Shown: positions 1 to 64,000, numbered from the stretch's first letter. The stretch: DNA of 64,000 nucleotides from Rhodospirillales bacterium (GCA_030744625.1 JASLQF010000029.1:1-64000); one strand, 5' to 3'. Translations and numbers: made by a program. The notes: generated by a model not told the origin, from the letters alone.

Positions 1-131
1 ATCGCGTCTTCGCCGATTACGACGAGATCATCAATGCCGCGTGCCAAGCTTGGAACCGCCTCATCAACAGACCATGGAAAATCATGTCCATCGGAATGCG
101 TGAATGGGCTCACACAGGTCAATATCAATGA
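1..131 (+). pseudogene. IS630-family transposase, C-terminal remnant (runs off window start)
   Basis: Reading frame 3 from the first base gives about 42 residues ending at TGA 129-131, beginning RVFADYDEIINAACQAWNRL and closing with SIGMREWAHTGQYQ. The DYDEI..AAC.AW..L and REWAHTGQ blocks are the usual extreme C-terminus of IS630-type DDE transposases. It is too short for the ORF track. The rest of the element, if any, lies left of the window. It overlaps the start of the next reading frame in another frame, which indicates that the insertion or a later deletion fused the element end to the neighbouring gene. I cannot place the terminal inverted repeat with certainty. The family call is from motif memory. 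Confidence 0.6.
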
Positions 132-549
132 CCGCTGGTATAAATTGGTCCGGGAAATACGCGAATCCTCGGAAGGCGATAACGACCTCCTCCCGCTGCT
201 GCCGTTCATGAGCAAAACCCGGATGGCCGCCGGCACGGTGTTGTTCAAGAAAGACGAGCGCTCCGAGCGCATGATCGTAATCGCCGACGGCACCGTCCAC
301 CTGAACGAGATCGGCGTCGATTGCGGACCCGGCGACGTGCTCGGTGAGATCGGTGCATTCACGCCGGACAACCGGCGCACCTGCACCGGTGTTTGCGCCA
401 CCGACTGCGACCTCTACATCATCTCCAACAACGACATGGTGCAGCTCTACTACCAGAATCCCAAGTTCGGCATGTACCTGATGCGCATCATCGTGGCCCG
501 CCTGCTGACCAACTGGCAGGATGCCGAGGGCCGCGCCAAGGCTATTTAG
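34..549 (+). CDS. cyclic nucleotide-binding domain protein, apparently 5'-truncated
   Basis: The C-terminal part is a CAP-type cyclic nucleotide-binding domain: an AAGTVLFKKDERSERM strand-turn block, the phosphate-cassette-like GPGDVLGEIGAFTPDNRRT, and a closing LYYQNPKFGMYLMRIIVARLL helix. There is no helix-turn-helix, so this is not a Crp-type transcription factor. Relatives with this C-terminus usually carry several N-terminal membrane helices followed by a VREIRE-like linker. Here only the linker (KLVREIRESSEGD) remains, and the first about 30 codons lie inside the IS630 tail. The ATG at 34 is therefore an artefact of the junction, and the gene is probably a non-functional or soluble remnant. 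Its stop overlaps the 3' end of the convergent marR gene by 8 bp. Confidence 0.6.
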   Translation: MPRAKLGTASSTDHGKSCPSECVNGLTQVNINDRWYKLVREIRESSEGDNDLLPLLPFMSKTRMAAGTVLFKKDERSERMIVIADGTVHLNEIGVDCGPGDVLGEIGAFTPDNRRTCTGVCATDCDLYIISNNDMVQLYYQNPKFGMYLMRIIVARLLTNWQDAEGRAKAI

Positions 550-1030
550 GCTCATCACCAGGGCCGGCCCCGCCACCGGACGCATCGCGCGCCGCGTCGA
601 GATGGGTCCGCACCTGCCGCAGGAAAGGCAGGGCATCGCCGAATCGGCGGGCCGCGAACCGCGCCTCGAGCCCGGCCATGGCCGGAGCCAGCGCCGCGAT
701 CGCCTCGTCGCGCGCCCGCAGGCCCTTGCGGGTGATGCGCACCCGCTTGGCGCGCCCGTCCCGCGGGTCGGGCCGGACCTCCACCAACCGACGCGCCTCG
801 AGCCGCCGCAACGTGTTGGTCATCGCCCCCTTGGTGACCTGGAAGGCGCGCGCCAGCTCGGCCGGGCTGCTCTCGACACCAAGGCGCGCGAAGTGGTTCA
901 GAACGCCGAAGTGGGGAAGCCTCAGCCCGTTGGGCAGGGCGCGCTCGAGAACGGTCTGGGAAAGCTGGGCGATGATCCCGATCTCGTTGAAAAAGGTAAA
1001 TACCGGGGGGTCCCGGCTGTCGTCCGCCAT
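542..1030 (-). CDS. MarR family transcriptional regulator
   Basis: A 162-residue winged-helix repressor of usual MarR length. Residues about 30-110 carry the core: LRLPHFGVLNHFARLG (helix 2-3), SPAELARAFQVTKGAMTNTLRRLEARRLV (recognition HTH) and the wing VRPDPRDGRAKRVRITRKG. I chose the ATG at 1030 (MADDSRD) over the longer ORF start at 1063 because it overlaps the stop of the upstream gene as TGATG, typical of translational coupling. It is the second gene of a two-gene operon with the nitroreductase-like enzyme. The 36-bp palindrome over the operon promoter is the obvious candidate for its binding site, which would make it autoregulated. The ligand is unknown; a quinone, nitro compound or oxidant is plausible from the partner enzyme. 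Confidence 0.85.
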   Translation of the reverse strand: MADDSRDPPVFTFFNEIGIIAQLSQTVLERALPNGLRLPHFGVLNHFARLGVESSPAELARAFQVTKGAMTNTLRRLEARRLVEVRPDPRDGRAKRVRITRKGLRARDEAIAALAPAMAGLEARFAARRFGDALPFLRQVRTHLDAARDASGGGAGPGDEPK

Positions 1031-2184
1031 CAGATATCCATAATCCTGGTTTCGATCGGCCACCGCGGACTCGGCCCCACCTCGGGGCCATAGCCGAGAC
1101 GGCCCAGAATCTGCACGCGGTGCCCGCCGCCGGCCGCAAGCATGCCGTGGACCGCCGCGAAGTGCGGCCGCACCTCGGCATATTCCTGTAGCGCCTGGCT
1201 CAGGGGATGAATCCCCAGCCCCAGTTGGGCTGCCTTCAGATTGACGCGCACCCAGGCGCGTCCCACGGCAAGCTGCGTCACGCGGTCGTTTCCGCCGGTC
1301 TTGATCCAGACGAAGGCCATCGCCGAGCCGGTGATCTCGCGGAACATGTCCAGGCCCTGCCGGAAGGCGGTGGTGGCCGGATCGGAGAGCGCTTCCCGGC
1401 TCAACATGCCGAGCAGGCTCAGCGTCTCCAGGAACGGCCCGCCCAAGTCGATGCCGTCCGGGCTGGCCTCGATCTCGGCCTTGCCGATGCGCATGAGGTG
1501 GACGCTTTCCATATACGCCTGGCGGGTGGTCAGCTCGGTTTCCATGGCCCGCCAGGTCAGGTCGCGCAAATCCGCGACCCGGCCCGGCTCGTTGGTGGTC
1601 TCCACGGCGAGCCTGCCGCCCGCCGCGTTGGCCAGGTTGGCGAGGACCGCTTCACCGACCTGGCGCGCTCTGTCGTAGGGCTCCTTGTTGGAGCGGCGCT
1701 CGAGGACATGCGCGAACAGCGGGTCCTTGTCGACGGCTGCGGCGCGCTGGAAGCGAACCCGGGCGATGGGCTTTTCGCCCACATGCGCCGCCGGGACGCC
1801 CTCGGGGAAGGGCGCGATGTCCGCGGCATAGCCGTCCTCGGCGGCAGCCATGCGCAAAAGCTCGAGGAAGCATCCGAGCCCGATGACGATCTGACGACTC
1901 TCCGGGTCGGTTACCGGCAGCAGGCGCTCGGCGTCGCAGTAGAGCGTCAGTTCACCCGCCGTCCGCAGATCGACGAGCCAGGGCTGCCGGTTGTGCGGGT
2001 TGGGCGCGAGGATGGCATAGGACAGGGCTTTGAGGCGGGGATCCGAATCCACCCTTCCGGCGGCCCGCCAGGGCGCCGTCGCCCGGGTTGGCTGGCGGGT
2101 CAGGATGAAGGCGCCGCCGCCGGCGGCAAGAACCACGGCGGCGGCCCCGGCCATCTTCAGGGCGCCACGGCGATTGACGGACAT
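1030..2184 (-). CDS. Acg-type nitroreductase-like FMN oxidoreductase, Tat-exported
   Basis: A 384-residue protein starting with a twin-arginine signal (NRRGALKMAGAAAVVLAAGGGAF). The mature part has the Acg/nitroreductase features: LSYAILAPNPHNRQPWLVDL near residue 55 (flavin phosphate site), ITDPESRQIVIGLGCFLELL-like dimer helix, ERRSNKEPYD, and a C-terminal GLGIHPLSQALQEY block. The family uses FMN; exported members with a Tat signal fold with the cofactor before export. The substrate is not predictable. RBS GGGAG lies 8 bases before the ATG. It is the first gene of the operon with marR, directly downstream of promoter and palindrome, so it is probably derepressed by the compound sensed by that regulator. 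Confidence 0.75.
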   Translation of the reverse strand: MSVNRRGALKMAGAAAVVLAAGGGAFILTRQPTRATAPWRAAGRVDSDPRLKALSYAILAPNPHNRQPWLVDLRTAGELTLYCDAERLLPVTDPESRQIVIGLGCFLELLRMAAAEDGYAADIAPFPEGVPAAHVGEKPIARVRFQRAAAVDKDPLFAHVLERRSNKEPYDRARQVGEAVLANLANAAGGRLAVETTNEPGRVADLRDLTWRAMETELTTRQAYMESVHLMRIGKAEIEASPDGIDLGGPFLETLSLLGMLSREALSDPATTAFRQGLDMFREITGSAMAFVWIKTGGNDRVTQLAVGRAWVRVNLKAAQLGLGIHPLSQALQEYAEVRPHFAAVHGMLAAGGGHRVQILGRLGYGPEVGPSPRWPIETRIMDI

Positions 2185-2200
2185 GACTGTCTCCCAAATT

Positions 2201-2236
2201 GGTTCAACGTGAAACTATATAGTTTAACGTTGAACC
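2201..2236. promoter_or_regulatory. 36-bp near-perfect palindrome, probable MarR operator
   Basis: The left half begins GGTTCAACGTGAAACTATAT; compared with its own reverse complement 34 of 36 bases match (one symmetric pair differs, G versus T). It lies 17 bases upstream of the nitroreductase start codon and covers the -10 hexamer and most of the spacer of the predicted promoter. The position and symmetry fit a dimeric repressor blocking RNA polymerase. The regulator is inferred from gene adjacency. Confidence 0.7.
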
Positions 2237-2244
2237 TGATGCAA
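2216..2244 (-). promoter_or_regulatory. sigma70-type promoter for nitroreductase-marR operon
   Basis: On the minus strand TTGCAT (2239-2244) and TATATA (2216-2221) are separated by exactly 17 bases, giving a transcription start near 2209 and a short leader of about 25 nt. The -10 is at the centre of the palindrome. Confidence 0.6.
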
Positions 2245-2340
2245 GAACTTTTTCGTGCATGGCGGCCGCGACGACGACTGACGCGCGGTCCGGGTCAGAG
2301 CCGACCCCCACGTGCCGCGTCGGGGGCGCCGGCCGAGGCC

Positions 2341-3729
2341 CTACCTGTGGGTGTTCGTGTTGTCGGCGTAGAAGGCGAGCGCGCCCATGACGCGCACCGC
2401 CGCGCTCGACGACTCGTAGACGGGCAGCCCGCATCCCTCGATCTCGCGCAGCCACCGGTCGCGCTCGGCGCCGCCGTGGATGACCAGGACCAGCGGCTTC
2501 TTGGGATGCTTGCGGCGCAACTCGGTGAAGACCTGCCCGACCTCGGGGAAGTCCGAGTTCGGCGACGCCAGCAGCAGGGCGAGGACCATGTCGGTGTTGT
2601 CGTCGGCCATCGCCGCGTCGAGGGGCACGGCGTGGCCTTCGCGGTTGCCCTTGACGTCGAGGGCGACCCAGAAATCGTAGGGATTGCCGGCCGGTTGCCA
2701 GTCGGGGAGGGCGGATTGCAGCCGCTCCAGGGTGGCCGGCGTGAACTCGGCGATTTCCATCCCGGCGTCGCTGAGCTGATCGACCGCCATGACGCCGAGT
2801 GCCCCGCTGGTGGTGAGGACGCCGACCCGCCGGCCGCCGGGCGCAGCGAGCATGGAGAAGGCCTTGAGCAGGCCGATGAAGTCGGCCTCGTCCCCGGCGC
2901 GGACGATTCCGTACTGGTTCAGCCCCGCGTCCAGCAGGGCGTCGTCGGTGGCCAGCGAGCCGGTGTGCGACGCCGAGGCCTTGGCGCCGGCGCTGGTGCG
3001 GCCCGCCTTGAGGACGACGATGGGCTTTTCGTCGCGCACCTTGGCGGCAGCCTCCAGGAACCCGCGGGGATCGCGCATGCTCTCCAGATAGAACCCGATG
3101 ACCTCGGTTGACGGGTCGGCGGCGGCGTAGGCCAGGAAGTCGATCTCGTCGACGTCGAGCTTGTTGCCGACGGCGATGCTCTTGCCGACGCCCAGGCGCT
3201 GGCTCTCGGCGCTCATCATCTGGCGCAGGTAGACCCCGGCGAAGAGGCCGGATTGCGCGAACAGGGAAACCCCGCCGCTTTCCCACTTGGGAAAGGACAC
3301 GAAGCTTCCCATCATGCCGATTTCGGCGTTCACCATGCCGACCGTGTTGGGGCCGGCGACCAGAATGTTGCCGTCGCGGGCTATTTTCCTCAGCTCCTCC
3401 TCGCCGCCGTCGCCGATCTCGGAGAAGCCGGCGGTAATGATGCAAACCGCCTTTGCGCCACTCGCCGCGCACTGGGACAGTGCTTCCTTGACGTGTTGGC
3501 GCGGCACCACGATGAAGACGAGATCGACGGCGTCGGGCACCTCGGCGATGGTGGGATACGCCTTGATGTCCATGACCGTCTCGGCGCGTGGATTGACCGG
3601 GTAGAGAGGTCCCGCGAATCCGCCGTCTAACAGGTTCTTGAAGAGGATGCCGCCTGACTTGGCGGGGTCGGTGGAGGCGCCGATCACGGCGATGGAGCGG
3701 GGCGCCACCAGGGGGGTGATGTCTCTCAT
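2341..3729 (-). CDS. NDP-forming acyl-CoA synthetase, alpha (CoA-binding) subunit
   Basis: 462 residues. An N-terminal CoA-binding Rossmann domain (APRSIAVIGASTDPAKSGG, then LYPVNPRAETVMDIKAYPTI) is followed by succinyl-CoA-ligase-like flavodoxin folds containing VVLKAGRTSAG and ASHTGSLATDD, the loop that carries the phosphorylated His in ADP-forming acetyl-CoA synthetases. The family makes or cleaves acyl-CoA with ADP/ATP and phosphate. The ATG at 3729 is preferred over the ORF start at 3768, which would overlap the upstream gene. It follows the beta subunit by 13 bases, so the enzyme is of the split, two-gene type, whereas many bacteria have both parts fused. It is the last gene of the CoA-transferase operon. 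The acyl group is unknown. Confidence 0.85.
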   Translation of the reverse strand: MRDITPLVAPRSIAVIGASTDPAKSGGILFKNLLDGGFAGPLYPVNPRAETVMDIKAYPTIAEVPDAVDLVFIVVPRQHVKEALSQCAASGAKAVCIITAGFSEIGDGGEEELRKIARDGNILVAGPNTVGMVNAEIGMMGSFVSFPKWESGGVSLFAQSGLFAGVYLRQMMSAESQRLGVGKSIAVGNKLDVDEIDFLAYAAADPSTEVIGFYLESMRDPRGFLEAAAKVRDEKPIVVLKAGRTSAGAKASASHTGSLATDDALLDAGLNQYGIVRAGDEADFIGLLKAFSMLAAPGGRRVGVLTTSGALGVMAVDQLSDAGMEIAEFTPATLERLQSALPDWQPAGNPYDFWVALDVKGNREGHAVPLDAAMADDNTDMVLALLLASPNSDFPEVGQVFTELRRKHPKKPLVLVIHGGAERDRWLREIEGCGLPVYESSSAAVRVMGALAFYADNTNTHR

Positions 3730-3742
3730 GGATGTACCGCGT

Positions 3743-4447
3743 TCAGGGGCGCAGGGTGACCAGGCCATCGAGGGCGACGACGCCGTTTTCGCTGGCCGTC
3801 AGGGGGTTGATTTCCAGGGTGCCGATGAGTTTGCCGACGCCCGGCGCCGTCGCTATCCCGGCGCACGCCTTGATGACGGCGGCGAGCGCCGCCCTGTCGA
3901 CGGCGGGCTGGCCGCGAAAACCGTCCAGGCAGCGGCTTCCGCGGGTTTCGCCCAGCATCGACTCGACGTCGCCATCGGTGAGCGGCGCCAGGCGGAAGGC
4001 GACCTCGCCCAGCACCTCGACGAAGACGCCGCCGAGGCCGAACATGACGACCGGCCCGAACGCCTCGTCGCGCCTGACGCCGACGACGCACTCGACGCCG
4101 CCGGGCCGGAAGGCCTCGATCAGCACGCCCTCGATGCTCGCCTCGGGACAGTTGGAGCGGACCCGCCCGACGATGGCCTCATAGGCCTCCGCCGCGTCCT
4201 CCGCCGTGGCCACCGGGCAGACGACGCCGCCGGCCTCGGTCTTGTGGGTGATATCGGGGGACACCACCTTGGCCACCACCGGGGGGCCGATTTCGCGTGC
4301 CAGGTCGGCCGCGTCCTCCGCCGAGTTCGCCACGCCGCCGTCGGGCACGGGGATGCCCAGGGACTTGAAAAGGGCCTTGGCCTCGGGCTCGGTGAGGGTG
4401 TGGCGTCCGGCGCCGAGCGCCGCGCGAACCTGATCCTCGGCCTTCAT
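3743..4447 (-). CDS. NDP-forming acyl-CoA synthetase, beta (ATP-grasp) subunit
   Basis: 234 residues, the size of a stand-alone beta subunit. It opens with the LTEPEAKALFKSLGIPVPDGGVA segment of the ATP-grasp N-lobe, has the diagnostic DITHKTEAGGV nucleotide loop, VLIEAFRPGGVECVVGVRRDEAFGP (metal/phosphate strand), MFGLGGVFVEVLGEVAFRLAP and a C-terminal LEINPLTA metal-binding motif. It supplies the nucleotide site for the alpha subunit encoded 13 bases downstream. It lies 34 bases behind the CoA-transferase B gene, so all four genes probably form one transcript that both transfers CoA between acids and activates acids with ATP. Confidence 0.85.
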   Translation of the reverse strand: MKAEDQVRAALGAGRHTLTEPEAKALFKSLGIPVPDGGVANSAEDAADLAREIGPPVVAKVVSPDITHKTEAGGVVCPVATAEDAAEAYEAIVGRVRSNCPEASIEGVLIEAFRPGGVECVVGVRRDEAFGPVVMFGLGGVFVEVLGEVAFRLAPLTDGDVESMLGETRGSRCLDGFRGQPAVDRAALAAVIKACAGIATAPGVGKLIGTLEINPLTASENGVVALDGLVTLRP

Positions 4448-4481
4448 GTCTGGTGACTCCGTAAGGGCTCGGCCGCCGATG

Positions 4482-5261
4482 CTAGGTCAGATACATACCG
4501 TCGGGGTCGATTTCGTTAAGGATGCGCAGCTCTTCGGTGGTGGGGGGCTCGGTGACCCCGATCTTGTCGGGAAGGATGGGCTCGAAGCCGGTGTTCTCGA
4601 TCACGTCGGCGACTTCCACGCCTACGTGCAGGGCTTCCAGCTTCATGCGCTTCGTCTCCTCGTCGAAGCCCATGATGCAGAGGTCGGTGATGACCTTGTG
4701 CATGGAGCCGGTGATGAGGCCCGAATCGCGCCGGGTGGTGCCGCCGTCCAGGTAGCCCGGGCTGGTCACGAAATCGACTTTTTCGACGAAACGCTTCTTC
4801 TCGTGCGGCATGGCGACGATCATCCGCGCCAGGCTGGCGATATCGTTGCCGCCACCGCTACCCGGCAGCCTGATCTTAGGATCGGCCGGGTCGCCGATGA
4901 ACGAGCTGTTGAGGTTGCCGTACTGGTCGACCTGGGCGCCGCCCATGAAGCCGTAGTCCACGTAGCCGCGCTGCAAGAGGGCCAGCACGTCGGTCGGCGA
5001 GGGCACCATGTTGGCCATGCGCGAGGTGCGCGCCTCGTTGGTCGACGGCGGCAGCTTGCCGGATTCGATATAGGGTCCGACGACACCGCCCTCGAACAGG
5101 ATGGTCAGGTGCGGCGCGTGCATGCGCTGCGCCAGGGTCGCCGCCAGCAACGGGATGCCGACGCCGGCGAACAGGAGGGTGCCGTCCTCGAGGATGCGCG
5201 AGCTCATGACCGAGAGCAGCTCGGCCGTCGAGCATTTCGACTTGGTCACCGTATCAGTCAC
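4482..5261 (-). CDS. acyl CoA-transferase, subunit B (glutaconate/IpdB type)
   Basis: 259 residues of the class I CoA-transferase beta fold. LLFAGVGIPLLAATLAQR and HLTILFEGGVVGP are the N-terminal blocks; the Glu of LFEGG is at the position of the catalytic Glu that forms the enzyme-CoA thioester in glutaconate CoA-transferase. QRGYVDYGFMGGAQVDQYGNLN and GSGGGNDIA are further family motifs. Start is GTG at 5261, overlapping the stop of subunit A by 8 bases. Related IpdAB proteins act in steroid-ring degradation as hydrolases, so either transfer or hydrolysis is possible. The substrate is not determinable from the sequence. Confidence 0.85.
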   Translation of the reverse strand: MTDTVTKSKCSTAELLSVMSSRILEDGTLLFAGVGIPLLAATLAQRMHAPHLTILFEGGVVGPYIESGKLPPSTNEARTSRMANMVPSPTDVLALLQRGYVDYGFMGGAQVDQYGNLNSSFIGDPADPKIRLPGSGGGNDIASLARMIVAMPHEKKRFVEKVDFVTSPGYLDGGTTRRDSGLITGSMHKVITDLCIMGFDEETKRMKLEALHVGVEVADVIENTGFEPILPDKIGVTEPPTTEELRILNEIDPDGMYLT

Positions 5262-6234
5262 TGTACAGCCTCCTTCCCGCTTTCGTCGCCTCGATGATAC
5301 CGGAGAAACCCAGGCGGTTCAGGAAATCGTTCCAGTCCTCGGGACCGTAAACGTATTCCTGGAGGTACTCGTTGGCGCCCTCGATGCCTTTCTCGCGGGT
5401 CAGCTTGGCGTAATAGTCCATGTGCGAGTAATAGGGCTCGTAGAGGCCCGAGCACTCGTGCGGCATGCAGCCGTAGGGCACCTCGACCACGGCTTCCACG
5501 GCGAAAAAAGGTATCTTGGTCTGGTCCGGGGCGCGCCGGATCTGGTCGTTGGAGATGATCTGCTCACAGGTCAGGATCACCTTGTCGGCGGCCAGGGCCA
5601 GGTCGGCCTCCATGAACGGCAGGCCGTCGTACTGGGCGTTGCCGTAAGCGTCGGCGCGATGGACGTGGATGAGCGCCACATCCGGGTTGAGCGCCGGCAG
5701 CAGGGCCAGCTTTTCGCCGGTGTAGGGACAGTCCATCTCCTTGATGTCGTCGGCCACCAGGCGCGCCATGTCCGAGCCCATCATCACGCGGGTCGGCATG
5801 AAGGGCAGGCCGAGGGCCCCGGCCCGGTACATCATGCCGATGCTCATGTGGCTCCACTCGTCGTAGCGCACGGCGCCCGACTCCATGAAGTGGCGCATCA
5901 CCTTGGAGACACCCCACACGATGCCCTGGCTGAACCAGCTCGTGATGTAATGCTCGGTACAGCCGCCGGCAAGGAGCATGTCGCCCTCGGACGAAGTGAT
6001 GTTGCGCGAAACGGTCAGGTTCTTTTTCTTTTGCCGCACCACCTCCCACACCGCCGCGAACGGGGTGCGCGAGAAGGTGTTGCCGCCGATCGCCATGTGG
6101 TCGCCGTCGTTGACGAGGCTTATGGCGTCGGTGAGGCTCATCACCTTTTCGCGCAGCCCACGGTCGCGGGCCTGCATGCGTTCGCGCAAATCCAGGTAGG
6201 ATGTGCCGCCCATTACATTCGAAGAAGCCGTCAT
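5254..6234 (-). CDS. acyl CoA-transferase, subunit A (glutaconate/IpdA type)
   Basis: About 326 residues from the ATG at 6234 (MTASSNVMGGTSYLDLRERM). I prefer this start to the ORF start at 6369 because AAAGGTAAC precedes it at RBS distance and the extra N-terminus is Arg/Pro-rich and non-conserved in look. Motifs are LTDAISLVNDGDHMAIGGNTFSRTP at the N-terminus, GAGALGLPFMPTR-like AGALGLPFMPTRVMMGSDM, and HVHRADAYGNAQYDG. It pairs with subunit B, which starts inside its stop codon region. It is the promoter-proximal gene of the four-gene leftward operon and is divergent from the CaiB-type gene at 6438. Confidence 0.83.
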   Translation of the reverse strand: MTASSNVMGGTSYLDLRERMQARDRGLREKVMSLTDAISLVNDGDHMAIGGNTFSRTPFAAVWEVVRQKKKNLTVSRNITSSEGDMLLAGGCTEHYITSWFSQGIVWGVSKVMRHFMESGAVRYDEWSHMSIGMMYRAGALGLPFMPTRVMMGSDMARLVADDIKEMDCPYTGEKLALLPALNPDVALIHVHRADAYGNAQYDGLPFMEADLALAADKVILTCEQIISNDQIRRAPDQTKIPFFAVEAVVEVPYGCMPHECSGLYEPYYSHMDYYAKLTREKGIEGANEYLQEYVYGPEDWNDFLNRLGFSGIIEATKAGRRLYSD

Positions 6235-6437
6235 CTTGTCGTTACCTTTGCGGTTTAGCCGTTCGCGGCGCGCACCGCCACGGGACCAGGGTGTGTATTC
6301 ATAAACCATAGGTTTGTCCACGGCCATATTGCAGACCCTTGGGGGGGGCGGCCTCGCATTTGCATTCATTCACGTCCTTGCCGCGACGTGTCTGATATAT
6401 TGGTTCTTAACCGCCATGAGATGACGAGGCCGCGACC

Positions 6438-7631
6438 ATGACATACGTTCCGGCGTCCGACGCCTTGAAGGGCATCACGGTTCTCGACCTCACCCGGGTG
6501 CGGTCGGGGCCGACGTGCGTGCGCCAGTTGGCCGACTGGGGCGCCGACGCCATCAGGATCGAGCCGCCCGAGGCGATCGAGCCCGACGGCGCCCTCGGCG
6601 CCCGGCGCCACACGGCGGATTTCCAGAATCTGCAACGCAACAAGCGCTCCCTCACCTTGAACCTGAAGGAAGCCGACGGCCGCGCCATCATGATGCGCCT
6701 GGTGGAGACGGCGGACGTCGTCGTCGAGAATTTCCGCCCCGACGTGAAGGCTCGCCTGGGCGTCGAATACGAACAGCTCTCGGCCGTCAATCCGGCCATC
6801 GTGCTCGGCAGCATTTCCGGTTTCGGCCAGGACGGGCCGTACGCCAGGCGCCCCGGCTTCGATCAGATTGCCCAGGGCATGGGCGGGCTGATGTCGATCA
6901 CCGGGGAGGCGGGGCGCGGGCCCATGCGCGTCGGCATACCGGTCGCCGATCTGACCGCCGGATTGTTCTGCGCCATGGGGATTCTGGTGGCCCTGATCGA
7001 GCGCGCCGGTTCCGGCAAGGGCCAGTGGATACAGACCTCGTTGCTGCAGGCGCAGGCCTTCATGCTCGATTTCCAGGCCGCCCGTTACCTGATGGAAGGC
7101 GTCGTCCCGGGGCAGGCCGGCAACGACCACCCGACATCGTTTCCGACCAGCGTATTTCCGACCAGCGACGGTCACATCAATATCGGCGCCGCCGGCGAAG
7201 TCATTTGGAGGCGGTTGTGCGAGGCTCTGAATACCGTTGAATGGGTGTCCGATCGGCGCTTCGAAGCCAACGACAAGCGCTCCCAAAACCGCGTTGAACT
7301 GCACGCCTTGATCAGTGAGCGGACGAAGCGGAAGTCCAGCGCCGAATGGCTTTCCATCTTCGCCGACGCCGGTGTTCCGTCGGGGCCGATCTACGACATG
7401 GAGGGATTGTTCGCCGACCCGCAGGTGCAACACCTAGGCGTAGCCGAGGCCATCGACACCTCATGTTTCGGCGAAACCCGGATGATGGCCCAGCCTTTTG
7501 CCCTCAGCCGCACGCCGAGCCGCCTCGCCGTGGCGCCTCCCGAACGGGGCCAGCAGACCGACGAAATCCTCGCCGCGCTCGGCATCTCGGACGACGAAAT
7601 CAAGGACCTCAGGGCGCGCCGCATCATCTAA
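6438..7631 (+). CDS. class III (CaiB/BaiF) acyl-CoA transferase
   Basis: 397 residues, the normal length. LKGITVLDLTRVRSGPTCVRQLADWGADAIRIEPP is the classic N-terminal block, RNKRSLTLNLKEADG and VVENFRPDVKARLG follow, and YARRPGFDQIAQGMGGLMSITGE contains the Asp expected to form the mixed anhydride with the substrate. C-terminal PSGPIYDMEGLFADPQVQHLG is also conserved. Family members exchange CoA between two carboxylic acids. It is followed after 21 bases by an enoyl-CoA hydratase and is divergent from the AB-type CoA-transferase operon. The acid pair is unknown. Confidence 0.88.
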   Translation: MTYVPASDALKGITVLDLTRVRSGPTCVRQLADWGADAIRIEPPEAIEPDGALGARRHTADFQNLQRNKRSLTLNLKEADGRAIMMRLVETADVVVENFRPDVKARLGVEYEQLSAVNPAIVLGSISGFGQDGPYARRPGFDQIAQGMGGLMSITGEAGRGPMRVGIPVADLTAGLFCAMGILVALIERAGSGKGQWIQTSLLQAQAFMLDFQAARYLMEGVVPGQAGNDHPTSFPTSVFPTSDGHINIGAAGEVIWRRLCEALNTVEWVSDRRFEANDKRSQNRVELHALISERTKRKSSAEWLSIFADAGVPSGPIYDMEGLFADPQVQHLGVAEAIDTSCFGETRMMAQPFALSRTPSRLAVAPPERGQQTDEILAALGISDDEIKDLRARRII

Positions 7632-7652
7632 CGCAACTCCAGGAGCCCGCCG

Positions 7653-8441
7653 ATGAACAGCGACAAATTGCTGGCCGAAAAGGCCCATGGCATTGGCCGC
7701 ATGATCTTCAACAACCCCGAACGCCACAACGCGGTTTCGCTCGAGATGTGGGACGCGGCGGACGAAATACTCCGGGACTTCGCCGACGACGACGCGGTCC
7801 GGGTCGTCGTCCTCGCCGGTGCCGGGGGCAAGGCTTTCGTTTCCGGCGCCGACATTTCGAAGTTCGAAAAGGAACGCAGCGGCGAAGACTCCGTGCGCCA
7901 CTACAACGACCGTGTCCGGCGCGCCTACGACAACGTCCAGGCATTGCCCAAGCCGACCATCGCCATGGTCGACGGCTACTGCATCGGCGGCGGCCTGGCG
8001 CTCGCCGTTTGCTGCGATCTCCGGTTCTGCTCGGAAAAATCCAGGTTCGGCCTGCCGGCGGCGAAACTCGGTCTCGGTTATCCGTTCGAGGGATTGAACC
8101 GCCTGGTCGCCACGGTCGGGCCGGGCGCGGCGCGGGACATTACCTTTTCGGGCCGCCAACTCGATGCCCAAGAGGCCCTCGACATCGGCCTCGTGCAAAA
8201 GGTCCTCGCCGGGGACGAACTCGAGGACTTCGTGGTCGGTTACGCCAAGACCGTGGCCGCCAACGCGCCGCTCACCGTGAAAGCCATGAAGGTCATCATC
8301 AACGAGGTCCTGAAGAACCCCGATGCCCCCGACCTCGACAAATGCCGCGCCCTGGTCGACGAGGCGTTTGCCAGCGAGGATTTCGCGGAAGGACGCCGCG
8401 CCTTCATGGAAAAACGGGAACCCCGGTTCAAGGGCCGTTAG
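7653..8441 (+). CDS. enoyl-CoA hydratase/isomerase family protein
   Basis: 262 residues, full length crotonase fold. IGRMIFNNPERHNAVSLEMWD, VVVLAGAGGKAFVSGADISKFE (first oxyanion-hole strand) and MVDGYCIGGGLALAVCCDLRF (second oxyanion Gly pair) are present. The segment AKLGLGYPFEGLNRLVATVGP is where hydratases carry catalytic acids; the exact pair is hard to judge by eye, so hydratase versus other crotonase activity stays open. RBS CAGGAG precedes the ATG. It forms a two-gene unit with the upstream CaiB-type transferase and converges on hyuA. Confidence 0.85.
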   Translation: MNSDKLLAEKAHGIGRMIFNNPERHNAVSLEMWDAADEILRDFADDDAVRVVVLAGAGGKAFVSGADISKFEKERSGEDSVRHYNDRVRRAYDNVQALPKPTIAMVDGYCIGGGLALAVCCDLRFCSEKSRFGLPAAKLGLGYPFEGLNRLVATVGPGAARDITFSGRQLDAQEALDIGLVQKVLAGDELEDFVVGYAKTVAANAPLTVKAMKVIINEVLKNPDAPDLDKCRALVDEAFASEDFAEGRRAFMEKREPRFKGR

Positions 8442-8521
8442 GGTCTTGTCGACCTGGATTGAAACGATCGCACCCTGGCGGCACTCGGGAGTGTGCTGCG
8501 TCCGAAGGGGACGTCCCCGCC

Positions 8522-10612
8522 CTACCCAAGCTCGACGATGATGTTGCCGCGCCCGTCGAGGGACGCCGTGGCGCCCGGCGGCACCAGGCAGGTGGTGTCG
8601 TATTCCTCGACGATGCACGGGCCGTGGTGCTGTGTCTCGAGGTCGGGGCGCGCCACCACCGGGGTCTCCAGCCACCCCTTCTCGGGGCCGAAATAGGCGT
8701 CGCGGGCGGGCGGTGGCGCGGCGCCGCGAGACCGTTCGAGGGCGAGACGTTCCGGCATGCGTGCTTGCTCCGGGATGCCCTGTCCGACGACCTGGGCGTT
8801 GACCAGCTCGACCGGCTCGTCGGCGCCGGCGCGGTGGCCGTAGGTGTGCTCGTGCTCCTCGCCGAAGGCTTCCTCGAGGGCGGCCAGCGAGGCCTGGTCG
8901 AGGACGCCGCCCGGCACCGCCACCGTGAGCTCGTATATCTGGCCCTTGTAGTGCATGTCGGCGGCGCGCCGGAATTGCATGCGTTCGGGCGGGAAGCCGT
9001 CGGCCGCCAGTTGTCGGCGCGCCGTCTCCTCGAGTTCGTCCCACACCTCGTTGAGGCGGGCCGGGTCGGCGGCGCCGAGCAGGCGCTGGATGGTACGCGA
9101 ATAGTGGTGTTCGACGTCGGCGTAAAGCAGGCCGAAGGCCGAGAACAGGCCGGCCGAGGGGGGCACCACGATGCGCTTCATGCCGAGCTCGTGCGCCATG
9201 CCGGCGGCGAACAGCGCGCCGTTGCCGCCGAAGGCGAAAAGCGTGTTGCCGCGCGGGTCGCGCCCACGCTCCGACGAGATCGCCTTGATGGCGCGGATCA
9301 TGTTGGCGATGGCGATCTGGCGGGCCCCGTAGGCGGCGTACTCAAGATCGAGGCCAAGCGGCTGGGCGATCTTGTCGGCGAACACCTGGCGGCTCCTCCC
9401 GGCGTTGAGGGAGAGCTCTCCGCCCACCAGGTACTCGGGGTTGAGGTAGCCCAGGATGATGCTGGCGTCGGTCACCGTCGGCTCGGTGCCGCCCAGGTCG
9501 TAGCACAGCGGCCCCGGATAGGCGCCGGCGCTTTCCGGGCCGATCTGCATGGAGCCGCCGGAATCGATCCACACGATGGAGCCGCCGCCGGCGCCGACCT
9601 CGGCCAGGTCGATGGCCGGCACCTTGAGCAGGTAGCCGCCGCCGGTCAGCAGGCGCGAGCCGATCATGATGCCGCCGCCGACGGAATGTTCAGACGTGCG
9701 CGTGAAGGCGCCGTTCTCGATGAGCGACGCCTTGGCCGTGGTGCCCCCCATGTCGAAGCTGATGACGTCGCGATAGCCGCTGCGGGTGGCCACGGCGTGG
9801 GCGCCGACGACACCGGCGGCGGGCCCCGATTCGACGATGTTGACGGGCTTCTGCCCCGCCTCCTCGCCGGTGGTGAGGCCGCCGTTCGATTGCATGAGCA
9901 GCAGCGGTGCTTCGATCTTGCGGTCGTCGAGTCCGGCGCGCAGGGTCTTCAGGTACTTGGAGACGACCGGCATGACGTAGGTGTTGACGACCGTCGTCGA
10001 CGTGCGCTCGTACTCCTTGATCTCGGGCAGCACGTCGTAGCTGATGCAGAACGGCAGATCGGGGGCGCGCTCGGCGATGACTTCTGCGATGAGCCGTTCG
10101 TGCGCCGGGTTGGCGTAGGAGTTGATGAGGCAGACGGCGATGGCCTCGACGCCCTCGGCGGTCAGCCTGTCGACGGCGCGTTCGGCGTCGTGGCGCTCCA
10201 GGGGCCTTTGCACGTTGCCCCCGGCGTCGATGCGCTCGTCGACGACGAGGCGCAGGTAGCGCTCGATCAGCGGCGCCGGCTTTTGCCATCTCAGGTCGTA
10301 GAGCTTCGGCATGCGCAGGTTGCGGATCTCCAGGATGTCGCGAAAACCCTTCGACGCGATGAGCCCGACGCGCGCGCCCTTGAGCTCGAGGATGGCGTTC
10401 GACGCGACGGTGGTGCCGTGCAGCACCTCGAGGATCTGTTCGCCGCCCATGCCGGTGTCGGCGAAGACCTCGGTCACACCGTCGACGATGGCTTGGGCGT
10501 AGTTGTCGACGCTCGACGATATCTTCTTGGTGAGCACCCGGCCGCCGTCGTCGAGAAAGACGATGTCGGTGAAGGTGCCGCCGATATCGACGCCGATGCG
10601 ATAGTCCGTCAT
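8522..10612 (-). CDS. hyuA: hydantoinase/oxoprolinase family, A subunit (HyuA)
   Basis: 696 residues. The N-terminus IGVDIGGTFTDIVFLDDGGRV is the ATP-binding phosphate-1 motif of the actin/hexokinase fold; HGTTVASNAILELKGARVGLI, SFDMGGTTAKASLI (phosphate-2 and Hydantoinase_A domain) and FAFGGNGALFAAGMAHELGM follow, with the usual C-terminal region ending CLVPPGATASLDGRGNIIV. The family hydrolyses cyclic amides such as 5-oxoproline or N-methylhydantoin with ATP, or carboxylates ketones. It starts 6 bases after the stop of hyuB, so the two are one operon in B-A order. The operon is transcribed away from a TetR gene with an operator-like site between them. Confidence 0.87.
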   Translation of the reverse strand: MTDYRIGVDIGGTFTDIVFLDDGGRVLTKKISSSVDNYAQAIVDGVTEVFADTGMGGEQILEVLHGTTVASNAILELKGARVGLIASKGFRDILEIRNLRMPKLYDLRWQKPAPLIERYLRLVVDERIDAGGNVQRPLERHDAERAVDRLTAEGVEAIAVCLINSYANPAHERLIAEVIAERAPDLPFCISYDVLPEIKEYERTSTTVVNTYVMPVVSKYLKTLRAGLDDRKIEAPLLLMQSNGGLTTGEEAGQKPVNIVESGPAAGVVGAHAVATRSGYRDVISFDMGGTTAKASLIENGAFTRTSEHSVGGGIMIGSRLLTGGGYLLKVPAIDLAEVGAGGGSIVWIDSGGSMQIGPESAGAYPGPLCYDLGGTEPTVTDASIILGYLNPEYLVGGELSLNAGRSRQVFADKIAQPLGLDLEYAAYGARQIAIANMIRAIKAISSERGRDPRGNTLFAFGGNGALFAAGMAHELGMKRIVVPPSAGLFSAFGLLYADVEHHYSRTIQRLLGAADPARLNEVWDELEETARRQLAADGFPPERMQFRRAADMHYKGQIYELTVAVPGGVLDQASLAALEEAFGEEHEHTYGHRAGADEPVELVNAQVVGQGIPEQARMPERLALERSRGAAPPPARDAYFGPEKGWLETPVVARPDLETQHHGPCIVEEYDTTCLVPPGATASLDGRGNIIVELG

Positions 10613-10618
10613 GGCGCA

Positions 10619-12388
10619 CTAATCCTCGCGGCTTACGAAGGGCGCCTCGGCGCCCCCTCGGGCGGTGCGCATGTCGTCGCGCAGCTTGTCCGTCGCCGCC
10701 CCGTCGACGGCCCACGTCCCGGCGTCGATCACCACGCCGTAATCAAGGCGCGCCGCCTCGACGCTTATGATCTCGTTGCGGGCATCGTTGAGCACCAGAT
10801 CGGCGTCGCGCTCCAGCGCATCTCCCCATCCGCCGCCGCCGGCAATCACGTAGCGCATCACTTCGCCCTCGTGGAAATCCATGGTCACTTTGGAGGGAAG
10901 CTTGCGGTCCTCGGTCTCCGGGTTGAAGTGGCTGGAGCCGGGCTTGCCGGGCTTGCCGCCATAGAGGCCATAGGGACGGACGACCTGGCGGTCGGCGCGT
11001 ACCTGCAGGACAGCATCCTTCTCGCCCAGGCGGTAGTCCCGGTAGAACGGCGCCCCGCCGCGGTACTTGCCGGCGCCGCAGCGGTCCCCGGCCAGCTCGT
11101 AGGCGAGAATCTCGATGGGGTGTTCGGATTCGGTCACCTCGATGGACTGCGAGGCCATGTTGATGAACAGGTTGGTATTGCCCTCGAGGCCGTCGGCCCA
11201 CGGACGGCCGCCCCACGTGCCGCAGGCGAAGTCGACATAGATGAACGGTTTGCGGTCTTTGTCGTAGCCGCCGATGGAGACGCCGACGTTGCCACCGTCG
11301 CCGGCCGCGCCGACGAGCTCGGGCGACATCCTGGCCAGGGCGCCGAAGGCGCAGTCGAGCATGCGGAACCCGGTCAGCGCCCGCGCCGCGCAGGCGCCGG
11401 GCAGGACGACGTTGGTGATGGTGCCGGGCGGCGCCGTGACGTCGATCACCCGAAAGACGCCGTCGTTGTTGGGGATAGTGCCGGGCAGGATCGAGCGCAG
11501 CGCCGTATAGGACGCCGCCTGGGTCACCGAAAGCGTGCTGTTGATGGCGCCCTTGACCTGCTTGGCGCTGCCCGTCCAGTCGAAGGACATCCTGTCGCCT
11601 TCCTTGCGCACGGTCACGAACAGGCGAATGGGCTTGCCGAACTCGACGCCGTCGTCGTCGATCCAGTCCTCGAAGCTGAACTCGCCGTCGGGGAGTTCGC
11701 TGACCGCGGCGCGGGCCAGGCGCTCGGCGTAGTCCATGACCTCGGCCATGTAGACCTTGACGGTATCGGTGCCGTAGCGCGCCACCTGCTCCAGGAACTG
11801 CTTCTCGGCGACCTCGCACGCCGCCAACTGGGCGCGCAGGTCGCCGAACAGCCGCACCGGCAGGCGCACGTTGGTCTCGATGACGGTCCACAGGGTCTCG
11901 TTGCGGGCCCCGCCTTCGATCAGCTTGAGGGGCGGCAGGCGCAGCCCTTCCTGGTAGATCTCGGTCGAATCGGCGGCGTTGGAGCCGGGCACGCGACCGC
12001 CGACGTCCCCGTGGTGGGCCGTGGTCAAGACGAAGGCGATGCGCTGCCCGTCGGCGAATACCGGCTTGATGATGAAAATGTCGGGCAGATGCATGCCGCC
12101 CGCGAAGGGGTCGTTTAGGATGAACACGTCGCCGGCGCCGATGTCGTCCCCATAGCGCGCCATGACGGCGGCGATGGCGGTGTGCATGGAGCCCAGGTGA
12201 AACGGCAGGGTCAATCCCTGCGCCACCAGCCGGCCCTCGGCGTTGGCGATGGCGGTGGCGAAGTCCATGTTGTCGCGCAGGATTCCGGAATAGGTGGTGC
12301 GGCAGATGGTCACCGCCATCTCGTCGGCGATCGAGAAAATCGCGTTCTTGAACATCTCGAACGAGATGAGGTCGTCTATTTTCGTCAC
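10619..12388 (-). CDS. hyuB: hydantoinase/oxoprolinase family, B subunit (HyuB)
   Basis: 589 residues. ISFEMFKNAIFSIADEMAVTICRTTYSGILRDNMDFATAIAN, FILNDPFAGGMHLPDIFIIKPVF and AHHGDVGGRVPGS are the signature blocks of the Hydantoinase_B/OplahB family; DYRLGEKDAVLQVRADR and a final GGGWGDALERD complete it. Start is GTG at 12388 with RBS GGGAGGA seven bases before it. The subunit forms the hydrolytic or carboxylating active site with HyuA. The promoter region contains TTGACA at 12471-12476 on this strand followed by the 12444-12463 palindrome, which suggests control by the divergent TetR protein. Confidence 0.87.
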   Translation of the reverse strand: MTKIDDLISFEMFKNAIFSIADEMAVTICRTTYSGILRDNMDFATAIANAEGRLVAQGLTLPFHLGSMHTAIAAVMARYGDDIGAGDVFILNDPFAGGMHLPDIFIIKPVFADGQRIAFVLTTAHHGDVGGRVPGSNAADSTEIYQEGLRLPPLKLIEGGARNETLWTVIETNVRLPVRLFGDLRAQLAACEVAEKQFLEQVARYGTDTVKVYMAEVMDYAERLARAAVSELPDGEFSFEDWIDDDGVEFGKPIRLFVTVRKEGDRMSFDWTGSAKQVKGAINSTLSVTQAASYTALRSILPGTIPNNDGVFRVIDVTAPPGTITNVVLPGACAARALTGFRMLDCAFGALARMSPELVGAAGDGGNVGVSIGGYDKDRKPFIYVDFACGTWGGRPWADGLEGNTNLFINMASQSIEVTESEHPIEILAYELAGDRCGAGKYRGGAPFYRDYRLGEKDAVLQVRADRQVVRPYGLYGGKPGKPGSSHFNPETEDRKLPSKVTMDFHEGEVMRYVIAGGGGWGDALERDADLVLNDARNEIISVEAARLDYGVVIDAGTWAVDGAATDKLRDDMRTARGGAEAPFVSRED

Positions 12389-12443
12389 CTGGCAGTCCTC
12401 CCGCGCTTGGGTCTCGAGCCTGCGGCGCGTCGATCGAACCCTT

Positions 12444-12463
12444 AAGTAAGCATTCTCTTATTT
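12444..12463. promoter_or_regulatory. operator-like inverted repeat between hyuB and tetR (copy 1)
   Basis: AAGTAAG, six bases, CTTATTT: a 7-bp inverted repeat with one mismatch. Its reverse complement AAATAAGAGAATGCTTACTT matches the site at 15811-15830 in 16 of 20 positions. On the minus strand it begins 7 bases after a consensus -35 hexamer TTGACA (12471-12476); on the plus strand it overlaps the region upstream of a TATTAT (12481-12486). It is placed to act on both hyuBA and tetR. Confidence 0.6.
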
Positions 12464-12560
12464 CATTGCGTGTCAATAGGTATTATTCTTGGAGCGCCCG
12501 TTTGCCCGGCCCATGGAATGCCGGCGCTTGGAATGCCGGCGCAGGGAGTGATGGTGGAAA

Positions 12561-13247
12561 ATGGCAGGAAACGCCCCTCGGGACACCAACAGGCCGCGCC
12601 ACGGCAAGAAGCCGCGGCGCGAACTGTCCTTCAAGGCGCGCAACCCGGCCAAGACCAAGGAAAGAATCCTCAAGGCCGCCATCAAGGAGTTCAGTCTGCA
12701 CGGGTTCAAGGGCGCCCGCGTCGAGAAGATCGCCAAGCGGGCCAACGCCAACATGCGCATGCTGTACCACTACTTCGTCAACAAGGAGAAACTCTACGTC
12801 GCCGTCCTTGAGCACATGTACGCGCGGGTGCGTACCCAGGAACAGGAACTGGACCTCCAGCACCTGGAGCCCGAGGAAGGCATGCGCCGCCTCATCGATT
12901 TCACCTTCGAGCACTTCGTCGACAACCCGGATCTGATCAATCTGGTGATGGGCGAGAACCTGCTGCGTGCCAAGTACATCAAGCGCTCGGAACTGATCGC
13001 CGCGCTGACGCGACCGCTCCAGGAATCGCTCAGGCATCTGCTGGCGCGCGCCGCCAAGACCGGGGTGTTCAGGCCGGGCGTCGACCCGGCCCAGCTCTGG
13101 CTCACCATATTCTCGCTCTGTTGGGTGCACCTGTCCAACCGCCACACGTTGTCGTGGATGCTGCAGGACGACCTCGCCGACGCCGACTGGCTGCGCCTGC
13201 GCCGCGATCACGTCAAGGAGGTGGTCCTCGACTACCTCGCCGCCTAG
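12561..13247 (+). CDS. TetR/AcrR family regulator (RutR-like C-terminal domain)
   Basis: 228 residues. After a basic N-terminal extension, residues about 33-80 form the TetR HTH: TKERILKAAIKEFSLHGFKGARVEKIAKRANANMRMLYHYFVNKEKLY. The C-terminal part (RRLIDFTFEHFVDNPDLINLVMGENLLRAKYI, then WLTIFSLCWVHLSNRHTLSWML) resembles the ligand domain of RutR/YcdC-type regulators, whose best known member senses pyrimidine bases. It is divergent from hyuBA. The intergenic palindrome and its copy 3.3 kb away in front of the threonine synthase-like gene make it the leading candidate for controlling both operons. The ligand is unknown. Confidence 0.87.
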   Translation: MAGNAPRDTNRPRHGKKPRRELSFKARNPAKTKERILKAAIKEFSLHGFKGARVEKIAKRANANMRMLYHYFVNKEKLYVAVLEHMYARVRTQEQELDLQHLEPEEGMRRLIDFTFEHFVDNPDLINLVMGENLLRAKYIKRSELIAALTRPLQESLRHLLARAAKTGVFRPGVDPAQLWLTIFSLCWVHLSNRHTLSWMLQDDLADADWLRLRRDHVKEVVLDYLAA

Positions 13248-13285
13248 GTCACGTGCTCATGAATGACGCCTTAACTGGATGCTCT

Positions 13286-13531
13286 TTATTTTCCGGCGAT
13301 CAGCAGAGCCACGTAGGGAACGACGTTGAAGACCAGAAAGATGATTTTGTACAACCCGAGGAATGAATAAATGATCACGTCGAAGGTTTCTCGGGGAATG
13401 GGAAACAATTTGCTATGCGTTTGGTACACAAAATCCGGGGCCAAAATGAATATTGTGGCCGAGAGGACCAACAGGACTCCATTTATGATTGTACACCACT
13501 TAAAGAATGTTATTAGCGTCTGAATATCCAT
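13286..13531 (-). CDS. DUF6868-like small membrane protein
   Basis: About 81 residues from ATG 13531 (MDIQTLITFFKWC); GAGGA sits six bases upstream, so this start is better than the GTG at 13543. Two hydrophobic helices are visible, TIINGVLLVLSATIFILAPDFVY and FDVIIYSFLGLYKIIFLVFNVVPYVALLI, separated by the polar SKLFPIPRETF turn. The WCTIINGVLL...KLFPIPRETF pattern is that of the DUF6868 family, of unknown function. The gene is visibly more AT-rich than all neighbours, which may reflect recent acquisition or just its membrane-helix codons. It stands alone between tetR and the cyclase gene. Confidence 0.65.
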   Translation of the reverse strand: MDIQTLITFFKWCTIINGVLLVLSATIFILAPDFVYQTHSKLFPIPRETFDVIIYSFLGLYKIIFLVFNVVPYVALLIAGK

Positions 13532-13659
13532 GATGTTCCTCACGCCGCCATGACCGAGAAGCTTCCTGGACCGTGCATATATTATAGTACGTTGTAGCAG
13601 CCGGGTTGCGGATAAATGGCTGCCCGGGGTCGCGACCGGTCATGAGAATGACCTGGCGC

Positions 13660-15552
13660 TTAGTCCGGCAGGCCCAGGCGACGCAGGACGGCCAGACCGC
13701 TCTCGCTCGCCTCTTTGTTCCTATTGAGGCTGCTACGTCTCATATGCGTCACCGTAATCGTGGAGTCGGCGTCGACGGCCTCGGTCACCGCGGCCCGTGC
13801 CGCGTCGTCTTGCCCGAGGGTGTGGTAGGCGCGCGCCCGGCCGAGGTGGGCATGCGCGGCATGCTTACCCGACGGCTCGCGTTCCAGGAATTTCGCGAAG
13901 GCGGCAAGCGCCTCCCCGGGCTGTTCGGCATCGAGGTAGGCGAAGCCCAGTTCCTCGAGAAACCAAGCCGGATAATAGGGGCTCAGGCGCATCGCCCTCT
14001 TCATTTTGCGGATGCCTTCTTTCGGTCGGCCCGCGTTGTGGAGAAACAAGGCGAGAAGCGCCGTGATGGTGGCATGGTTGGGACTGAGGGCGACGGCCTT
14101 CTCGCCGGACGCCACGGCGGCTTCGTGTCGTCTCTGGTAAAGGTGGATGGCACCCCGCAGCGCGTGGACATCGGGCAGTTCGTCGTCCACGGCGCGCGCC
14201 TTTTCGGCCAGGAACGCGGCGCGCTCGAACGACAGAGCCGGATGATCGCTCCATCCGTACTGGGCGTCGAACCAGTGGGTCCAGGCGAGCAGGGCCCAGG
14301 CCAGGGCGTAACCGCGGTCGGCCTTGATGGCCTCGTTGAATAATTGGCGGGCCCGCGCGTTGCCCGTTTTGTCGCGGCGGTAAAAATGCTCGATTCCCCG
14401 GGCAAGTAGGTTCCAGGCCTCCAGGTTGCGTGTGTGCTTGCGGTGGACGCGCATCTGCTCGCCGTCGGTGAGCTTGATTTGCAGGGCGGTGACGATGTGC
14501 TCCGTGATTTCATCCTGCAGGTCGAACAGGTCGGTCATCTTGCGGTCGTACCGTTCGCCCCACAGGTGGTTGCCGCTCAGGGCGTCGATGAGTTGGGCGT
14601 GGATTCGCACCTTGTCGCCTGACTTCTGGATACTGCCCTCGAGCACGAAGCGGACGCCGAGGTCGGCGGCCACCTTTTGCACCTTCACCGGCTTGCCTTT
14701 GTAAGTGAAGGACGAGTTGCGGGCGATGACGAACAGGTTGGAGGCCTGTGACAGGGCCATGATGATGTTCTCGGTGATGCCGTCGCCAAGATGGTCCTGA
14801 TTCGCGTCCCGGCTCAGGTTGTCGAAGGGCAAGACGGCGATGGAGGGCTTATCCGGCAGCGGGAAGGCCATGCTCTCGATGGACGCCGGCTCGACGTCCG
14901 GGCGCGTGAACTGCCACCAGGCAACGCCGCCGGCCCCCGCCAGCAGCACCAACACGCCTACCACGGCCGCCCACCGCCGGGACGAAGACGGGGCTTCGAG
15001 CGCCGGCGCGGTCTCCGCCCTTTTCCCCAGCAGCACCCGGTAGACGCGGACAGGCGTCGACAGGTGCTTGACCGTTTGCGCGCCCATGTCCTCGATGGCC
15101 AGGCCGACGCGCTTGTGGACCTGGTCGTGGACGGCACCCGAGATGCAGATGCCGCCGGGCTCGGCAAGGGCCTCCAGCCGAGCCGCAATGTTCACCCCGT
15201 CGCCATAGATGTCCTCTTCGTCGACGGTGATATCGCCCAGGTTCACGCCCATCCGGAAGTCCATGCGCCGCTCGGTGGGAACCCCGGCGTTGCGCTTTCC
15301 AAGCTCGGTCTGGATGGTGACCGCGCACGCGACCGCGTCCAGCACGGTCGAGAACTCGGCCAGGAAACCGTCGCCCGTGTGTTTGACGATGCGCCCGCCG
15401 TGCTCGGCAATCCGCGGGTCGATGACCTCTTTGCGCGCCGACCACCAGGCTTCCAGGGTCGCCTGCTCGTCCGCCTCCATCAAGCGGGTGTAGCCAGCTA
15501 CGTCGGCGGCGAGGATCGCCGCGAGCCTGCGCTCGACCCCTTGTTCGGGCAT
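13660..15552 (-). CDS. class III adenylate/guanylate cyclase with TolB-like and TPR domains
   Basis: 630 residues from ATG 15552, chosen because AAGG lies six bases upstream and the family motif follows at once (ERRLAAILAADVAGYTRLM). Domains: cyclase, residues about 7-175, with metal Asp D17 and D61 (HTGDGFLAEF) and transition-state N121/R125 (VNIAARLE) all present; one membrane helix about 194-213; a FlgO/TolB-like domain about 235-370 (PSIAVLPFDNLSRDANQDH...HLWGERYDR); then TPR repeats to the C-terminus. Intact catalytic residues indicate a working cyclase. The helix places the cyclase in the cytoplasm and the TPR part presumably outside or in the periplasm. It is a common architecture in alphaproteobacteria; signal unknown. 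Confidence 0.87.
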   Translation of the reverse strand: MPEQGVERRLAAILAADVAGYTRLMEADEQATLEAWWSARKEVIDPRIAEHGGRIVKHTGDGFLAEFSTVLDAVACAVTIQTELGKRNAGVPTERRMDFRMGVNLGDITVDEEDIYGDGVNIAARLEALAEPGGICISGAVHDQVHKRVGLAIEDMGAQTVKHLSTPVRVYRVLLGKRAETAPALEAPSSSRRWAAVVGVLVLLAGAGGVAWWQFTRPDVEPASIESMAFPLPDKPSIAVLPFDNLSRDANQDHLGDGITENIIMALSQASNLFVIARNSSFTYKGKPVKVQKVAADLGVRFVLEGSIQKSGDKVRIHAQLIDALSGNHLWGERYDRKMTDLFDLQDEITEHIVTALQIKLTDGEQMRVHRKHTRNLEAWNLLARGIEHFYRRDKTGNARARQLFNEAIKADRGYALAWALLAWTHWFDAQYGWSDHPALSFERAAFLAEKARAVDDELPDVHALRGAIHLYQRRHEAAVASGEKAVALSPNHATITALLALFLHNAGRPKEGIRKMKRAMRLSPYYPAWFLEELGFAYLDAEQPGEALAAFAKFLEREPSGKHAAHAHLGRARAYHTLGQDDAARAAVTEAVDADSTITVTHMRRSSLNRNKEASESGLAVLRRLGLPD

Positions 15553-15795
15553 GAGAAGCCTTCCACGCAACCCAACAGGCCCGGCCCCACCTCCCGCAGG
15601 CCAGCCCACACATTGCCGGCGCTCGTGCTCTGCCGGGAGTGAGCACCCTAGGGACGCGGAGACTCGGCTACCTTGATTTGCATCAACTATTTTCCTGGGT
15701 TGAATGGAACTCGGTTGCCGTCGCAATAAGTCCAGCGGCAAGGGGATTATGCCCTTTCCGCAACCCCCAGCCCCCGTCGCTCCGCAACGAAGCGG

Positions 15796-15825
15796 TTGAC
15801 TCGCCCCCATAAGTAAGAGAATAAT
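15796..15825 (+). promoter_or_regulatory. promoter of threonine synthase-like operon
   Basis: TTGACT at 15796-15801 and AATAAT at 15820-15825 are separated by 18 bases (GAATAA one base earlier gives 17). The spacer and -10 are covered by the operator-like copy at 15811-15830. The start codon is about 50 bases downstream of the predicted transcription start. Confidence 0.5.
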
Positions 15826-15830
15826 TATTT
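15811..15830. promoter_or_regulatory. operator-like site, copy 2 of the tetR/hyu element
   Basis: AAGTAAGAGAATAATTATTT matches the reverse complement of 12444-12463 at 16 of 20 positions and has the same outer dyad (AARTAA...TTAYTT). It begins nine bases after the -35 hexamer, very similar to the spacing of copy 1 from its TTGACA. A bound repressor would cover the -10 region. Confidence 0.6.
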
Positions 15831-15880
15831 ACGGCGTCGCCCCGCGGTTCGGGAATTGCACAATCGAGCGCGCTTGGAAA

Positions 15881-17122
15881 ATGAAAAAGATCGACCACCT
15901 GGCCTGTGTCACCTGCTCCAAGACGTACGGCGTTGACGACGTCGATTACGTCTGCCCGGACTGCGGCCTCGATCGCGGCACCCTCGACGTCATCTACGAC
16001 TACGAGGCCATCCGTCCCCGCCTCACCAGGCGCCACCTGGCCGACAGCACCGAGGCCTCGCAATGGCGCTACTGGGAGATCCTGCCCCTTTCCAGGCGCG
16101 AGCTGTGCCCCCCCTTGCGCATCGGCTGGACGCCCCTATACCGGGCCGACCGGCTGGAGCGCGAGCTCGGCCTGAAGTGCCTGTGGTTGAAGGACGACAC
16201 CGGCAATCCATCGGCGTCGCTCAAGGACCGGGCCAGCGTCATGGCCGCCGTGCGCGCCAAGGAGCTGGGCAAGGACGCGGTGGCCGGGGCGTCGACCGGG
16301 AACGCCGCGACGTCGATGGCCTGCGTCTCCGCCTACTTGGGCCTCAAGCCCTACATCTTCGTGCCCGAACGGGCGCCCAAGGCCAAGGTCGCCCAGTTGC
16401 TGGTCTATGGGGCCACGGTGATCATGGTCAGGGGAAGCTACGACCAGTGCTTCGGCCTGGCCTGGGAGGCCAGTCAAAGATGGGGCTGGTACAGCCGCAA
16501 CACGGCGGTCAATCCTTTCCTCGGCGAGGGCAAGAAGACCGCCGCCCTGGAGATCTGCGAGCAACTCGAGTGGGAGGTGCCGGACAAGGTCTTTTGCTCG
16601 GTCGGCGACGGCTGCATCTTCGGCGGCTTGCACAAGGGGTTTGTCGACTTCCACCGCCTCGGGCTGATCGACCGCGTCCCCCAGCTCATCGGCGTCCAGG
16701 CGGCGGGCGCGGCACCGTTGGTCGAGGCTTTCGAAAAGGGCTGGCCGGAAATCAAGCCGCAACAGGCCGAGACGCTCGCCGACAGCATCTGCGTCGGATA
16801 TCCGCGCGACCAGATCAAGGCCCTGCGCGCGGCGCGCCACACCGGCGGCGGCTTCATGGCGGTCACGGACGAGGAAATTCTCGCCGCCCAGCGAAGGGTG
16901 GCGCGCGCCACCGGCGTGTTCGCCGAGCCGGCGGGGGTGACCGCCATCGCCGGGGTCATTAAGATGAAGGAGGCGGGGGATCTGGATGGGGCTGAGCGGG
17001 TGGTCGCCCTGGTTACCGGACACGGCCTCAAGGACATCGATTCGGCCCTCAAGGCGGCCCAGGGCGCGCCCATCATGGTCGAGCCCGACATCGAGGACAT
17101 CGCCGCCAAGCTGGCCGCCTGA
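15881..17122 (+). CDS. threonine synthase-like PLP enzyme with N-terminal zinc ribbon
   Basis: 413 residues of fold-type II PLP enzyme. Residues C9/C12 and C25/C28 form a rubredoxin-like zinc ribbon, seen in many threonine synthases. The PLP Lys is K115 in SASLKDRAS; GASTGNAATSMA binds the cofactor phosphate/carboxylate. The family replaces the phosphate of O-phosphohomoserine with water, but paralogues have other beta- or gamma-elimination reactions. Its setting next to a second PLP enzyme and a 2-oxoacid oxidoreductase suggests a catabolic lyase yielding a 2-oxo acid rather than housekeeping ThrC. It is the first gene of the rightward operon and lies behind the copy-2 operator. Confidence 0.78.
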   Translation: MKKIDHLACVTCSKTYGVDDVDYVCPDCGLDRGTLDVIYDYEAIRPRLTRRHLADSTEASQWRYWEILPLSRRELCPPLRIGWTPLYRADRLERELGLKCLWLKDDTGNPSASLKDRASVMAAVRAKELGKDAVAGASTGNAATSMACVSAYLGLKPYIFVPERAPKAKVAQLLVYGATVIMVRGSYDQCFGLAWEASQRWGWYSRNTAVNPFLGEGKKTAALEICEQLEWEVPDKVFCSVGDGCIFGGLHKGFVDFHRLGLIDRVPQLIGVQAAGAAPLVEAFEKGWPEIKPQQAETLADSICVGYPRDQIKALRAARHTGGGFMAVTDEEILAAQRRVARATGVFAEPAGVTAIAGVIKMKEAGDLDGAERVVALVTGHGLKDIDSALKAAQGAPIMVEPDIEDIAAKLAA

Positions 17123-17151
17123 AAGCACTTTAAAGTGAGGAGACCAAGCGC

Positions 17152-18204
17152 ATGATAGAGAGACGGTCCTGGGAATCGAACCAGCGCGCCTGCCAGTCCA
17201 TGTTCGACGTCATCGGCAACACGCCGATGGTGCGCCTCAACCGAATCGCCAAAGACGTCGGCGCCGAAATCTATTGCAAGCTCGAATGGTACGGGCCCAC
17301 CGGCAGCCTCAAGGACCGCGCCTATTACAACATGATCACCGAGGCCGAGGCGCGCGGCGACCTGAAGGCCGGCATGACCATCCTGGAGTGTTCCACCGGC
17401 AACGCCGGGACGGCCTGCGCCTGGGTAGCGGCGCTCAAGGGCTACCGCTGCATCATCACCATGCCGGTCGGCATGAGCGACGAACGCAAGAAGCTCATGG
17501 AGGCCTACGGCGCCGAGCTGGTGTTCACGCCGGGCGGCGAAAGCGACGTCGACCTGGCCTTGGAGAAGGCCTTCGAGATCAGGGACCAGGACCCGGACCA
17601 ATACTGGGTACCCAACCAGTTCGACAACGATGACAACGTGCAGTCCCACTTCCTCACCACGGGCCCGGAAATCTGGGAACAGACCGAGGGCCGGGTCGAG
17701 GCCATCGTCGCCACCTCGGGCAGCGGTGGCGGCATCACCGGCATCGCCAAGTACCTCCAGGAACAGAACCCGGACGTGCAGATGTGGGCGGTCGAGCCCG
17801 AGGAATGTCCGCTCCTGTCCGAGCGCGGCTGGGGCTCCCACGGCATCGAGGGCATCGGCGACGGCCTGGTTCCCAGGAACCTCCACCTGCAGCACATGAC
17901 CGGCGTCATCACCACCCACACCGACGAGGCGGTGGAGATGGCCAAGCGCATGGCCCGCGAGGAGGGGATATTCTGCGGCATATCGTCGGGCAGTAACGTG
18001 GCGGCGGCCTTGAAGCTGGCCCGCAAGCACCCCGACATCGGCTATATCGTGTGCATGACCAACGATACCGGCCAGCGGTATTTCTCGACGGCGTTGTGCG
18101 GAGAGGCCAAACACGTCGAGATTCCGGAGCGCGACCACCCGCTGGGCGACTACACCGTGGAACAGTTGGATATCTACCAGTCCGGCTGGGAAGTAATCAA
18201 TTGA
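17152..18204 (+). CDS. cysteine synthase/cystathionine beta-synthase-like PLP enzyme
   Basis: 350 residues. FDVIGNTPMVRLNRIA opens the fold-type II catalytic domain, the PLP Lys is K54 in GPTGSLKDRAYY, STGNAGTACAWVAAL is the substrate loop and TSGSGGGITGIAKYL the phosphate-binding loop. Length and motifs fit CysK/CysM-like enzymes, with a C-terminal extension (VEIPERDHPLGDY) of about 20 residues. RBS GTGAGGAG is well spaced. It follows the threonine synthase-like gene by 29 bases. Two PLP lyases side by side suggest sequential or alternative elimination/replacement on one amino acid; the substrate cannot be named. Confidence 0.8.
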   Translation: MIERRSWESNQRACQSMFDVIGNTPMVRLNRIAKDVGAEIYCKLEWYGPTGSLKDRAYYNMITEAEARGDLKAGMTILECSTGNAGTACAWVAALKGYRCIITMPVGMSDERKKLMEAYGAELVFTPGGESDVDLALEKAFEIRDQDPDQYWVPNQFDNDDNVQSHFLTTGPEIWEQTEGRVEAIVATSGSGGGITGIAKYLQEQNPDVQMWAVEPEECPLLSERGWGSHGIEGIGDGLVPRNLHLQHMTGVITTHTDEAVEMAKRMAREEGIFCGISSGSNVAAALKLARKHPDIGYIVCMTNDTGQRYFSTALCGEAKHVEIPERDHPLGDYTVEQLDIYQSGWEVIN

Positions 18205-18250
18205 CCTGGGCGCCTCCGGTCATTGAAGAGCATAGGAAAGGAGACCAGCC

Positions 18251-19084
18251 ATGAGCACCGCGACAGCCGAGAAATTGGACAATAGCGTCGGCAAGGACGA
18301 GCTTCTCGACCTCCACCCCCGGGACCTGCGGGCGCTGGCCCGCGCCGGCAAGTGGACGGGCACCACCGAGGGCCTGGCCACGGGCTATGCCCAGGCCAAC
18401 CTGGTCATCATCCCCAAGGAGGCGGCCTTCGACTTTCTTCTGTTCTGCCTGCGCAACCCGAAGCCGTGCCCCATCGTCGAGGTCACCGATCCGGGCTCGC
18501 CGATGATCACGCAGGTGGCCGACAACGCCGACCTGCGCACCGATCTCCCCATGTACAGCGTCTATGAGAACGGCGAGCTCGTCGCCCAGCCGACCGACAT
18601 CACCGAGTACTGGCGCGACGACCTGGTGGGATTCCTTTTGGGGTGCAGCTATTCCTTCGAGACGGCGCTCCTCAACGCCAACATCCCCCTGCGCCACCAG
18701 GACGAGGACAAGATCGTCTCGATCTACACCACGGACGTGCAGTGCGCCCCGGCCGGCCGCTTCTCCGGCCCCATGGTGGTCAGCATGCGGCCCATCAAGC
18801 ACGAACAGGTGGTACGCGCCGTTCAGGTGACGTCGCGCTTCCCGGCCACCCACGGAGCGCCCGTCCACATCGGCGAACCCTCGGTCATCGGCGTCGATCT
18901 CGAAAAAACCACTTTCCAGACGGACTATGTCGGGCCCGGCGACGGCGAGGTGCCGGTGTTCTGGGGGTGCGGCTGCACGCCGCAGGCGGTGGCCCTCAAT
19001 TCGAAACTAGACTTCATGATCACCCACAAGGCCGGATACCTGTTCGTCACCGATACCCTGTCCGAGGAAATCGCCGCCCTGTAG
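18251..19084 (+). CDS. DUF1445 putative hydro-lyase (D-glutamate cyclase-related)
   Basis: 277 residues of the UPF0317/DUF1445 family. Diagnostic segments are GYAQANLVIIPKEAAFDFLLFCLRNPKPCPIVEV, PMYSVYENGEL, LVGFLLGCSYSFETALL and VFWGCGCTPQAVAL; the last carries the strictly conserved Gly-Cys-Gly-x-Thr-Pro-Gln run. Database names are 'putative hydro-lyase' or 'D-glutamate cyclase', the latter by relation to a mitochondrial protein that forms 5-oxo-D-proline; catalysis by this domain itself is not firmly established. Placement near hyuBA, whose family includes 5-oxoprolinase, is notable. RBS AAAGGAG precedes the ATG. Confidence 0.82.
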   Translation: MSTATAEKLDNSVGKDELLDLHPRDLRALARAGKWTGTTEGLATGYAQANLVIIPKEAAFDFLLFCLRNPKPCPIVEVTDPGSPMITQVADNADLRTDLPMYSVYENGELVAQPTDITEYWRDDLVGFLLGCSYSFETALLNANIPLRHQDEDKIVSIYTTDVQCAPAGRFSGPMVVSMRPIKHEQVVRAVQVTSRFPATHGAPVHIGEPSVIGVDLEKTTFQTDYVGPGDGEVPVFWGCGCTPQAVALNSKLDFMITHKAGYLFVTDTLSEEIAAL

Positions 19085-19127
19085 CCCATAAAACCCTGTA
19101 GCCCACAAGATAGAGAGAACGGATTCC

Positions 19128-20165
19128 ATGAAAGCGGCTCTTATCCACGAAAACGGCCCCCCCGAGGCGTTGAGATACGAAGACGTCGAGCCGCTTCCGG
19201 TGGGTCCGCGCGATGCGATGATCAAGGTGCGGGCAACGTCCGTGAACTGGTTCGACGTCATGGGTCGCAGCGGCGAATACTCGGCCTTCAAGAACTTCCC
19301 CCACATCCTCGGCGGCGACATCGCCGGCGAGGTGGTCGAGGTGGGCTCGGAAGTCACCAACGCCAAGCCCGGCGACCGCGTGCTGGTCTATGCCACCGTC
19401 GCCTGCGGGCAATGCGAATATTGCCTGATCGGCCAGCCCAACATCTGCCAGCACTACAAGTACTACGGGTCCGGGGTGTGGGGCGGCTACGCCCAATACT
19501 TCACGGGGCGGGCAGCCAACCTCATCCAGCTCGACGAGGGGCTCGATTTCGGCGAATGCGCCAGCATCAACGTCGCCTTCCTGACGGCGTGGCACATGCT
19601 GCAGCGGGCCGACATCCGGGCCGGAGAGGACATCCTGATCCAAGCCGCCGCCAGCGGCGTCGGCGCCGGGGCGGTTCAAATGGCCAAGCTCGCCGGGCTG
19701 CGCGTCATCGGCACCGCGGGCAGCGACGAGAAGTGCCAGTGGGCACGCGATCTCGGGGCCGACCACATGATCAACTACAGGACCCAGGATTTCCGCCACG
19801 AGGTGCGCCAGCTCACCGGCGGGCGCGGCGTCGACGTGGTCGTCGAGCACGTCGGCGCCGATGTCTGGGAGGACAGCCTGCGCTCGCTGACGCGCATGGG
19901 CCGGCTGGTCACCTGCGGCGCCTCCTCGGGGATGCAGTGTACGGCCAACGTCGCCCACATCTTCCACAAGCAACTGACCGTCATCGGTTCCAACCACGGC
20001 ACCATGAACGAACTCAGGACCATCGTCAGGCTGCTCAAGGAAGGCAAGCTGAGGGCGGTCATCGGCCAGAGGCTGCCGCTCAGGGAGGCCGCCGAATCCC
20101 ACCGCATACTCGAGGCCCGAAATATTCTGGGCAAGATCGTCCTCGAACCCGAACACGACGACTAG
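19128..20165 (+). CDS. zinc-type alcohol dehydrogenase / quinone oxidoreductase family
   Basis: 345 residues, medium-chain dehydrogenase. GroES-like N-domain with NWFDVMGRSGEY and HILGGDIAGEVVEVGSEV; structural-zinc-type Cys cluster CGQCEYCLIGQPNIC; nucleotide-binding AAASGVGAGAVQMAKLAGLRVIGTAGSDEK; C-terminal GKIVLEPEHDD. Zn-liganding Cys are present in the structural loop, while the usual catalytic Cys near residue 38-40 appears replaced by Asp (WFDVMGRSG), as in quinone-oxidoreductase-like members. It lies 43 bases behind the DUF1445 gene in the same operon. The substrate is unknown. Confidence 0.83.
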   Translation: MKAALIHENGPPEALRYEDVEPLPVGPRDAMIKVRATSVNWFDVMGRSGEYSAFKNFPHILGGDIAGEVVEVGSEVTNAKPGDRVLVYATVACGQCEYCLIGQPNICQHYKYYGSGVWGGYAQYFTGRAANLIQLDEGLDFGECASINVAFLTAWHMLQRADIRAGEDILIQAAASGVGAGAVQMAKLAGLRVIGTAGSDEKCQWARDLGADHMINYRTQDFRHEVRQLTGGRGVDVVVEHVGADVWEDSLRSLTRMGRLVTCGASSGMQCTANVAHIFHKQLTVIGSNHGTMNELRTIVRLLKEGKLRAVIGQRLPLREAAESHRILEARNILGKIVLEPEHDD

Positions 20166-20190
20166 GCCGGGCGCGCCACGGGCGTTGCCG

Positions 20191-20901
20191 ATGGAAGAGC
20201 ACATACGTATCGACAAGCGGTTCTGCGGGCCGCCGGGCAACGGGCACGGCGGCTACGTCAGCGGCGTGGTGGCGGCGAAGATCGGCGGCGGCGGTATCGG
20301 TGGGGCCGAAGTGACCCTGCGCAGCCCCGTCCCCCTGGACCGGGCGTTAAGCGTCGAGCGCCCCGAAGACGGCCGCGTCACCGTCCACGACGGCGCCACC
20401 CTCATCGCCGAGGCCACGGATGCCGAACTCGATCTCGACATCCCCGAGGCACCGACGCTTGCCCAGGCCGAGGACGCGGCACGGAGCTACTTTGGATTGG
20501 GCCAACACCCCTACCCGGATTGTTTCGCGTGCGGAGACGGGCGCGCCCCGGGGAGCGGGCTGGCCATCATGTCGGGCCCGGTTGATGGCAGCGATGTCGT
20601 GGCGGCGCCGTGGCTGCCGCACCAATCGCTGGCCGCTACTGACGGCACCGTGGGGCCGGAGTACCTGTGGGCGGCGCTCGATTGCCCGAGCGCCTGGGCG
20701 TTGTTGCGGGGCGACCACGTGCCGGTCCTGCTCGGCCGCATCACGGCCAGGGTGAAGGAGGGGCTCAAGACCGGCGCGTCGTGCATCGTCTATGCGTGGC
20801 CCATCGCCACCGATGGCCGCAAGCTCTATGGCGGATCGGCCATCGTCTCGGAGAGCGGCGAGCTATGGGGCGCCAGCCGGGCGACGTGGTTCAAGGTCTG
20901 A
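20191..20901 (+). CDS. hotdog-fold thioesterase-like protein
   Basis: 236 residues from ATG 20191; the ORF start six bases earlier is a TTG. The CGPPGNGHGGYVSGVVAAKIGG opening resembles the active-site helix of PaaI/acyl-ACP thioesterase-like hotdogs, and a second half (ALDCPSAWAL, LGRITARVKEGLKTGASCIVYAW, GSAIVSESGELWGASRATWF) looks like another hotdog, giving a tandem arrangement. A central DCFACGDGRAPGSGL could be a loop with paired Cys. It would hydrolyse an acyl-CoA produced by the following 2-oxoacid oxidoreductase. No strong RBS is seen, so it may be coupled to the upstream gene. Confidence 0.6.
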   Translation: MEEHIRIDKRFCGPPGNGHGGYVSGVVAAKIGGGGIGGAEVTLRSPVPLDRALSVERPEDGRVTVHDGATLIAEATDAELDLDIPEAPTLAQAEDAARSYFGLGQHPYPDCFACGDGRAPGSGLAIMSGPVDGSDVVAAPWLPHQSLAATDGTVGPEYLWAALDCPSAWALLRGDHVPVLLGRITARVKEGLKTGASCIVYAWPIATDGRKLYGGSAIVSESGELWGASRATWFKV

Positions 20902-20909
20902 CATCTCGT

Positions 20910-20938
20910 CGCAATGAACGGCGGGTTGCGGCTATAAT
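20910..20938 (+). promoter_or_regulatory. possible internal promoter before 2-oxoacid oxidoreductase genes
   Basis: A perfect TATAAT (20933-20938) lies 35 bases before the oxidoreductase start, in a 71-base gap that is the largest in the operon. The -35 position (CGCAAT, 17-base spacer) is poor, so this is a weak call. Confidence 0.3.
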
Positions 20939-20972
20939 TTAGGCGGTGCTCTTGCCCCGCCAGGGAATCGCC

Positions 20973-22097
20973 ATGGGATTGGAATTCATCGAGGGCAACG
21001 AAGCGATCGTGCGCGGCGCCATCAGGGCGGGATGCGGGTTTTTCGCCGGCTACCCGATCACGCCCGCTTCGACGATCCTCGAATACATGCTCCACCTGCT
21101 TCCCGCCGAGGGCGGCGTCGCCATGCAGGCCGAGGACGAAATCGCCTCCATGGGATTGTGCATCGGCGCCTCGATGGCCGGAAGGAAGGCCATGACCGCG
21201 ACCAGCGGGCCCGGCATCAGCCTGTACAGCGAAAACATCGGCCTCGCCATCATGGGCGAGACCCCGTTGGTCATCGTCAACGTCCAGCGCCAGGGGCCGG
21301 CGACGGGCTCGGCGACCAAGGGCGCCGAGGGGGACATCCAGTTCACCCGCTGGGTGACGTCGGGCGGCTTGCCGATGATCGCGCTCAGCCCCGCCACCGT
21401 GGGCGAGGCCTACGAGCTGACCTTCCGTGCCTTCAACCTGTCGGAGCAGTTCCGCGTGCCGGTGATCGTACTGTCCAACAAGGAGATCAGCCTCACCCAG
21501 GAGAGCGTCGATCTCGACGCCATCGAGCTGCCGCCGCTGGTCGAGCGACGGCGCCCCGCCGACGGGGAGAAATATCAGCCGCACCACTTCGAGACGCCGG
21601 AACAGGTTCCGGTGCTGTCGGACTTCGGCGGCGAGCACGTCACCCAATACACCACCTCGACCCATGACAAGGCCGGCTACCTCACCGCCGACCCCGGCCT
21701 GATCCAGGAGATGATCGACCATTACACGGCCAAGATCGAGGCGGCCACCGACGACATCGCTCTTTTCAGGCACGATCCGCAGGAGGACGCCGAGACCCTC
21801 GTCGTCAGCTACGGCGTCACGTCGCGGTCCGCCGCCATGGCCGTGCGGGAAGCCAGGGACAGGGGCAAGAGGGTATCGTCGCTCACCCTGCAGACCCTCT
21901 ACCCGGTGCCGGAAAGGGCCATCAAATCGGCCATCGACGGCGTCGCCAGGATCGTCGTCCCGGAAATGAACATGGGACAATACAGGTTGGAGATCGAGCG
22001 CCTGGCCCCCGATGGCGCCGAGGTCATCGGCGTCAACAAGATGAACACCACATTGATTTCGCCCGACGAAATCATCGCGGAGGGTGGATTGCTGTGA
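20973..22097 (+). CDS. 2-oxoacid:acceptor oxidoreductase, alpha subunit
   Basis: 374 residues from ATG 20973 (MGLEFIEGNEAIVRGAIRAG), preferred over the GTG 27 bases earlier because AGGGAA sits at RBS distance. It has the pyrimidine-binding domain I (GCGFFAGYPITPASTILEYM, ATSGPGISLYSENIGLAIMGE) and domain II (VVSYGVTSRSAAMAVREARDRG, VVPEMNMGQYRLEIERL). This corresponds to the alpha chain of the KorAB/PorAB type, which oxidatively decarboxylates 2-oxo acids to acyl-CoA with ferredoxin. It lacks an N-terminal gamma domain; the gamma-like part is instead at the end of the beta subunit. GTGA overlap joins it to the beta gene. Confidence 0.85.
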   Translation: MGLEFIEGNEAIVRGAIRAGCGFFAGYPITPASTILEYMLHLLPAEGGVAMQAEDEIASMGLCIGASMAGRKAMTATSGPGISLYSENIGLAIMGETPLVIVNVQRQGPATGSATKGAEGDIQFTRWVTSGGLPMIALSPATVGEAYELTFRAFNLSEQFRVPVIVLSNKEISLTQESVDLDAIELPPLVERRRPADGEKYQPHHFETPEQVPVLSDFGGEHVTQYTTSTHDKAGYLTADPGLIQEMIDHYTAKIEAATDDIALFRHDPQEDAETLVVSYGVTSRSAAMAVREARDRGKRVSSLTLQTLYPVPERAIKSAIDGVARIVVPEMNMGQYRLEIERLAPDGAEVIGVNKMNTTLISPDEIIAEGGLL

Positions 22098-23419
22098 GCA
22101 ATATGGCTTATCAGACCTACATGACCGACGAGCTCGGCCCGCTTCCCTTCTGTCCCGGTTGCGGCCACGAACGCCTGCTCAGGGAACTGGACAAGGCGCT
22201 CGTCGAACTTCAGCTAGACCCCACCAACGTCGTCATCGTCTCGGACATCGGCTGCATCGGCCTGGCCGACCGCTATTTCACCACCAACGCCTTCCATGGG
22301 CTGCACGGGCGCTCGCTGACCTACGCCACCGGCCTCAAGCTGGGCCGCCCGGAATTGACGGTGATCGTCCTCATCGGCGATGGCGGCTGCGGCATCGGCG
22401 GCGCGCACCTGTTGAACGCGGCGCGCCGCAACGTCGATCTCACCCTCGTCGTCGCCAACAACTTCAACTACGGCATGACCGGGGGGCAGCATTCCGTGAC
22501 CACGCCGAGCGGCGGACGCACGTTGACGACACCGCTCGGCAATATCGAGGGCGCCATGGACATCTGCGCCACCGCCATCGGGGCCGGCGCCACCTGGGCG
22601 TTCCGCGGCATCGGCTACGACGACGGCCTGGCCCAGCGCATCGTCGACGGCATCCGCCATCCCGGTTTCGCCCTGCTCGACATCTGGGAGCTGTGCACGG
22701 CCTACTACCTGCCGCGCAACGACTTCAACAAGAAGGAGCTCTACAACCTCATCGAAAGCACCGGCCAGGAGGTCGGCCTGCTTGCCGACAAGGAGCGCCC
22801 CGAGTTCGGCGCCGCCTACCGCCAGCGCGCCGCCGAAATTCCGAAAGGAAAGCCCCCCATCGTCATCGAGCCCGCCTTCGCCCACTCGCTGGAGCGCCAG
22901 AAAGGCATCGTCATGGCCGGTGGGGCCGGCCAGAAGGTCAAGTCGGCGGTCACCGTTTTGGCGCGGGCCGGGATGTTGTCCGGTCTCCAGGCCACCCAGA
23001 AGGACGACTATCCGATCACCATCATGACCGGCCACTCGCTATCGGAAATCAACCTGTCGCCGGACCCCATCGAGTATACGGCCATCGATTCCCCCGATTA
23101 CTTCCTGGTCATCTCCGAGGAGGGCCTCAAGAAAACGCGCTCCTGGATCAAGCGGCTGGCCCCGTCGTGCAGGCTGTACGCCGACGATGGGCTGGAGCTT
23201 CCCGACACCGAGGCGCGGGTGACCAGGCTGCCCCTGGCGCCAGCCGCCAAGGAGGTCGGGCGGCTCTCGAACGGCGTCATCGCGCTGGCCGCCATGTTGC
23301 AGGAGGCCGCCATGTTCCCCATGGACGCCTTCGAGCAGGCCATCTCCCGCTACCAGAAGCCGGAGATCGCCGAAACCAACCTCAAGGCCGTCAAGAAGGG
23401 CGTCGAACTGGTGTCCTGA
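22094..23419 (+). CDS. 2-oxoacid:acceptor oxidoreductase, fused beta-gamma subunit
   Basis: 441 residues. The first about 265 are the TPP-binding beta chain: LPFCPGCGHERLLREL, SDIGCIGLADRYF, VIVLIGDGGCGIGGAHLLNAARRNV and NNFNYGMTGGQHS. The remaining part (GIVMAGGAGQKVKSAVTVLARAGMLSGL, SEINLSPDPIEYTAID, NGVIALAAMLQEA) is a gamma-type domain, normally a separate gene or fused to alpha. No ferredoxin domain or separate ferredoxin gene is present nearby. The start GTG overlaps the alpha stop by four bases. The likely role is converting the 2-oxo acid produced by the upstream PLP enzymes to an acyl-CoA. Confidence 0.83.
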   Translation: MSNMAYQTYMTDELGPLPFCPGCGHERLLRELDKALVELQLDPTNVVIVSDIGCIGLADRYFTTNAFHGLHGRSLTYATGLKLGRPELTVIVLIGDGGCGIGGAHLLNAARRNVDLTLVVANNFNYGMTGGQHSVTTPSGGRTLTTPLGNIEGAMDICATAIGAGATWAFRGIGYDDGLAQRIVDGIRHPGFALLDIWELCTAYYLPRNDFNKKELYNLIESTGQEVGLLADKERPEFGAAYRQRAAEIPKGKPPIVIEPAFAHSLERQKGIVMAGGAGQKVKSAVTVLARAGMLSGLQATQKDDYPITIMTGHSLSEINLSPDPIEYTAIDSPDYFLVISEEGLKKTRSWIKRLAPSCRLYADDGLELPDTEARVTRLPLAPAAKEVGRLSNGVIALAAMLQEAAMFPMDAFEQAISRYQKPEIAETNLKAVKKGVELVS

Positions 23420-23439
23420 GCGGCGCCAGTCCAATACCC

Positions 23440-23540
23440 CCCACCCCGGCCCTCCCCCACAAGGGGGGAGGGGGAATTTTTCCGCGTTTTCAGATAGATA
23501 GTCCTCCCCCCCCGATGGGGGAGGGTTGGGTGGGGGTGGC
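23440..23540. repeat. GC-rich inverted-repeat intergenic element
   Basis: The 153-base gap between the convergent oxidoreductase and MmgE/PrpD genes holds two palindromic blocks: CCCTCCCCC-ACAAG-GGGGGAGGG, followed by a short T-run, and a second CTCCCCCCC...GGGGGAG with CCCCACCC/GGGTGGGGG arms that pair across the whole element. Elements of this composition are dispersed intergenic repeats in many high-GC proteobacteria. It could also serve as a bidirectional terminator for the two converging genes. Confidence 0.55.
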
Positions 23541-23572
23541 AATGACACGACTCCAACTGGCCGGATAATGCT

Positions 23573-24931
23573 CTATTTCTCGGCGCGCACTGGCGCCTCG
23601 GCGAGGACGTCTCCCAAGGCGGCGATGGGGCCGCCATCGGCCAGGGAGCGGCAGGCGGCAATCAGCCGTTCGGCCTCTTCCGGGCCGAGGCCGGCGGCGT
23701 CCATGTTGGCGCGCCCCTTGGCTTCGATCTCGGCCCCGCTCATGGGGTTCTCGGGGTCGCCCTTGGCGGTGGCGACGCTGGCTTGGCGGCGCGTGCCGTC
23801 GCCGAGGCGCACCTCGAGGCGGGCGCCGTAACGCTCCGGGAAGCCCTTGGTGAATTGGGCGTCTTCGCTGACCGTCACCTTGCCGCGCAACGCCGCGACC
23901 GCCGCGTCGGCCAGGGCTTCGGCTTCGAAATCGGCAAGCACCGGCGCCCCTTTGACGAGGGTCAGGGCAGCGCAGTGCTGCAGGCTGAAGCGCGCTTCGT
24001 CGGCACTCCCGGGCGCCGGCTTGTCACAGAACTCCACCGCTTCCAGGTAGGTGAATATATCGATCCCCGCCACCGCCCCGCTATCGAGGCCGTCGCGTAT
24101 ACCGAGCACCGCCTCGATCACCGGGTGGGCGTGGCGGCAGGCCGGCCACGGCTTGAAGCTGGTCTCCAGCATCTTCCACGGCGCCCCCCCGTCGGCGGTT
24201 GCGCGCTGCGGCTGGGCGTCGGGACAGGCGGCGGCGAAGAACCCGTGCGTGCCCTCGAGGATTTGCCTTGGCCCGGCCAGGCCGAGCCTGGCCAGATCGG
24301 CGGCGATGACGCCAGACTGCGCGGCGCGCCCCGCCGCCAGTTGCTTGGAGTGGGTGGGCTCGACGCGGCACTGCCACAAACCCGAAGCCTGCATGCCGGC
24401 CTGGCCAAGGGCGTCCGCCGTGCCCTCGCCGTCGAGGCCTTCGAGGGCCGCCGCCGCCGCCGCCGCGCCGAACACCCCGCAGGTCGCCGTCGGGTACCAG
24501 GTGCGGTAATGGCCGCGCCCGGCGGCCAGGCCGACGCGCACGGCGACCTCGTAGCCGCCGACCACGGCGTCGAGGAAGGGCACCGTCCCCATGCCGTCGC
24601 GCTCGGCCACGGCCAGCGCCGCCGGGATGACCACGTCGCCGGGGTGGACGATGGAGGTGCGGTGCACGTCGTCCATCTCGAAGATATTGCCGAGGCCGCC
24701 GTTGACCAGGGCCGCCGTCTCGGCGTCGCGCCGTCCGGCGCCGATGGTCAGGCTTGGGCCCGCCGGCCGCGTGCGGCCGTGGGCGGCCAGCACGCGCCCC
24801 GCTTCGGCGGTGGCGCCGAGCAGCGCGCAGCCCAGCCAGTCGAGGACGCGGACGGCGGCGTGCGCGCGCGTCGCGTCATCGACCGGTCGGGCGGCGAGGG
24901 CGGCGAGGCGCTGGCTCAAACTTGCGGTCAT
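23573..24931 (-). CDS. MmgE/PrpD family protein
   Basis: 452 residues, full family length. HAAVRVLDWLGCALLGATAEAG, TAALVNGGLGNIFEMDDVH (the conserved substrate-loop Asp-Asp-x-His), HPGDVVIPAALAVAERDG, CGVFGAAAAAAALEGLDGE and THGFFAAACPD are characteristic. The family contains 2-methylcitrate dehydratase, cis-aconitate decarboxylase and iminodisuccinate epimerase, so the reaction is an elimination/decarboxylation or epimerisation on a carboxylic acid. Neighbours do not fix the substrate; no prpB/prpC is in the window. It is transcribed alone, divergent from the FliG fragment. Confidence 0.85.
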   Translation of the reverse strand: MTASLSQRLAALAARPVDDATRAHAAVRVLDWLGCALLGATAEAGRVLAAHGRTRPAGPSLTIGAGRRDAETAALVNGGLGNIFEMDDVHRTSIVHPGDVVIPAALAVAERDGMGTVPFLDAVVGGYEVAVRVGLAAGRGHYRTWYPTATCGVFGAAAAAAALEGLDGEGTADALGQAGMQASGLWQCRVEPTHSKQLAAGRAAQSGVIAADLARLGLAGPRQILEGTHGFFAAACPDAQPQRATADGGAPWKMLETSFKPWPACRHAHPVIEAVLGIRDGLDSGAVAGIDIFTYLEAVEFCDKPAPGSADEARFSLQHCAALTLVKGAPVLADFEAEALADAAVAALRGKVTVSEDAQFTKGFPERYGARLEVRLGDGTRRQASVATAKGDPENPMSGAEIEAKGRANMDAAGLGPEEAERLIAACRSLADGGPIAALGDVLAEAPVRAEK

Positions 24932-25042
24932 GGGGCGATCATCTCACGGGCCGCTTCGGCGGTAAACGTCGGCGCCGGGCGCCTCCCGCGACTTGCGCCT
25001 CGTCTTGTAGTATGATGCGGGCTTGGCAGAGGAAGAACACCG

Positions 25043-25303
25043 GTGGCACAAGAGCAGGATGACTATGGCGGCCTGACCGGTCCCGAGAAGGCGGCCATCT
25101 TCATGGTGGCGGTTGGCGAGGCGCATTCCGCCAGGCTTTTCGCGATGATGGACGACAATGAGATCCGTGAGCTCTCGCAGGCCATGTCGAACCTTGGCGG
25201 CATCAGCGCGCCGACGGTGGAGCGTCTTTTCGCGGAGTTCGCCACCCAGTTGTCGCCGACGGCGTCATTGATGGTCTCGTTCGAGAAGAAGGAACGGCTC
25301 TAG
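25043..25303 (+). CDS. isolated FliG N-terminal domain fragment
   Basis: 86 residues starting at GTG 25043 with GAGGAAG upstream. LTGPEKAAIFMVAVGEAHSARLFAMMDDNEIRELSQAMSNLGGISAPTVERLFAEFATQ is a clear match to the first domain of the flagellar switch protein FliG, which binds FliF. The normal protein is about 330-340 residues; here a stop follows FEKKERL, about where the first domain ends. I found no middle or C-terminal FliG sequence in any frame downstream before the next gene, and no flagellar gene in the window. It has a plausible RBS, so it may be expressed, but a degraded duplicate is equally likely. Confidence 0.65.
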   Translation: MAQEQDDYGGLTGPEKAAIFMVAVGEAHSARLFAMMDDNEIRELSQAMSNLGGISAPTVERLFAEFATQLSPTASLMVSFEKKERL

Positions 25304-25341
25304 CCCGCCGATACCGGCCAGGCACCCGGGACGCCGCCTTT

Positions 25342-25369
25342 TGACTTACGCGCACCCCGGCATACTGTT
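25342..25369 (+). promoter_or_regulatory. predicted promoter of the lldD-like gene
   Basis: TTGACT (25342-25347) and TACTGT (25364-25369) with a 16-base spacer, about 60 bases before the ATG. Confidence 0.4.
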
Positions 25370-25430
25370 AAGGTTTTCGCCAATTCCTGGTCATCCGCGA
25401 AATATCGGCTAATTCAGCGCCATTGGTGAG

Positions 25431-26567
25431 ATGAGAAACATTACCTGCATCGAGGATCTGCGGGCGCTTGCCCGGCGCAAGGTTCCGCGCTCCTTCTTCG
25501 ATTACGCTGAGGCGGGCTCCTATTCGGAGGAAACCCTGCGCGCCAATCGCGCCGACCTCGAACGGATCAAGCTGCGCCAGCGCGTGATGGTGGACGTCTC
25601 GTCGCGCGACACCTCCACCACCATGCTCGGCGAGACAGTGTCGCTGCCCCTTGCATTGGGGCCGGTTGGGATGACCGGCCTGCTGCACGGCAACGGCGAA
25701 ATCCTGGCCTGCCGTGCCGCGCACGCCGCGGGGATTCCATTCACCATGAGCACGGTTTCGATCTGCTCGATCGAGGACGTGGCGGCGGCGGTGGACAAGC
25801 CGTTTTGGTTCCAGCTCTATGTCATGAAGGACCGCGGCTTCGTGCGCTCTCTGATCGAACGCGCCGCCGCCGCGAAGTGCGGCGCACTTATGCTCACCGT
25901 CGATCTGCAGGTGTTGGGACAGCGCCACGCCGACATCAAGAACGGCCTTTCGGTGCCGCCGGCGCTCAAGGTCAAGAACCTCATCGACATGATGACCAAG
26001 CCGAGCTGGGTGTTCAGCGTGCTTTCAGGCAAACGCCGCACCTTCGGCAACCTCGATGGCCATGTGAAGGGCATGGAGGACGTCTCATCGCTCGCCCAAT
26101 GGGTGGGAGATCAGTTCGATGCGACGCTGAATTGGAAGGACGTGGAGTGGATCAGGAGCATCTGGCCCGGCAAGTTGATCATCAAAGGAATTCTTGATGT
26201 CGAGGACGCCAAGCTTGCGGCCAAGACCGGCGCCACGGCCCTGGTGGTGTCCAATCACGGTGGCCGGCAGCTCGATGGCGCGCCGTCCTCCATCTCGATG
26301 CTGCCGGAAATTGCCGAGGCGGTCGGCTCCGAGATCGAAGTGATGTTCGACGGCGGTGTGCGCACCGGCCAGGATGTGCTCCGCGCGTTGGCGCTCGGCG
26401 CGAGAAGCTGCTTCATCGGCCGCGCCTATATCTTCGGGCTCGGCGCGGGCGGCGAAGCGGGAGTGGCCAAGGCGATCGACGTCATCCGCAAGGAACTCGA
26501 TGTCAGCATGGCGCTCACCGGGGTCAAAAGCGTCGGGGACATCGACCGTCACATTCTGGTGCAATAG
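25431..26567 (+). CDS. FMN-dependent alpha-hydroxy acid oxidase/dehydrogenase (LldD-like)
   Basis: 378 residues, full length. CIEDLRALARRKVPRSFFDYAEAGSYSEETLRANR is the N-terminal signature (Tyr of FDYAEAG contacts substrate), PLALGPVGMTGLLHGNGE binds FMN, and ALVVSNHGGRQLDGAPSS contains the catalytic His and the substrate-binding Arg; MFDGGVRTGQDVLRALALGA is the phosphate site. These residues are intact, so an active L-lactate/2-hydroxy acid dehydrogenase is expected. The gene is monocistronic with its own predicted promoter. Substrate choice between lactate, glycolate and mandelate-like acids cannot be made by eye. Confidence 0.87.
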   Translation: MRNITCIEDLRALARRKVPRSFFDYAEAGSYSEETLRANRADLERIKLRQRVMVDVSSRDTSTTMLGETVSLPLALGPVGMTGLLHGNGEILACRAAHAAGIPFTMSTVSICSIEDVAAAVDKPFWFQLYVMKDRGFVRSLIERAAAAKCGALMLTVDLQVLGQRHADIKNGLSVPPALKVKNLIDMMTKPSWVFSVLSGKRRTFGNLDGHVKGMEDVSSLAQWVGDQFDATLNWKDVEWIRSIWPGKLIIKGILDVEDAKLAAKTGATALVVSNHGGRQLDGAPSSISMLPEIAEAVGSEIEVMFDGGVRTGQDVLRALALGARSCFIGRAYIFGLGAGGEAGVAKAIDVIRKELDVSMALTGVKSVGDIDRHILVQ

Positions 26568-26675
26568 GATTCTGGCGGCGGCAGGTTCATGGCCGGGCGG
26601 CCATTCCCGTTTTCCCAGCGGTGCGCTGGCTGGCCAACGGGTTCTCTTGAATCTCGATGAACTCGTTGACCGCGC

Positions 26676-26716
26676 AAAAAAAAGCGGCGGCCTAAGGGGA
26701 GGTGTAAGGCCGCCGC
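26676..26716 (-). terminator. rho-independent terminator on the minus strand with no gene upstream of it
   Basis: A perfect 10-bp stem GCGGCGGCCT (26684-26693) with AGGCCGCCGC (26707-26716), flanked on the left by eight A residues (26676-26683). Read on the minus strand this is a strong GC hairpin followed by U8. No minus-strand coding sequence ends near it; the nearest real genes on both sides are on the plus strand. It therefore suggests a short minus-strand RNA initiating in the AT-rich stretch around 26800-26850. Confidence 0.65.
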
Positions 26717-26972
26717 ATATGGAAGGTTTCTTACTCGGGATATCGGTTTGTCGAATCCACAGTACGACGAAGCGGCTCTCAAATGCAAGCAAGTGATAAT
26801 TGATTGCACTATTAACAATGTGGTAAGCAATTACAAATAATATTATTTAGGCAGGACACTCGAAGTTCGCGGATCTCCGTCTAGGGCCACCGTGTGTCAT
26901 TCCGACACGATCCAAGCGCACCCTGTCTCAGCACCAGCGGTAGAACTTCCTCGGCACAATTGGAAAACTGAA

Positions 26973-27227
26973 ATGGCGGTAGACCCGAACCTTCCCATCA
27001 AGGACTACAAGCCGGAATCCGCTGTCCTGAAGCAGATGCGTGAAGCAGTGCGGGCGGCCGGGCAGCACATCGAGGAGAGCAAGGAAGCGCTGAAGAATCC
27101 CAAGGAACCGACGGAGGCCAAGGGCGCTTCCCAGGAAAACATCGACGACGCCGACCGCGAAGACAGCGGCAATACCAATCAGCAGGCCACCGACACGCGC
27201 GGCGACGGCGTCGATATCGAGACTTGA
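26973..27227 (+). CDS. small acidic hydrophilic hypothetical protein
   Basis: 84 residues from ATG 26973 (MAVDPNLPIKDYKPES); the ORF-track start at 26892 adds a low-complexity leader lacking an RBS. I do not recognise it. It has no membrane segment or signal, and after one amphipathic stretch (VLKQMREAVRAAGQHIEESKEAL) it becomes a charged, disorder-like tail rich in Glu, Asp, Gln and Asn. The RBS is weak. It stands alone between lldD and the RidA gene. Coding status rests on codon-like GC pattern and hydrophilic composition only. Confidence 0.4.
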   Translation: MAVDPNLPIKDYKPESAVLKQMREAVRAAGQHIEESKEALKNPKEPTEAKGASQENIDDADREDSGNTNQQATDTRGDGVDIET

Positions 27228-27391
27228 CGGCCTGGAGCCGTCCCTCGCCCGAGGACATGACTCGCCCGCCGCTACCAACCATGTGCGGAACTCCGGCCGG
27301 GTGTTATAAATCCAAAATCGATACGGACAACCCAGGCTGCGCCTGGCTCCACTGTTGACCGGCGGGCCTCATTTCAAAGGAAACGGCAACC

Positions 27392-27781
27392 ATGAATAAA
27401 CTCGTCAACCCCAAGGCCGTGCACGCACCTCTCGGCGCCTACACTCACAGCATCAAGGTTCCGCGCGACGCTGAATGGCTGGTCGTTGCCGGCCAAGTCG
27501 GCATGAACGCCAAGGGCCAGGTTCTTGACGGCATCCGCAAGCAGGCGGAGCAGGCGTTCCGCAACATCCTGGCATGCCTGAAGGAGTGCGGAATGCGTAA
27601 GAAAGACCTCGTCAAGTTCAACGTGTACCTCACCGATTCGCGCCATATTGAACCGTATCGGGCGGCCCGCAAGAAGGTTATCGGAGACGCCACCCAGCCG
27701 GCTTCGACCTTGCTCGTTATCGACGGGCTCGCCTCGCCCGACCTGCTGATCGAGGTGGAAGCCTGGGCAGCCAAGGCGTAA
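27392..27781 (+). CDS. RidA (YjgF/UK114) family protein
   Basis: 129 residues, the usual length. Motifs are APLGAYTHSIKVPRDAEWLVVAGQVGMNAKGQVL at the N-terminus, QAEQAFRNILACLKECGM and KKDLVKFNVYLTDSRHIEPY in the middle. RidA proper hydrolyses reactive enamine/imine intermediates using an Arg in a PARST-like segment; here the corresponding stretch reads QPASTLLVID, without that Arg, so it belongs to one of the non-archetypal Rid subfamilies and may have another activity. RBS AAAGGAAAC is good. It lies just before a beta-hydroxyacid dehydrogenase gene but 146 bases separate them. Confidence 0.85.
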   Translation: MNKLVNPKAVHAPLGAYTHSIKVPRDAEWLVVAGQVGMNAKGQVLDGIRKQAEQAFRNILACLKECGMRKKDLVKFNVYLTDSRHIEPYRAARKKVIGDATQPASTLLVIDGLASPDLLIEVEAWAAKA

Positions 27782-27927
27782 CGCATGGGCCACGGGCGTT
27801 GCCACGGCCGAGGTCCGCTTTCGGCCTGGAGGCGGAAATTGGCACTGAAAACGCCGATCCGGTTCGTGTCCATGACCTGAAGAGCCCCCGGGCGCTATAG
27901 TATCGCTCCGCCAACCGGAGGTGTCTC

Positions 27928-28812
27928 ATGGGTTCGCAGCGATACGGCTTCCTCGGCCTCGGCAACATGGGCGGCCCCATGGCCGCCAACATCGCCGCCG
28001 CCGGCATCGACCTCGTCGTCCACGACAAGGCGGGGACCGAGGCGCGCGCCCCGGCCGGCGCCACGGTGGCGGCCGGCGAGGCGGAGGTGGCGACCGCCGC
28101 CGGTACCGTCTTCCTCAGCCTCCCCGACGGCGCCGCCTCGGTGGCGGTGGCGCGAGGCATCGCGGCGGCGGCGGGGACGGAGCCCGGGCGCGCCGCCTCC
28201 CTGGTCGTCGACCTTTCGACCATCGGCATCGACGCCGCCAAGGAGGCCCACGCCATCCTCGGCAAGGCCGGCGTCGCCTACGTCGATGCCCCGGTGAGCG
28301 GCGGCCAGGCCGGGGCGCGGGCCGGCACCATCACCATCATGTGGGCCGGCCCGGAGGGCATCCTGGACGACCACCAAGCCGCCCTCGACGCCATGGCCGG
28401 AAACGTCTTCCGGGTCGGCGGCGAGGCCGGCCAGGGGCAGACCATGAAGCTCCTCAACAACTTCCTCTCGGCGACCGCCATGGCGGCCACCACCGAGGCG
28501 GTGACCTTCGGCCAATCCCAGGGTCTCGAGCTTGCCACCATGCTCGACGTGATCAACGCCTCGTCGGGGCGCAACACCGCGTCGGCCGACAAGTTCCCCA
28601 ACCGCATCCTCGGCGGCACCTTCGATTCGGGGTTCGCCATGGCCCTGATGACCAAGGACGTGCGGCTTTACCGCGACAACGCGCGCGCCGCCGGCACGCC
28701 GATGCCCATCGGCGCCGGGATGGCCGATCTGTGGACCGCCGCCGACAAAGCCCTGCCCGGCGCCGACTTCACCCGCATCTACGATTTCATCCACGGGGGC
28801 GCGAATAGCTGA
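27928..28812 (+). CDS. NAD(P)-dependent beta-hydroxyacid dehydrogenase
   Basis: 294 residues. YGFLGLGNMGGPMAANIAAAG is the dinucleotide-binding signature, VFLSLPDGAASVAVARG and APVSGGQAGARAGTITIMWAG are the substrate-binding DAPVSGG-type motif, and GQTMKLLNNFLSATAMAATTEAVTFG carries the catalytic Lys (MKLLNN). All key residues are present. The family oxidises 3-hydroxyisobutyrate, tartronate semialdehyde or similar short hydroxyacids. RBS GGAGG is seven bases from the ATG. It immediately precedes the ABC importer genes, so the transported solute may be its substrate or precursor. Confidence 0.86.
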   Translation: MGSQRYGFLGLGNMGGPMAANIAAAGIDLVVHDKAGTEARAPAGATVAAGEAEVATAAGTVFLSLPDGAASVAVARGIAAAAGTEPGRAASLVVDLSTIGIDAAKEAHAILGKAGVAYVDAPVSGGQAGARAGTITIMWAGPEGILDDHQAALDAMAGNVFRVGGEAGQGQTMKLLNNFLSATAMAATTEAVTFGQSQGLELATMLDVINASSGRNTASADKFPNRILGGTFDSGFAMALMTKDVRLYRDNARAAGTPMPIGAGMADLWTAADKALPGADFTRIYDFIHGGANS

Positions 28813-28836
28813 GATCGCGAGGGCACCACCGACATG

Positions 28837-28865
28837 TTCCACTGAACCATCATGTGCGCTATTAT
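28837..28865 (+). promoter_or_regulatory. possible promoter of the ABC importer operon
   Basis: TTCCAC (28837-28842) and TATTAT (28860-28865) with a 17-base spacer, about 90 bases upstream of the receptor start. The -35 is poor. Confidence 0.3.
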
Positions 28866-28953
28866 CGGCGCCAACAATCATGAGTGCACGGGCAGGAGAT
28901 GCCTGCAAACGGCGCCATCCAATAATGGACAGGAAGAGAAAGGGAGGCTTCCA

Positions 28954-30132
28954 ATGAAGCAATGGGAATTCAATCGCCGCTACGTCCTGCAAGGGGTAGC
29001 GGCAATCGCCGCCGCCGCCGCCGCTGGCGGCATACCCGGCTTGTCCAGGGCCGCCGGCGATTTGAAGCTGTGGGCGGCCGGGATCCACAAGGTCGGAGCC
29101 AAGGACTGGAGCGCCATGTCGTCACAGGCCGGGATCGGCATCGCCTACACGACCAAGAGCGCCCGCGCCGACGAGGCCATCCAGAAGATGGTGGTGGGCG
29201 ACGGCAACAAGCTGTTCGACGCCATGACCGACAACGGCGGCGGCATGGAGAACGCGCTCGGCTCGCAGAAGGCGATCGTGCCGCTCGATACCACCAAGAT
29301 CCCGAACTGGAAGAACATCCTGCCCTCGTACAACGACGGCGGGCTGGCAGCGCACAGCATCCGCTACGACGGCAAGGTGTACGCCACACCAATGATCTCC
29401 AACGCCGATTCCATGGCCTATGACTACAAGAAGCTGGGGTTTCACCCGACCAGTTGGGAGGTGTTGTTCGACTCCCAGTTCAAGGGCCGCGCCGCGCTGC
29501 AGAACGACTTCGGTCCGACGCTCACCAACATGGCCATCTACCTCAAAGAGAGCGGCAAGATCGAAATCGGCAACCCGTCCGACATGACGCCCAACGAGGT
29601 CAAGGCGGTGTGCCAATACCTCATCGACTACAAGAAGAAGGGTCAATTCCGCACCTTCTGGGACGGCTTCCAGAACGGCGTCGGCATCCTGACCAGCGGC
29701 GAGGTCCTGGTGTCGTCTTGCTGGGAGCCGATCCAGATTGTCGCCAACAGAAAGACCGGCGACAAGGCCGACATTCGTTATGGCTCCATGAAGGAAGGCC
29801 ATCAGGCCTGGAACAACATAGTCATGTTGACCAAGGGTGGACACGAGCGCGGCATGGACGCCGCCTACTACGCGCTCGCCAACGTCTACCTGTCGCCGTG
29901 GTTCGGGGCCCGCACCCTTGCTGGCCTGGGCTTCGGAGCGCAGATGGTCGGTGTCGACGATTACATAAAGTCTCATCCGAAAGACTTCCCTGCCGCAAAA
30001 CAAGCGGAAGTGCTCGATATCCTGACCAGGAAGAACGAGCGCCTGGCCAACAAGGGCAACGCCTGGCAGAACGTCTTCCCGAAGCACTTGCGGGCCTATC
30101 AGGACTGGTGGGCGCGCCTGCAGGCGGCCTGA
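28954..30132 (+). CDS. ABC transporter solute-binding protein (PotD-like), Tat signal
   Basis: 392 residues from ATG 28954 with a textbook GGGAGG six bases upstream; the ORF-track start at 28852 is too early. The N-terminus is a twin-arginine signal (NRRYVLQGVAAIAAAAAAGGIPGLSRAA). The mature domain reads as an iron/polyamine-type periplasmic receptor: WAAGIHKVGAKDW, LFDAMTDNGGG, VPLDTTKIPNWKNI, YATPMISNADSMAYDYKKLG, and GEVLVSSCWEPIQIV. Receptors of this cluster bind polyamines or other small organic cations/acids; Tat export implies folding before translocation. It is the first gene of a four-gene importer. Confidence 0.82.
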   Translation: MKQWEFNRRYVLQGVAAIAAAAAAGGIPGLSRAAGDLKLWAAGIHKVGAKDWSAMSSQAGIGIAYTTKSARADEAIQKMVVGDGNKLFDAMTDNGGGMENALGSQKAIVPLDTTKIPNWKNILPSYNDGGLAAHSIRYDGKVYATPMISNADSMAYDYKKLGFHPTSWEVLFDSQFKGRAALQNDFGPTLTNMAIYLKESGKIEIGNPSDMTPNEVKAVCQYLIDYKKKGQFRTFWDGFQNGVGILTSGEVLVSSCWEPIQIVANRKTGDKADIRYGSMKEGHQAWNNIVMLTKGGHERGMDAAYYALANVYLSPWFGARTLAGLGFGAQMVGVDDYIKSHPKDFPAAKQAEVLDILTRKNERLANKGNAWQNVFPKHLRAYQDWWARLQAA

Positions 30133-30138
30133 GGAGTC

Positions 30139-31080
30139 GTGTCGGAAGACATCGCAACGACCGTATTGCAATCCGCGGGGGGAGGCCGGGACGTCCCGGC
30201 CTCCCCATCGCCATGGCGTCGGTGGCTGGGTGAGAACGGGCTCCAGAAATGGGCCTTCTACGTTCCCGTCATCTTCTTGGTCCTGTTTTTCGTCCTTCCC
30301 ATGGCGACGACGGTGGTGTGGAGCGTGTTCGAACGGACCCAGTTCTGGATGGAGCCGGGGTTTACGTTCTTCGCCTATGAGAATTTCTTTACCTCGGCGC
30401 GCGCCGAGAACTACGTCTACTCGATGATCCATTCCGCTTGGGCGGTGGTCATTTCGTTCGCCCTGGGCTTTCCCATCGCCGTGTTCGTGCGGCGCCGCGT
30501 GCCCAGGGCGGCACAGCACCGGGTCATCCTTCTGTTCATCCTGCCGTTCATGATTTCCGAGCTGGTGCGGGTTTTCGCCATGCGCCCCATACTCGGTCGC
30601 TACGGTGTCTTGAACTCTCTCTTTATGGACATCGGGCTGATCGACGAGCCCATCACGGCGATTCTGTTCTCGCCGCTGGGGGTGGTCATCGGCGACGTGG
30701 TGTCGTTCCTGCCATTCATGGTGTTCGCCGGCTTTCTGGCCATGGAAGCGGTGCAGCCGTATGTGTTCGAGGTCTGCGACGATCTCGGCGCGCGGACGTT
30801 GCGGACCTTTCGCGACATCATTGTCCCGCTTGCCGCGCCCGGAATTTTCGCCGGCGGCATTTTTATCTTCGTCAACGGCCTGGGAGTGGCCCTGGTCCCC
30901 ATCATCCTCGGCGGTCCGGGCGCCGTAAACGCCGGTCTTATCGTCAACCAGGCGATTGTCGCCCTCGATTTTCCGCTGGCCATGGCCATCAGCACCATCA
31001 TGATCGCGACGCTGGTGGCGCTCCTCTACATCGGCCACCGGTTGTTCGACCTCACCAAGATCCTCGAACCCATCAACTGA
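30139..31080 (+). CDS. ABC transporter permease (PotB-like)
   Basis: 313 residues. About six membrane helices are visible, starting WAFYVPVIFLVLFFVLPMATTVVWSVF. The EAA-type cytoplasmic loop that docks the ATPase is EVCDDLGARTLRTFRDIIVPLAAPGIFAGG. Start GTG at 30139 follows a GAGGAG very closely, so an internal start is possible. It is seven bases behind the receptor gene and paired with the second permease. Order SBP-permease-permease-ATPase is typical for spermidine/putrescine-type systems. Confidence 0.87.
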   Translation: MSEDIATTVLQSAGGGRDVPASPSPWRRWLGENGLQKWAFYVPVIFLVLFFVLPMATTVVWSVFERTQFWMEPGFTFFAYENFFTSARAENYVYSMIHSAWAVVISFALGFPIAVFVRRRVPRAAQHRVILLFILPFMISELVRVFAMRPILGRYGVLNSLFMDIGLIDEPITAILFSPLGVVIGDVVSFLPFMVFAGFLAMEAVQPYVFEVCDDLGARTLRTFRDIIVPLAAPGIFAGGIFIFVNGLGVALVPIILGGPGAVNAGLIVNQAIVALDFPLAMAISTIMIATLVALLYIGHRLFDLTKILEPIN

Positions 31081-31086
31081 GCGGCC

Positions 31087-31977
31087 ATGCGAGACGATTA
31101 CACAAGCGAGTTGGGACACGGGCTCAAATGGGCGTACCTGCTGGGCATCGTTGGTGCGTTGTTGGCGCCGGTGTTCTACGTCATCTACATCTCGTTCAAC
31201 GAATTCGGCTTCGGCGCCCGCATCTACGTGTTCACCGTCGACTGGTACCGGGTGGTGCTGGGCGACAAGATGCTGGTGGCGTCCCTGGAATGGACCATCT
31301 ATCTCGCCCTGGCGGCGGTCGCCACCGCCGTACCCATGGGCCTGCTCTCGGCCAAGCTCTATAAGAAGACGAGGTACAAGGTGGCAATCGTCACCCTGAT
31401 GCTGGCGCCGTTGTTCGTGCCCGCCGACATCATGGCATCCAGCCTGTTGGTATTTTTCAGGCACCTGAACGGCATCTTCGAACTCATCGGCGAGGCGCTG
31501 GGCTGGGCATGGCTCACCCATTGGTTCGAGCTCGGCTTCTTCACGGCACTGGTCGGCCAGATTCTCTACACCCTCCCTTATGCCTTCGTCGTCATCCTGA
31601 TCACCATGTCCCGCTACCATCCCCAGCAGACGGAGGCGGCGCGCAGCTGCGGGGCAACGGCGTGGCAGGCCTTCTGGCACGTGGAGTTTCCCCAGATCCG
31701 GGCCGGCGTGTTCAGCGCCTGTGCCTTCGTCGTCATTCTTTCTTTCAACGAGGCGACGCGGACGGCACTTCTCAAAGGAGGCTTCGATACTTTCTCCAAC
31801 GTCCTGGTGTCGCAGATGCTGAACGTCGGCATGTCCGAGGAATCCTACGCCATGGCCGGCATCATGAGCATCGGTGCCATGACGGTGATCGGCTCCATCC
31901 TCATCTACACCCTGGTCCGCTCGGAGCGCCTGGAGCGCGAGGCGCGGGCCAAGGCCGAACCCGTGATGTCCACATGA
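31087..31977 (+). CDS. ABC transporter permease (PotC-like)
   Basis: 296 residues with about six helices, beginning WAYLLGIVGALLAPVFYVIYISF. The docking loop EAARSCGATAWQAFWHVEFPQIRAGVFSAC contains the EAA...G core. Its stop overlaps the ATPase start as ATGA, so the two are translationally coupled. It forms the heterodimeric channel with the preceding permease. Confidence 0.87.
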   Translation: MRDDYTSELGHGLKWAYLLGIVGALLAPVFYVIYISFNEFGFGARIYVFTVDWYRVVLGDKMLVASLEWTIYLALAAVATAVPMGLLSAKLYKKTRYKVAIVTLMLAPLFVPADIMASSLLVFFRHLNGIFELIGEALGWAWLTHWFELGFFTALVGQILYTLPYAFVVILITMSRYHPQQTEAARSCGATAWQAFWHVEFPQIRAGVFSACAFVVILSFNEATRTALLKGGFDTFSNVLVSQMLNVGMSEESYAMAGIMSIGAMTVIGSILIYTLVRSERLEREARAKAEPVMST

Positions 31978-33092
31978 GCGCCCAGCCCGACACCGCCGTC
32001 GAGGTGGACGGCCTTTCCAAGAACTACGGGCCGGTGGCGGCGCTCTCATCGGTGAGCTTCTCCATCGAGAGCGGCCAGTACTTCGTCCTCCTGGGGCCCA
32101 GCGGCGGCGGCAAGACGACGCTCTTGAGGCTGATCGGCGGTTTCATCAGGCCGAGCCGGGGCCGCGTCCTGCTGCACGGCCGCGACGTCGGCGACGAGCC
32201 CCCCAACAGGCGCCCCACGTCCATGGTGTTCCAGAGCTACGCGCTCTTCCCCCACATGAGCGTCGAGCGCAACGTCGCCTACGGCCTCAAGCTGCGCAAG
32301 ATGGCGGCGCCGGAAATCGGTCGGCGGGTAGCGCGGATGCTCGAGCTGGTCGGCCTCGCCGGCTACGAGGCGCGCATGCCCCACGAGCTCTCGGGCGGCC
32401 AGCAGCAGCGCGTGCAGCTGGCGCGGTCGCTGGTTCTGGAGAGCGACATCCTGCTCCTCGACGAGCCCCTGGCGTCGCTCGACGCCAAGCTTCGCAAGGA
32501 CATGTGCCTGGAACTCAAGCACATCCAGGAGAAGGTCGGCATCACCTTCATCCACGTCACCCACAACCAGGAAGAGGCGATGACCATCGCCGACCGCATC
32601 GCCATCATCGCCGACGGCCGCCTCGTCGAGGAGGGCACGGCGCGCGACGTCTACGAACGGCCGCGCCGGCGCTTCACCGCCGAATTCATCGGTGACAACA
32701 ACCTGCTCCACGGCACCGTTTCGGCGATCGCCGCCGAGCCCGGAGGGCGGGTGAAGGTGGACCTTGGATACGCCGAGGTCGCCGTCGACGCCACAGTTGC
32801 CGAAGGCACCGACGTCGCGGCGGGCGATGCGGTCTCTCTCTCGGTGCGTTCCGAGCTCGTCGAGCTGGTGGCGCCGGGGGGCGCCGAAGACGGCGCCCGC
32901 CAGACCGTCCCCGCCACCTATCTCGAAGAAGTGTACCTCGGCCTCACCACCTCGCACCTGGTGCGCCTGCCTGACGGCAGCGAGGTCGCCGTCAGGCGCA
33001 TCTCCGAGGGGGGAGACGCCGCTCCCCCGGCCCCCGGCCAGGAGGTGCGCATCGGCTGGAAAACGCCCAGCGCCCGCCTGCACGTGGAGTGA
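31974..33092 (+). CDS. ABC transporter ATP-binding protein (PotA-like)
   Basis: 372 residues from ATG 31974; the ORF track extends it far upstream into the permease, which is wrong. Walker A GPSGGGKTT (residues 41-49), Q-loop VFQSYALFPHMSV, signature LSGGQQQRVQLARSL, Walker B LLLDEPLASLDA and switch His (HVTHNQEEAM) are all intact. The C-terminal about 120 residues form the TOBE regulatory domain (FIGDNNLLHGTVSAI, ATYLEEVYLGLTTSHLVRL). It energises the importer. The operon ends here, seven bases before the stop of the convergent MFS gene. Confidence 0.9.
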   Translation: MSAQPDTAVEVDGLSKNYGPVAALSSVSFSIESGQYFVLLGPSGGGKTTLLRLIGGFIRPSRGRVLLHGRDVGDEPPNRRPTSMVFQSYALFPHMSVERNVAYGLKLRKMAAPEIGRRVARMLELVGLAGYEARMPHELSGGQQQRVQLARSLVLESDILLLDEPLASLDAKLRKDMCLELKHIQEKVGITFIHVTHNQEEAMTIADRIAIIADGRLVEEGTARDVYERPRRRFTAEFIGDNNLLHGTVSAIAAEPGGRVKVDLGYAEVAVDATVAEGTDVAAGDAVSLSVRSELVELVAPGGAEDGARQTVPATYLEEVYLGLTTSHLVRLPDGSEVAVRRISEGGDAAPPAPGQEVRIGWKTPSARLHVE

Positions 33093-33098
33093 CATCGC

Positions 33099-34286
33099 CT
33101 AACCCCCGGTCTCCGGGGCGCGACGCAGCAAAGCCAAACCGGGCAGCAGGCAGATCGCGGCCAGCACCCAGAAGGCCATGCGCAGGTCGCCGCCGGCCGA
33201 GGCGATGGCGCCGAACACCGCCGGTCCCACCGTCATGCCGGCGAAGGTGAAGAAGAGGACGCCGCCGGTGGCGTTCGCCGAGCGCTCCGGCGAGGTGACG
33301 CGCACCACCTCGGCCAGGTAGATGCCGTTCCAGCCCACCGCCGTCGCCCCGAAGGCGGCGGCGATGGCGGTAATGGCGGCCACCGGCCAGTGGCCGGTGA
33401 TCAGCGCCGTGACGCCCGCCGCCGCCGCCATGGCGAAGCCGAGCCAGGCCAACAGCCGGCGTGCCGTGACCAGGCGATCGGCGATGGCTCCCCAGGCAAG
33501 GCGCCCGGTGATGCCGGCGCCCTGGGCGACGGCCAGGGTCAGCCCGGCCTCGACGAGGCCGTACCCGACCTCGCCGACCAGATAGACCACGAGATAGGTG
33601 CCGAGGCAGATCTGGGCGGCGGAAAAGGACAGCGAGACCAGGCCGAGCTGGCGCAACACCGGGGTCCGGACGACCGTCAGCAGCGGCCCGGCCAGGCTGC
33701 CGGCGAGGCTGATCGGGCCCGCCCGGCGATCGCTGTCGAGAGCGCCGCGCAAGGGCTGCAGGGCAAGCGCCGTGGCGACGCCGAGCAGCGCCACGGCGAG
33801 TGCCGCGCCGCGCCAGCCGAGCGCGCCGTGCAGGGCGGGCAGCAGGAGCCCGGCCAGGGCGCCGCCGATGGGCACGCTGGTCTGCTTGAAGGAGAACACA
33901 AAGGGCCGCGAGGCGGGCGTCGTGACGCGGGCCAGCATGTGGGTTGAGCCTGGCGTCATCGGCCCGTAGCCGAGGCCCACCACCATACCGCCCAGCGCCG
34001 CCAAGGGCAGCGACGCCGTCGCCGTCAGGGCCATGCCGGCGGCGGCGCACAACAGGCACGCCTGGGTCACGCGGATGGCGCCAAAGCGCTCGACCACGGG
34101 GCCGGCGGCGAGGGCCGAAAACATGGCGGTCAGGAACAAGATCGTCGTGAAGGCGCCGACATCGGCCGGCGCGATTCCAAGATCGGGGGCCGCGACCACG
34201 GCCAGCACCGGCGGCGTCAAGGCGCACACGCCGACGACAACCTGCGCCCCCAGGGTGGCGGCGAGCGGTTTGACGACAGCTTTCAC
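33099..34286 (-). CDS. MFS transporter
   Basis: 395 residues, about 12 membrane helices. The inter-helix loop signature is degenerate but visible (AAGPVVERFGAIRV after helix 2, and AIADRLVTARRLLAWLGF after helix 8). GLGYGPMTPGSTHMLARV and FSFKQTSVPIGGALAGLLLPAL resemble CynX/NimT-type carriers. Start GTG at 34286 sits in a duplicated 14-base stretch (GGGGTGGCTTTCA twice) and lacks a strong RBS. It is the last gene of an operon with DUF1330, cysteine hydrolase and deacetylase genes, so it probably carries their substrate or product. Confidence 0.83.
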   Translation of the reverse strand: MKAVVKPLAATLGAQVVVGVCALTPPVLAVVAAPDLGIAPADVGAFTTILFLTAMFSALAAGPVVERFGAIRVTQACLLCAAAGMALTATASLPLAALGGMVVGLGYGPMTPGSTHMLARVTTPASRPFVFSFKQTSVPIGGALAGLLLPALHGALGWRGAALAVALLGVATALALQPLRGALDSDRRAGPISLAGSLAGPLLTVVRTPVLRQLGLVSLSFSAAQICLGTYLVVYLVGEVGYGLVEAGLTLAVAQGAGITGRLAWGAIADRLVTARRLLAWLGFAMAAAAGVTALITGHWPVAAITAIAAAFGATAVGWNGIYLAEVVRVTSPERSANATGGVLFFTFAGMTVGPAVFGAIASAGGDLRMAFWVLAAICLLPGLALLRRAPETGG

Positions 34287-34335
34287 GGGGTGGCTTTCAA
34301 GGGGTGGCTTTCAGGGAACGATGGACACGAACCGC

Positions 34336-34635
34336 TTACGCGCCCTCGACGGGGCCCTCGACGGCAATCGCCTCGACCGCCGCGATGCCGTCGCGCATCC
34401 CCTTCACCGCCTGGTACTCGGGCGAGGCCGCGAAGGCGCGCAGGCGCTCCATGGAGGGGAACTCGACGACCACCAGGAGACGCCGGTCGTCGCTCCCCTC
34501 CAGGTGCTGGGGCGTACCCAGGCGCACCAGGAAGCGGCCGCCGAACAGCCCCAGGATGGGCACAACCGCGTCCTGGTAGAGGCGGAACGCCTCGACGTCA
34601 CCGATGTCGGCGCGGGCGACGATGTATGACGGCAC
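34336..34635 (-). CDS. DUF1330 family protein
   Basis: 99 residues, normal for this dimeric alpha/beta-barrel fold. SYIVARADIGDVEAFRLYQDAVVPILGLFGGRFLVRLG and VVVEFPSMERLRAFAASPEYQAVKGMRDGIAAVEAIAVEG are the family pattern. Start is GTG at 34635. No biochemical role is established for the family. It is ten bases behind the cysteine hydrolase gene. Confidence 0.85.
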   Translation of the reverse strand: MPSYIVARADIGDVEAFRLYQDAVVPILGLFGGRFLVRLGTPQHLEGSDDRRLLVVVEFPSMERLRAFAASPEYQAVKGMRDGIAAVEAIAVEGPVEGA

Positions 34636-34645
34636 GGCCTCTTCC

Positions 34646-35323
34646 CTATTCCGCCGCCGCCGGTTTTGCCGGGCGCGCCGTGCCGGCTCCCCAGATGTCC
34701 ATGACCTCGGCGCACGTCGTCACCAGGCCGAAGCGCGCATCGACGGTGGTCAGGGTGGAGGCGTGCAGGTCCATGTTCCACGACGCGACGCCGTCCTCGG
34801 GCACGCAGACATAGTAGTTGTATTCGAAGGCGTCGCGCAGCGTGCTCTCCACGCAGACGTTGGTGGAGACGCCGGTGGGCACCACGGTCTGGATGGAGTG
34901 GGCGCGCAGCATCATGTCGAGGTCGGTGCCCTTGAAGGCGCTGTAGCGGTGTTTCCTGATGACCAGCTCGCCGTCGGCGGGGCTGAGCTCGTCGATGAAC
35001 TCGGCGCCTTCCGTGCCGGCGATGGCGATCCTGTCGGAGGCATAGGTGGCGCGCCGGCGCTGCGCCAGCCACGGCCCCGAATCGCTCTCGTGGTCGGGCA
35101 GGGTCCAGAAGCCGACGTGGCAGACCAGGGCTTTCGCCGCCCGCGCCGCGGCCAGCAGCCCTTCGAGGCGCGGGATGATCGACTGGGCGGCGGCCAGCGG
35201 GCGCCCCGCCCTGGACGTGGCGAAGCCGTCGACGCAAAAGTCCTTCTGCATGTCGATGATGATCAGCGCCGCGCGCCCCGGCTCCAGGCGCTCGGCCAGG
35301 CTTTGCAGGATCGGCGGTTCCAT
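34646..35323 (-). CDS. isochorismatase-family cysteine hydrolase
   Basis: 225 residues. The catalytic triad is readable: Asp in ALIIIDMQKDFCVDGF, Lys in GELVIRKHRYSAFKGTDLDMMLR and Cys in TVVPTGVSTNVCVESTLRDAFEYNYYV, with the cis-peptide loop before it. Members hydrolyse N-carbamoyl compounds, ureidoacrylate, nicotinamide or isochorismate. Pairing with a deacetylase of allantoinase-like type (downstream end of the preceding gene is two bases away) favours an amide or ureide substrate. It has no membrane segment or signal, so it is cytoplasmic. Confidence 0.85.
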   Translation of the reverse strand: MEPPILQSLAERLEPGRAALIIIDMQKDFCVDGFATSRAGRPLAAAQSIIPRLEGLLAAARAAKALVCHVGFWTLPDHESDSGPWLAQRRRATYASDRIAIAGTEGAEFIDELSPADGELVIRKHRYSAFKGTDLDMMLRAHSIQTVVPTGVSTNVCVESTLRDAFEYNYYVCVPEDGVASWNMDLHASTLTTVDARFGLVTTCAEVMDIWGAGTARPAKPAAAE

Positions 35324-35325
35324 GG

Positions 35326-36201
35326 CTATTCGCCTCCCTTGTCGGCCTCGACGAACCAGTCGGCGATCTGGCTGCCGGTCATGAAGACCACGTCGTCGCG
35401 CGCCATCAGCAGATCGAGCATGGCGGCCAGATAGCCGATGCGGTGCGGCACCCCGATCAGGTGCGGGTGCAGGCCGAGCGCCAGGACCCTGGGCTGGGAC
35501 GGCAATTCGCCGTCAAAGGTGGCGAGGGTCGCCTCGAGGCGCTCGTACATTTCCGGCGAGCTGTGTTTCTCCACGGCATAAAGGACGCTGTCGTTGATCT
35601 CCAGGTTGTAGGGCATGGCAATGAGGGGGCCGTGCTTGGTGGTCATCCAGCACGGCAGGTCGTCGACCACCCAGTCGCACACGTAGTCGATGCCCGCCGC
35701 CTTGAGGATGTCGGGCGTCTCGGCGCTTTCGCGCAAGCCCGGGCCGAGCCAGCCGCGCGGAGCCGTGCCGGTGAAGCCGGAGACCTTGTCGAGGGCCTGG
35801 GTGACCAGGGCCGCCTCGTCGGCCTCGGCGTCGAGGGCGCGCTGGTGGAAGCCGTGGCCGATGAACTCCCAGCCGGCGTCCAACATGGCCTCGGCGGCGG
35901 CCGGGTGGGCGTCGATGACGCCGGCGTTCAAGGCGGTGGAGGCCGGCAGCCCGCGCTCGGCGAGCAGGCCCAGGATGCGCGGCATGCCGGCGCGCATGCC
36001 GTATTCGGCCCACGAGAAGTTGGGGATGTCGGGGACGCTGTCGAAGCCGTGCGGCCCGGGGATGATCTTGCGCGGCATGGGCTGGTCGAAGCGCCAGTGC
36101 TCGACGTTGAGCACGACGTGGACCATGAGCGGCTTGCCGTCCGGCGGCGCCAGCTTCTTGCGCCGGTTCGACATCTCATAGGGAATGCGCGGGTTTGACA
36201 T
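35326..36201 (-). CDS. polysaccharide deacetylase family (allantoinase PuuE-like)
   Basis: 291 residues of the NodB fold. The N-terminal VHVVLNVEHWRFDQPMPR replaces the canonical Asp-Asp metal motif by Asn-x-Glu-His, as in PuuE-type cyclic-imidase/allantoinases; SWAEYGMRAGMPRILGLLAERGLPAS, NAGVIDAHPAAAEAMLDAGWEFIGHGFHQR (metal His) and LGLHPHLIGVPHRIGYLAAML follow. It is therefore more likely to open a cyclic amide than to act on polysaccharide. No signal peptide is present. It heads the leftward operon with the cysteine hydrolase, DUF1330 and MFS genes. Confidence 0.8.
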   Translation of the reverse strand: MSNPRIPYEMSNRRKKLAPPDGKPLMVHVVLNVEHWRFDQPMPRKIIPGPHGFDSVPDIPNFSWAEYGMRAGMPRILGLLAERGLPASTALNAGVIDAHPAAAEAMLDAGWEFIGHGFHQRALDAEADEAALVTQALDKVSGFTGTAPRGWLGPGLRESAETPDILKAAGIDYVCDWVVDDLPCWMTTKHGPLIAMPYNLEINDSVLYAVEKHSSPEMYERLEATLATFDGELPSQPRVLALGLHPHLIGVPHRIGYLAAMLDLLMARDDVVFMTGSQIADWFVEADKGGE

Positions 36202-36286
36202 GGCTCACTCTCTCGTTGTGTCGGGCCGTTCAAGCTAAGCCGTTGATGCTACAGGGCCGGCCATTTCGAATGATGACATTTTGTCA

Positions 36287-36727
36287 TCATTTGTCACCCC
36301 CTTGCGGTTCGTCCATGGTGGGGGCAGCGGCGGGCGGCTCGTTGTCTCCCGAGGCGCGCAGGCGCTCGTTGACCGAGGGCATGAGGCCGGCGAGCCGCGC
36401 CTGGATCTCCACGGTGCGCGCCGCCGCCACGTAGTGGCGGTCCTCGATGGCCCGGTTGTAGATGTTCTCCAGCTTGCCGAGGAGCACGCCGGTTTCCCGG
36501 CAGCCGTCCTCGGCCATGCCCCGGCGGATGGCGGCGACGCGCGCCGCTATGGCTGGGATACGCAGCAGCCGGTGGCCCTGCTGGCGGGCCGAGGCCGCCT
36601 CGTAGCCGGCCTCGCGGGCGGCGTTGGAGGCGTTGGGGAAGTAGACGTAGGAGTGGCAGAACACCTCCTGGCGGGGGGAAAGCGGGGTGGCGCTCGGGGA
36701 AAGGGACGCGGTGCGGAGGGAGGTCAT
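36287..36727 (-). CDS. orphan phage terminase small subunit-like protein, SOS-box promoter
   Basis: 146 residues from ATG 36727 (MTSLRTASLS). Residues about 16-75, LSPRQEVFCHSYVYFPNASNAAREAGYEAASARQQGHRLLRIPAIAARVAAIRRGMA, match the DNA-binding N-domain of Terminase_2-type small subunits (LTPKQ.AFC.EYL..NAT.AAIRAGYS...ARQQG..LL..P.I). The rest is a helical, charged tail. The RBS AGGA lies nine bases upstream. No large terminase, portal or capsid gene is near. A GAAC-N7-GAAC LexA-type box and a TTGACA hexamer lie about 70-90 bases upstream. It may be a domesticated DNA-damage-inducible DNA-binding protein or a prophage relic. Confidence 0.72.
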   Translation of the reverse strand: MTSLRTASLSPSATPLSPRQEVFCHSYVYFPNASNAAREAGYEAASARQQGHRLLRIPAIAARVAAIRRGMAEDGCRETGVLLGKLENIYNRAIEDRHYVAAARTVEIQARLAGLMPSVNERLRASGDNEPPAAAPTMDEPQGGDK

Positions 36728-36732
36728 GACGG

Positions 36733-36775
36733 TCATTCCTGTTGTCGGGCCTGCTTGGGGGAAAAACAGGAATGA
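36733..36775. promoter_or_regulatory. 11-bp inverted repeat over the RBS of the terminase-like gene
   Basis: TCATTCCTGTT (36733-36743) and AACAGGAATGA (36765-36775) are perfect inverted repeats separated by 21 bases. In the minus-strand transcript the second-transcribed arm contains the AGGA ribosome-binding site and an alternative ATG, so pairing would hide them. If transcription instead starts inside the first arm, the repeat is a DNA operator. Confidence 0.5.
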
Positions 36776-36801
36776 AGACCACGGAACGCCGGAAATGTCA
36801 A

Positions 36802-36816
36802 GAACAAATAGAGAAC
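36802..36816 (-). promoter_or_regulatory. LexA/SOS box of alphaproteobacterial type
   Basis: On the plus strand GAAC, seven bases (AAATAGA), GAAC; on the gene strand GTTC-N7-GTTC, the LexA consensus of alphaproteobacteria. It abuts TTGACA (36796-36801, minus strand), a likely -35; a -10 17 bases on (TCTTCA) is poor. Position relative to the gene is right for LexA repression. Confidence 0.65.
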
Positions 36817-36823
36817 ATTCTTG

Positions 36824-36847
36824 AAAAAAAAGGGGCCGTCCCCTTTT
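36824..36847 (-). terminator. rho-independent terminator upstream of the SOS-box gene
   Basis: On the minus strand AAAAGGGG-ACGG-CCCCTTTT followed by four more T (A-run 36824-36831 on plus). It lies about 60 bases after the stop of the CaiB-type gene at 36906 and would end that operon, insulating the SOS-box promoter from read-through. Confidence 0.6.
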
Positions 36848-36905
36848 GCGCCGCCGTCCGCATTCTATCGGCAGCCCACCGGGAGGCACCAGATGCCGCC
36901 CACGC

Positions 36906-38111
36906 TCAAATCACCTCATCGGCTCTCAGAGCCGTAATCTCGTCGCCACTGAGACCGGCCAGCTCGGTCAGCACCGCGTCCGTATCGGCGCCGAGGACGG
37001 GCGGCGGCGCCTGCGCCGCGGCCGGTGTGTCCGAGAACGTGTAGGGGATGCCGAGGATGCGGATAGCCCCGGCGGTCGGGTGATGCATCTCGATAACCAT
37101 GTCGTTGGCCCTGGTCTGCTCGCTCTCGAGGACTTCGTCGACATGGTTCACCTTGCTGCAGGGGATGCCTTCGGCTTCGAGAACCCGGGTCCACTCCTGT
37201 GCTGAGTCCGCCGACAGGGCAGCGATGATGAGGCCGTCGATCTCGGCGCGGTTGGTGACCCGCGCGGCGTTGGTCTTGAAGCGCGAATCATCGGCCCATT
37301 CGGGGTGGCCGACGAGCCGCGCGAAGCGGGCAAACTGCGCATCGTTGCCCACCGCGAGCGCGATCTCGCCCTCGCCGCAGACATAGTCCCTGTAAGGGAC
37401 GATGTTGGGGTGGCCGTTACCGTAGCGGCCGGGCCGGGTGCCTTCGATCAAGTAATTCGAGGCGACATTGATCAGCATCGAGAGCGACGTGTCGTAGAGA
37501 GAGAGGTCGAGCCGCTGGCCGCGGCCGGTGCGCTGGCGAGCGTGCAAGGCGGCGAGGATGCACATGGCGGCGTACTGGCCGGTGCAAAAGTCGACGATGG
37601 CGACGCCGAGCTTGGCCGGTTCGCCGGCTGCCTCGCCGGAGATGCTCATCAGTCCGCTTTCGGCCTGGAGCAGGAAGTCGTAGCCCGGCATGCCGCCCTT
37701 GGGCCCCTTGGCGCCATAGCCGGTGATGGCACAGTGCACCACGCGCGGCGCGTGCTCGGCCATCCATTGGTCGGTGAAGCCCCAGCGATCGAGCGTGCCG
37801 GGCTTGAAATTCTCGATCAGCACGTCGGCGTCTTTTAACAATGTGCGCAACAGGTCCTTTCCACGCTCGTCTCTTAAATTGATGGTGACGCTTCGCTTGT
37901 TGCGGTTGATGCCGAGAAAATACGCCGCTTCGCCGCCCGCGAACGGCGGGCCCCAGCCACGGGTGTCATCGCCGTGCCCGGGGTGCTCGATCTTGATGAT
38001 CTCGGCACCCATGTCGCCGAGGTTCATGGTGCAGAAGGGACCGGCAAGGATGCGGGTGAGATCGATCACCCGAATACCGGCGAGCGCACCTTCGGATGCC
38101 GTCTCGTTCAT
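36906..38111 (-). CDS. class III (CaiB/BaiF) acyl-CoA transferase
   Basis: 401 residues. LAGIRVIDLTRILAGPFCTMNLGDMGAEIIKIEHPGHGDDTRGWGPP is a highly typical N-terminus, RNKRSVTINLRDERG and VLIENFKPGTLDRWG follow, and GGMPGYDFLLQAESGLMSISGE supplies the catalytic Asp. C-terminal IPCSKVNHVDEVLESEQTRANDMVIEM is also conserved. It starts three bases after the enoyl-CoA hydratase stop, so both belong to one leftward operon ending at the 36824 terminator. This is one of three CaiB-type enzymes in the window; their sequences differ and each sits with different partners, indicating separate substrates. Confidence 0.88.
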   Translation of the reverse strand: MNETASEGALAGIRVIDLTRILAGPFCTMNLGDMGAEIIKIEHPGHGDDTRGWGPPFAGGEAAYFLGINRNKRSVTINLRDERGKDLLRTLLKDADVLIENFKPGTLDRWGFTDQWMAEHAPRVVHCAITGYGAKGPKGGMPGYDFLLQAESGLMSISGEAAGEPAKLGVAIVDFCTGQYAAMCILAALHARQRTGRGQRLDLSLYDTSLSMLINVASNYLIEGTRPGRYGNGHPNIVPYRDYVCGEGEIALAVGNDAQFARFARLVGHPEWADDSRFKTNAARVTNRAEIDGLIIAALSADSAQEWTRVLEAEGIPCSKVNHVDEVLESEQTRANDMVIEMHHPTAGAIRILGIPYTFSDTPAAAQAPPPVLGADTDAVLTELAGLSGDEITALRADEVI

Positions 38112-38114
38112 GGT

Positions 38115-38984
38115 TCAGGCCTTCGGCGGTGCACGGTTGCGGTCGTAGGCCAAGTCTTCCAGATACCGCTCGACCTTTTCCTTGCGCTCGCGGCGGAATT
38201 TCTGGAAGTCGGGTTCGCGCTTCTCAAGGAACGCATTCATGCCCTCGAGCGATTCCTCCGAGCCCCAGATCTCGGCCAGCAATTCCATGCCCTGTTGCCA
38301 CGATGCATAGAGCTGGTCCGATTCGAAGTTGAGAGATTTCTTGGTCGCACGGATGGTTTGGCCGGAGTAGCCTTTGATTTGCTGACACCACGCTTCGGTC
38401 TGCTCGCGAAGGCGTGCTTTAGGCACCACCTTGTTGATGAGCCCGATCTCGACCGCTTCCTCGGCCGAGAAGGTGCGACACAGGAAGATCATCTCTTTCG
38501 CCAGGCGATCGCCGATCAATCGCGGAATGTACTGCGTCGCACCGACGGTCGGGCAGGCGCCGACTCGCGCGCCGGTCTGGCCGAAGCGCCCGTCGTCGGC
38601 GGAGATCACGAGATCGCACCACAGGGCAATCTCGTGCCCACCGCCCATGCAGTGGCCGTGGACCATGGCGATGACCGGGATCGGCACGCCGCGGATGGCC
38701 ATGGCGAGACCGAGCATGCGGTCGTTCCAGTGCACGGCATTTGCCCGGTTGAGCTTCATCATGGCGTGAAAATCGCCACCGGCCGAGAATGCTTTGTCGC
38801 CGGCGCCGGTGATCACCGCGGCGACCAGCGACGGATCCTCGCGCGTCGATCTGATCGCCGCGGTGAGCTCGTCCAGGGTTTGCTCGCGAAATGCGTTCAG
38901 CACATCGGGCCGGTTGATGGTGATCCAGGCGACGTCGTCCTTCGCCTCGAAAAGAATTTCCTTGTAGTTCCGTTCAAGAGTCAC
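38115..38984 (-). CDS. enoyl-CoA hydratase/isomerase family protein
   Basis: 289 residues, slightly longer than a standard crotonase because of a charged C-terminus (FRRERKEKVERYLEDLAYDRN). DDVAWITINRPDVLNAFREQTLDEL, VITGAGDKAFSAGGDFHAMM and MVHGHCMGGGHEIALWCDLVISADDGRFGQTGARVGACP are the crotonase core; GQTGARVGACP and KSLNFESDQLYASWQQGMELL resemble ring-cleaving or naphthoyl-CoA-synthase-like members (MenB, BadI). Start GTG at 38984 overlaps the stop of a VOC-protein remnant. Partner of the CaiB-type gene three bases downstream. Confidence 0.83.
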   Translation of the reverse strand: MTLERNYKEILFEAKDDVAWITINRPDVLNAFREQTLDELTAAIRSTREDPSLVAAVITGAGDKAFSAGGDFHAMMKLNRANAVHWNDRMLGLAMAIRGVPIPVIAMVHGHCMGGGHEIALWCDLVISADDGRFGQTGARVGACPTVGATQYIPRLIGDRLAKEMIFLCRTFSAEEAVEIGLINKVVPKARLREQTEAWCQQIKGYSGQTIRATKKSLNFESDQLYASWQQGMELLAEIWGSEESLEGMNAFLEKREPDFQKFRRERKEKVERYLEDLAYDRNRAPPKA

Positions 38985-39103
38985 GCGCCGGCCTCCCGGT
39001 TCTCGAGAGGTCGGCGTCCTCGATCTTGATCGAGGTGCCGAAGGAATCCATGGGATGAATGAAGGAGAGCTTGCGCTCGAATCGGTACATCTGTGGCGCT
39101 CAT
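38974..39103 (-). pseudogene. remnant of a VOC (glyoxalase/epimerase) family gene
   Basis: A good start (AGGGAGACATTCC then ATG at 39103, MSATDVP) runs into a different frame that encodes MYRFERKLSFIHPMDSFGTS followed by IKIEDADLSRTG and a stop at 38974. The KLSFIHPMDSFGTSIKIE stretch resembles the C-terminal metal-binding strand of VOC proteins such as methylmalonyl-CoA epimerase (FLHPK...GVLIEL). I infer a gene that kept its first and last codons and lost the middle by an internal frame-shifting deletion. It would have been the gene in front of the enoyl-CoA hydratase. Short match, so moderate doubt. Confidence 0.35.
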
Positions 39104-39143
39104 GGAATGTCTCCCTGTTCGTGGGGGAAAGAGGGCAATCGTG

Positions 39144-40391
39144 CTATGCCGTGACGTAGACGGCGTTCTGCGAGGCGCCCATGACCGCCACCGCTTCGAT
39201 TTCGAGCACCATGCAGTCCTGGGCGAGCCCGCCGATGGCGATCGTCATGGCCGGATAGGGCGCCGTGAAGAAGCGCGCGTACTCTTCGAGGAACGCCGGG
39301 ATCATCTGTGCCTCGGTGATTGTGACATTGGTCTTGACGATGTCGTCCATGGTGGCGCCGAGGGCGCGCATGGTGACGACGTGGTTCTCGAGTGTCTTAC
39401 GCGTCTGGGCGCGAATCTCGCTCCAGCCGATCATGATCCCCGGGGGCTCCCACGGGATCTGGCCGCACACGTAGGCGACGGCGCCGACCCGGACCGCGTG
39501 AGAATGCGGCGCCATCGCGCCGGGGAGCTCCGGCACGTAGATCGTGTCATCTCGCTTCTTGTTCGATAGATGCCCGATACCGGTCACGACCGATTCGATG
39601 GTGAGCCGGTCCGCGCCCTTGGCGGCCACCGCCTCGAACTCAAGCAGCCCGGCCTCGGTCGAAATCTCGCCTTGCACCGTGGCGCGGGCCGGGAACGGCT
39701 CGCGGAAGTACTTCGCGTAAATCTCGTTGTATCGCATGAAGCCGTACCAAGCCGGTACCGTGCAGTTCATCTTGACCACGTCGGCGAAGTCGAAGCCCGC
39801 GGCCGCCAGACAAACCCCGAGATTGTCAAGCGCCTGCTCGACCTGGCCGCGGATGTCGCCACGCGCAACCAGGGTGCCCTCGGCGTCGATCGACGGATGG
39901 GCATTGGAGAAAAAGAAGTCGCCGCCGGTCGTGCCGCCGGGCGCTATCGGGTGGTTGCCGAGTGGTGGTGAGGGCAGCTCGACCGGTTGCGGCAGACCAT
40001 CGACGCAAGCCGTCGCCTCCAGCTGAACGACCGCATCCCTGACCGGCAGGAACGCGCCGACGCAGGCGTGCGCGGGATAGGGTTCGGGCATCGCCTCGGC
40101 GTAAACCGACTGGTAGCGCTCGCGATGGCGGAGGTCAGTCATGTAACTCTTGACCTTGGTCACCTGGGCGAGCGAAACGTCGAGCGTTTCGAGCACGCTC
40201 GACATGCTCTGCACACAACGCGCCGATTGCGCCTCGACATCGGCGACTCCGGGCGAGGTGCCCACAATGGCGCCATCAGCCGCAAGCGGCAGCATGCCGG
40301 CGGTGAAGGCCCAGTCGCCCGCTTTGACCCCGTGACTGGAGGGACCCTGAACGGGCGGCAGATCGGAACGGACGAGGACCTCGCGCGCCAT
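39144..40391 (-). CDS. triple RidA-domain protein (three fused YjgF/RidA units)
   Basis: 415 residues consisting of three consecutive RidA folds: about 1-130 (VKAGDWAFTAGMLPLAADG ... YPAHACVGAFL ... VVQLEATACV), 145-257 (GGDFFFSNAHPSIDAEGTL ... FPARATVQGEI ... LLEFEAVAAK) and 290-405 (VRVGAVAYVCGQIPWEPPG ... YPAMTIAIGGL ... VLEIEAVAVM). Normal RidA is about 130 residues and works as a homotrimer with active sites between subunits, so this is a single-chain trimer. The catalytic Arg of the PAR[ST] motif survives only in the middle unit (R236); units 1 and 3 have His108 and Met382. It lies just upstream of the VOC remnant, enoyl-CoA hydratase and CaiB genes. Confidence 0.85.
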   Translation of the reverse strand: MAREVLVRSDLPPVQGPSSHGVKAGDWAFTAGMLPLAADGAIVGTSPGVADVEAQSARCVQSMSSVLETLDVSLAQVTKVKSYMTDLRHRERYQSVYAEAMPEPYPAHACVGAFLPVRDAVVQLEATACVDGLPQPVELPSPPLGNHPIAPGGTTGGDFFFSNAHPSIDAEGTLVARGDIRGQVEQALDNLGVCLAAAGFDFADVVKMNCTVPAWYGFMRYNEIYAKYFREPFPARATVQGEISTEAGLLEFEAVAAKGADRLTIESVVTGIGHLSNKKRDDTIYVPELPGAMAPHSHAVRVGAVAYVCGQIPWEPPGIMIGWSEIRAQTRKTLENHVVTMRALGATMDDIVKTNVTITEAQMIPAFLEEYARFFTAPYPAMTIAIGGLAQDCMVLEIEAVAVMGASQNAVYVTA

Positions 40392-40477
40392 GTCAATTCC
40401 TTGCGAGTTCTCTTGGCATGGCGGTTAGCCCGACATTTCCCGGATAGTCTTCAAATCCACGCTGACCATACCCAAAT

Positions 40478-40583
40478 CACATCGCCGTTGAAATGGTTTT
40501 CCGTCGCAACGGCCTGACCACCTTGGCCCCGATCTTGACCGGCTTCTCGCGCAGGGTAGTCGCGGATTTGAAGCGCTGGCCCG
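40478..40583 (-). pseudogene. IS1380-family transposase C-terminal remnant
   Basis: On the minus strand, directly after the stop of the GFA-family gene, one frame reads SGQRFKSATTLREKPVKIGA then KVVRPLRRKTISTAM and stop (40478). SLREKLIKIGAKVVRHGRYV is the familiar near-C-terminal segment of IS1380-type transposases. Only this about 30-residue scrap remains, and it then diverges. It is too short for the ORF track. The family assignment rests on a 13-residue match. Confidence 0.4.
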
Positions 40584-40585
40584 AA

Positions 40586-41014
40586 TTACTCCGCGATCGC
40601 TTCGCCGGAGCCGCCGAATTCGGCCGGGAAATCCTTCAGTTTGGGAAGGCCGTCCTTCATGGGCAGGACCGTCTCCGCGTAGTTGACGTGGACGGCGGGC
40701 TCGAACGTCAGGCCCGGCAGGGTGGCCGCGTACACGTCGACCATGCCGAGAGGCGGGTGGTCGGTCATCACGTGGCCGCCGCATTCCCGGCAGTACTGCC
40801 GTAGGCTGAGGTCGGTTTTCTGGTACGTGCCCAGGTGTTCGGCGCCCTTGGTGACCTTTACCGCGTCGGGCTTCCACAACGTGAAGGCGTTGAGCGGCGC
40901 CGCCGACCATGACCGGCAGGACGCGCAATGACAGTAGCCCATCGCCTCCGGGCTTCCGGACGCTTCCAGTCGAACGGCTCCGCAGAAACACTGGCCTGAA
41001 TGTATACCGCTCAT
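40586..41014 (-). CDS. GFA family (glutathione-dependent formaldehyde-activating-like) protein
   Basis: 142 residues from ATG 41014 (MSGIHSGQCFCGAVRLE), behind GGGGAGAG; the ORF track starts far upstream in the arsM region, which is unsupported. The zinc-binding Cys pattern of the Mss4-like fold is complete: GQCFCGAV, GYCHCASCRSW and LRQYCRECGGHVM. Proteins of this family were named for a formaldehyde-glutathione activity that is doubtful for most members; zinc binding is the only safe statement. It is 129 bases from the methyltransferase gene and may share its transcript. Confidence 0.83.
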   Translation of the reverse strand: MSGIHSGQCFCGAVRLEASGSPEAMGYCHCASCRSWSAAPLNAFTLWKPDAVKVTKGAEHLGTYQKTDLSLRQYCRECGGHVMTDHPPLGMVDVYAATLPGLTFEPAVHVNYAETVLPMKDGLPKLKDFPAEFGGSGEAIAE

Positions 41015-41142
41015 CGCAACACTCTCCCCTGTTAGTCTCCATTCGATTTTTTCCGGCCGGTAGTTTCCGGCCGGCACTGCCGGGATTACCACCGCGCACC
41101 CCTCGCCTCGCGGCAAGGCTGCCGTGGCGCAATGCGCTTTCG

Positions 41143-41988
41143 CTATGGCACCCGACGCTTGCTGGCCCGGAACTTGATGCTGATGACCTTTCCTTCCACC
41201 GAAGCGATATCTTCCCTGGCCGGAACGGGGGTGAATTCCGGTCCCGGACAACACGCCATTCCCTCCAGTTCCGCCGGCTCCAGCGGGTGGCGTGCCACGA
41301 ACTCGACGGCGCCGAAGCCGGCGTCTTGAACGATTTGAAAATAGCGGTCCTCTTCGATTGCCCCGCCCACGCATCCCGCCCACGTCGATTGGAAGCGCTT
41401 TCGGACTTCGGAATCGATCTTCCCAGCATAGACGATGTCGGAAATAGCCAGGCGCCCGCCTGGTTTGAGTATGCGAAAGGCTTCGCGGTAGACGGCTTCC
41501 TTGTCGGGGCACAGGTTGATGACGCAGTTGGAGATCACCACGTCGGCGACGCCGTCGGCAAGCTCCACCCGCCCCAAGCCGCTGACGACGAACCCGGTCA
41601 TCTCCGTCAGGCCCGCCTCGGCCACCGTCTGCCTGGCGCGCTCGATCATGTGAGCGGAGAAATCCACGCCCACCACTTTTCCGCCAGCCCCCACCTTGTG
41701 GGCGGCGAGGACAACGTCGATCCCCGCGCCGCATCCCAAATCCACCACTGTCTCGCCCAATTGAAGATCAGCGAACCCCGTGGGGTTGCCGCAGCCTCGC
41801 GAAAGGGTGAAGGCGGTTTCGGGGACCAGCGAAAGCTCTTGCTGGCTGTAGAGGCCGTGCTCGGCGGCAAAGCTCGGACCGGCGGGTGTCTCACCGGCGC
41901 AGCACACCGCCCCCTCTCCACCGCCCCGCTCGGCGCATGCGTCGTAGCGGCCCTTGATGATGTCCTCGATGTTCTGCTCTGTCGTCAT
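41143..41988 (-). CDS. arsM: arsenite methyltransferase (ArsM-like)
   Basis: 281 residues from ATG 41988 (MTTEQNIEDIIKGRYDACAERGG); AAGGA precedes it, whereas the ATG at 42012 has no RBS. It is a class I SAM methyltransferase: VVDLGCGAGIDVVLAAHKVG binds SAM, SLGCGNPT-like SRGCGNPTGFADL and ADVVISNCVINLCPDKEAVYREAFRILKPGGR are characteristic of ArsM. Cys residues expected to bind As(III) are present: the early AVCC pair, SNCVINL and WAGCVGG. The enzyme would methylate arsenite using thiols. No arsR, arsB or arsC is in the window, so it is an orphan arsenic gene. Confidence 0.8.
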   Translation of the reverse strand: MTTEQNIEDIIKGRYDACAERGGGEGAVCCAGETPAGPSFAAEHGLYSQQELSLVPETAFTLSRGCGNPTGFADLQLGETVVDLGCGAGIDVVLAAHKVGAGGKVVGVDFSAHMIERARQTVAEAGLTEMTGFVVSGLGRVELADGVADVVISNCVINLCPDKEAVYREAFRILKPGGRLAISDIVYAGKIDSEVRKRFQSTWAGCVGGAIEEDRYFQIVQDAGFGAVEFVARHPLEPAELEGMACCPGPEFTPVPAREDIASVEGKVISIKFRASKRRVP

Positions 41989-42041
41989 ACTCGCCGCATC
42001 CTTTGCCGTCATTTGCTTTTCGCGGTTCCGGGCCGACCCGC

Positions 42042-42926
42042 TTAGAGGATCTTTTCTTCTTCCTCCTCGTCGGACGAGAGCGACGCCGCCGCCACCGCCA
42101 TGGCGGCGGCCGGCAGCAGCCTGATCCCGGCCTCCTTGAGAGCCGCGTGGGCGATGCCGTTAACCGCATAGCGCACCTGAAAGTATTTTTCGCTGGGCAC
42201 CCAGAACCTGAGGCCAATGACGATGCCGCCGTAGGTAAATTCGTGAATGCCGACGAGGGGCGCCGGACCGCCCTTCAAATCGCCGATGGCGCCGAGCGCT
42301 TCGCCGAGCACGGCGACGGCGCGCTCCCAATCCTCGCCTTCATTGATGCATACCTTGCCCTGGACGACGCGGAATTTCCGCGAATTGACGATGACCCGGC
42401 CGACGATCTCCTTGTTGGGGATGGTGATCCTTTCGCCGTCCTCGCCGGCCAGGATGGTATGGGACAAGGTGATGTCCTTGACCATTCCCGAGGTGTCGCG
42501 GTTGACCGTGATGGTGTCGCCGACCGCGAACGGCCGGGCCAGGATGATCGACAGGCCGGCGCCGTAGTTGGAAAGGGGCCCCTGGATGGCGACCGTCGCG
42601 CCGAAGGCCATCGCGCCGGCGAGGGCGATCAGCGGAGCGATCGAGATGCCGAAATTTCCAAGCGTGATGATGATCAGGAAAATGACCATGACCACCTTTA
42701 TGACGTTGCCCAGAAAACGCCCCAGGGTGGGGTCGACGTCCTTGGCGTCGAGGATCTTGGCCACCTTGCTCCCGGCCCAGTTGGCGACCTTGAGGCCGAT
42801 GAACAGGAAGACCAGGGCGCCGAGGATCTGGAAGCCGTAGGTGATTCCGAACTCGATCAAGGCGTCGATCCAGCGGGCCACCGTTTCCACCTGTTGGACG
42901 ACGACCTCTTCCACCTGCTTTTCCAT
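42042..42926 (-). CDS. small-conductance mechanosensitive channel (MscS family)
   Basis: 294 residues. Helices near 25-45 (ALIEFGITYGFQILGALVFLFIGLKVA), 80-100 and the pore helix region GAMAFGATVAIQGPLSNYGAGLSIILARPFAVGDTI give the minimal three-helix MscS core. The beta domain follows (VEDITL-like MVKDITLSHTILAGEDGERITIPNKEIVGRVIVN). The C-terminus ends in an acidic EEEEE tail. It opens on membrane tension to release solutes during osmotic downshock. It forms a leftward operon with YbjQ and DUF6460 genes (gaps of 15 and 3 bases). Confidence 0.88.
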   Translation of the reverse strand: MEKQVEEVVVQQVETVARWIDALIEFGITYGFQILGALVFLFIGLKVANWAGSKVAKILDAKDVDPTLGRFLGNVIKVVMVIFLIIITLGNFGISIAPLIALAGAMAFGATVAIQGPLSNYGAGLSIILARPFAVGDTITVNRDTSGMVKDITLSHTILAGEDGERITIPNKEIVGRVIVNSRKFRVVQGKVCINEGEDWERAVAVLGEALGAIGDLKGGPAPLVGIHEFTYGGIVIGLRFWVPSEKYFQVRYAVNGIAHAALKEAGIRLLPAAAMAVAAASLSSDEEEEEKIL

Positions 42927-42941
42927 GGCTTCCGTCCTTTG

Positions 42942-43376
42942 TCAGGATTGCTCGACGCGGCACGCCGTGCCGCTGGCGACCAGGAACAGCATCGATTTTC
43001 CGTCGCCCGAGATTTCATTGTAGCTGAGATCGACGGCGATCACCGCGTTGGCGCCGAGAAGCAGCGCCTCGCGGCGCAGTTCCGTCAGGCAGACGCGGCG
43101 CGAATCCCGCAGCACCTTCTGCGAGGACGACGAGCGGCCGCCGAAAATATCGCGAATGCCGGCGAACATGTCGCGGAACACATTCATCCCGAAGACGCAT
43201 TCGGCGGTGATGATTTCGAGCCGCTCGGCCACGTGGTAGCCGGAAAGAACGGTTTCGGTGGTCAGCACGATGTCCTTGGCGATCTCGTCGATGACCTCGG
43301 TCGGCAGCTCATCGTACTGCTTGGCGTCGATAAGCTCCTGGATTTCCTTTTCGTTCTTGCCGAACAGACCGAACAT
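42942..43376 (-). CDS. YbjQ/UPF0145-like heavy-metal-binding domain protein
   Basis: 144 residues. [49 protein letters not shown] and [24 protein letters not shown] are the hallmark YbjQ blocks (pentameric TM1456-type fold). The first about 35 residues ([21 protein letters not shown]) are an added charged helix. The family is often labelled 'heavy-metal binding' without proof. It is sandwiched between the MscS and DUF6460 genes, suggesting a membrane-stress unit. Confidence 0.82.
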
Positions 43377-43379
43377 GGC

Positions 43380-43640
43380 TCAGGTCCTTTTCCCCCGGTC
43401 GCGCAGCCAGCCGATGGCGAAAAATATCAGCCAAATGGGTACCACGACAATGGCGCCGAGCAGGACGTATTTGACGGCCCATTCGACAACCGACGCCACG
43501 GCCGAAAATATATGCTGAACGGTTTCACCGAAATCGGCCAGAAGCTCGCGCGGGTCGATATCGAAGAACCCAAGCAACAGTCCGACGATAAGCGACGCGA
43601 TGGCGATCTTGATGGCGGTTTCCTTGACCCGTGGCGGCAT
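43380..43640 (-). CDS. DUF6460-like small membrane protein
   Basis: 86 residues from ATG 43640 (MPPRVKETAIKIAIASLIVG); the long ORF in the track is a shadow of the MaoC gene joined to it. Two hydrophobic segments, IKIAIASLIVGLLLGFF and WAVKYVLLGAIVVVPIWLIFFAIGWL, flank the DIDPRELLADFGETVQHIFSAV motif typical of DUF6460. Function is unknown. It is the first gene of the DUF6460-ybjQ-mscS operon; a perfect 8-bp inverted repeat lies 44 bases upstream of its start. Confidence 0.7.
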   Translation of the reverse strand: MPPRVKETAIKIAIASLIVGLLLGFFDIDPRELLADFGETVQHIFSAVASVVEWAVKYVLLGAIVVVPIWLIFFAIGWLRDRGKRT

Positions 43641-43683
43641 GACCTGTTTCCCCGTCGGTTCGAACGTACACGACCCTCCACGC

Positions 43684-43705
43684 CATGGAAAAGGTGATTT
43701 CCATG
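43684..43705. promoter_or_regulatory. perfect inverted repeat upstream of the DUF6460-ybjQ-mscS operon
   Basis: CATGGAAA, six bases, TTTCCATG: an exact 8-bp dyad in the 113-base gap between the MaoC gene and the DUF6460 gene. Spacing fits a dimeric regulator site; no regulator gene is adjacent. Confidence 0.4.
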
Positions 43706-43753
43706 AAATGTACTTGCCGCCGCCGGCCGAGGCCGGAATCCCGCTTCGTCGCC

Positions 43754-44614
43754 TCAGGCCAGTTCCGCCTCGGCGGTCATGGCGAGGGCGCCTTCGGCGT
43801 CGATGGCGGCGACGGTGCAGGTGGCGCCGCCGGCCTCCAGCCGGCCGCCCACCGTGAAGGGCGCGGTTGCGAACAGCGGGCTTCTGGCGCGGAAGGCAAA
43901 GCGCCCGAGCGCCCACCCGCTTTCGTCGCGGGCGAGATCGGCGAGCAGGGTGGCGATGAGGGGCCCGTGCACGATGAGGCCGGGATAGCCCTCGACGCCG
44001 GTGACATAGGGGTGGTCGTAATGGATGCGGTGGCCGTTGAAGGTGAGGGCCGAGTAGCGGAACAGCATGACCGGATCGGGGGCGACGGTGCGCCGCCAAT
44101 CCCCGTCGCGCGTATCCGCCTTCTCGGCCGGCTGGGGCGCCGCCTGTTGGCCGGGGGGTGGGGCGTCGCGGTAGACGATGTCGTGTTCCTCCTCGATGGC
44201 CAGGCCGCGGTCGGTGACGATGCGGTAGCCGACGGTGACGAAGACCAGCTCGCCGGTGCGGCCCTCCTTGCGCGCCACTTTCATGATCTCGCCCTCGCGG
44301 CGCACGTCGTCGCCGATGCGGATGGGCTCGTGGAAGGTGGCCCGCCCGCCGGCGAACATGCGCCTCGGTAACGGGACGGGAGGCATGAAGCCGCCGCGCC
44401 GGGGGTGGCCGTCGGGGCCCAGTTCGGAGTGCCGGGCCTTGGGCGCGAAATACATCCAGTGCCACAAGGGCGGCACCGGGTCGCCCATTCGCGGCGCCTC
44501 GTCATCGCGGTCGAGGGTGGCGATCATGCCGGCGACCGACGACAGCGTGGCGACGTCCTCTGCCTCCTCGCGGCGCCCGATCCAGTCGCTGAAATCGGTG
44601 CCGGTTTCGCTCAT
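43754..44614 (-). CDS. MaoC-family acyl-CoA hydratase with two hotdog halves
   Basis: 286 residues. The N-terminal half (WHWMYFAPKARHSELGPDGHPRRGGFMPPVPLPRRMFAGG) is the FAS1-like non-catalytic hotdog seen in mesaconyl-C4-CoA and itaconyl-CoA hydratases; the C-terminal half has the hydratase 2 signature RYSALTFNGHRIHYDHPYVTGVEGYPGLIVHGPLIATLL, where Asp and His (N-x-H-x-I-H-Y-D) are catalytic. All are present. It overlaps the CoA-transferase stop as ATGA and completes a CoA-transferase, dehydrogenase, hydratase route for a branched or dicarboxylic acid. Confidence 0.83.
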   Translation of the reverse strand: MSETGTDFSDWIGRREEAEDVATLSSVAGMIATLDRDDEAPRMGDPVPPLWHWMYFAPKARHSELGPDGHPRRGGFMPPVPLPRRMFAGGRATFHEPIRIGDDVRREGEIMKVARKEGRTGELVFVTVGYRIVTDRGLAIEEEHDIVYRDAPPPGQQAAPQPAEKADTRDGDWRRTVAPDPVMLFRYSALTFNGHRIHYDHPYVTGVEGYPGLIVHGPLIATLLADLARDESGWALGRFAFRARSPLFATAPFTVGGRLEAGGATCTVAAIDAEGALAMTAEAELA

Positions 44615-45783
44615 GGTTCGTTCCCTGATGTTTCGGTGCCGTCATCCGTCCCTTCATTTGTGGCCGCGAACTCGGCACGGATGGCGGCGCTCTGCTCACC
44701 CAGGCCCGGCACCGGGCGCAAGTCAGGCTCCTCGCCGGCGAGGCGGACGGGCGGGGCGACGGCATCGATGGTGCCGCCGGGCGTCGCCACCGGGGCGCGC
44801 CGCAACTGGGCGTGGGCGGCGAGGTCGGCCGGCGAGTTGACGGCGCCGTAGGCGATGCGGGCCTCTTTCAGGCGTGCCGTCAGCGTCTCGCGGGTGAGGT
44901 TCGAGAACACCGCCTGGATCTCGGCGATGACGGCGGCCCGGTTCTCGTTGCGCGCCTCGTTGCCGGCGAAGCGCCGATCGCTCGCCATGGAGGGGCGCTC
45001 CAGGACCTGTTGGCAGAGATTGACCCATTCGCGCTCGTTCTGGATGGAGATGATGACCCGCTCTCCGTCCTCGGTCTCGAAGGCCTCGTAGGGCGTGATC
45101 GAGGGATGGCGCAAGCCCACCCTGGCCGGCCCCCGGCCGGTGAAGTCGTGGTACAGGAGGGGCACCGACATCCAGTCGGCCATGGCGTCGAACAGCGACA
45201 CCTGGACGCCCTTGCCCAGCCCGGTGCGCTGGCGCTCGTACAAGGCCTCGAGGATGCCGGTGAGCGCGTACATGCCGGCGGCGATGTCGCACACCGAGAC
45301 GCCGACGCGGCTCGGCCCCTCGGGGCCACCGGTGATCGAGGCCAGCCCGCTTTCCCCCTGCACCAGCAGGTCGTAGGCCTTCATGTCGCGGTAGGGCCCG
45401 TCGTCGCCGTAGCCGCTGATATCGCAGGTGATCAGGCTCGGCAATCGCGCACGCAAGGCAACCGAGCCGAAGCCGGCGCGTTCCGCCGCGCCCGGTGCCA
45501 GGTTCTGGATGAAGACGTCGGCCTGCCCGATCATGCGCTCCAGGAGCGCCGCGTCGCCCGCGTCCTTGATATCGAGTTCGACCGATTCCTTGCCCCGGTT
45601 GAGCCACACGAAATAGGCGCTCTCGCCATTGACGACGGTGTCGTAGCGGCGCGCGAAATCGCCGCCCGGGCGTTCCACCTTGATGACCCGGGCGCCGGCG
45701 TCGGCCAGGCGCGACGCGGTATAGGGTGCCGCCACCGCCTGGTCGAGGGAAACCACCAAGATGCCTTCGAGGGGGCCCTCCAT
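44611..45783 (-). CDS. class III (CaiB/BaiF) acyl-CoA transferase
   Basis: 390 residues from ATG 45783 (MEGPLEGILVVSLDQAVAAPYTASRLADAGARVIKVERPGGDFARRYDT); the track ORF continues upstream through the acyl-CoA dehydrogenase in another frame. RGKESVELDIKDAGDAALLERM and KAYDLLVQGESGLASITGG (catalytic Asp) are the family marks, and SVPLLYHDFTGRGPARVG resembles mesaconyl/succinyl-CoA:acid transferases. TGATG joins it to the dehydrogenase stop and ATGA to the hydratase start. The MaoC partner suggests a dicarboxylic or hydroxy-dicarboxylic substrate, but this is inference. Confidence 0.87.
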   Translation of the reverse strand: MEGPLEGILVVSLDQAVAAPYTASRLADAGARVIKVERPGGDFARRYDTVVNGESAYFVWLNRGKESVELDIKDAGDAALLERMIGQADVFIQNLAPGAAERAGFGSVALRARLPSLITCDISGYGDDGPYRDMKAYDLLVQGESGLASITGGPEGPSRVGVSVCDIAAGMYALTGILEALYERQRTGLGKGVQVSLFDAMADWMSVPLLYHDFTGRGPARVGLRHPSITPYEAFETEDGERVIISIQNEREWVNLCQQVLERPSMASDRRFAGNEARNENRAAVIAEIQAVFSNLTRETLTARLKEARIAYGAVNSPADLAAHAQLRRAPVATPGGTIDAVAPPVRLAGEEPDLRPVPGLGEQSAAIRAEFAATNEGTDDGTETSGNEP

Positions 45784-46961
45784 CAATAAGACCGGGGCAG
45801 GCCGAGGACGTGCTCGGCGATATAGGAGAGGATGAGGTTGGTGGAGATCGGCGCGATCTGATAGAGGCGCGTCTCGCGGAACTTGCGCTCGATGTCGTAT
45901 TCCTCGGCGAAGCCGAAGCCGCCGTGGGTCTGCAGGCACATGTCGGCGGCCTGCCAGGAGGCCTCGGCGGCCAGGTACTTGGCGAGGTTGGCCTCCTTGC
46001 CGATGGTGGCGCCCCCGTCGAAAAGGGCGGCCGCCTTGCGCACCATCAGGTCGGCCGCCTCGGTGGCCGCGAAGGCGCGGGCGATGGGGAACTGGATGCC
46101 CTGGTTCCGGCCGATGGGGCGATCGAAGACGCGGCGCTCGTTGGCATACGAGACGGCCTTTTCGATGAACCAGCGGGCGTCGCCGATGCACTCGGCGGCG
46201 ATCAGCACGCGCTCGGCGTTCATGCCGTCGAGAATATAGCGGAAGCCCTTGCCCTGCTCGCCGATGAGGTTGGCGGCGGGGACGCGCAGGTCGTCGAAGA
46301 AGACCTCGGTGGTGGCGTGGTTGATCATGGTGCGGATGGGCCGGATGGTTAGGCCATTGTCGAGGGCGGCGCGCATGTCGACGAGCAGCACCGAAAGGCC
46401 GTCGGTGCGCTTTTCGATCTCGTCGCGGGGCGTCGTGCGGGCCAGCACCAGCATGAGGTCGGAATGCTCGGCCCGCGAGGTCCACACCTTCTGGCCGTTG
46501 ATGACGTAGTCGTCGCCGTGGCGCTCGGCGGTGGTGCGCAGTGCCAGGGTGTCGGTGCCGCTGGTCGGCTCGGTGACGCCGAAGGCCTGCAGGCGCAATT
46601 CTCCGGACGCGATCCCGGGCAGCCATTGGGCCTTCTGGGCGTCGCTGCCGTGACGGAGGATGGTCCCCAAGATGTACATCTGGGCGTGGCAGGCGGCGCC
46701 GTTGGCGCCGCTGGCGTGGACTTCCTCGAGGATGGCGGCGGTGGTGGCCAGGCCCAATCCGCTGCCGCCGTATTCCTCGGGCACCAGGGCGGCCAGGTAG
46801 CCGGCCTTGGTGAGCGCTTCGACGAATTCCACGGGATAGGTGCGCGCGCTATCGTGGGCGCGCCAGTAGGCGCCGGGGAAATCGGCGCACAGAGCGCGTA
46901 CCGCGGCGCGTATCTGCGCCGTCTCGGCGTCGGTGTGGCTGGCGCTGGCGCCATCGGTCAC
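45783..46961 (-). CDS. acyl-CoA dehydrogenase
   Basis: 392 residues from GTG 46961, which has an excellent GGGGAGGA five bases upstream; the ORF start at 46991 lacks one. FLVPEEYGGSGLGL-like LVPEEYGGSGLGLATTAAI, FGVTEPTSGTDTLALRTTA (FAD/substrate loop), GQKVWTSRAEHSDLMLVLARTTP and CLQTHGGFGFAEEYDIERKFRETRLYQIAPISTNLILSYIAE define the family. It oxidises an acyl-CoA at the alpha-beta bond and passes electrons to ETF. First gene of the dehydrogenase, CoA-transferase, MaoC operon. Confidence 0.88.
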   Translation of the reverse strand: MTDGASASHTDAETAQIRAAVRALCADFPGAYWRAHDSARTYPVEFVEALTKAGYLAALVPEEYGGSGLGLATTAAILEEVHASGANGAACHAQMYILGTILRHGSDAQKAQWLPGIASGELRLQAFGVTEPTSGTDTLALRTTAERHGDDYVINGQKVWTSRAEHSDLMLVLARTTPRDEIEKRTDGLSVLLVDMRAALDNGLTIRPIRTMINHATTEVFFDDLRVPAANLIGEQGKGFRYILDGMNAERVLIAAECIGDARWFIEKAVSYANERRVFDRPIGRNQGIQFPIARAFAATEAADLMVRKAAALFDGGATIGKEANLAKYLAAEASWQAADMCLQTHGGFGFAEEYDIERKFRETRLYQIAPISTNLILSYIAEHVLGLPRSY

Positions 46962-47059
46962 TGCGATCCTCCCCCGTTCCTGGGCTTGCAAGGAATATTA
47001 TGCCGTTCCCGGGCGCCCGTCAGGTGTTGATTGCGCCGCCCGTGGTTCGGTCACGCCCT

Positions 47060-48067
47060 TCAGTCGTGGTCGCCGCCGATGTCGATGAGGGTGCCGACGC
47101 CGCGCTCCTCGGCGCGGCTCTCTATGTACTGGGCCGTCACCAGGTCCTGGATGGGTACGCCCATGCCTTTGTAGTACGTGATCTCGTCGTCCGATTGGCG
47201 GCCGGCGCGGCGCCCGGCGACGACGTCGGCGATGCCGGCGATGTCGTCTTCGCCGATCACGCCCTCGCCCAGCGGCACCATCAGGTCGCCGGCGTTCTTG
47301 AGGCTGTCGACGGGGCTGTCGACGACGCGCCTGGCGGCGCGGCGGATGGTTTCGGTGTCGACCTCGCGGGCACCGACGTCGTGAGCCCCGACGGCGGCGA
47401 CGAAGGTGCCGGCGCTCAAGGCGGCGCCGTCGATTACCGGCTGGCGCGCCGTGGTGGCGCACACCACGATGTCGGCGCCGCCCACCGCCGCGTCGCGCTC
47501 AGGCGCCAGTTCGATATCCGTCGGCACCTTGCCGCCGGCCGCCGACATGCGTTCCACGAACTCGCGTCCGCGCCCCTCGGAGCGCGTGACGACGCGGACC
47601 TTCTCCAGCCGGCACACCTCGGCGAGCGCCGCCAGCTGGTTGCGGGCGACGCGGCCGGCCCCGATCAGGGTAAGGACCCGGCTGTCGCGGCGCGCCAGAT
47701 GGCGGGCCGCCAGCGCGGTGCCGGCGCCGGTCCTGAGATCGCTCATGTAGCCGGCCTCCATGATGGTGCGCGGCAGCCCGGTCTCTCCGTCGAACAAGGC
47801 GACGATGGCCGACATGCGGGGCACGCCCAGTTCCGGGTTTTCGTAGAAGTCGGAGACCACCTTGATGCCGTAGCCCTTGCCGCCCTTGAGGAACGACGGA
47901 TTGAAAATGACGCCGCCCGGCGGATCCTCCGACAAGGCGAAGCTCCTGAGCCCCTCGATCGAGCCGCCCTCGGCGAGGATGGTGAAGGCTTTCGCCTGCA
48001 GATCGATGGCGTCGGCCATGGCGACGAGGCCGCGCGCGTCGTCCTCGGTGAGGATTCTCAGTTTCAT
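47060..48067 (-). CDS. ornithine cyclodeaminase/mu-crystallin family protein
   Basis: 335 residues from ATG 48067 with GGGGAGA upstream; the ORF-track start lies 41 codons too early. YGIKVVSDFYENPELGVPRMSAIVALFDGETGLPRTIMEAGYMSDLRTGAGTALAARHLAR is the substrate domain (Lys of IKV, Arg of LRTGA), and VLTLIGAGRVARNQLAALAEV is the NAD-binding motif. Members are ornithine cyclodeaminase, ketimine reductase, alanine dehydrogenase or Delta1-pyrroline reductases. The position 98 bases in front of the acyl-CoA dehydrogenase operon leaves its role open. Confidence 0.83.
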   Translation of the reverse strand: MKLRILTEDDARGLVAMADAIDLQAKAFTILAEGGSIEGLRSFALSEDPPGGVIFNPSFLKGGKGYGIKVVSDFYENPELGVPRMSAIVALFDGETGLPRTIMEAGYMSDLRTGAGTALAARHLARRDSRVLTLIGAGRVARNQLAALAEVCRLEKVRVVTRSEGRGREFVERMSAAGGKVPTDIELAPERDAAVGGADIVVCATTARQPVIDGAALSAGTFVAAVGAHDVGAREVDTETIRRAARRVVDSPVDSLKNAGDLMVPLGEGVIGEDDIAGIADVVAGRRAGRQSDDEITYYKGMGVPIQDLVTAQYIESRAEERGVGTLIDIGGDHD

Positions 48068-48220
48068 CTCGTTCTCCCCGTGCCCTCTGTGCCCGCTCCG
48101 GAAATCGCTATCGGGAAGTATCGCCGCGCCGCGCCATCCCCTCCCGAAGTCGGCTCCCTGCTTGGAGAGGGGCCCGAATTGACGCGCCAAAAAGTTTTAC
48201 CAAACATCGACACTGATAGG

Positions 48221-48250
48221 GTGACAGGCCGATCGCGATACGTCTATACT
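48221..48250 (+). promoter_or_regulatory. predicted promoter of the TRAP receptor gene
   Basis: GTGACA (48221-48226) and TATACT (48245-48250) with an 18-base spacer, giving a leader of about 55 nt before the ATG at 48311. It lies in the 243-base divergent gap with the ornithine-cyclodeaminase-family gene. Confidence 0.45.
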
Positions 48251-48310
48251 CGCGCCGGCAACATTGATATCTTTGCGAAATCGACATTCCAAGAGAACGG
48301 GAGGAACGCA

Positions 48311-49405
48311 ATGGTCTTGGGAAAATTGACTAGGGGGCTTGTCGCCTTCGCGGCCTTGGCATTGTTAGCGGGCCTGGTCACCACCAGCCCCGCGACGGCG
48401 AAGGTCAAGTGGACCTGCACCCACTTCACACCGAAGACGTCGGGGTTTTGGAAGTTCACCACGATACCTTGGGAAGCGCGGCTCAAGCAGCTTACCAACG
48501 GCGAGGTGCAAAGCAACTGCAAGGCGGTTGGCATCATCGCGCCGGGCTTCAAGGGATTCGACGCGGTGATGGAAGGTCTTGCCGACGCTCAGCACACGAC
48601 GACCCTCTACATCGTCAACAAGCATCCGGTGAACGGTTTCTTCGCCAACCACCCGGCTGGGATTCCGGCCGAGGGTTATTTCTTGTGGTATTACCTGAAG
48701 GGTGGCGGACACGACCTGCTGACCGCCTTCCACCGCGAGAGCCTGGGTCTGCAGACCTGGGGCCAGGGCTATGCGGCGCAGGAGATGTGGATGTCCCACT
48801 CTCCGGTGACCAAGCTTGAGCACCTGAAGAACAAGAAGTTCCGCACCGTCGGCGTCTGGGCCAACATCGTCAACGATTACTTCGGCGGAAACGCCACGGC
48901 GACCCCGGGCTCCGAGATTTACGTCATGCTGGAGCGCAAGGCCCTCGACATCGCCGAGTGGTCGGGCCCCTTCGAGAACCTCAACAAGGGCCTGTTCGGC
49001 ATCGCCAAGTATGTCGTGACCCCTGGCTACCACTGGCCTGGCGGATTCCTGCACTACAGCGTCAAGAAGGAGGCCTGGGACGGCCTGTCCAAGGACCTTC
49101 AGGGCAAGGTCATGGCCGCTTCCAAGCTCGCCAACTTCGATTCCTATATCGAGTGGCACTGGGCCGACCTCGATGCCATGCAGAAGATCCTGAAGAAGGA
49201 CAATGTGTGGGCCCGCCTGACCCAGGACACCATGGACGCCATGTCGCAGGCCACCAAGGACTGGGCCTACGAGAAGGCCGCGGAAATGTCGAAGAAGGGC
49301 GACCACTGGATGAAGAACGTCTCCGATTCCTATTACGCCTTCTTCAAGAAGTGGAACGAAGGCGCTATCTGGAAGCCGCCGCTCATCGCCGGCCACTTCA
49401 AATAG
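48311..49405 (+). CDS. TRAP transporter solute-binding protein (DctP-like), orphan
   Basis: 364 residues from ATG 48311 with GGGAGGAA upstream; the 801-residue track ORF is a spurious upstream extension. A Sec signal (GKLTRGLVAFAALALLAGLVTTSPATA) is followed by KWTCTHFTPKTSGFWKFTTIPWEARLKQLTNGEVQ, FDAVMEGLADAQHTTTLYIVNK, and HLKNKKFRTVGVWANI in the DctP-type order; Arg of the FRTVG strand is the usual carboxylate-binding residue. It binds an organic acid in the periplasm. No DctQ/DctM membrane genes are in the window, so it must use a distant pair. It has its own promoter and a strong terminator, hence monocistronic. Confidence 0.78.
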   Translation: MVLGKLTRGLVAFAALALLAGLVTTSPATAKVKWTCTHFTPKTSGFWKFTTIPWEARLKQLTNGEVQSNCKAVGIIAPGFKGFDAVMEGLADAQHTTTLYIVNKHPVNGFFANHPAGIPAEGYFLWYYLKGGGHDLLTAFHRESLGLQTWGQGYAAQEMWMSHSPVTKLEHLKNKKFRTVGVWANIVNDYFGGNATATPGSEIYVMLERKALDIAEWSGPFENLNKGLFGIAKYVVTPGYHWPGGFLHYSVKKEAWDGLSKDLQGKVMAASKLANFDSYIEWHWADLDAMQKILKKDNVWARLTQDTMDAMSQATKDWAYEKAAEMSKKGDHWMKNVSDSYYAFFKKWNEGAIWKPPLIAGHFK

Positions 49406-49440
49406 CACCTGAGAACGCGGCGTCCTAACCGACGCCGTCC

Positions 49441-49474
49441 AGGGCCGCGCCTTCGGGTGCGGCCCTTTCTTTTT
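49441..49474 (+). terminator. rho-independent terminator with TTCG tetraloop after the TRAP receptor
   Basis: AGGGCCGCGCC-TTCG-GGTGCGGCCCT followed by TTCTTTTT. A near-perfect 11-bp stem, stable tetraloop and T-tract 36 bases after the stop codon. Confidence 0.85.
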
Positions 49475-49498
49475 GCGCGATTGCCGGTATCGGGTCCG

Positions 49499-51052
49499 TC
49501 AGACGCGGCGCCCTTGGCCTTCCCAGAAGGGCTCGCGCAGCACGTTCTTCTTGACCTTGCCGGTCGGCGTGCGCGGCAGCGCCTCGATGAAATCGACCGA
49601 TTTGGGGATCTTGAAACCGCCCAGCTTGCCGCGGCAGAACTCGACGATGTCGGCCTCCGCCACATCGGCATCGGCGCGCACCGCGACGATGGCCTTGACG
49701 GCCTCGACCCAGCGTTCGTCGGGCACGCCGACGACGGCGACCTCCATCACCTCGGGATGGGCCGAGATGACGTTTTCCACCTCGGCCGGATAGACGTTCT
49801 CGCCGCCCGATACGATCAGGTCGTTCTTGCGGTCGACGATGTAGATGTAGCCTTCGGTGTCCATGCGCCCCATGTCGCCGGAGTGCAGCCAGCCGCCGCG
49901 CAGCGTTTGCTCGGTGGCGTCCGGCCGGTTCCAGTAGCCGCTCATGACGCTGTCGCCGCGGATCAGGACCTCGCCGACCTCGCCGGGCTCGAGCGCCTTG
50001 TCCTCGCCGTCGGCGATCATGACGTCGTAGCCGATGCACGTCCTACCGCAGGATTCGAGCAATCCGACGTCCCCCCCCGCGACCGCCCGGCGGTGCTCGC
50101 CGCCGCTCAGGTGGGTGACGAAGACGGCGGCCTCGGTCTGGCCGTAGATGCCCTGGAAATCGGCGTCCAGGACCTCCAGCCCGCGGGCCAGACGGTCGAC
50201 GGGAATGGGCGAGGCGCCGTACTGGATGCGGCCGAGGCTGGACAGGTCGGCCTTGCCGATCCGTTCCGATTCGAGAAGGAAAATGAGCATGGAGGGGACC
50301 AGGCCGGCATAGGAGATGCGCTCCTTCTCGATGGTGCGCAAAACCTCGTCGGGGTCGAATTGGTTATGGATGTAGATGGTGGAACCGGCCACGAACTGTT
50401 GCATGAAGTACATGTTGCCGCCGGCGTGGAACTGCGCCAGCAGGTGCAGCGCCACCTCGTCGGCGCGCGCCCCGTACTCCATCACCGAATAGGCGAACCC
50501 CTGCAGCATCTGGCGGTGGGTCACCATGACCCCCTTGGGCAGGCCGGTGGTGCCGCTGGTGTGCATGATGGCGAACAGGTCTTCGGGCACGGCGCGGCGC
50601 GGCGGCGCCCCATCGCCGGCCTTTTCCAGAAGGCCGTCGTAGCTTTCGCCGATGGCGGCGCCGTCCCCGATGCCGATCCAAAGGCGCACGCTGGTGGCTT
50701 CGTCGCGTAGCGCCTCGACCGTTTCCAGCATGTCGGCGCTATAGACCATTGCCGAGCATTCGACGCCGTTGACGATGACGCCGACCTCGCTCGGCGTCAG
50801 GCGGTAATTCACCGGCACCCACAGGGCGCCGATCTCGGACAGCGCGAACACGGTCTCGGCGTGCTCGACGCAGTTGGTGGCGAGGAGGCCGACCCTCTCC
50901 CCCTTGCCTATGCCCAGGCCAACCAGCGCATTGGCAAGGCGGCGCACGCGGCCGGCCAGCTCGGCGTAGGTGTAAGTCCTGCCATCCCACACGATGGCCG
51001 CCTTGTCGGGTCGGCACGCCGCGTGATGCCAGAGAACGTCGCTGTTGATCAT
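49499..51052 (-). CDS. AMP-forming acyl-CoA synthetase
   Basis: 517 residues from ATG 51052 (MINSDVLWHHAACRPDKAAIVWDGRTYTYAELAGRV). Adenylate-forming motifs: FAIMHTSGTTGLPKGVMVTHRQM (P-loop), GIYGQTEAAVFVTHLSG (A5), GWLHSGDMGRMDTEGYIYIVDRKNDLIVSGGENVYPAEVE (hinge) and LPRTPTGKVKKNVLREPF (catalytic Lys of the A10 motif). It converts a carboxylic acid to its CoA ester with ATP. It follows the molybdoenzyme operon by about 200 bases that contain a GST remnant. Fatty or aromatic acid specificity cannot be told apart by eye; the neighbour suggests an aryl-acetic type acid. Confidence 0.87.
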   Translation of the reverse strand: MINSDVLWHHAACRPDKAAIVWDGRTYTYAELAGRVRRLANALVGLGIGKGERVGLLATNCVEHAETVFALSEIGALWVPVNYRLTPSEVGVIVNGVECSAMVYSADMLETVEALRDEATSVRLWIGIGDGAAIGESYDGLLEKAGDGAPPRRAVPEDLFAIMHTSGTTGLPKGVMVTHRQMLQGFAYSVMEYGARADEVALHLLAQFHAGGNMYFMQQFVAGSTIYIHNQFDPDEVLRTIEKERISYAGLVPSMLIFLLESERIGKADLSSLGRIQYGASPIPVDRLARGLEVLDADFQGIYGQTEAAVFVTHLSGGEHRRAVAGGDVGLLESCGRTCIGYDVMIADGEDKALEPGEVGEVLIRGDSVMSGYWNRPDATEQTLRGGWLHSGDMGRMDTEGYIYIVDRKNDLIVSGGENVYPAEVENVISAHPEVMEVAVVGVPDERWVEAVKAIVAVRADADVAEADIVEFCRGKLGGFKIPKSVDFIEALPRTPTGKVKKNVLREPFWEGQGRRV

Positions 51053-51083
51053 CGGCGGTTTCCCGCGCCCCGGAGAGCGGCCC

Positions 51084-51152
51084 TCATGAGGCCAGGGCCT
51101 GGCGGGCGCGCTGCGGGCACACCGCCGTCCCGTAGTGATAGAGTTCGAGCAT
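51084..51152 (-). pseudogene. glutathione S-transferase N-terminal remnant
   Basis: A GGGGGGAGG ribosome site and ATG at 51152 begin MLELYHYGTAVCPQRARQAL, then AS and a stop. MLELYH...SVCAQKVRLALAEKGL is the standard first beta-alpha unit of glutathione S-transferases. The frame stops after 22 codons and the next gene starts 32 bases later, so the remaining about 180 codons are gone. It is in the 204-base gap between the FeS/membrane subunit and acyl-CoA synthetase genes. Confidence 0.45.
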
Positions 51153-51256
51153 CCTCCCCCCCCTTGGCGCCGATTTTCGCCGATTGTTCTGGATCGGCCG
51201 GCCACCGTCAAGTGGCGGGCCGGCGAGCCCGGAGGCCGCGGCCGGCGAGTTCGCCC

Positions 51257-52930
51257 TCAGTGGGTGACGTGCGGGGGCGCCGCCATGACGCCGGAGCCGC
51301 GCAGCGGCACGCTCTTCAGGTGGAAGTTCTGGAAATGGCAGGCACGCCACACCACCACCGCTTTCCAGTACCAGCCGCCGAGCATGGCGACGAGCCCGGC
51401 GAGGGCCAGCAATCCGGGGGCCGAACCGACCGGCAGGGAAAGGACGACGGCGAACAGCATGAGCGGCACGCCGCGCCCGGCGATCTGGATGACCGAGGAG
51501 TGCCGGGACAGCACCCGCATGGTTTCCACCGGCACCGCTTCGGCGCAGTGCTTCATGTAGTTCAGCCACAGCACCCCGTTGACGGCGGCCAGCACCAGGC
51601 CCGCCACCGGCGCCGCGGCGGCAAGGTCGGGGGGGAATGTGAAGCCGCCCACCCACAGGGCAACGACGAGAAGGCCGAGCCCCTCGAAGAGCCCGGAGAA
51701 CACCAGCATCCACGTCATCACCGGCGGGCGCCACGCCGGTACGCCCTTGGCCACTTGCAGGATGCGGGCCTGGCAATAGAGGAACCCCGCCCCCAACAAG
51801 GAGGCGATGAGCGATAGCTCGCCGGCCGTCGTCAGCAGCTCGAGCGCAGGCGTAGCGGCGAACAGCTTGAGCGCAGCGACGCCCATGAAGAGCATTGCGA
51901 CGATGGCCTCGCGCGACATCCAGGACGTGCGGTACCCCATGAACACGTTGAGGAAACGCGCCTGGCGGTTGATCTCCAGGAACACCGAAAAAAGGCCGAG
52001 CCCCATCAGCGCGGCGCCCAGGTGATAGAGGTCGAAGACCAGCGGAACACCGGCCAGCGTCATCTCCAGGCTGGGCAAGGCCGGCCCGCCACCGGCAATC
52101 ACGATCAGGCCGAGGAGCGTGAGCAGACCGCTGCTCGTTCCGCCCAGCGAAAAGTTGCCGACGGCGCGCAGGTCCCAATTGTTCTGGCGCTTCGCCGGTA
52201 TCGGCTTCATGGCGGGGCGGTTCGCAGGTTCGGGGACGGGAGCGCCGTCGGCGTCCCTCGGCTGGTGCCACACGTAGACGAGGTTGGGCTTGGTGCCGAG
52301 TTCCTCGTGCATGCGCGTCGAGGCCTTGTCGCGCTCCATGGCGGAGATGTTGCTGTCGGGGTCGTTGAAGTCGCCGAAGTGGAGGGCCTGGCCGATGCAC
52401 GAAAGCACGCACGCCGGCGTCACCGCGCCGTCGATGCCGGGAACCAGGTCGGTGCCCTTCGCCTCGTCGACCTTCTCGACGCAGAAGGTGCACTTGGTGG
52501 AGACGCCGAGACGCTGGCCCTGGTAGTGGACTTCCTCGACCGACGATTGGCGGCCCTCGAAGTAGCCGACCGCGTCGGCGACCAGGAAACGCGCCTGATA
52601 GGGACACGCCAGGTGACAGTACATGCAGCCGATGCACAGGTCATAGCGCTGAAAGACGAGGCCGTCCTCGCGCTGGCGGGTCGCCGTCGTCGGACAGACA
52701 TCCATGCAGGGCGGTTCCGAGCAATGCATGCAGCCGACCGGCATGAAAATGCGCTCGACGTTTGGATACTCGCCGATCTCGAAATCGCGCACCGAGCGCC
52801 ACTGCACCCTCGGCGGCGTCAAGTTGGAATGCTTGCAGGCCACCGTGCAGGTGTTGCACCCGACGCACTTCTGGATGTCGACGACCATGCCCCACCGGTT
52901 CGCGGGGTCTCCTCCCGGCTCGATTGTCAT
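51257..52930 (-). CDS. fused 4Fe-4S ferredoxin and DmsC/NrfD-type membrane anchor subunit
   Basis: 557 residues. Residues 1-250 are a DmsB-like electron-transfer protein with four Cys clusters: CVGCNTCTVAC (22-32), CMHCSEPPCMDVC (67-79), CIGCMYCHLAC (99-109) and CTFC...CVLSC (147-178), enough for four [4Fe-4S]. From about 265 on there are roughly eight to nine hydrophobic helices (LLTLLGLIVIAGGG, VFDLYHLGAALMGLGLFSVFLEI, AIVAMLFMGVAAL and more) as in DmsC-type quinone-reactive anchors. These are usually two proteins. It follows the molybdoenzyme gene by 25 bases and would pass electrons between it and the quinone pool. Confidence 0.83.
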   Translation of the reverse strand: MTIEPGGDPANRWGMVVDIQKCVGCNTCTVACKHSNLTPPRVQWRSVRDFEIGEYPNVERIFMPVGCMHCSEPPCMDVCPTTATRQREDGLVFQRYDLCIGCMYCHLACPYQARFLVADAVGYFEGRQSSVEEVHYQGQRLGVSTKCTFCVEKVDEAKGTDLVPGIDGAVTPACVLSCIGQALHFGDFNDPDSNISAMERDKASTRMHEELGTKPNLVYVWHQPRDADGAPVPEPANRPAMKPIPAKRQNNWDLRAVGNFSLGGTSSGLLTLLGLIVIAGGGPALPSLEMTLAGVPLVFDLYHLGAALMGLGLFSVFLEINRQARFLNVFMGYRTSWMSREAIVAMLFMGVAALKLFAATPALELLTTAGELSLIASLLGAGFLYCQARILQVAKGVPAWRPPVMTWMLVFSGLFEGLGLLVVALWVGGFTFPPDLAAAAPVAGLVLAAVNGVLWLNYMKHCAEAVPVETMRVLSRHSSVIQIAGRGVPLMLFAVVLSLPVGSAPGLLALAGLVAMLGGWYWKAVVVWRACHFQNFHLKSVPLRGSGVMAAPPHVTH

Positions 52931-52955
52931 GACTGTGGCGCTTTCTTTACTTGCT

Positions 52956-55850
52956 TTATTTGGCTGGCCGGATGGTCACGCGCACGATATCGGCGCTCGA
53001 TCCGGTGGAATCGGTGAGCCGCATGCTCATGGGAATCACCGAGTTCAGCGAGGGGACGTGCAGGTTCTTGGCGAACGGCGTCTTCCAGTGGTCCATCTGG
53101 CCGACCATGAGCAGGGTGTCGGGGCGGATGCCCTGGCGCACGACGGCGCGCCCGGTGGTCTCGCCGACGGCCGATTCCACGGTTACCTCGTCACCATCGG
53201 CGATGCCGAGCTCGGCCGCCTTGCTGGCGTTGATGACGACGCCCTTGTGGGTCTCCACGTTCTCGGCGGCCTCGCGAATGAGCGGTATCTGGACGTTGGC
53301 CCCCCAGCTGTACTGCATGGACCGCGTGGTCAGCAGCCAGAACGGGTAGTCCTTGGGGTCCTTGCCGTATTCGGCGGGGTCGTTCTCCCAGACGCCGGGA
53401 ATGTTGTCGCTCCAGTCTGGCAGGGGCACGTATTCGTGCAGCTTGTCGTCCCACCACTCGATGCCTTCCTCGTGCAGGCGGTTGCCGAGCTCGACGCCGA
53501 TGCGCTTGATGCGCTCCTGATAGGGCATCTCATAGCGGATTTGGGCGTCCTCGATGGCCGGATGCAGGTACCACTCGAGCTTGGAGATGGGCTGGACGTA
53601 GTAACCGTGCGACTTGAAATAATCGAGGCCGTGCACTTCCTCGCCGTCGCTCAGCACATGGGTGCCGGCCTTGGCCACGGCATCGAAAATCTCGTCGACC
53701 GAACAGGCACGGTCCAGGGGCAGGGAGTAGTCGTAGTTTTCGGCGTTCGATTTCTGGCCTTCGCCGGTCTTCTTGGCGAGGCTGATCGAAAGGGCGCCCT
53801 TGTTGATGGCGTCGTTGTATTCGGAGAGCAGACCCGCGCGCAGGGCGAGCTGGGTGGCGATCTCGGTCATGTCCTTGACGTCGACGCCGGTGGTCTTGGG
53901 GGCGGCGGCGGGCTGGCGCAAGGCCCATCCGTTGTGCTGCCAGTAGACCTCCTGGTACTTGGCGCCGCCGATGCGGTACATCTGCGTGCTCTCCAGGTCG
54001 GTGGCCTCGGGCAGCAGGAGGTCGGCCATCCAGTTGGTCTCGTCGTGGGTGTAGGCGAAGCACACCATGAACGGGAACTCGGTCAAGCGCTCGGTCACGC
54101 CCTTGCGGTCCCAGCTCGATATGGCCGGATTGGTGCGGAAGACGAAGAATATTTCCGGCACCGACATGCGCGGCCAGTTGTCCGGCGATTTCTTCTGGAA
54201 CATCCACGGGAAGTGGGACGGCCCCAGCGCCGGCGCCCACGGGCCGTCGCCGACCAGTGGACTGAGCGTGGTATGGGCGCTGCGCGTCGCCGGCTTGCGC
54301 TGCCAATCGCGCTTCGAGGTGGAATTGTGAGGCTGCGTCATGAAGCCGTCGGCGCCCCTGTTCACCGACGCGGCGCGTGTCGTCGCCGGCCGGTTGAGGC
54401 GTACCGCCGTGCCCAGCATGCCGCCCGGCACCTCTAGGGCGCCGACCAGGGTCACCAGGATGGTGCGCGCCCAGCAGCACTCGTACCCGCCCCAGCCGTT
54501 GTTGACGGTCTTGCCGAGCACCACGGCAACCGGCCGCAAGGGCATGGTGCGGCCCTCGACCTCGGTGGTCTCGCCGACGCAGGCGTTGTCCAGGAACTCG
54601 GCGCCGATGCGGCGGATGGTGTCGACCGGCACGTCGCAGATTTCCGCCGCCCACTCGGGGGTGTGCTTTCCTGAGTGGTCGAGCAGCATCTGGAAGGACG
54701 TCGGGACCGTCACCGTATCGTAGGTCCACGTTTCGCCGTCACCGCCGATCTCGATGGGGTTGGCGGCGACGGTGCCGGCCTGGGTTCGCACTTCGAGGGG
54801 GCCGACGGTGAAGGTGCCGTCGAGGGCGAAGGCGCCGTGGTCCTTGGCGTCGAATTCGACGGCCCGTCCGGCTTCGCTGTCCCAGCACAGGGGCTTTTCG
54901 CTGTTCGGGTGGCGCAGGTAGAAGCCATTGGGGCCGACCAGATAGGGGGACGCGGTGCGGTCGCGCAGGTGGGGGATGTCGCAGACGGCGCGCCAGTCAT
55001 GCTCATGCAAGATGACGTTGATGAGCGCGAGCAGGAAGGCGGCGTCGGTCTTCGGGCGAATGGGTACCCATTCGTCCGACGTCGTCGCCGAGATCCCCAT
55101 GTGGGGCTCCAGGAAGATGCGCCGCATGCCGCGCCCGCGCGCCGCGGCGCCGCGCCACACGCCCTGCACGCCGCCCGCCGCGTCTACGTTCGAGCCGCAC
55201 GAGATGACATAGCGGGTAAGGGGCGTGTCCTGGACCACCGTGAAGGCGCGGTGCCAGAGCTCGCCGTAGAGGTGTTCGGAGTGGGTGCACTTGATGCCCT
55301 GGCCGGCGCCGTAGCTCTGATCGACCTCGGCCCAGGCGGCGAGGAAGGCCGTCCACCCGCCCTGGTAGGCGACCGGGGTGCCGCCGCCGCCGCTTATCCA
55401 CGCCAACTTGGGAAAGCCGCTGTCGTCGCACAGATCGCCGCTGTCGGTGATCTTCTTGAGCCGCTCGGCGATCATATCCAGGGCCTCGTCCCAGCCGATC
55501 GGCTCCCAGCCCGGGTCCACGTCCTGGCCCTTCTCGGGGTTGGTGCGCTTCATGGGCTGTTTGATGCGGTCCGGATTGTAGGTCTTCTGGATGAGCCCGT
55601 AGGCCTTGACGCAGACGCGCCCGCCGGCGGGATGGACGTCGGCCGCCGCGTAGTTGGATTCGACCTTGGTGGCGTAGCCGTCGTCGTCGACCTCGACGGT
55701 GAGCAGGTCGGGGCCGGCCACGCACTGGTAGCAGTAGACCGGCACCTTCTTCTTGCCGCCGCCGCCCTTGCCTCGGTTGTCGTAGTTAGAATCGCTGGTG
55801 GCGCCGCTTTGCCGCGCGCCGCCGCCTGAAGTATCACCGTCCGGTGCCAT
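52956..55850 (-). CDS. molybdopterin oxidoreductase catalytic subunit (PadB-like candidate)
   Basis: 964 residues from ATG 55850. After a Gly-rich basic leader, VPVYCYQCVAGPDLLTVEV and HPAGGRVCVKAYGLIQKTYNPDRIKQPMKRTNP form the cluster domain; only three Cys are visible (CxxC...C), the fourth position having no Cys. GWEPIGWDEALDMIAERLKKI and AWISGGGGTPVAYQGGWTAFLAAW, then RYVISCGSNVDAAGG, NKGVVINASKAAELGIADGDEVTVES (molydopterin-binding C-domain) follow. No Tat signal is present, so the active site faces the cytoplasm. With a fused FeS/anchor subunit and a CoA ligase, the set resembles phenylacetyl-CoA:acceptor oxidoreductase PadBCD in layout; this is inference. Confidence 0.8.
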   Translation of the reverse strand: MAPDGDTSGGGARQSGATSDSNYDNRGKGGGGKKKVPVYCYQCVAGPDLLTVEVDDDGYATKVESNYAAADVHPAGGRVCVKAYGLIQKTYNPDRIKQPMKRTNPEKGQDVDPGWEPIGWDEALDMIAERLKKITDSGDLCDDSGFPKLAWISGGGGTPVAYQGGWTAFLAAWAEVDQSYGAGQGIKCTHSEHLYGELWHRAFTVVQDTPLTRYVISCGSNVDAAGGVQGVWRGAAARGRGMRRIFLEPHMGISATTSDEWVPIRPKTDAAFLLALINVILHEHDWRAVCDIPHLRDRTASPYLVGPNGFYLRHPNSEKPLCWDSEAGRAVEFDAKDHGAFALDGTFTVGPLEVRTQAGTVAANPIEIGGDGETWTYDTVTVPTSFQMLLDHSGKHTPEWAAEICDVPVDTIRRIGAEFLDNACVGETTEVEGRTMPLRPVAVVLGKTVNNGWGGYECCWARTILVTLVGALEVPGGMLGTAVRLNRPATTRAASVNRGADGFMTQPHNSTSKRDWQRKPATRSAHTTLSPLVGDGPWAPALGPSHFPWMFQKKSPDNWPRMSVPEIFFVFRTNPAISSWDRKGVTERLTEFPFMVCFAYTHDETNWMADLLLPEATDLESTQMYRIGGAKYQEVYWQHNGWALRQPAAAPKTTGVDVKDMTEIATQLALRAGLLSEYNDAINKGALSISLAKKTGEGQKSNAENYDYSLPLDRACSVDEIFDAVAKAGTHVLSDGEEVHGLDYFKSHGYYVQPISKLEWYLHPAIEDAQIRYEMPYQERIKRIGVELGNRLHEEGIEWWDDKLHEYVPLPDWSDNIPGVWENDPAEYGKDPKDYPFWLLTTRSMQYSWGANVQIPLIREAAENVETHKGVVINASKAAELGIADGDEVTVESAVGETTGRAVVRQGIRPDTLLMVGQMDHWKTPFAKNLHVPSLNSVIPMSMRLTDSTGSSADIVRVTIRPAK

Positions 55851-55963
55851 GATCGCTTTCCCTAAGCTGTTCGCTGCCGGTCTCGCCGACTCTACGCCAG
55901 CCGCGCCCGGCGAACAACGCCCAAGCGGGCGCCGCCAGCCTATAACCCTAATGTAATTGCCAT

Positions 55964-55981
55964 TATTAGCACTCTCTAATA
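55964..55981. promoter_or_regulatory. inverted repeat upstream of the molybdoenzyme operon
   Basis: TATTAG-CACTCT-CTAATA, a perfect 6-bp dyad with a six-base spacer, in the AT-rich part of the 484-base gap, 114 bases before the start codon. The core TTAGCACTCTCTAA agrees at 11 of 14 positions with TAAGCATTCTCTTA of the tetR/hyu operator. Relation to that regulator is speculative. Confidence 0.35.
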
Positions 55982-56149
55982 TAGGCGCTCCGCGGCCTTC
56001 CCGACAAGTCGCTTTCATTAGGCCCGGCGTCCCATGCGTCCGCCGAGACGCCCCAGACCATGTCCCCAAAATCTGTAGCTCTGCTCACCGCTGCATCGCA
56101 GACTTTTGGACCCGCCCTTTTCCCGTGAACGTTCGCGTTTTAGCCGATC

Positions 56150-56224
56150 ATGTCCGCTTTACGCCCAACAGCAGACAATGGCGCAGGGTCACCGGCACTT
56201 CTGATAATGACCCAAAGCGGACAT
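56150..56224. repeat. 75-bp element with 11-bp terminal inverted repeats (copy 1)
   Basis: ATGTCCGCTTT at 56150-56160 and AAAGCGGACAT at 56214-56224 are exact inverted repeats bounding a 75-bp unit. Its left end (GTCCGCTTTACGCCCAACAG...AGACA) resembles 60026-60060 (GTCCGCTTCACCCCAGAAAG...AGACA). The spurious VRFTP peptides encoded across such elements are widely mis-annotated as short ORFs. Non-autonomous, MITE-like; no transposase inside. The rest of the 55851-56334 gap holds a 7-bp hairpin (56234-56252) without T-run and no gene I can support. Confidence 0.5.
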
Positions 56225-56334
56225 CTTGATCCAGCCTCCACGACATGGAGGCGACAGCCGGATCGGCCTTTCTCTCCATTGGTGTCCGGTCAATTTAAAG
56301 AGTGGTATCGATTATTGTAGCGGGTCAGGACGGT

Positions 56335-57540
56335 TCACTCGATCACGCCCAGGTCACGCCCGACCTTGGCCAAGGCGGCGATTGCCCGATCCAGGTGTTC
56401 GGTCGTGTGGGTGGCCGACATCTGGGTGCGGATGCGCGCCCGGCCCTTGGGCACCACCGGGTAGGAAAATCCGATCACGTAGATGCCTTCCTCTAGCAGT
56501 CGCGCCGCCATCTCCTCGGCCAGCCGCTCGTCTCCCAGAATGACCGGGATGATCGGGTGCTCTCCCGGCACCAGCGTGAAGCACAGTTTTTCCATGCCGG
56601 CGCGAAAATATCGGCTGTTTTCGTGCAGCCGGACGCGCAACTCGTCGCTGCTTTCCAGCATGCCCAGCACGTAGAGCGTGGTGGCCGCGATGACCGGCGC
56701 CAGCGTGTTCGAAAACAGGTACGGGCGCGAACGCTGGCGCAGCCAGGCGACGATCTCGCGGCGGGCGGACGTGTAGCCGCCCGAAGCACCGCCGAGCGCC
56801 TTGCCCAGGGTGCCGGTGACGATGTCCACCCGTCCCTCGACGCCGCAGTACTCGGGCGTGCCGCGGCCGCCCGGGCCCATGAACCCGACGGCATGGGAAT
56901 CGTCGACCATGACCAGGGCATCGTACTTCTCCGCCAACTCGCAGATGGCGGTCAGATCGGCGATGATGCCATCCATGGAGAACACGCCGTCGGTGGCGAT
57001 CAGGCGAAAGCGGCGATTGCGCGTCTCCTTGAGGCAGCGTTCCAGGTCCACCATGTCGCTGTTGGCATAGCGCTTGCGCTCGGCCTTGCTGAGCCGAATG
57101 CCGTCGATGATGCTGGCGTGGTTGAGGACATCGCTGATGACGGCATCGTCCTCGCCGAGCAGGGTCTCGAAGAGTCCGGTGTTGGCGTCGAACCCCGACG
57201 GATAGAGGATGGTGTCCTCGGTACCAAGGAAAGCGCTGATCCTTGCTTCCAGCTCCTTGTGCACGTCCTGGGTGCCGCAAATGAAGCGCGCCGACGACAT
57301 GCCGAACCCGTAGTGATCCAGCGCCTCCTTTGCCGCCGCCACCAGATCGGGGTGGTTGGCGAGGCCGAGGTAGTTGTTGGCGCAGAAGTTGAGGACTTCG
57401 CCGCCGTCGTCCAACCTTGCGCCCGGCGCCCGGATCACCGCGTCCTGGGGCGAGGTGATGACCCGCTCCACCTTATACAGCCCCTGATCGCGAAGGGCCT
57501 CGGTTTCATCGCTCAAACGGTCGAGAAATGCCCGACTCAT
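56335..57540 (-). CDS. kbl: glycine C-acetyltransferase (2-amino-3-ketobutyrate CoA ligase)
   Basis: 401 codons from ATG 57540 with GGGAG upstream; the ORF-track start is 28 codons too early. [50 protein letters not shown] is the alpha-oxoamine synthase N-terminus, [17 protein letters not shown] and [18 protein letters not shown] (PLP-binding Asp-x-His) follow, and the Schiff-base Lys is in [15 protein letters not shown]. High similarity in pattern to E. coli Kbl. It converts 2-amino-3-ketobutyrate plus CoA to glycine and acetyl-CoA. The usual partner tdh (threonine dehydrogenase) is not adjacent. Confidence 0.9.
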
Positions 57541-57727
57541 GACGCGCTCCCAGTCCACCCTTTGCAAGTGAGATTTTCCATTTTGCCACCCTTTCGAGGC
57601 TCGACGGTACCAGTTTGACGACAACTTATCTGATCAGCGGCATCTCGGCGCTCAAGATTCGTGACAAGCCCGCTTTTTGAATTAAGATCGCCGATATTAT
57701 GGGGTCCACCCGGTAAAGGTCGGCCGA

Positions 57728-59314
57728 ATGAAGCGAGAGTTGCGATTTATCGAGGAGACGCTTCGCGATGGACAGCTGTCGCTTTGGGCGACAAGGATGA
57801 GCACCGAAGACATGCTGTCCATCGCCGGTGTCATCGACCGCGCCGGTTTCTTGAAGGCTTGCGTGACCAGTGGCGCGGCCTTTGACACGGCCATCAAATT
57901 CTTGCACGAGGATCCCTGGGAACGGGTCCGCCAGGTCAAGCAGCTGATGCCCGAGACGCCGCTGATGTTCCTTTTTCGGAGCAGGAACCTGATGGGTTGG
58001 CGTCGTTATCCCAATGACGTTGTCGAGATGCTTATGAAGTGCATCGCACGTCAGGGCTTCGAGTGGATTCTCGTCGCCGACGGGCTCAACGATTTTTCCA
58101 ACATCGAGTTTCATGTCTCCTGTGCGGCGCGCTGCGGGCTTCGTATCAACGCGTGCCTGTTCTTCGCAGTGAGTCCGGTGCACACGGACGAGTACTTCGT
58201 GGCCAAGGTGGACGAACTCGTGTCGCTTGGCGTCGACGCAATCACCTTCTACGACGCCAGCGGGCTACTGACCCCGGAGCGCGCCAAGGCGTTGATCCCC
58301 GCCGTCATCCGTTCTGTCGGAAAGGAGGTGGCGCTGGAGCTCAATGTTCACGATTCGACCGGCCTCGCAGTCGAATGTTACCGCGAAGGGGTTCGGCTGG
58401 GCGTCGACGCCATTGCCACCGCCGCCGCCCCTTTGGCGCACGGCGACTCGTTGCCGGCGACGGTCGAGATGATCGGGGAGGCAAGGGAACTGGGCTTGGA
58501 GGTCAACGTCGACGAAGGATGCGTCTCCCGGATCGACGATTATTTCCACTGGATAGCTTTTCATCATGGCCATGCCGTTCGCGAGCGGGTCTCCTTTGAC
58601 CCGGTCGCCTACGAGAAGTACGCGGCGCACCAGATTCCGGGCGGCATGATGTCGAACTTCGTTCGTCAATTGACCGATGCGGGAATCGCGGAACGGCTGC
58701 CCGAGATTTTGGACGAGGTGGGTCGGGTGCGTGCGGAGGTTGGATATCCGCCCATGGTCACGCCGTACTCCCAATTGGTGGGCGTGCAGGCGACGCTCAA
58801 CGTCATGGGGGAAGAACGCTATGCAAACATCTCGGGTGAACTTTCGCTGTACCTCAACGGGCATCATGGCAAGGTCTGCGGCCCGATCGATCAGAACGTC
58901 CTCGATCGTGTCGCCTCGGGCGAGGATTCGACGCCTCCGGATTTCAATGAACCGGATGCGGAGCTCGCATTACTGAGGTCGAAGTACCCCAGTCTGTCTG
59001 ACGAAGAGATCCTGCTTCGTCTGTCCTTCGGCGAGCAATCGACCGAAGAATATGAACGAAGGCGTGTCGGTGTCGACGCTGGGCTTGTCGCAACAACCCC
59101 CCTGACCGAATTAATCAAGGAGATTCTGGTGCGCCGACACAGCCGGCGCTTGTCGATCAGCGTAATCGACCCGGCGTCGCGCCAGTCGCATGCGGGTGAC
59201 AGCGGCCTGGCGTATCGAGACGTACAAGCGGCGGCGGCATACCTTGATGCCGCGCCCGAAGCCGGTGAACTCGAGATAGCCTCCGAAGGATTTCATCTTT
59301 CGGTGGCCAGATAG
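57728..59314 (+). CDS. biotin-dependent carboxyltransferase (pyruvate carboxylase B/OadA-like)
   Basis: 528 residues of the HMGL/PYC carboxyltransferase TIM barrel. RFIEETLRDGQLSLWATRM carries the metal-binding Asp and Arg; FLFRSRNLMGWRRYPNDVVEMLMKCIARQGF, DAITFYDASGLLTPERAKAL and LELNVHDSTGLAVECYREGVRLGVDAIATAAAPLAHGDSLPATVEM are the expected core, though the usual HxH metal pair reads VHD. The PYC-C domain follows (IPGGMMSNFVRQL, YPPMVTPYSQLVGVQATLNV). It has no biotinyl domain itself; the carrier is the next gene, 12 bases away. RBS AAAGGT. Biotin carboxylase must be elsewhere. Confidence 0.82.
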   Translation: MKRELRFIEETLRDGQLSLWATRMSTEDMLSIAGVIDRAGFLKACVTSGAAFDTAIKFLHEDPWERVRQVKQLMPETPLMFLFRSRNLMGWRRYPNDVVEMLMKCIARQGFEWILVADGLNDFSNIEFHVSCAARCGLRINACLFFAVSPVHTDEYFVAKVDELVSLGVDAITFYDASGLLTPERAKALIPAVIRSVGKEVALELNVHDSTGLAVECYREGVRLGVDAIATAAAPLAHGDSLPATVEMIGEARELGLEVNVDEGCVSRIDDYFHWIAFHHGHAVRERVSFDPVAYEKYAAHQIPGGMMSNFVRQLTDAGIAERLPEILDEVGRVRAEVGYPPMVTPYSQLVGVQATLNVMGEERYANISGELSLYLNGHHGKVCGPIDQNVLDRVASGEDSTPPDFNEPDAELALLRSKYPSLSDEEILLRLSFGEQSTEEYERRRVGVDAGLVATTPLTELIKEILVRRHSRRLSISVIDPASRQSHAGDSGLAYRDVQAAAAYLDAAPEAGELEIASEGFHLSVAR

Positions 59315-59326
59315 CTGGGTACGCTC

Positions 59327-59818
59327 ATGACCGTTTCAGTCGACGAAATCGTTTCGATATTGAGGTTGGCGCAATGCTCGTCATGTGAAGAACTGCGAAT
59401 CGAGATCGGCGACTTCAAGTTGCTCTTTCGGCAGGCGAGAGGGTCTCCGGCCGACGACGCCATCGAACGAGGCCGGCACTCGGTGCCCGCCCCCGCGTCC
59501 GAGGATGAAGTGCCCTCGGAGGACGTGACGCCCAAGGCAACTTCCGAGGCACCTAGCGCCGAGCCGCCCGAGGGCGAGGCGATGGGCATCAGGGCGCCGA
59601 TGGTCGGCACCTTCTACCGGTCGCCAAGCCCCGACGCGCCTCCGTTCGTCGATGTCGGAAGCAATGTGGAGAAGGACACGATCTTATGCATCATCGAAGT
59701 GATGAAGGTCATGAACCCGATCAAAGCGGGACGCAGAGGTCGAGTTGCCCGTATCGCGGTCGGAAACGCCGAAACCGTTGAGTTCGGTCAATTGTTGATG
59801 ACCATCGAGCCGGATTGA
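59327..59818 (+). CDS. biotin carboxyl carrier protein (AccB-like)
   Basis: 163 residues. The N-terminus (VDEIVSILRLAQCSSCEELRIEIGDFKLLFR) is as in AccB; a Pro/Glu/Ser-rich linker spans about 45-85; the biotinyl domain 87-162 has IRAPMVGTFYRSPSPDAPPFVDVGSNVEKD, the thumb-type insertion of acetyl-CoA carboxylase carriers, and biotin-accepting K127 in EVMKVMN (canonical EAMKMMN with Ala to Val). It directly follows the carboxyltransferase gene, so it presumably carries CO2 for it. Confidence 0.85.
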   Translation: MTVSVDEIVSILRLAQCSSCEELRIEIGDFKLLFRQARGSPADDAIERGRHSVPAPASEDEVPSEDVTPKATSEAPSAEPPEGEAMGIRAPMVGTFYRSPSPDAPPFVDVGSNVEKDTILCIIEVMKVMNPIKAGRRGRVARIAVGNAETVEFGQLLMTIEPD

Positions 59819-59980
59819 GGGATGCGGGAAGCGCGGACCGATTGGCAAGCACGGCGGCATGCCTGGGCATCCGTTTACCCCCTTCTTGCGAGGCCCCAGG
59901 GACCCAACCTCTCGAATTAGCTTTTGGATCCGGTTAAGGGGGATTGGTCATGTGGGAATAGTCGCCGGGTCACTCAATGA

Positions 59981-60060
59981 CCGCTTTTGGCTAAAAGCGG
60001 ACGTTCTTAAGGTCGGTTGAATTCCGTCCGCTTCACCCCAGAAAGTAGACATACCGAAGG
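59981..60060. repeat. hairpin plus VRFTP-type dispersed repeat (copy 2)
   Basis: CCGCTTTT-GGCT-AAAAGCGG (59981-60000) is a perfect 8-bp hairpin sharing the CCGCTTT core with the 56150 element, and 60026-60060 (GTCCGCTTCACCCCAGAAAGTAGACA) parallels the left end of that element. No gene is supported in 59819-60239 (421 bases). Confidence 0.45.
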
Positions 60061-60061
60061 C

Positions 60062-60201
60062 ATTTCAGGGACATTTCAGGGACAACATTTTAGGGACACA
60101 ATACTAAATCGGAAAGTCCAAGCCGGGCCCGAAGAGAAAAGCCGGACCAGATACAAGATGGAATTGAGTGTTGTGTCCCCGGAACCGTGTCCCCGGAACC
60201 A
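60062..60201. repeat. GGGACA / GTGTCCCC direct-repeat tract
   Basis: Two adjacent copies of ATTTCAGGGACA and a third, diverged ATTTTAGGGACA near 60062-60100, and an exact tandem 14-mer GTGTCCCCGGAACC at 60174-60187 and 60188-60201. The GGGACA and TGTCCC motifs are reverse complements, so the tract can fold on itself. Such tracts flank REP/RAYT-type or other small mobile units in related genomes; no transposase is present here. Confidence 0.4.
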
Positions 60202-60239
60202 CTCTCGAGGGGCTGCGCCTCAAAAGATTTTTCAGCACC

Positions 60240-61928
60240 CTACTCCTCTCCGGGCGAATACCCGTAGTGGCGCTTCAGGTAGGCCGCCGAGAACTTGCCG
60301 CTGGCCAGGTCGTCGGCCAGGGCTTGGGCGGCGCGTTTGCCGGGCGCGCCGTAGCCGCCGGCGCCCGGGGTCTCGATGACGATGCTTTCGCCCTCGTCGA
60401 CGCGCACGCCCATGGGCTTGGTGGCCAGCGCCGTCTCGCCGCCGCCGGCGTCGACGTGGCGGAAGCGCCCCGAGGCGCCGGCGCCGCCCCCGAACAGGCC
60501 CCACGGTTGGTGGGTGAAGCGCTCGCCGGCGCCGTTGAACTCGCAACTCCCGCCCACCGGGCGGATGACGCGGCTGAGGCCCATGCCGCCCCGGTACGTG
60601 CCGGCGCCCCCTGAATCCTCGATCAGACCGTAGCTTTCGACGATCAGCGGGTATTCCATCTCGATGGCCTCGACGGGCAGGTTGGAGGTATTGGTGATGT
60701 GCACCTGCACGCCGTCCTTGCCGTCCTTGGCGGCGCGCCCGCCGAAGCCGCCGCCCAGGGTCTCGAGATAGAGATAGCCGCTACCCGAGCGCGGGTCGGT
60801 GCCGGAAAACACGGCCGTCGTGTTGGCCCCGTTGGCGGCGGCCACGGCGTGCTCGGGCAGGGCCTCGGCAAGCGCCCCGATGATCACGTCGACGATGCGC
60901 TGGCAGGTGTTGGCGCGGGCAGCTACCGGGGCGGGAAAGGCGGCGTCCAAGAGCGAGCCCTTGTCGATGACCAGCTCGGGGATATCGAGAACGCCCTGGT
61001 TGTTGGGCACCTCGGGGTCGAGAAGCGCCTTCAGGGCATAGCACACCGCCGAGTGGGTGGCGTTGGCGGTGACGTTGATGTTGCCGCCGACCTGGGGCGC
61101 CGTGCCGGTGAAGTCGAAGCGGATGGCCTCGCCGTCGATGTCGATGCGCACACGGATGGGGATGTCCCGGGCGCCCAGGCCGTCGTCGTCCATGACGTCG
61201 TCGAAGGCGTAGGTGCCGTCGGGAATCCCGGCGATGGCGTGGCGCATGCGCTTCTCCGTCAGGGCGATGATCTCGGCGAAGGCGGCTTGCAGGGGATCGA
61301 AGCCATAGACGCCGGCGGTCTCCAACAGACGCCGCGCGCCGAGCTTGCAGGCGGCGACTTGCGCGTAGTAGTCGCCGCGCCGTTCCTCGGGGATGCGCAC
61401 GTTGAGCAGGATGAGGTCGAAGACGTCCTGGCACAGCTCGCCGCCCCGGAACAGCCGCACCACCGGAATGCGCAGGCCTTCCTGGTAGATCTCCGACATG
61501 CCGCCGGCCATGCTGCCGGGGGCCATGCCGCCGACGTCGGCGTGGTGGGCGATGTTGCACATGAAGGCGAGCAGGGTGCCGCCGTCGAAGACCGGCATCG
61601 CCATGTTGATGTCGGGCAGGTGGGTGCCGCCGGCGACGTGCGGATCGTTGGCGATGAAGATGTCGCCTTCACCGATGTCGCCGCCGAACTTGTCGAGAAG
61701 CTTGGTCATGAGCCCGGTCATCGAGGCGACGTGGACGGGCAGCGAGCTTTCGGCCTGCACGACAAGCCGGCCGGCGGTGTCCATGATCGCCGTGGAGTGG
61801 TCGCGGCGCTCCTTGATGTTGGTGGAATAGGCGCTCCTCATGAGGGCGATGAAGGTCTCGTCGCCGATCGACTTGAGGGCGTTGTAGAGGATCTCCAGGG
61901 TGATGGGGTCGGGGGCCGGGGATTTCAC
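60240..61928 (-). CDS. hyuB: hydantoinase/oxoprolinase family, B subunit (second pair)
   Basis: 562 residues. PITLEILYNALKSIGDETFIALMRSAYSTNIKERRDHSTAIMDTAGRLVVQAE, FIANDPHVAGGTHLPDINMAMPVF and CNIAHHADVGGMAPGSMAGG are the family blocks, ending GGGFGGRAAKDGKDGVQVH and GAGGYGAPGKRAAQALADDLASGK. Start GTG at 61928 overlaps the hyuA stop by four bases (GTGA). The sequence differs clearly from the 10619-12388 copy, and gene order is A-B rather than B-A, so the two pairs are not a recent duplication and probably act on different rings. Confidence 0.87.
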   Translation of the reverse strand: MKSPAPDPITLEILYNALKSIGDETFIALMRSAYSTNIKERRDHSTAIMDTAGRLVVQAESSLPVHVASMTGLMTKLLDKFGGDIGEGDIFIANDPHVAGGTHLPDINMAMPVFDGGTLLAFMCNIAHHADVGGMAPGSMAGGMSEIYQEGLRIPVVRLFRGGELCQDVFDLILLNVRIPEERRGDYYAQVAACKLGARRLLETAGVYGFDPLQAAFAEIIALTEKRMRHAIAGIPDGTYAFDDVMDDDGLGARDIPIRVRIDIDGEAIRFDFTGTAPQVGGNINVTANATHSAVCYALKALLDPEVPNNQGVLDIPELVIDKGSLLDAAFPAPVAARANTCQRIVDVIIGALAEALPEHAVAAANGANTTAVFSGTDPRSGSGYLYLETLGGGFGGRAAKDGKDGVQVHITNTSNLPVEAIEMEYPLIVESYGLIEDSGGAGTYRGGMGLSRVIRPVGGSCEFNGAGERFTHQPWGLFGGGAGASGRFRHVDAGGGETALATKPMGVRVDEGESIVIETPGAGGYGAPGKRAAQALADDLASGKFSAAYLKRHYGYSPGEE

Positions 61929-63985
61929 AGGCCCACCTCTATGACCATGTTTAGACCCTCGTCGATCCTGAGCCTGTCCGTGGGGTGGAGAACGGTGGTG
62001 GCGTCGAATTGCTCGATGACGGCGGGCCCGGCGAGCACGTGCCCAGGCGCCAGGGCGGCGCGGTCGTAGACCGGCGTCTGCCTGGGTCCATCACCGTCGA
62101 AATGGACGGGGCGGCGCGACGAGACGGCGGGCGGCGCCGCTTCTCCAGCCATGCCGGCGGCGGCGGCGGCGCGCGGCAGGGCTGCCGACGCGGTGACGCG
62201 GACGTTGATGACCTCGACCGGGTCGGCCGGGTTGTGAAAGCCATAGTGTTGTTCGTGGACCCGGAAGAAAAGGTCGTGCAGCTCCCGTGCCCCGGGCAGA
62301 CGCGGCTGGGCGCCGCCCGTCTGCTGGTCGATGGGCACGGATAGCTCGAAGTTCTGGCCGACGAAGCGCATGTCGAGGCTGACCCGCAGGGTGCGTTCGG
62401 CAGGGTCCACGCCTTCCGCCTCGAACCATGCGCCGGCCTTGTCCAGCAAGCCATCCAGGTGGGCCTGGACGATCCCCGTGCCGGCACCCGCCAGGAGGAT
62501 GCGGTCGGTACTGACGAAGTCCTCCTTCAACTCGGAGACAATGAGCCCCTGGGCGCACAGAATGCCGGGCGCCGGGGGCACCAGGATCTCTCCGATGCCG
62601 AGCGCCCGCGCCACGTCCCCGGCGTGCAGGGCGCCGGCGCCGCCGAAGGCCATCAGGCTGTAGTCGCGGGGGTCCAGGCCGCGCTCCACCGACACGGCGC
62701 GGATGGCCCGTACCATGGTCGCCACGACGATGCCGACGACGCCGAGCGCCGTCTCCTCGACAGCCAGGCCGAGGCGCTCGGTGGCGGGGGCCAGGGCGGC
62801 GCGCGCGGCGGCCTCGTCGAGCCGCATGCGGCCGCCGATGAGGCCGTCCGGAGACAGCCGCCCGAGCACGAAGTTGGCGTCGGTCACCGTCGCCTCGGCG
62901 CCGCCCCGGCCATAACACGCCGGGCCGGGGTCGGCGCCGGCGCTCTCCGGGCCTACTTTGAGGAGGCCGTCGCGGTCGAACCAGGCGACCGACCCGCCGC
63001 CGGCGCCCACCGTGTTGATGTCGACCATGGGCAGGCGCACCGGAAAGCCTGCGATGTCCCTCTCGTGGCCGATGCCGGCCTCGAAATCGTGGATCAGGCA
63101 GACGTCGGCGCTGGTGCCGCCCATGTCCAGCGAAATGACGTTGGGGCGCCCCGCCAGCCGCGCGCAATGGATGGCGCCGACGGCTCCCGCCGCCGGCCCC
63201 GACATGGCCGTGCGTACCGGAAAGCGGCGCGCCCGATCGATCGACATCAGGCCGCCGCTGGATTGGTAGATGCCGAGGGCGGCGGCGGGCAGGGCCGCGC
63301 CGACGTGGCGCCGCAAATCCCCCAGGTAGCGCTCCATGACCGGCTGGAAGTAGGCGTTGAGCACGGTCGTCGAGAAGCGCTCGTATTCGCGGAACTCGGG
63401 TTGCACCTCGGACGACAGGGAAACCTTGACGTCAGGCGCCGCTTGGGCGAGGGCCTCGCCGACGCGCCGCTCGTGGTCCCCATTGAGGAAGGAGAACAAC
63501 AGGCAGACGGCGCACGCCTCCGCCCCCGAACCCGTCAGCGCCGCCACCGCGGAGGCCACGGAACCGGCGTCGAGTTCGCCTACCACCTGGCCCCCCGCCG
63601 TGATCCTCTCCGTCACTTCAAGGCGCAGGGCGCGGGGGACCAGGGGTGACGGGTGGTCGCGCTGCAGGTCGAACATGTGCGGCCGGGTCTGGCGCCCCAC
63701 CTCGAGGAGGTCGCGGAACCCTTCGGTGGTGATCAGCGCGACCTTTCCGCCGCGCCTCTGGATGAGGGTGTTGGTGGCCACCGTGGTGCCGTGGGACAAA
63801 CGCTCCACGGCTCCGGCCTCGATGCCGTTGGCGGCGCACAACTCGGCCAGTCCCTCGATGATGGCGCGCGCCGGGTTGTCCGGGGTCGACGGGCACTTGA
63901 ACAGTTGCACCGTGCCCGCCGCCGCCTCGAAGGCGTAGAAATCCGTGAAGGTGCCGCCGACGTCGACGCCGATCAGCCAGGACAT
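61925..63985 (-). CDS. hyuA: hydantoinase/oxoprolinase family, A subunit (second pair)
   Basis: 686 residues. LIGVDVGGTFTDFYAFEAAAGTVQLFKCPSTPDNPARAI is the phosphate-1 and start of the Hydant_A_N domain; LSHGTTVATNTLIQRRGGKVALITTEGFRDLLEVGRQTRPHMFDL, VISLDMGGTSADVCLI and LMAFGGAGALHAGDVARALGIGEILVPPAPGILCAQGLIVSELKEDFVST follow, with a C-terminal VNVRVTA domain and VLHPTDRLRIDEGLNM. All nucleotide-binding motifs are intact. It is the first gene seen of this operon; the window ends 15 bases upstream of the start, so any further upstream gene or promoter is not visible. Confidence 0.88.
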   Translation of the reverse strand: MSWLIGVDVGGTFTDFYAFEAAAGTVQLFKCPSTPDNPARAIIEGLAELCAANGIEAGAVERLSHGTTVATNTLIQRRGGKVALITTEGFRDLLEVGRQTRPHMFDLQRDHPSPLVPRALRLEVTERITAGGQVVGELDAGSVASAVAALTGSGAEACAVCLLFSFLNGDHERRVGEALAQAAPDVKVSLSSEVQPEFREYERFSTTVLNAYFQPVMERYLGDLRRHVGAALPAAALGIYQSSGGLMSIDRARRFPVRTAMSGPAAGAVGAIHCARLAGRPNVISLDMGGTSADVCLIHDFEAGIGHERDIAGFPVRLPMVDINTVGAGGGSVAWFDRDGLLKVGPESAGADPGPACYGRGGAEATVTDANFVLGRLSPDGLIGGRMRLDEAAARAALAPATERLGLAVEETALGVVGIVVATMVRAIRAVSVERGLDPRDYSLMAFGGAGALHAGDVARALGIGEILVPPAPGILCAQGLIVSELKEDFVSTDRILLAGAGTGIVQAHLDGLLDKAGAWFEAEGVDPAERTLRVSLDMRFVGQNFELSVPIDQQTGGAQPRLPGARELHDLFFRVHEQHYGFHNPADPVEVINVRVTASAALPRAAAAAGMAGEAAPPAVSSRRPVHFDGDGPRQTPVYDRAALAPGHVLAGPAVIEQFDATTVLHPTDRLRIDEGLNMVIEVGL

Positions 63986-64000
63986 GACCGGGTGCCTCGC

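Follow-up and report, generated by a model that had tools for sequence, protein, structure and literature searches.

When a TetR-family regulator gene stands beside one operon, and a similar 20-bp dyad is found in the promoter of this operon and of another one nearby, does a single regulator govern both? Such a question is raised by a 64,000-nt stretch of DNA from a Rhodospirillales bacterium (GCA_030744625.1 JASLQF010000029.1:1-64000; hereafter, the window). A sequence-only reading of this locus had answered it in the affirmative, supposing that the TetR protein represses both the adjacent hyuBA genes and an operon headed by a threonine-synthase-like (thrS-like) gene, thereby uniting them in one local regulon.

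Two Dyads and the Predicted Promoters

Two 20-bp dyads are present in the window: site 1 (12444..12463, minus strand), reading AAATAAGAGAATGCTTACTT on the hyuBA-coding strand, and site 2 (15811..15830, plus strand), reading AAGTAAGAGAATAATTATTT. As had been claimed, the reverse complement of 12444-12463 is identical to 15811-15830 at 16/20 positions, and the outer dyad AARTAA...TTAYTT is found in both; site 2 is the less symmetrical one, its right arm being ATTATTT, not CTTATTT. The pattern AARTAAGAGAATNNTTAYTT with up to 3 mismatches gave exactly 2 matches in the window, at sites 1 and 2, and 0 in 100 dinucleotide-preserving shuffles. Allowing at most 1 mismatch, the two-armed dyad AARTAAN8TTAYTT occurs 2 times against 0.01 expected. 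The same tolerance for AAGTAAN8TTACTT, a consensus derived from other genomes and independent of the window, returned sites 1 and 2 only (2 observed against 0.00 expected), each of them 1 mismatch away from it.

The genes hyuB (start 12388, minus strand) and tetR (start 12561, plus strand) diverge from an intergenic stretch of 172 bp, in which site 1 is situated. A TTGACA hexamer resembling a -35 element of the predicted hyuBA promoter (12471..12476, minus strand) precedes it by 7 bp. Site 2 occupies part of the intergenic region separating the thrS-like gene from an adenylate-cyclase/TPR gene; it precedes the start codon of the former (15881) by 50 bp and begins 9 bp after TTGACT. The spacing of 7-9 bases after TTGAC[A/T] described previously thus holds for both. 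Site 2 contains half of the spacer and the -10 element of a predicted sigma-70-like promoter of the thrS-like operon, TTGACT-18-AATAAT (15796..15825, plus strand). A -10 element was recognisable for site 2 only, that of site 1 being weak.

Genes of the Two Operons

The first gene of the divergent putative target operon is hyuB (Hydantoinase_B; 10619..12388, minus strand), followed after 6 bp by hyuA (Hydantoinase_A; 8522..10612, minus strand), for which the nearest solved structures are an N-methylhydantoinase and a 5-oxoprolinase-family chain. A second hyuB/hyuA-like pair is located on the minus strand at 60240-64000, and no dyad of the AARTAA/TTAYTT type was found near it within the window.

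The second putative target operon comprises seven plus-strand genes (15881-23419) separated by gaps of at most about 50 bp. These genes code for a threonine-synthase-like PLP enzyme (15881..17122), a cysteine-synthase-like PLP enzyme (17152..18204), a D-glutamate-cyclase/putative hydro-lyase family protein (18251..19084), a zinc-type alcohol dehydrogenase/quinone-reductase-like oxidoreductase (19128..20165), an uncharacterised 238-aa protein matching no Pfam or NCBIfam model (20185..20901), the alpha subunit of a 2-oxoacid:acceptor oxidoreductase (20946..22097) and the fused beta and gamma parts of a 2-oxoacid:acceptor oxidoreductase (22094..23419). The thrS-like protein scores 208.8 against Threonine synthase TIGR00260, above the cut-off of 167.1; its true reaction is uncertain because of the catabolic setting.

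The Regulator and Its Relatives

The proposed repressor is encoded by tetR (12561..13247, plus strand). Its product carries both domains of its family, TetR_N and TetR_C_29 (PF17938), at 129.7 bits (cut-off 26.2) and 49.3 bits (cut-off 24), each above the gathering score. Next to its gene and ahead of the putative target operons, there are also 20-bp dyads of the AAGTAA-N8-TTACTT type, a trait of TetR_C_29 regulators that was derived here from relatives and is not a published definition. A confident structural model (mean pLDDT 91) places residue 65 at the start of the recognition helix (residues 65-72; NMRMLYHYF, with M65). The closest solved fold is that of RutR (4x1e; Z 20.9, 2.4 A over 194 residues, 24% identity). 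RutR is also the best NCBIfam match, at 55.0 bits against an equivalog cut-off of 368, well short of assignment to that family.

TetR relatives (about 40-56% identical) were gathered from 60 relatives, 385 genomes of the class and a scan of named genomes. Many TetR_C_29 homologues have a 20-bp dyad of the same geometry near their own tetR gene, often within about 250 bp, and two types of dyad follow the recognition helix. Regulators with an "NK" helix go with AAGTAAC-N6-GTTACTT: in 48 loci (507 kb), C..G occupied dyad positions 7/14 in 28/30 dyads, against 1 in the reversed-pattern control. Those with a hydrophobic helix N-[M/I/V/L/T], including NMRM of the window, go with AAGTAA[G/T/A]-N6-[C/A/T]TTACTT: 33 loci (387 kb) gave 22 non-C, 4 half and 0 C..G dyads (reversed-pattern control 0). 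The SK-helix loci (373 kb) yielded 0 dyads of this kind. The window agrees with the hydrophobic-helix group, combining NMRM with two non-C sites. Among relatives sharing this helix type, roughly one in two showed no clear dyad within the stretch examined.

On the tree, helix and operator types separate 33/33 and 18/18, and each changes once, at the same well-supported split. Being the outcome of a single change, the helix-operator correspondence is not replicated evidence; it identifies the operator of the clade, residue 65 being only a candidate cause of the difference.

The closest counterpart of the window sites comes from an alphaproteobacterial MAG (locus L141), where AAGTAAGTATTCTCTTACTT lies between an amidohydrolase gene and tetR. 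It is identical to each window site at 18/20 positions and has the 13 bp TATTCTCTTACTT in common with site 2; AllG and carbamate-kinase genes are found in the same locus. Another relative with the NMRM helix, L133, has three dyads. One precedes an AllG/FdrA/carbamate-kinase operon, another a gamma-glutamyltransferase gene and the third a TRAP transporter; here, too, several local operons would form one regulon, as proposed for the window. Judging from L141 and L133 together, regulators of this clade may govern several catabolic and transport operons in their vicinity, which is what the earlier reading had supposed for the window. A perfect TTGACA precedes the dyad by 8-13 bp in L111, L133 (two sites), L141 and L155.

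Some other features of these neighbourhoods may be mentioned. In L133, L141 and L111, the hydrophobic-helix TetR_C_29 genes adjoin genes for AllG-type oxamate carbamoyltransferases, with FdrA, carbamate-kinase and amidohydrolase genes also there in some of the three, which suggests that regulators of this clade control a catabolic pathway involving carbamoyl transfer. In L138, L155 and L156, a tetR of the same clade ends a cluster of molybdenum-hydroxylase (xanthine-dehydrogenase-like) and TRAP-transporter genes, and whole or partial dyads stand before the hydroxylase gene in both L155 and L138.

Sites Elsewhere in the Genome

A genome-wide motif scan had been suggested as a check. In the 3.2 Mb of this genome, which is 88% complete, so that further sites may be missing, AAGTAAN8TTACTT with at most 1 mismatch occurs at three places: sites 1 and 2 and C36:14982-15001. 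At two mismatches, the counts are those of background, with 30 matches per strand against 37 in the reversed control. The third site (L262:6983-7002 in our locus set) is on another contig, begins 8 bp after TTGACA and precedes a TRAP-transporter operon, dctP-dctQ-dctM. A composite pattern, TTGACW-N6-10-AARTRAN8TYAYTT, matches the genome exactly three times (control 0), having been loosened to take in the C36 site after that site had been seen. Going by the dyad only, a single match of this kind per genome would not be significant, because the 0.01 matches expected per window for the looser pattern at one mismatch amount to roughly 0.5 per genome. Genes for relatives of the TRAP binding protein encoded on C36 (E < 1e-26) adjoin a hydrophobic-helix tetR in 6/33 loci and in 0/80 others. 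Membership of the C36 site in the regulon is a prediction. As to the supposed local character of the regulon, the sites do precede both operons named in the earlier reading, but the regulon is probably wider, since a third site of the same architecture precedes an unlinked TRAP transporter.

One further candidate was rejected. The 20-mer AAATAAGTATCATGTCACTT, present in about ten copies, could have been taken for a large regulon of the same dyad, but proved to be part of a longer repeat that is dispersed and has inverted copies. It is found verbatim on contigs C6, C19 (three tandem copies), C27, C38, C43, C48, C65 and C69 (loci with copies: L004, L009-L011, L015, L019 and L021), with inverted near-copies about 40-60 bp away, and looks like a MITE or another dispersed repeat.

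Conservation of the Gene Pairing

Whether the site co-occurs with these genes at orthologous loci had been put forward as a further check, and for hyuAB it does not: 18 pairs of about 60-69% identity in genomes of the class have neither this tetR nor the dyad. More distant hyuAB genes (44-48%) adjoin a TetR_C_29-like gene in three genomes; a related dyad was found only in G348 (L116), the locus of G189 having a different palindrome and that of G401 no dyad. No close orthologue of the thrS-like gene was found in 317 genomes of the order, nor in the class. Operons combining thrS-like, cysK-like, D-glutamate-cyclase-like and 2-oxoacid oxidoreductase genes appear to be rare. With hyuAB loci devoid of this tetR and site, and with a thrS-like operon having no close counterpart, no relative in the sampled set, which contained no genome of the same genus or family, keeps the two-operon pair for comparison. 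As far as can be seen, the two-operon regulon and the hyuAB-tetR pairing are particular to this lineage. A description of this operator was not found in the literature.

Interpretation of the Locus

On strong comparative evidence, sites 1 and 2 are very probably operators of the neighbouring TetR_C_29 regulator. The notion of one TetR protein serving both operons stands as far as the sites are concerned, which fit the operator geometry, arms, sub-type and promoter position, but the pairing itself is not conserved. We envisage that a TetR dimer would bind the 20-bp dyad with its arms AARTAA and TTAYTT, lying across the spacer/-10 region of the hyuBA promoter in the case of site 1 and of the thrS-like promoter in the case of site 2, and that RNA polymerase would be excluded by the bound repressor. 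The repressor would be freed by some small molecule, which is probably a cyclic amide, a related nitrogen compound or else an oxo-acid made from one. Release of the repressor would allow transcription of hyuBA, of the PLP-enzyme/2-oxoacid oxidoreductase operon and of the unlinked TRAP transporter of contig C36.

In general, a TetR regulator represses its divergent neighbour when less than 200 bp lie between the two (PMC3511530). The hyuB-tetR gap, 172 bp between 12388 and 12561, falls under this rule, which predicts that hyuBA is a target repressed by TetR. A ligand-released repressor seems most likely because the divergent gap is below 200 bp and both sites cover the polymerase-binding region. 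As for the inducer, our leading guess is a cyclic amide or something formed during its breakdown, since RutR, the nearest structure, binds uracil (title of 4jyk), a cyclic amide, and since neighbours of the clade deal with nitrogen compounds (amidases, amidohydrolases, AllG and RidA-type proteins).

Other explanations of the locus have to be weighed against this one. The regulator might use site 1 alone, for autoregulation and hyuBA, with site 2 weakly bound or belonging to another regulator and the thrS-like operon left outside. The lower symmetry of site 2 and the lack of any relative keeping both operons would agree with such a scenario, yet sites 1 and 2 fit the independent consensus equally well, in a genome with only three such sites, and site 2 contains the TATTCTCTTACTT stretch of the L141 operator and covers the promoter spacer and -10; we regard site-1-only control as unlikely. 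It is about as unlikely, or slightly more so, that TetR acts as an activator or plays mixed roles at the two promoters. Some proteins of the family, such as AtrA, do activate (PMC3511530), and the sign of regulation is unreadable from sequence, but the overlap with spacer and -10 is the usual place for repression, and the short divergent gap points the same way.

That the sites are a product of chance, or of a mere resemblance between AT-rich promoters with no dedicated regulator, appears highly improbable. The genome is indeed GC-rich and the promoter elements overlapped by both sites are AT-rich, and matches with two mismatches are no more numerous than in the reversed control. Nevertheless, all three one-mismatch places in the genome have promoter position and the same -35 spacing, the window holds two where practically none is expected, and the same dyad recurs near tetR genes of relatives.

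We therefore return to the repressor released by a ligand. As a whole, the explanation comprising TetR operators, repression, ligand release and hyuBA, thrS-like and TRAP targets has, in our judgement, a good likelihood of being correct. Within it, a regulon of three operons (hyuBA, the thrS-like seven-gene operon and the TRAP transporter) is probable from the sequence comparisons, and repression, inducer and pathway are what we infer. The switch would be of an ordinary kind; the regulon would be new, and the pathway is undescribed. It is tempting, if rather speculative, to suppose more: that a RutR-like TetR sub-clade, with a hydrophobic residue for Lys at the helix start and AAGTAA[G/T]-N6 operators, governs nitrogen-compound catabolism, and that here it coordinates an ATP-dependent lactamase/hydantoinase, the rare thrS/cysK/D-Glu-cyclase/2-oxoacid-oxidoreductase operon and an unlinked TRAP importer in one undescribed degradation pathway.

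Joining two operons of obscure purpose and a distant transporter in one regulon would make the question of the substrate testable, with import, ring opening and oxo-acid oxidation as the parts of one pathway. Our analysis also provides a predicted operator consensus for a TetR_C_29 sub-clade found across Proteobacteria, and position 65 as a candidate specificity residue.

Comparison with Known Systems

RutR, the E. coli pyrimidine-utilisation repressor, acts on the rut pyrimidine operon in response to uracil and governs catabolism of a nitrogen heterocycle. Its operator, which we take to be TTGACCANNTGGTCAA, has arms different from those of the window sites, and the genes under its control also differ from those proposed for the window TetR. 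The two proteins have a fold in common, and a common fold does not show a common ligand. On the enzymatic side, hyuA and hyuB of the window code for full-length members of the superfamily of ATP-dependent caprolactamases and hydantoinases (CapAB, HyuAB). They score 554 and 290 bits against the NCBIfam caprolactamase CapAB equivalog, below its cut-off of 1000, and for this reason their substrate is left without assignment.

Parallels are also offered by TetR_C_29 regulators with AAGTAAC-N6-GTTACTT operators, clearly homologous to the window TetR, whose sites have the same 20-bp geometry and are found near tetR and before catabolic or transport genes. In these systems, however, the recognition helix contains Lys and C/G occupies dyad positions 7/14, whereas the window has Met65 and G/C or G/A. 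The regulators of L141, L133 and L111 belong to the same hydrophobic-helix clade as that of the window. Their neighbours are genes for an AllG-type carbamoyltransferase, amidohydrolase, carbamate kinase and gamma-glutamyltransferase instead of hyuAB and the thrS-like operon, but the operator type is the same, and the operator of L141 is nearly identical to those of the window.
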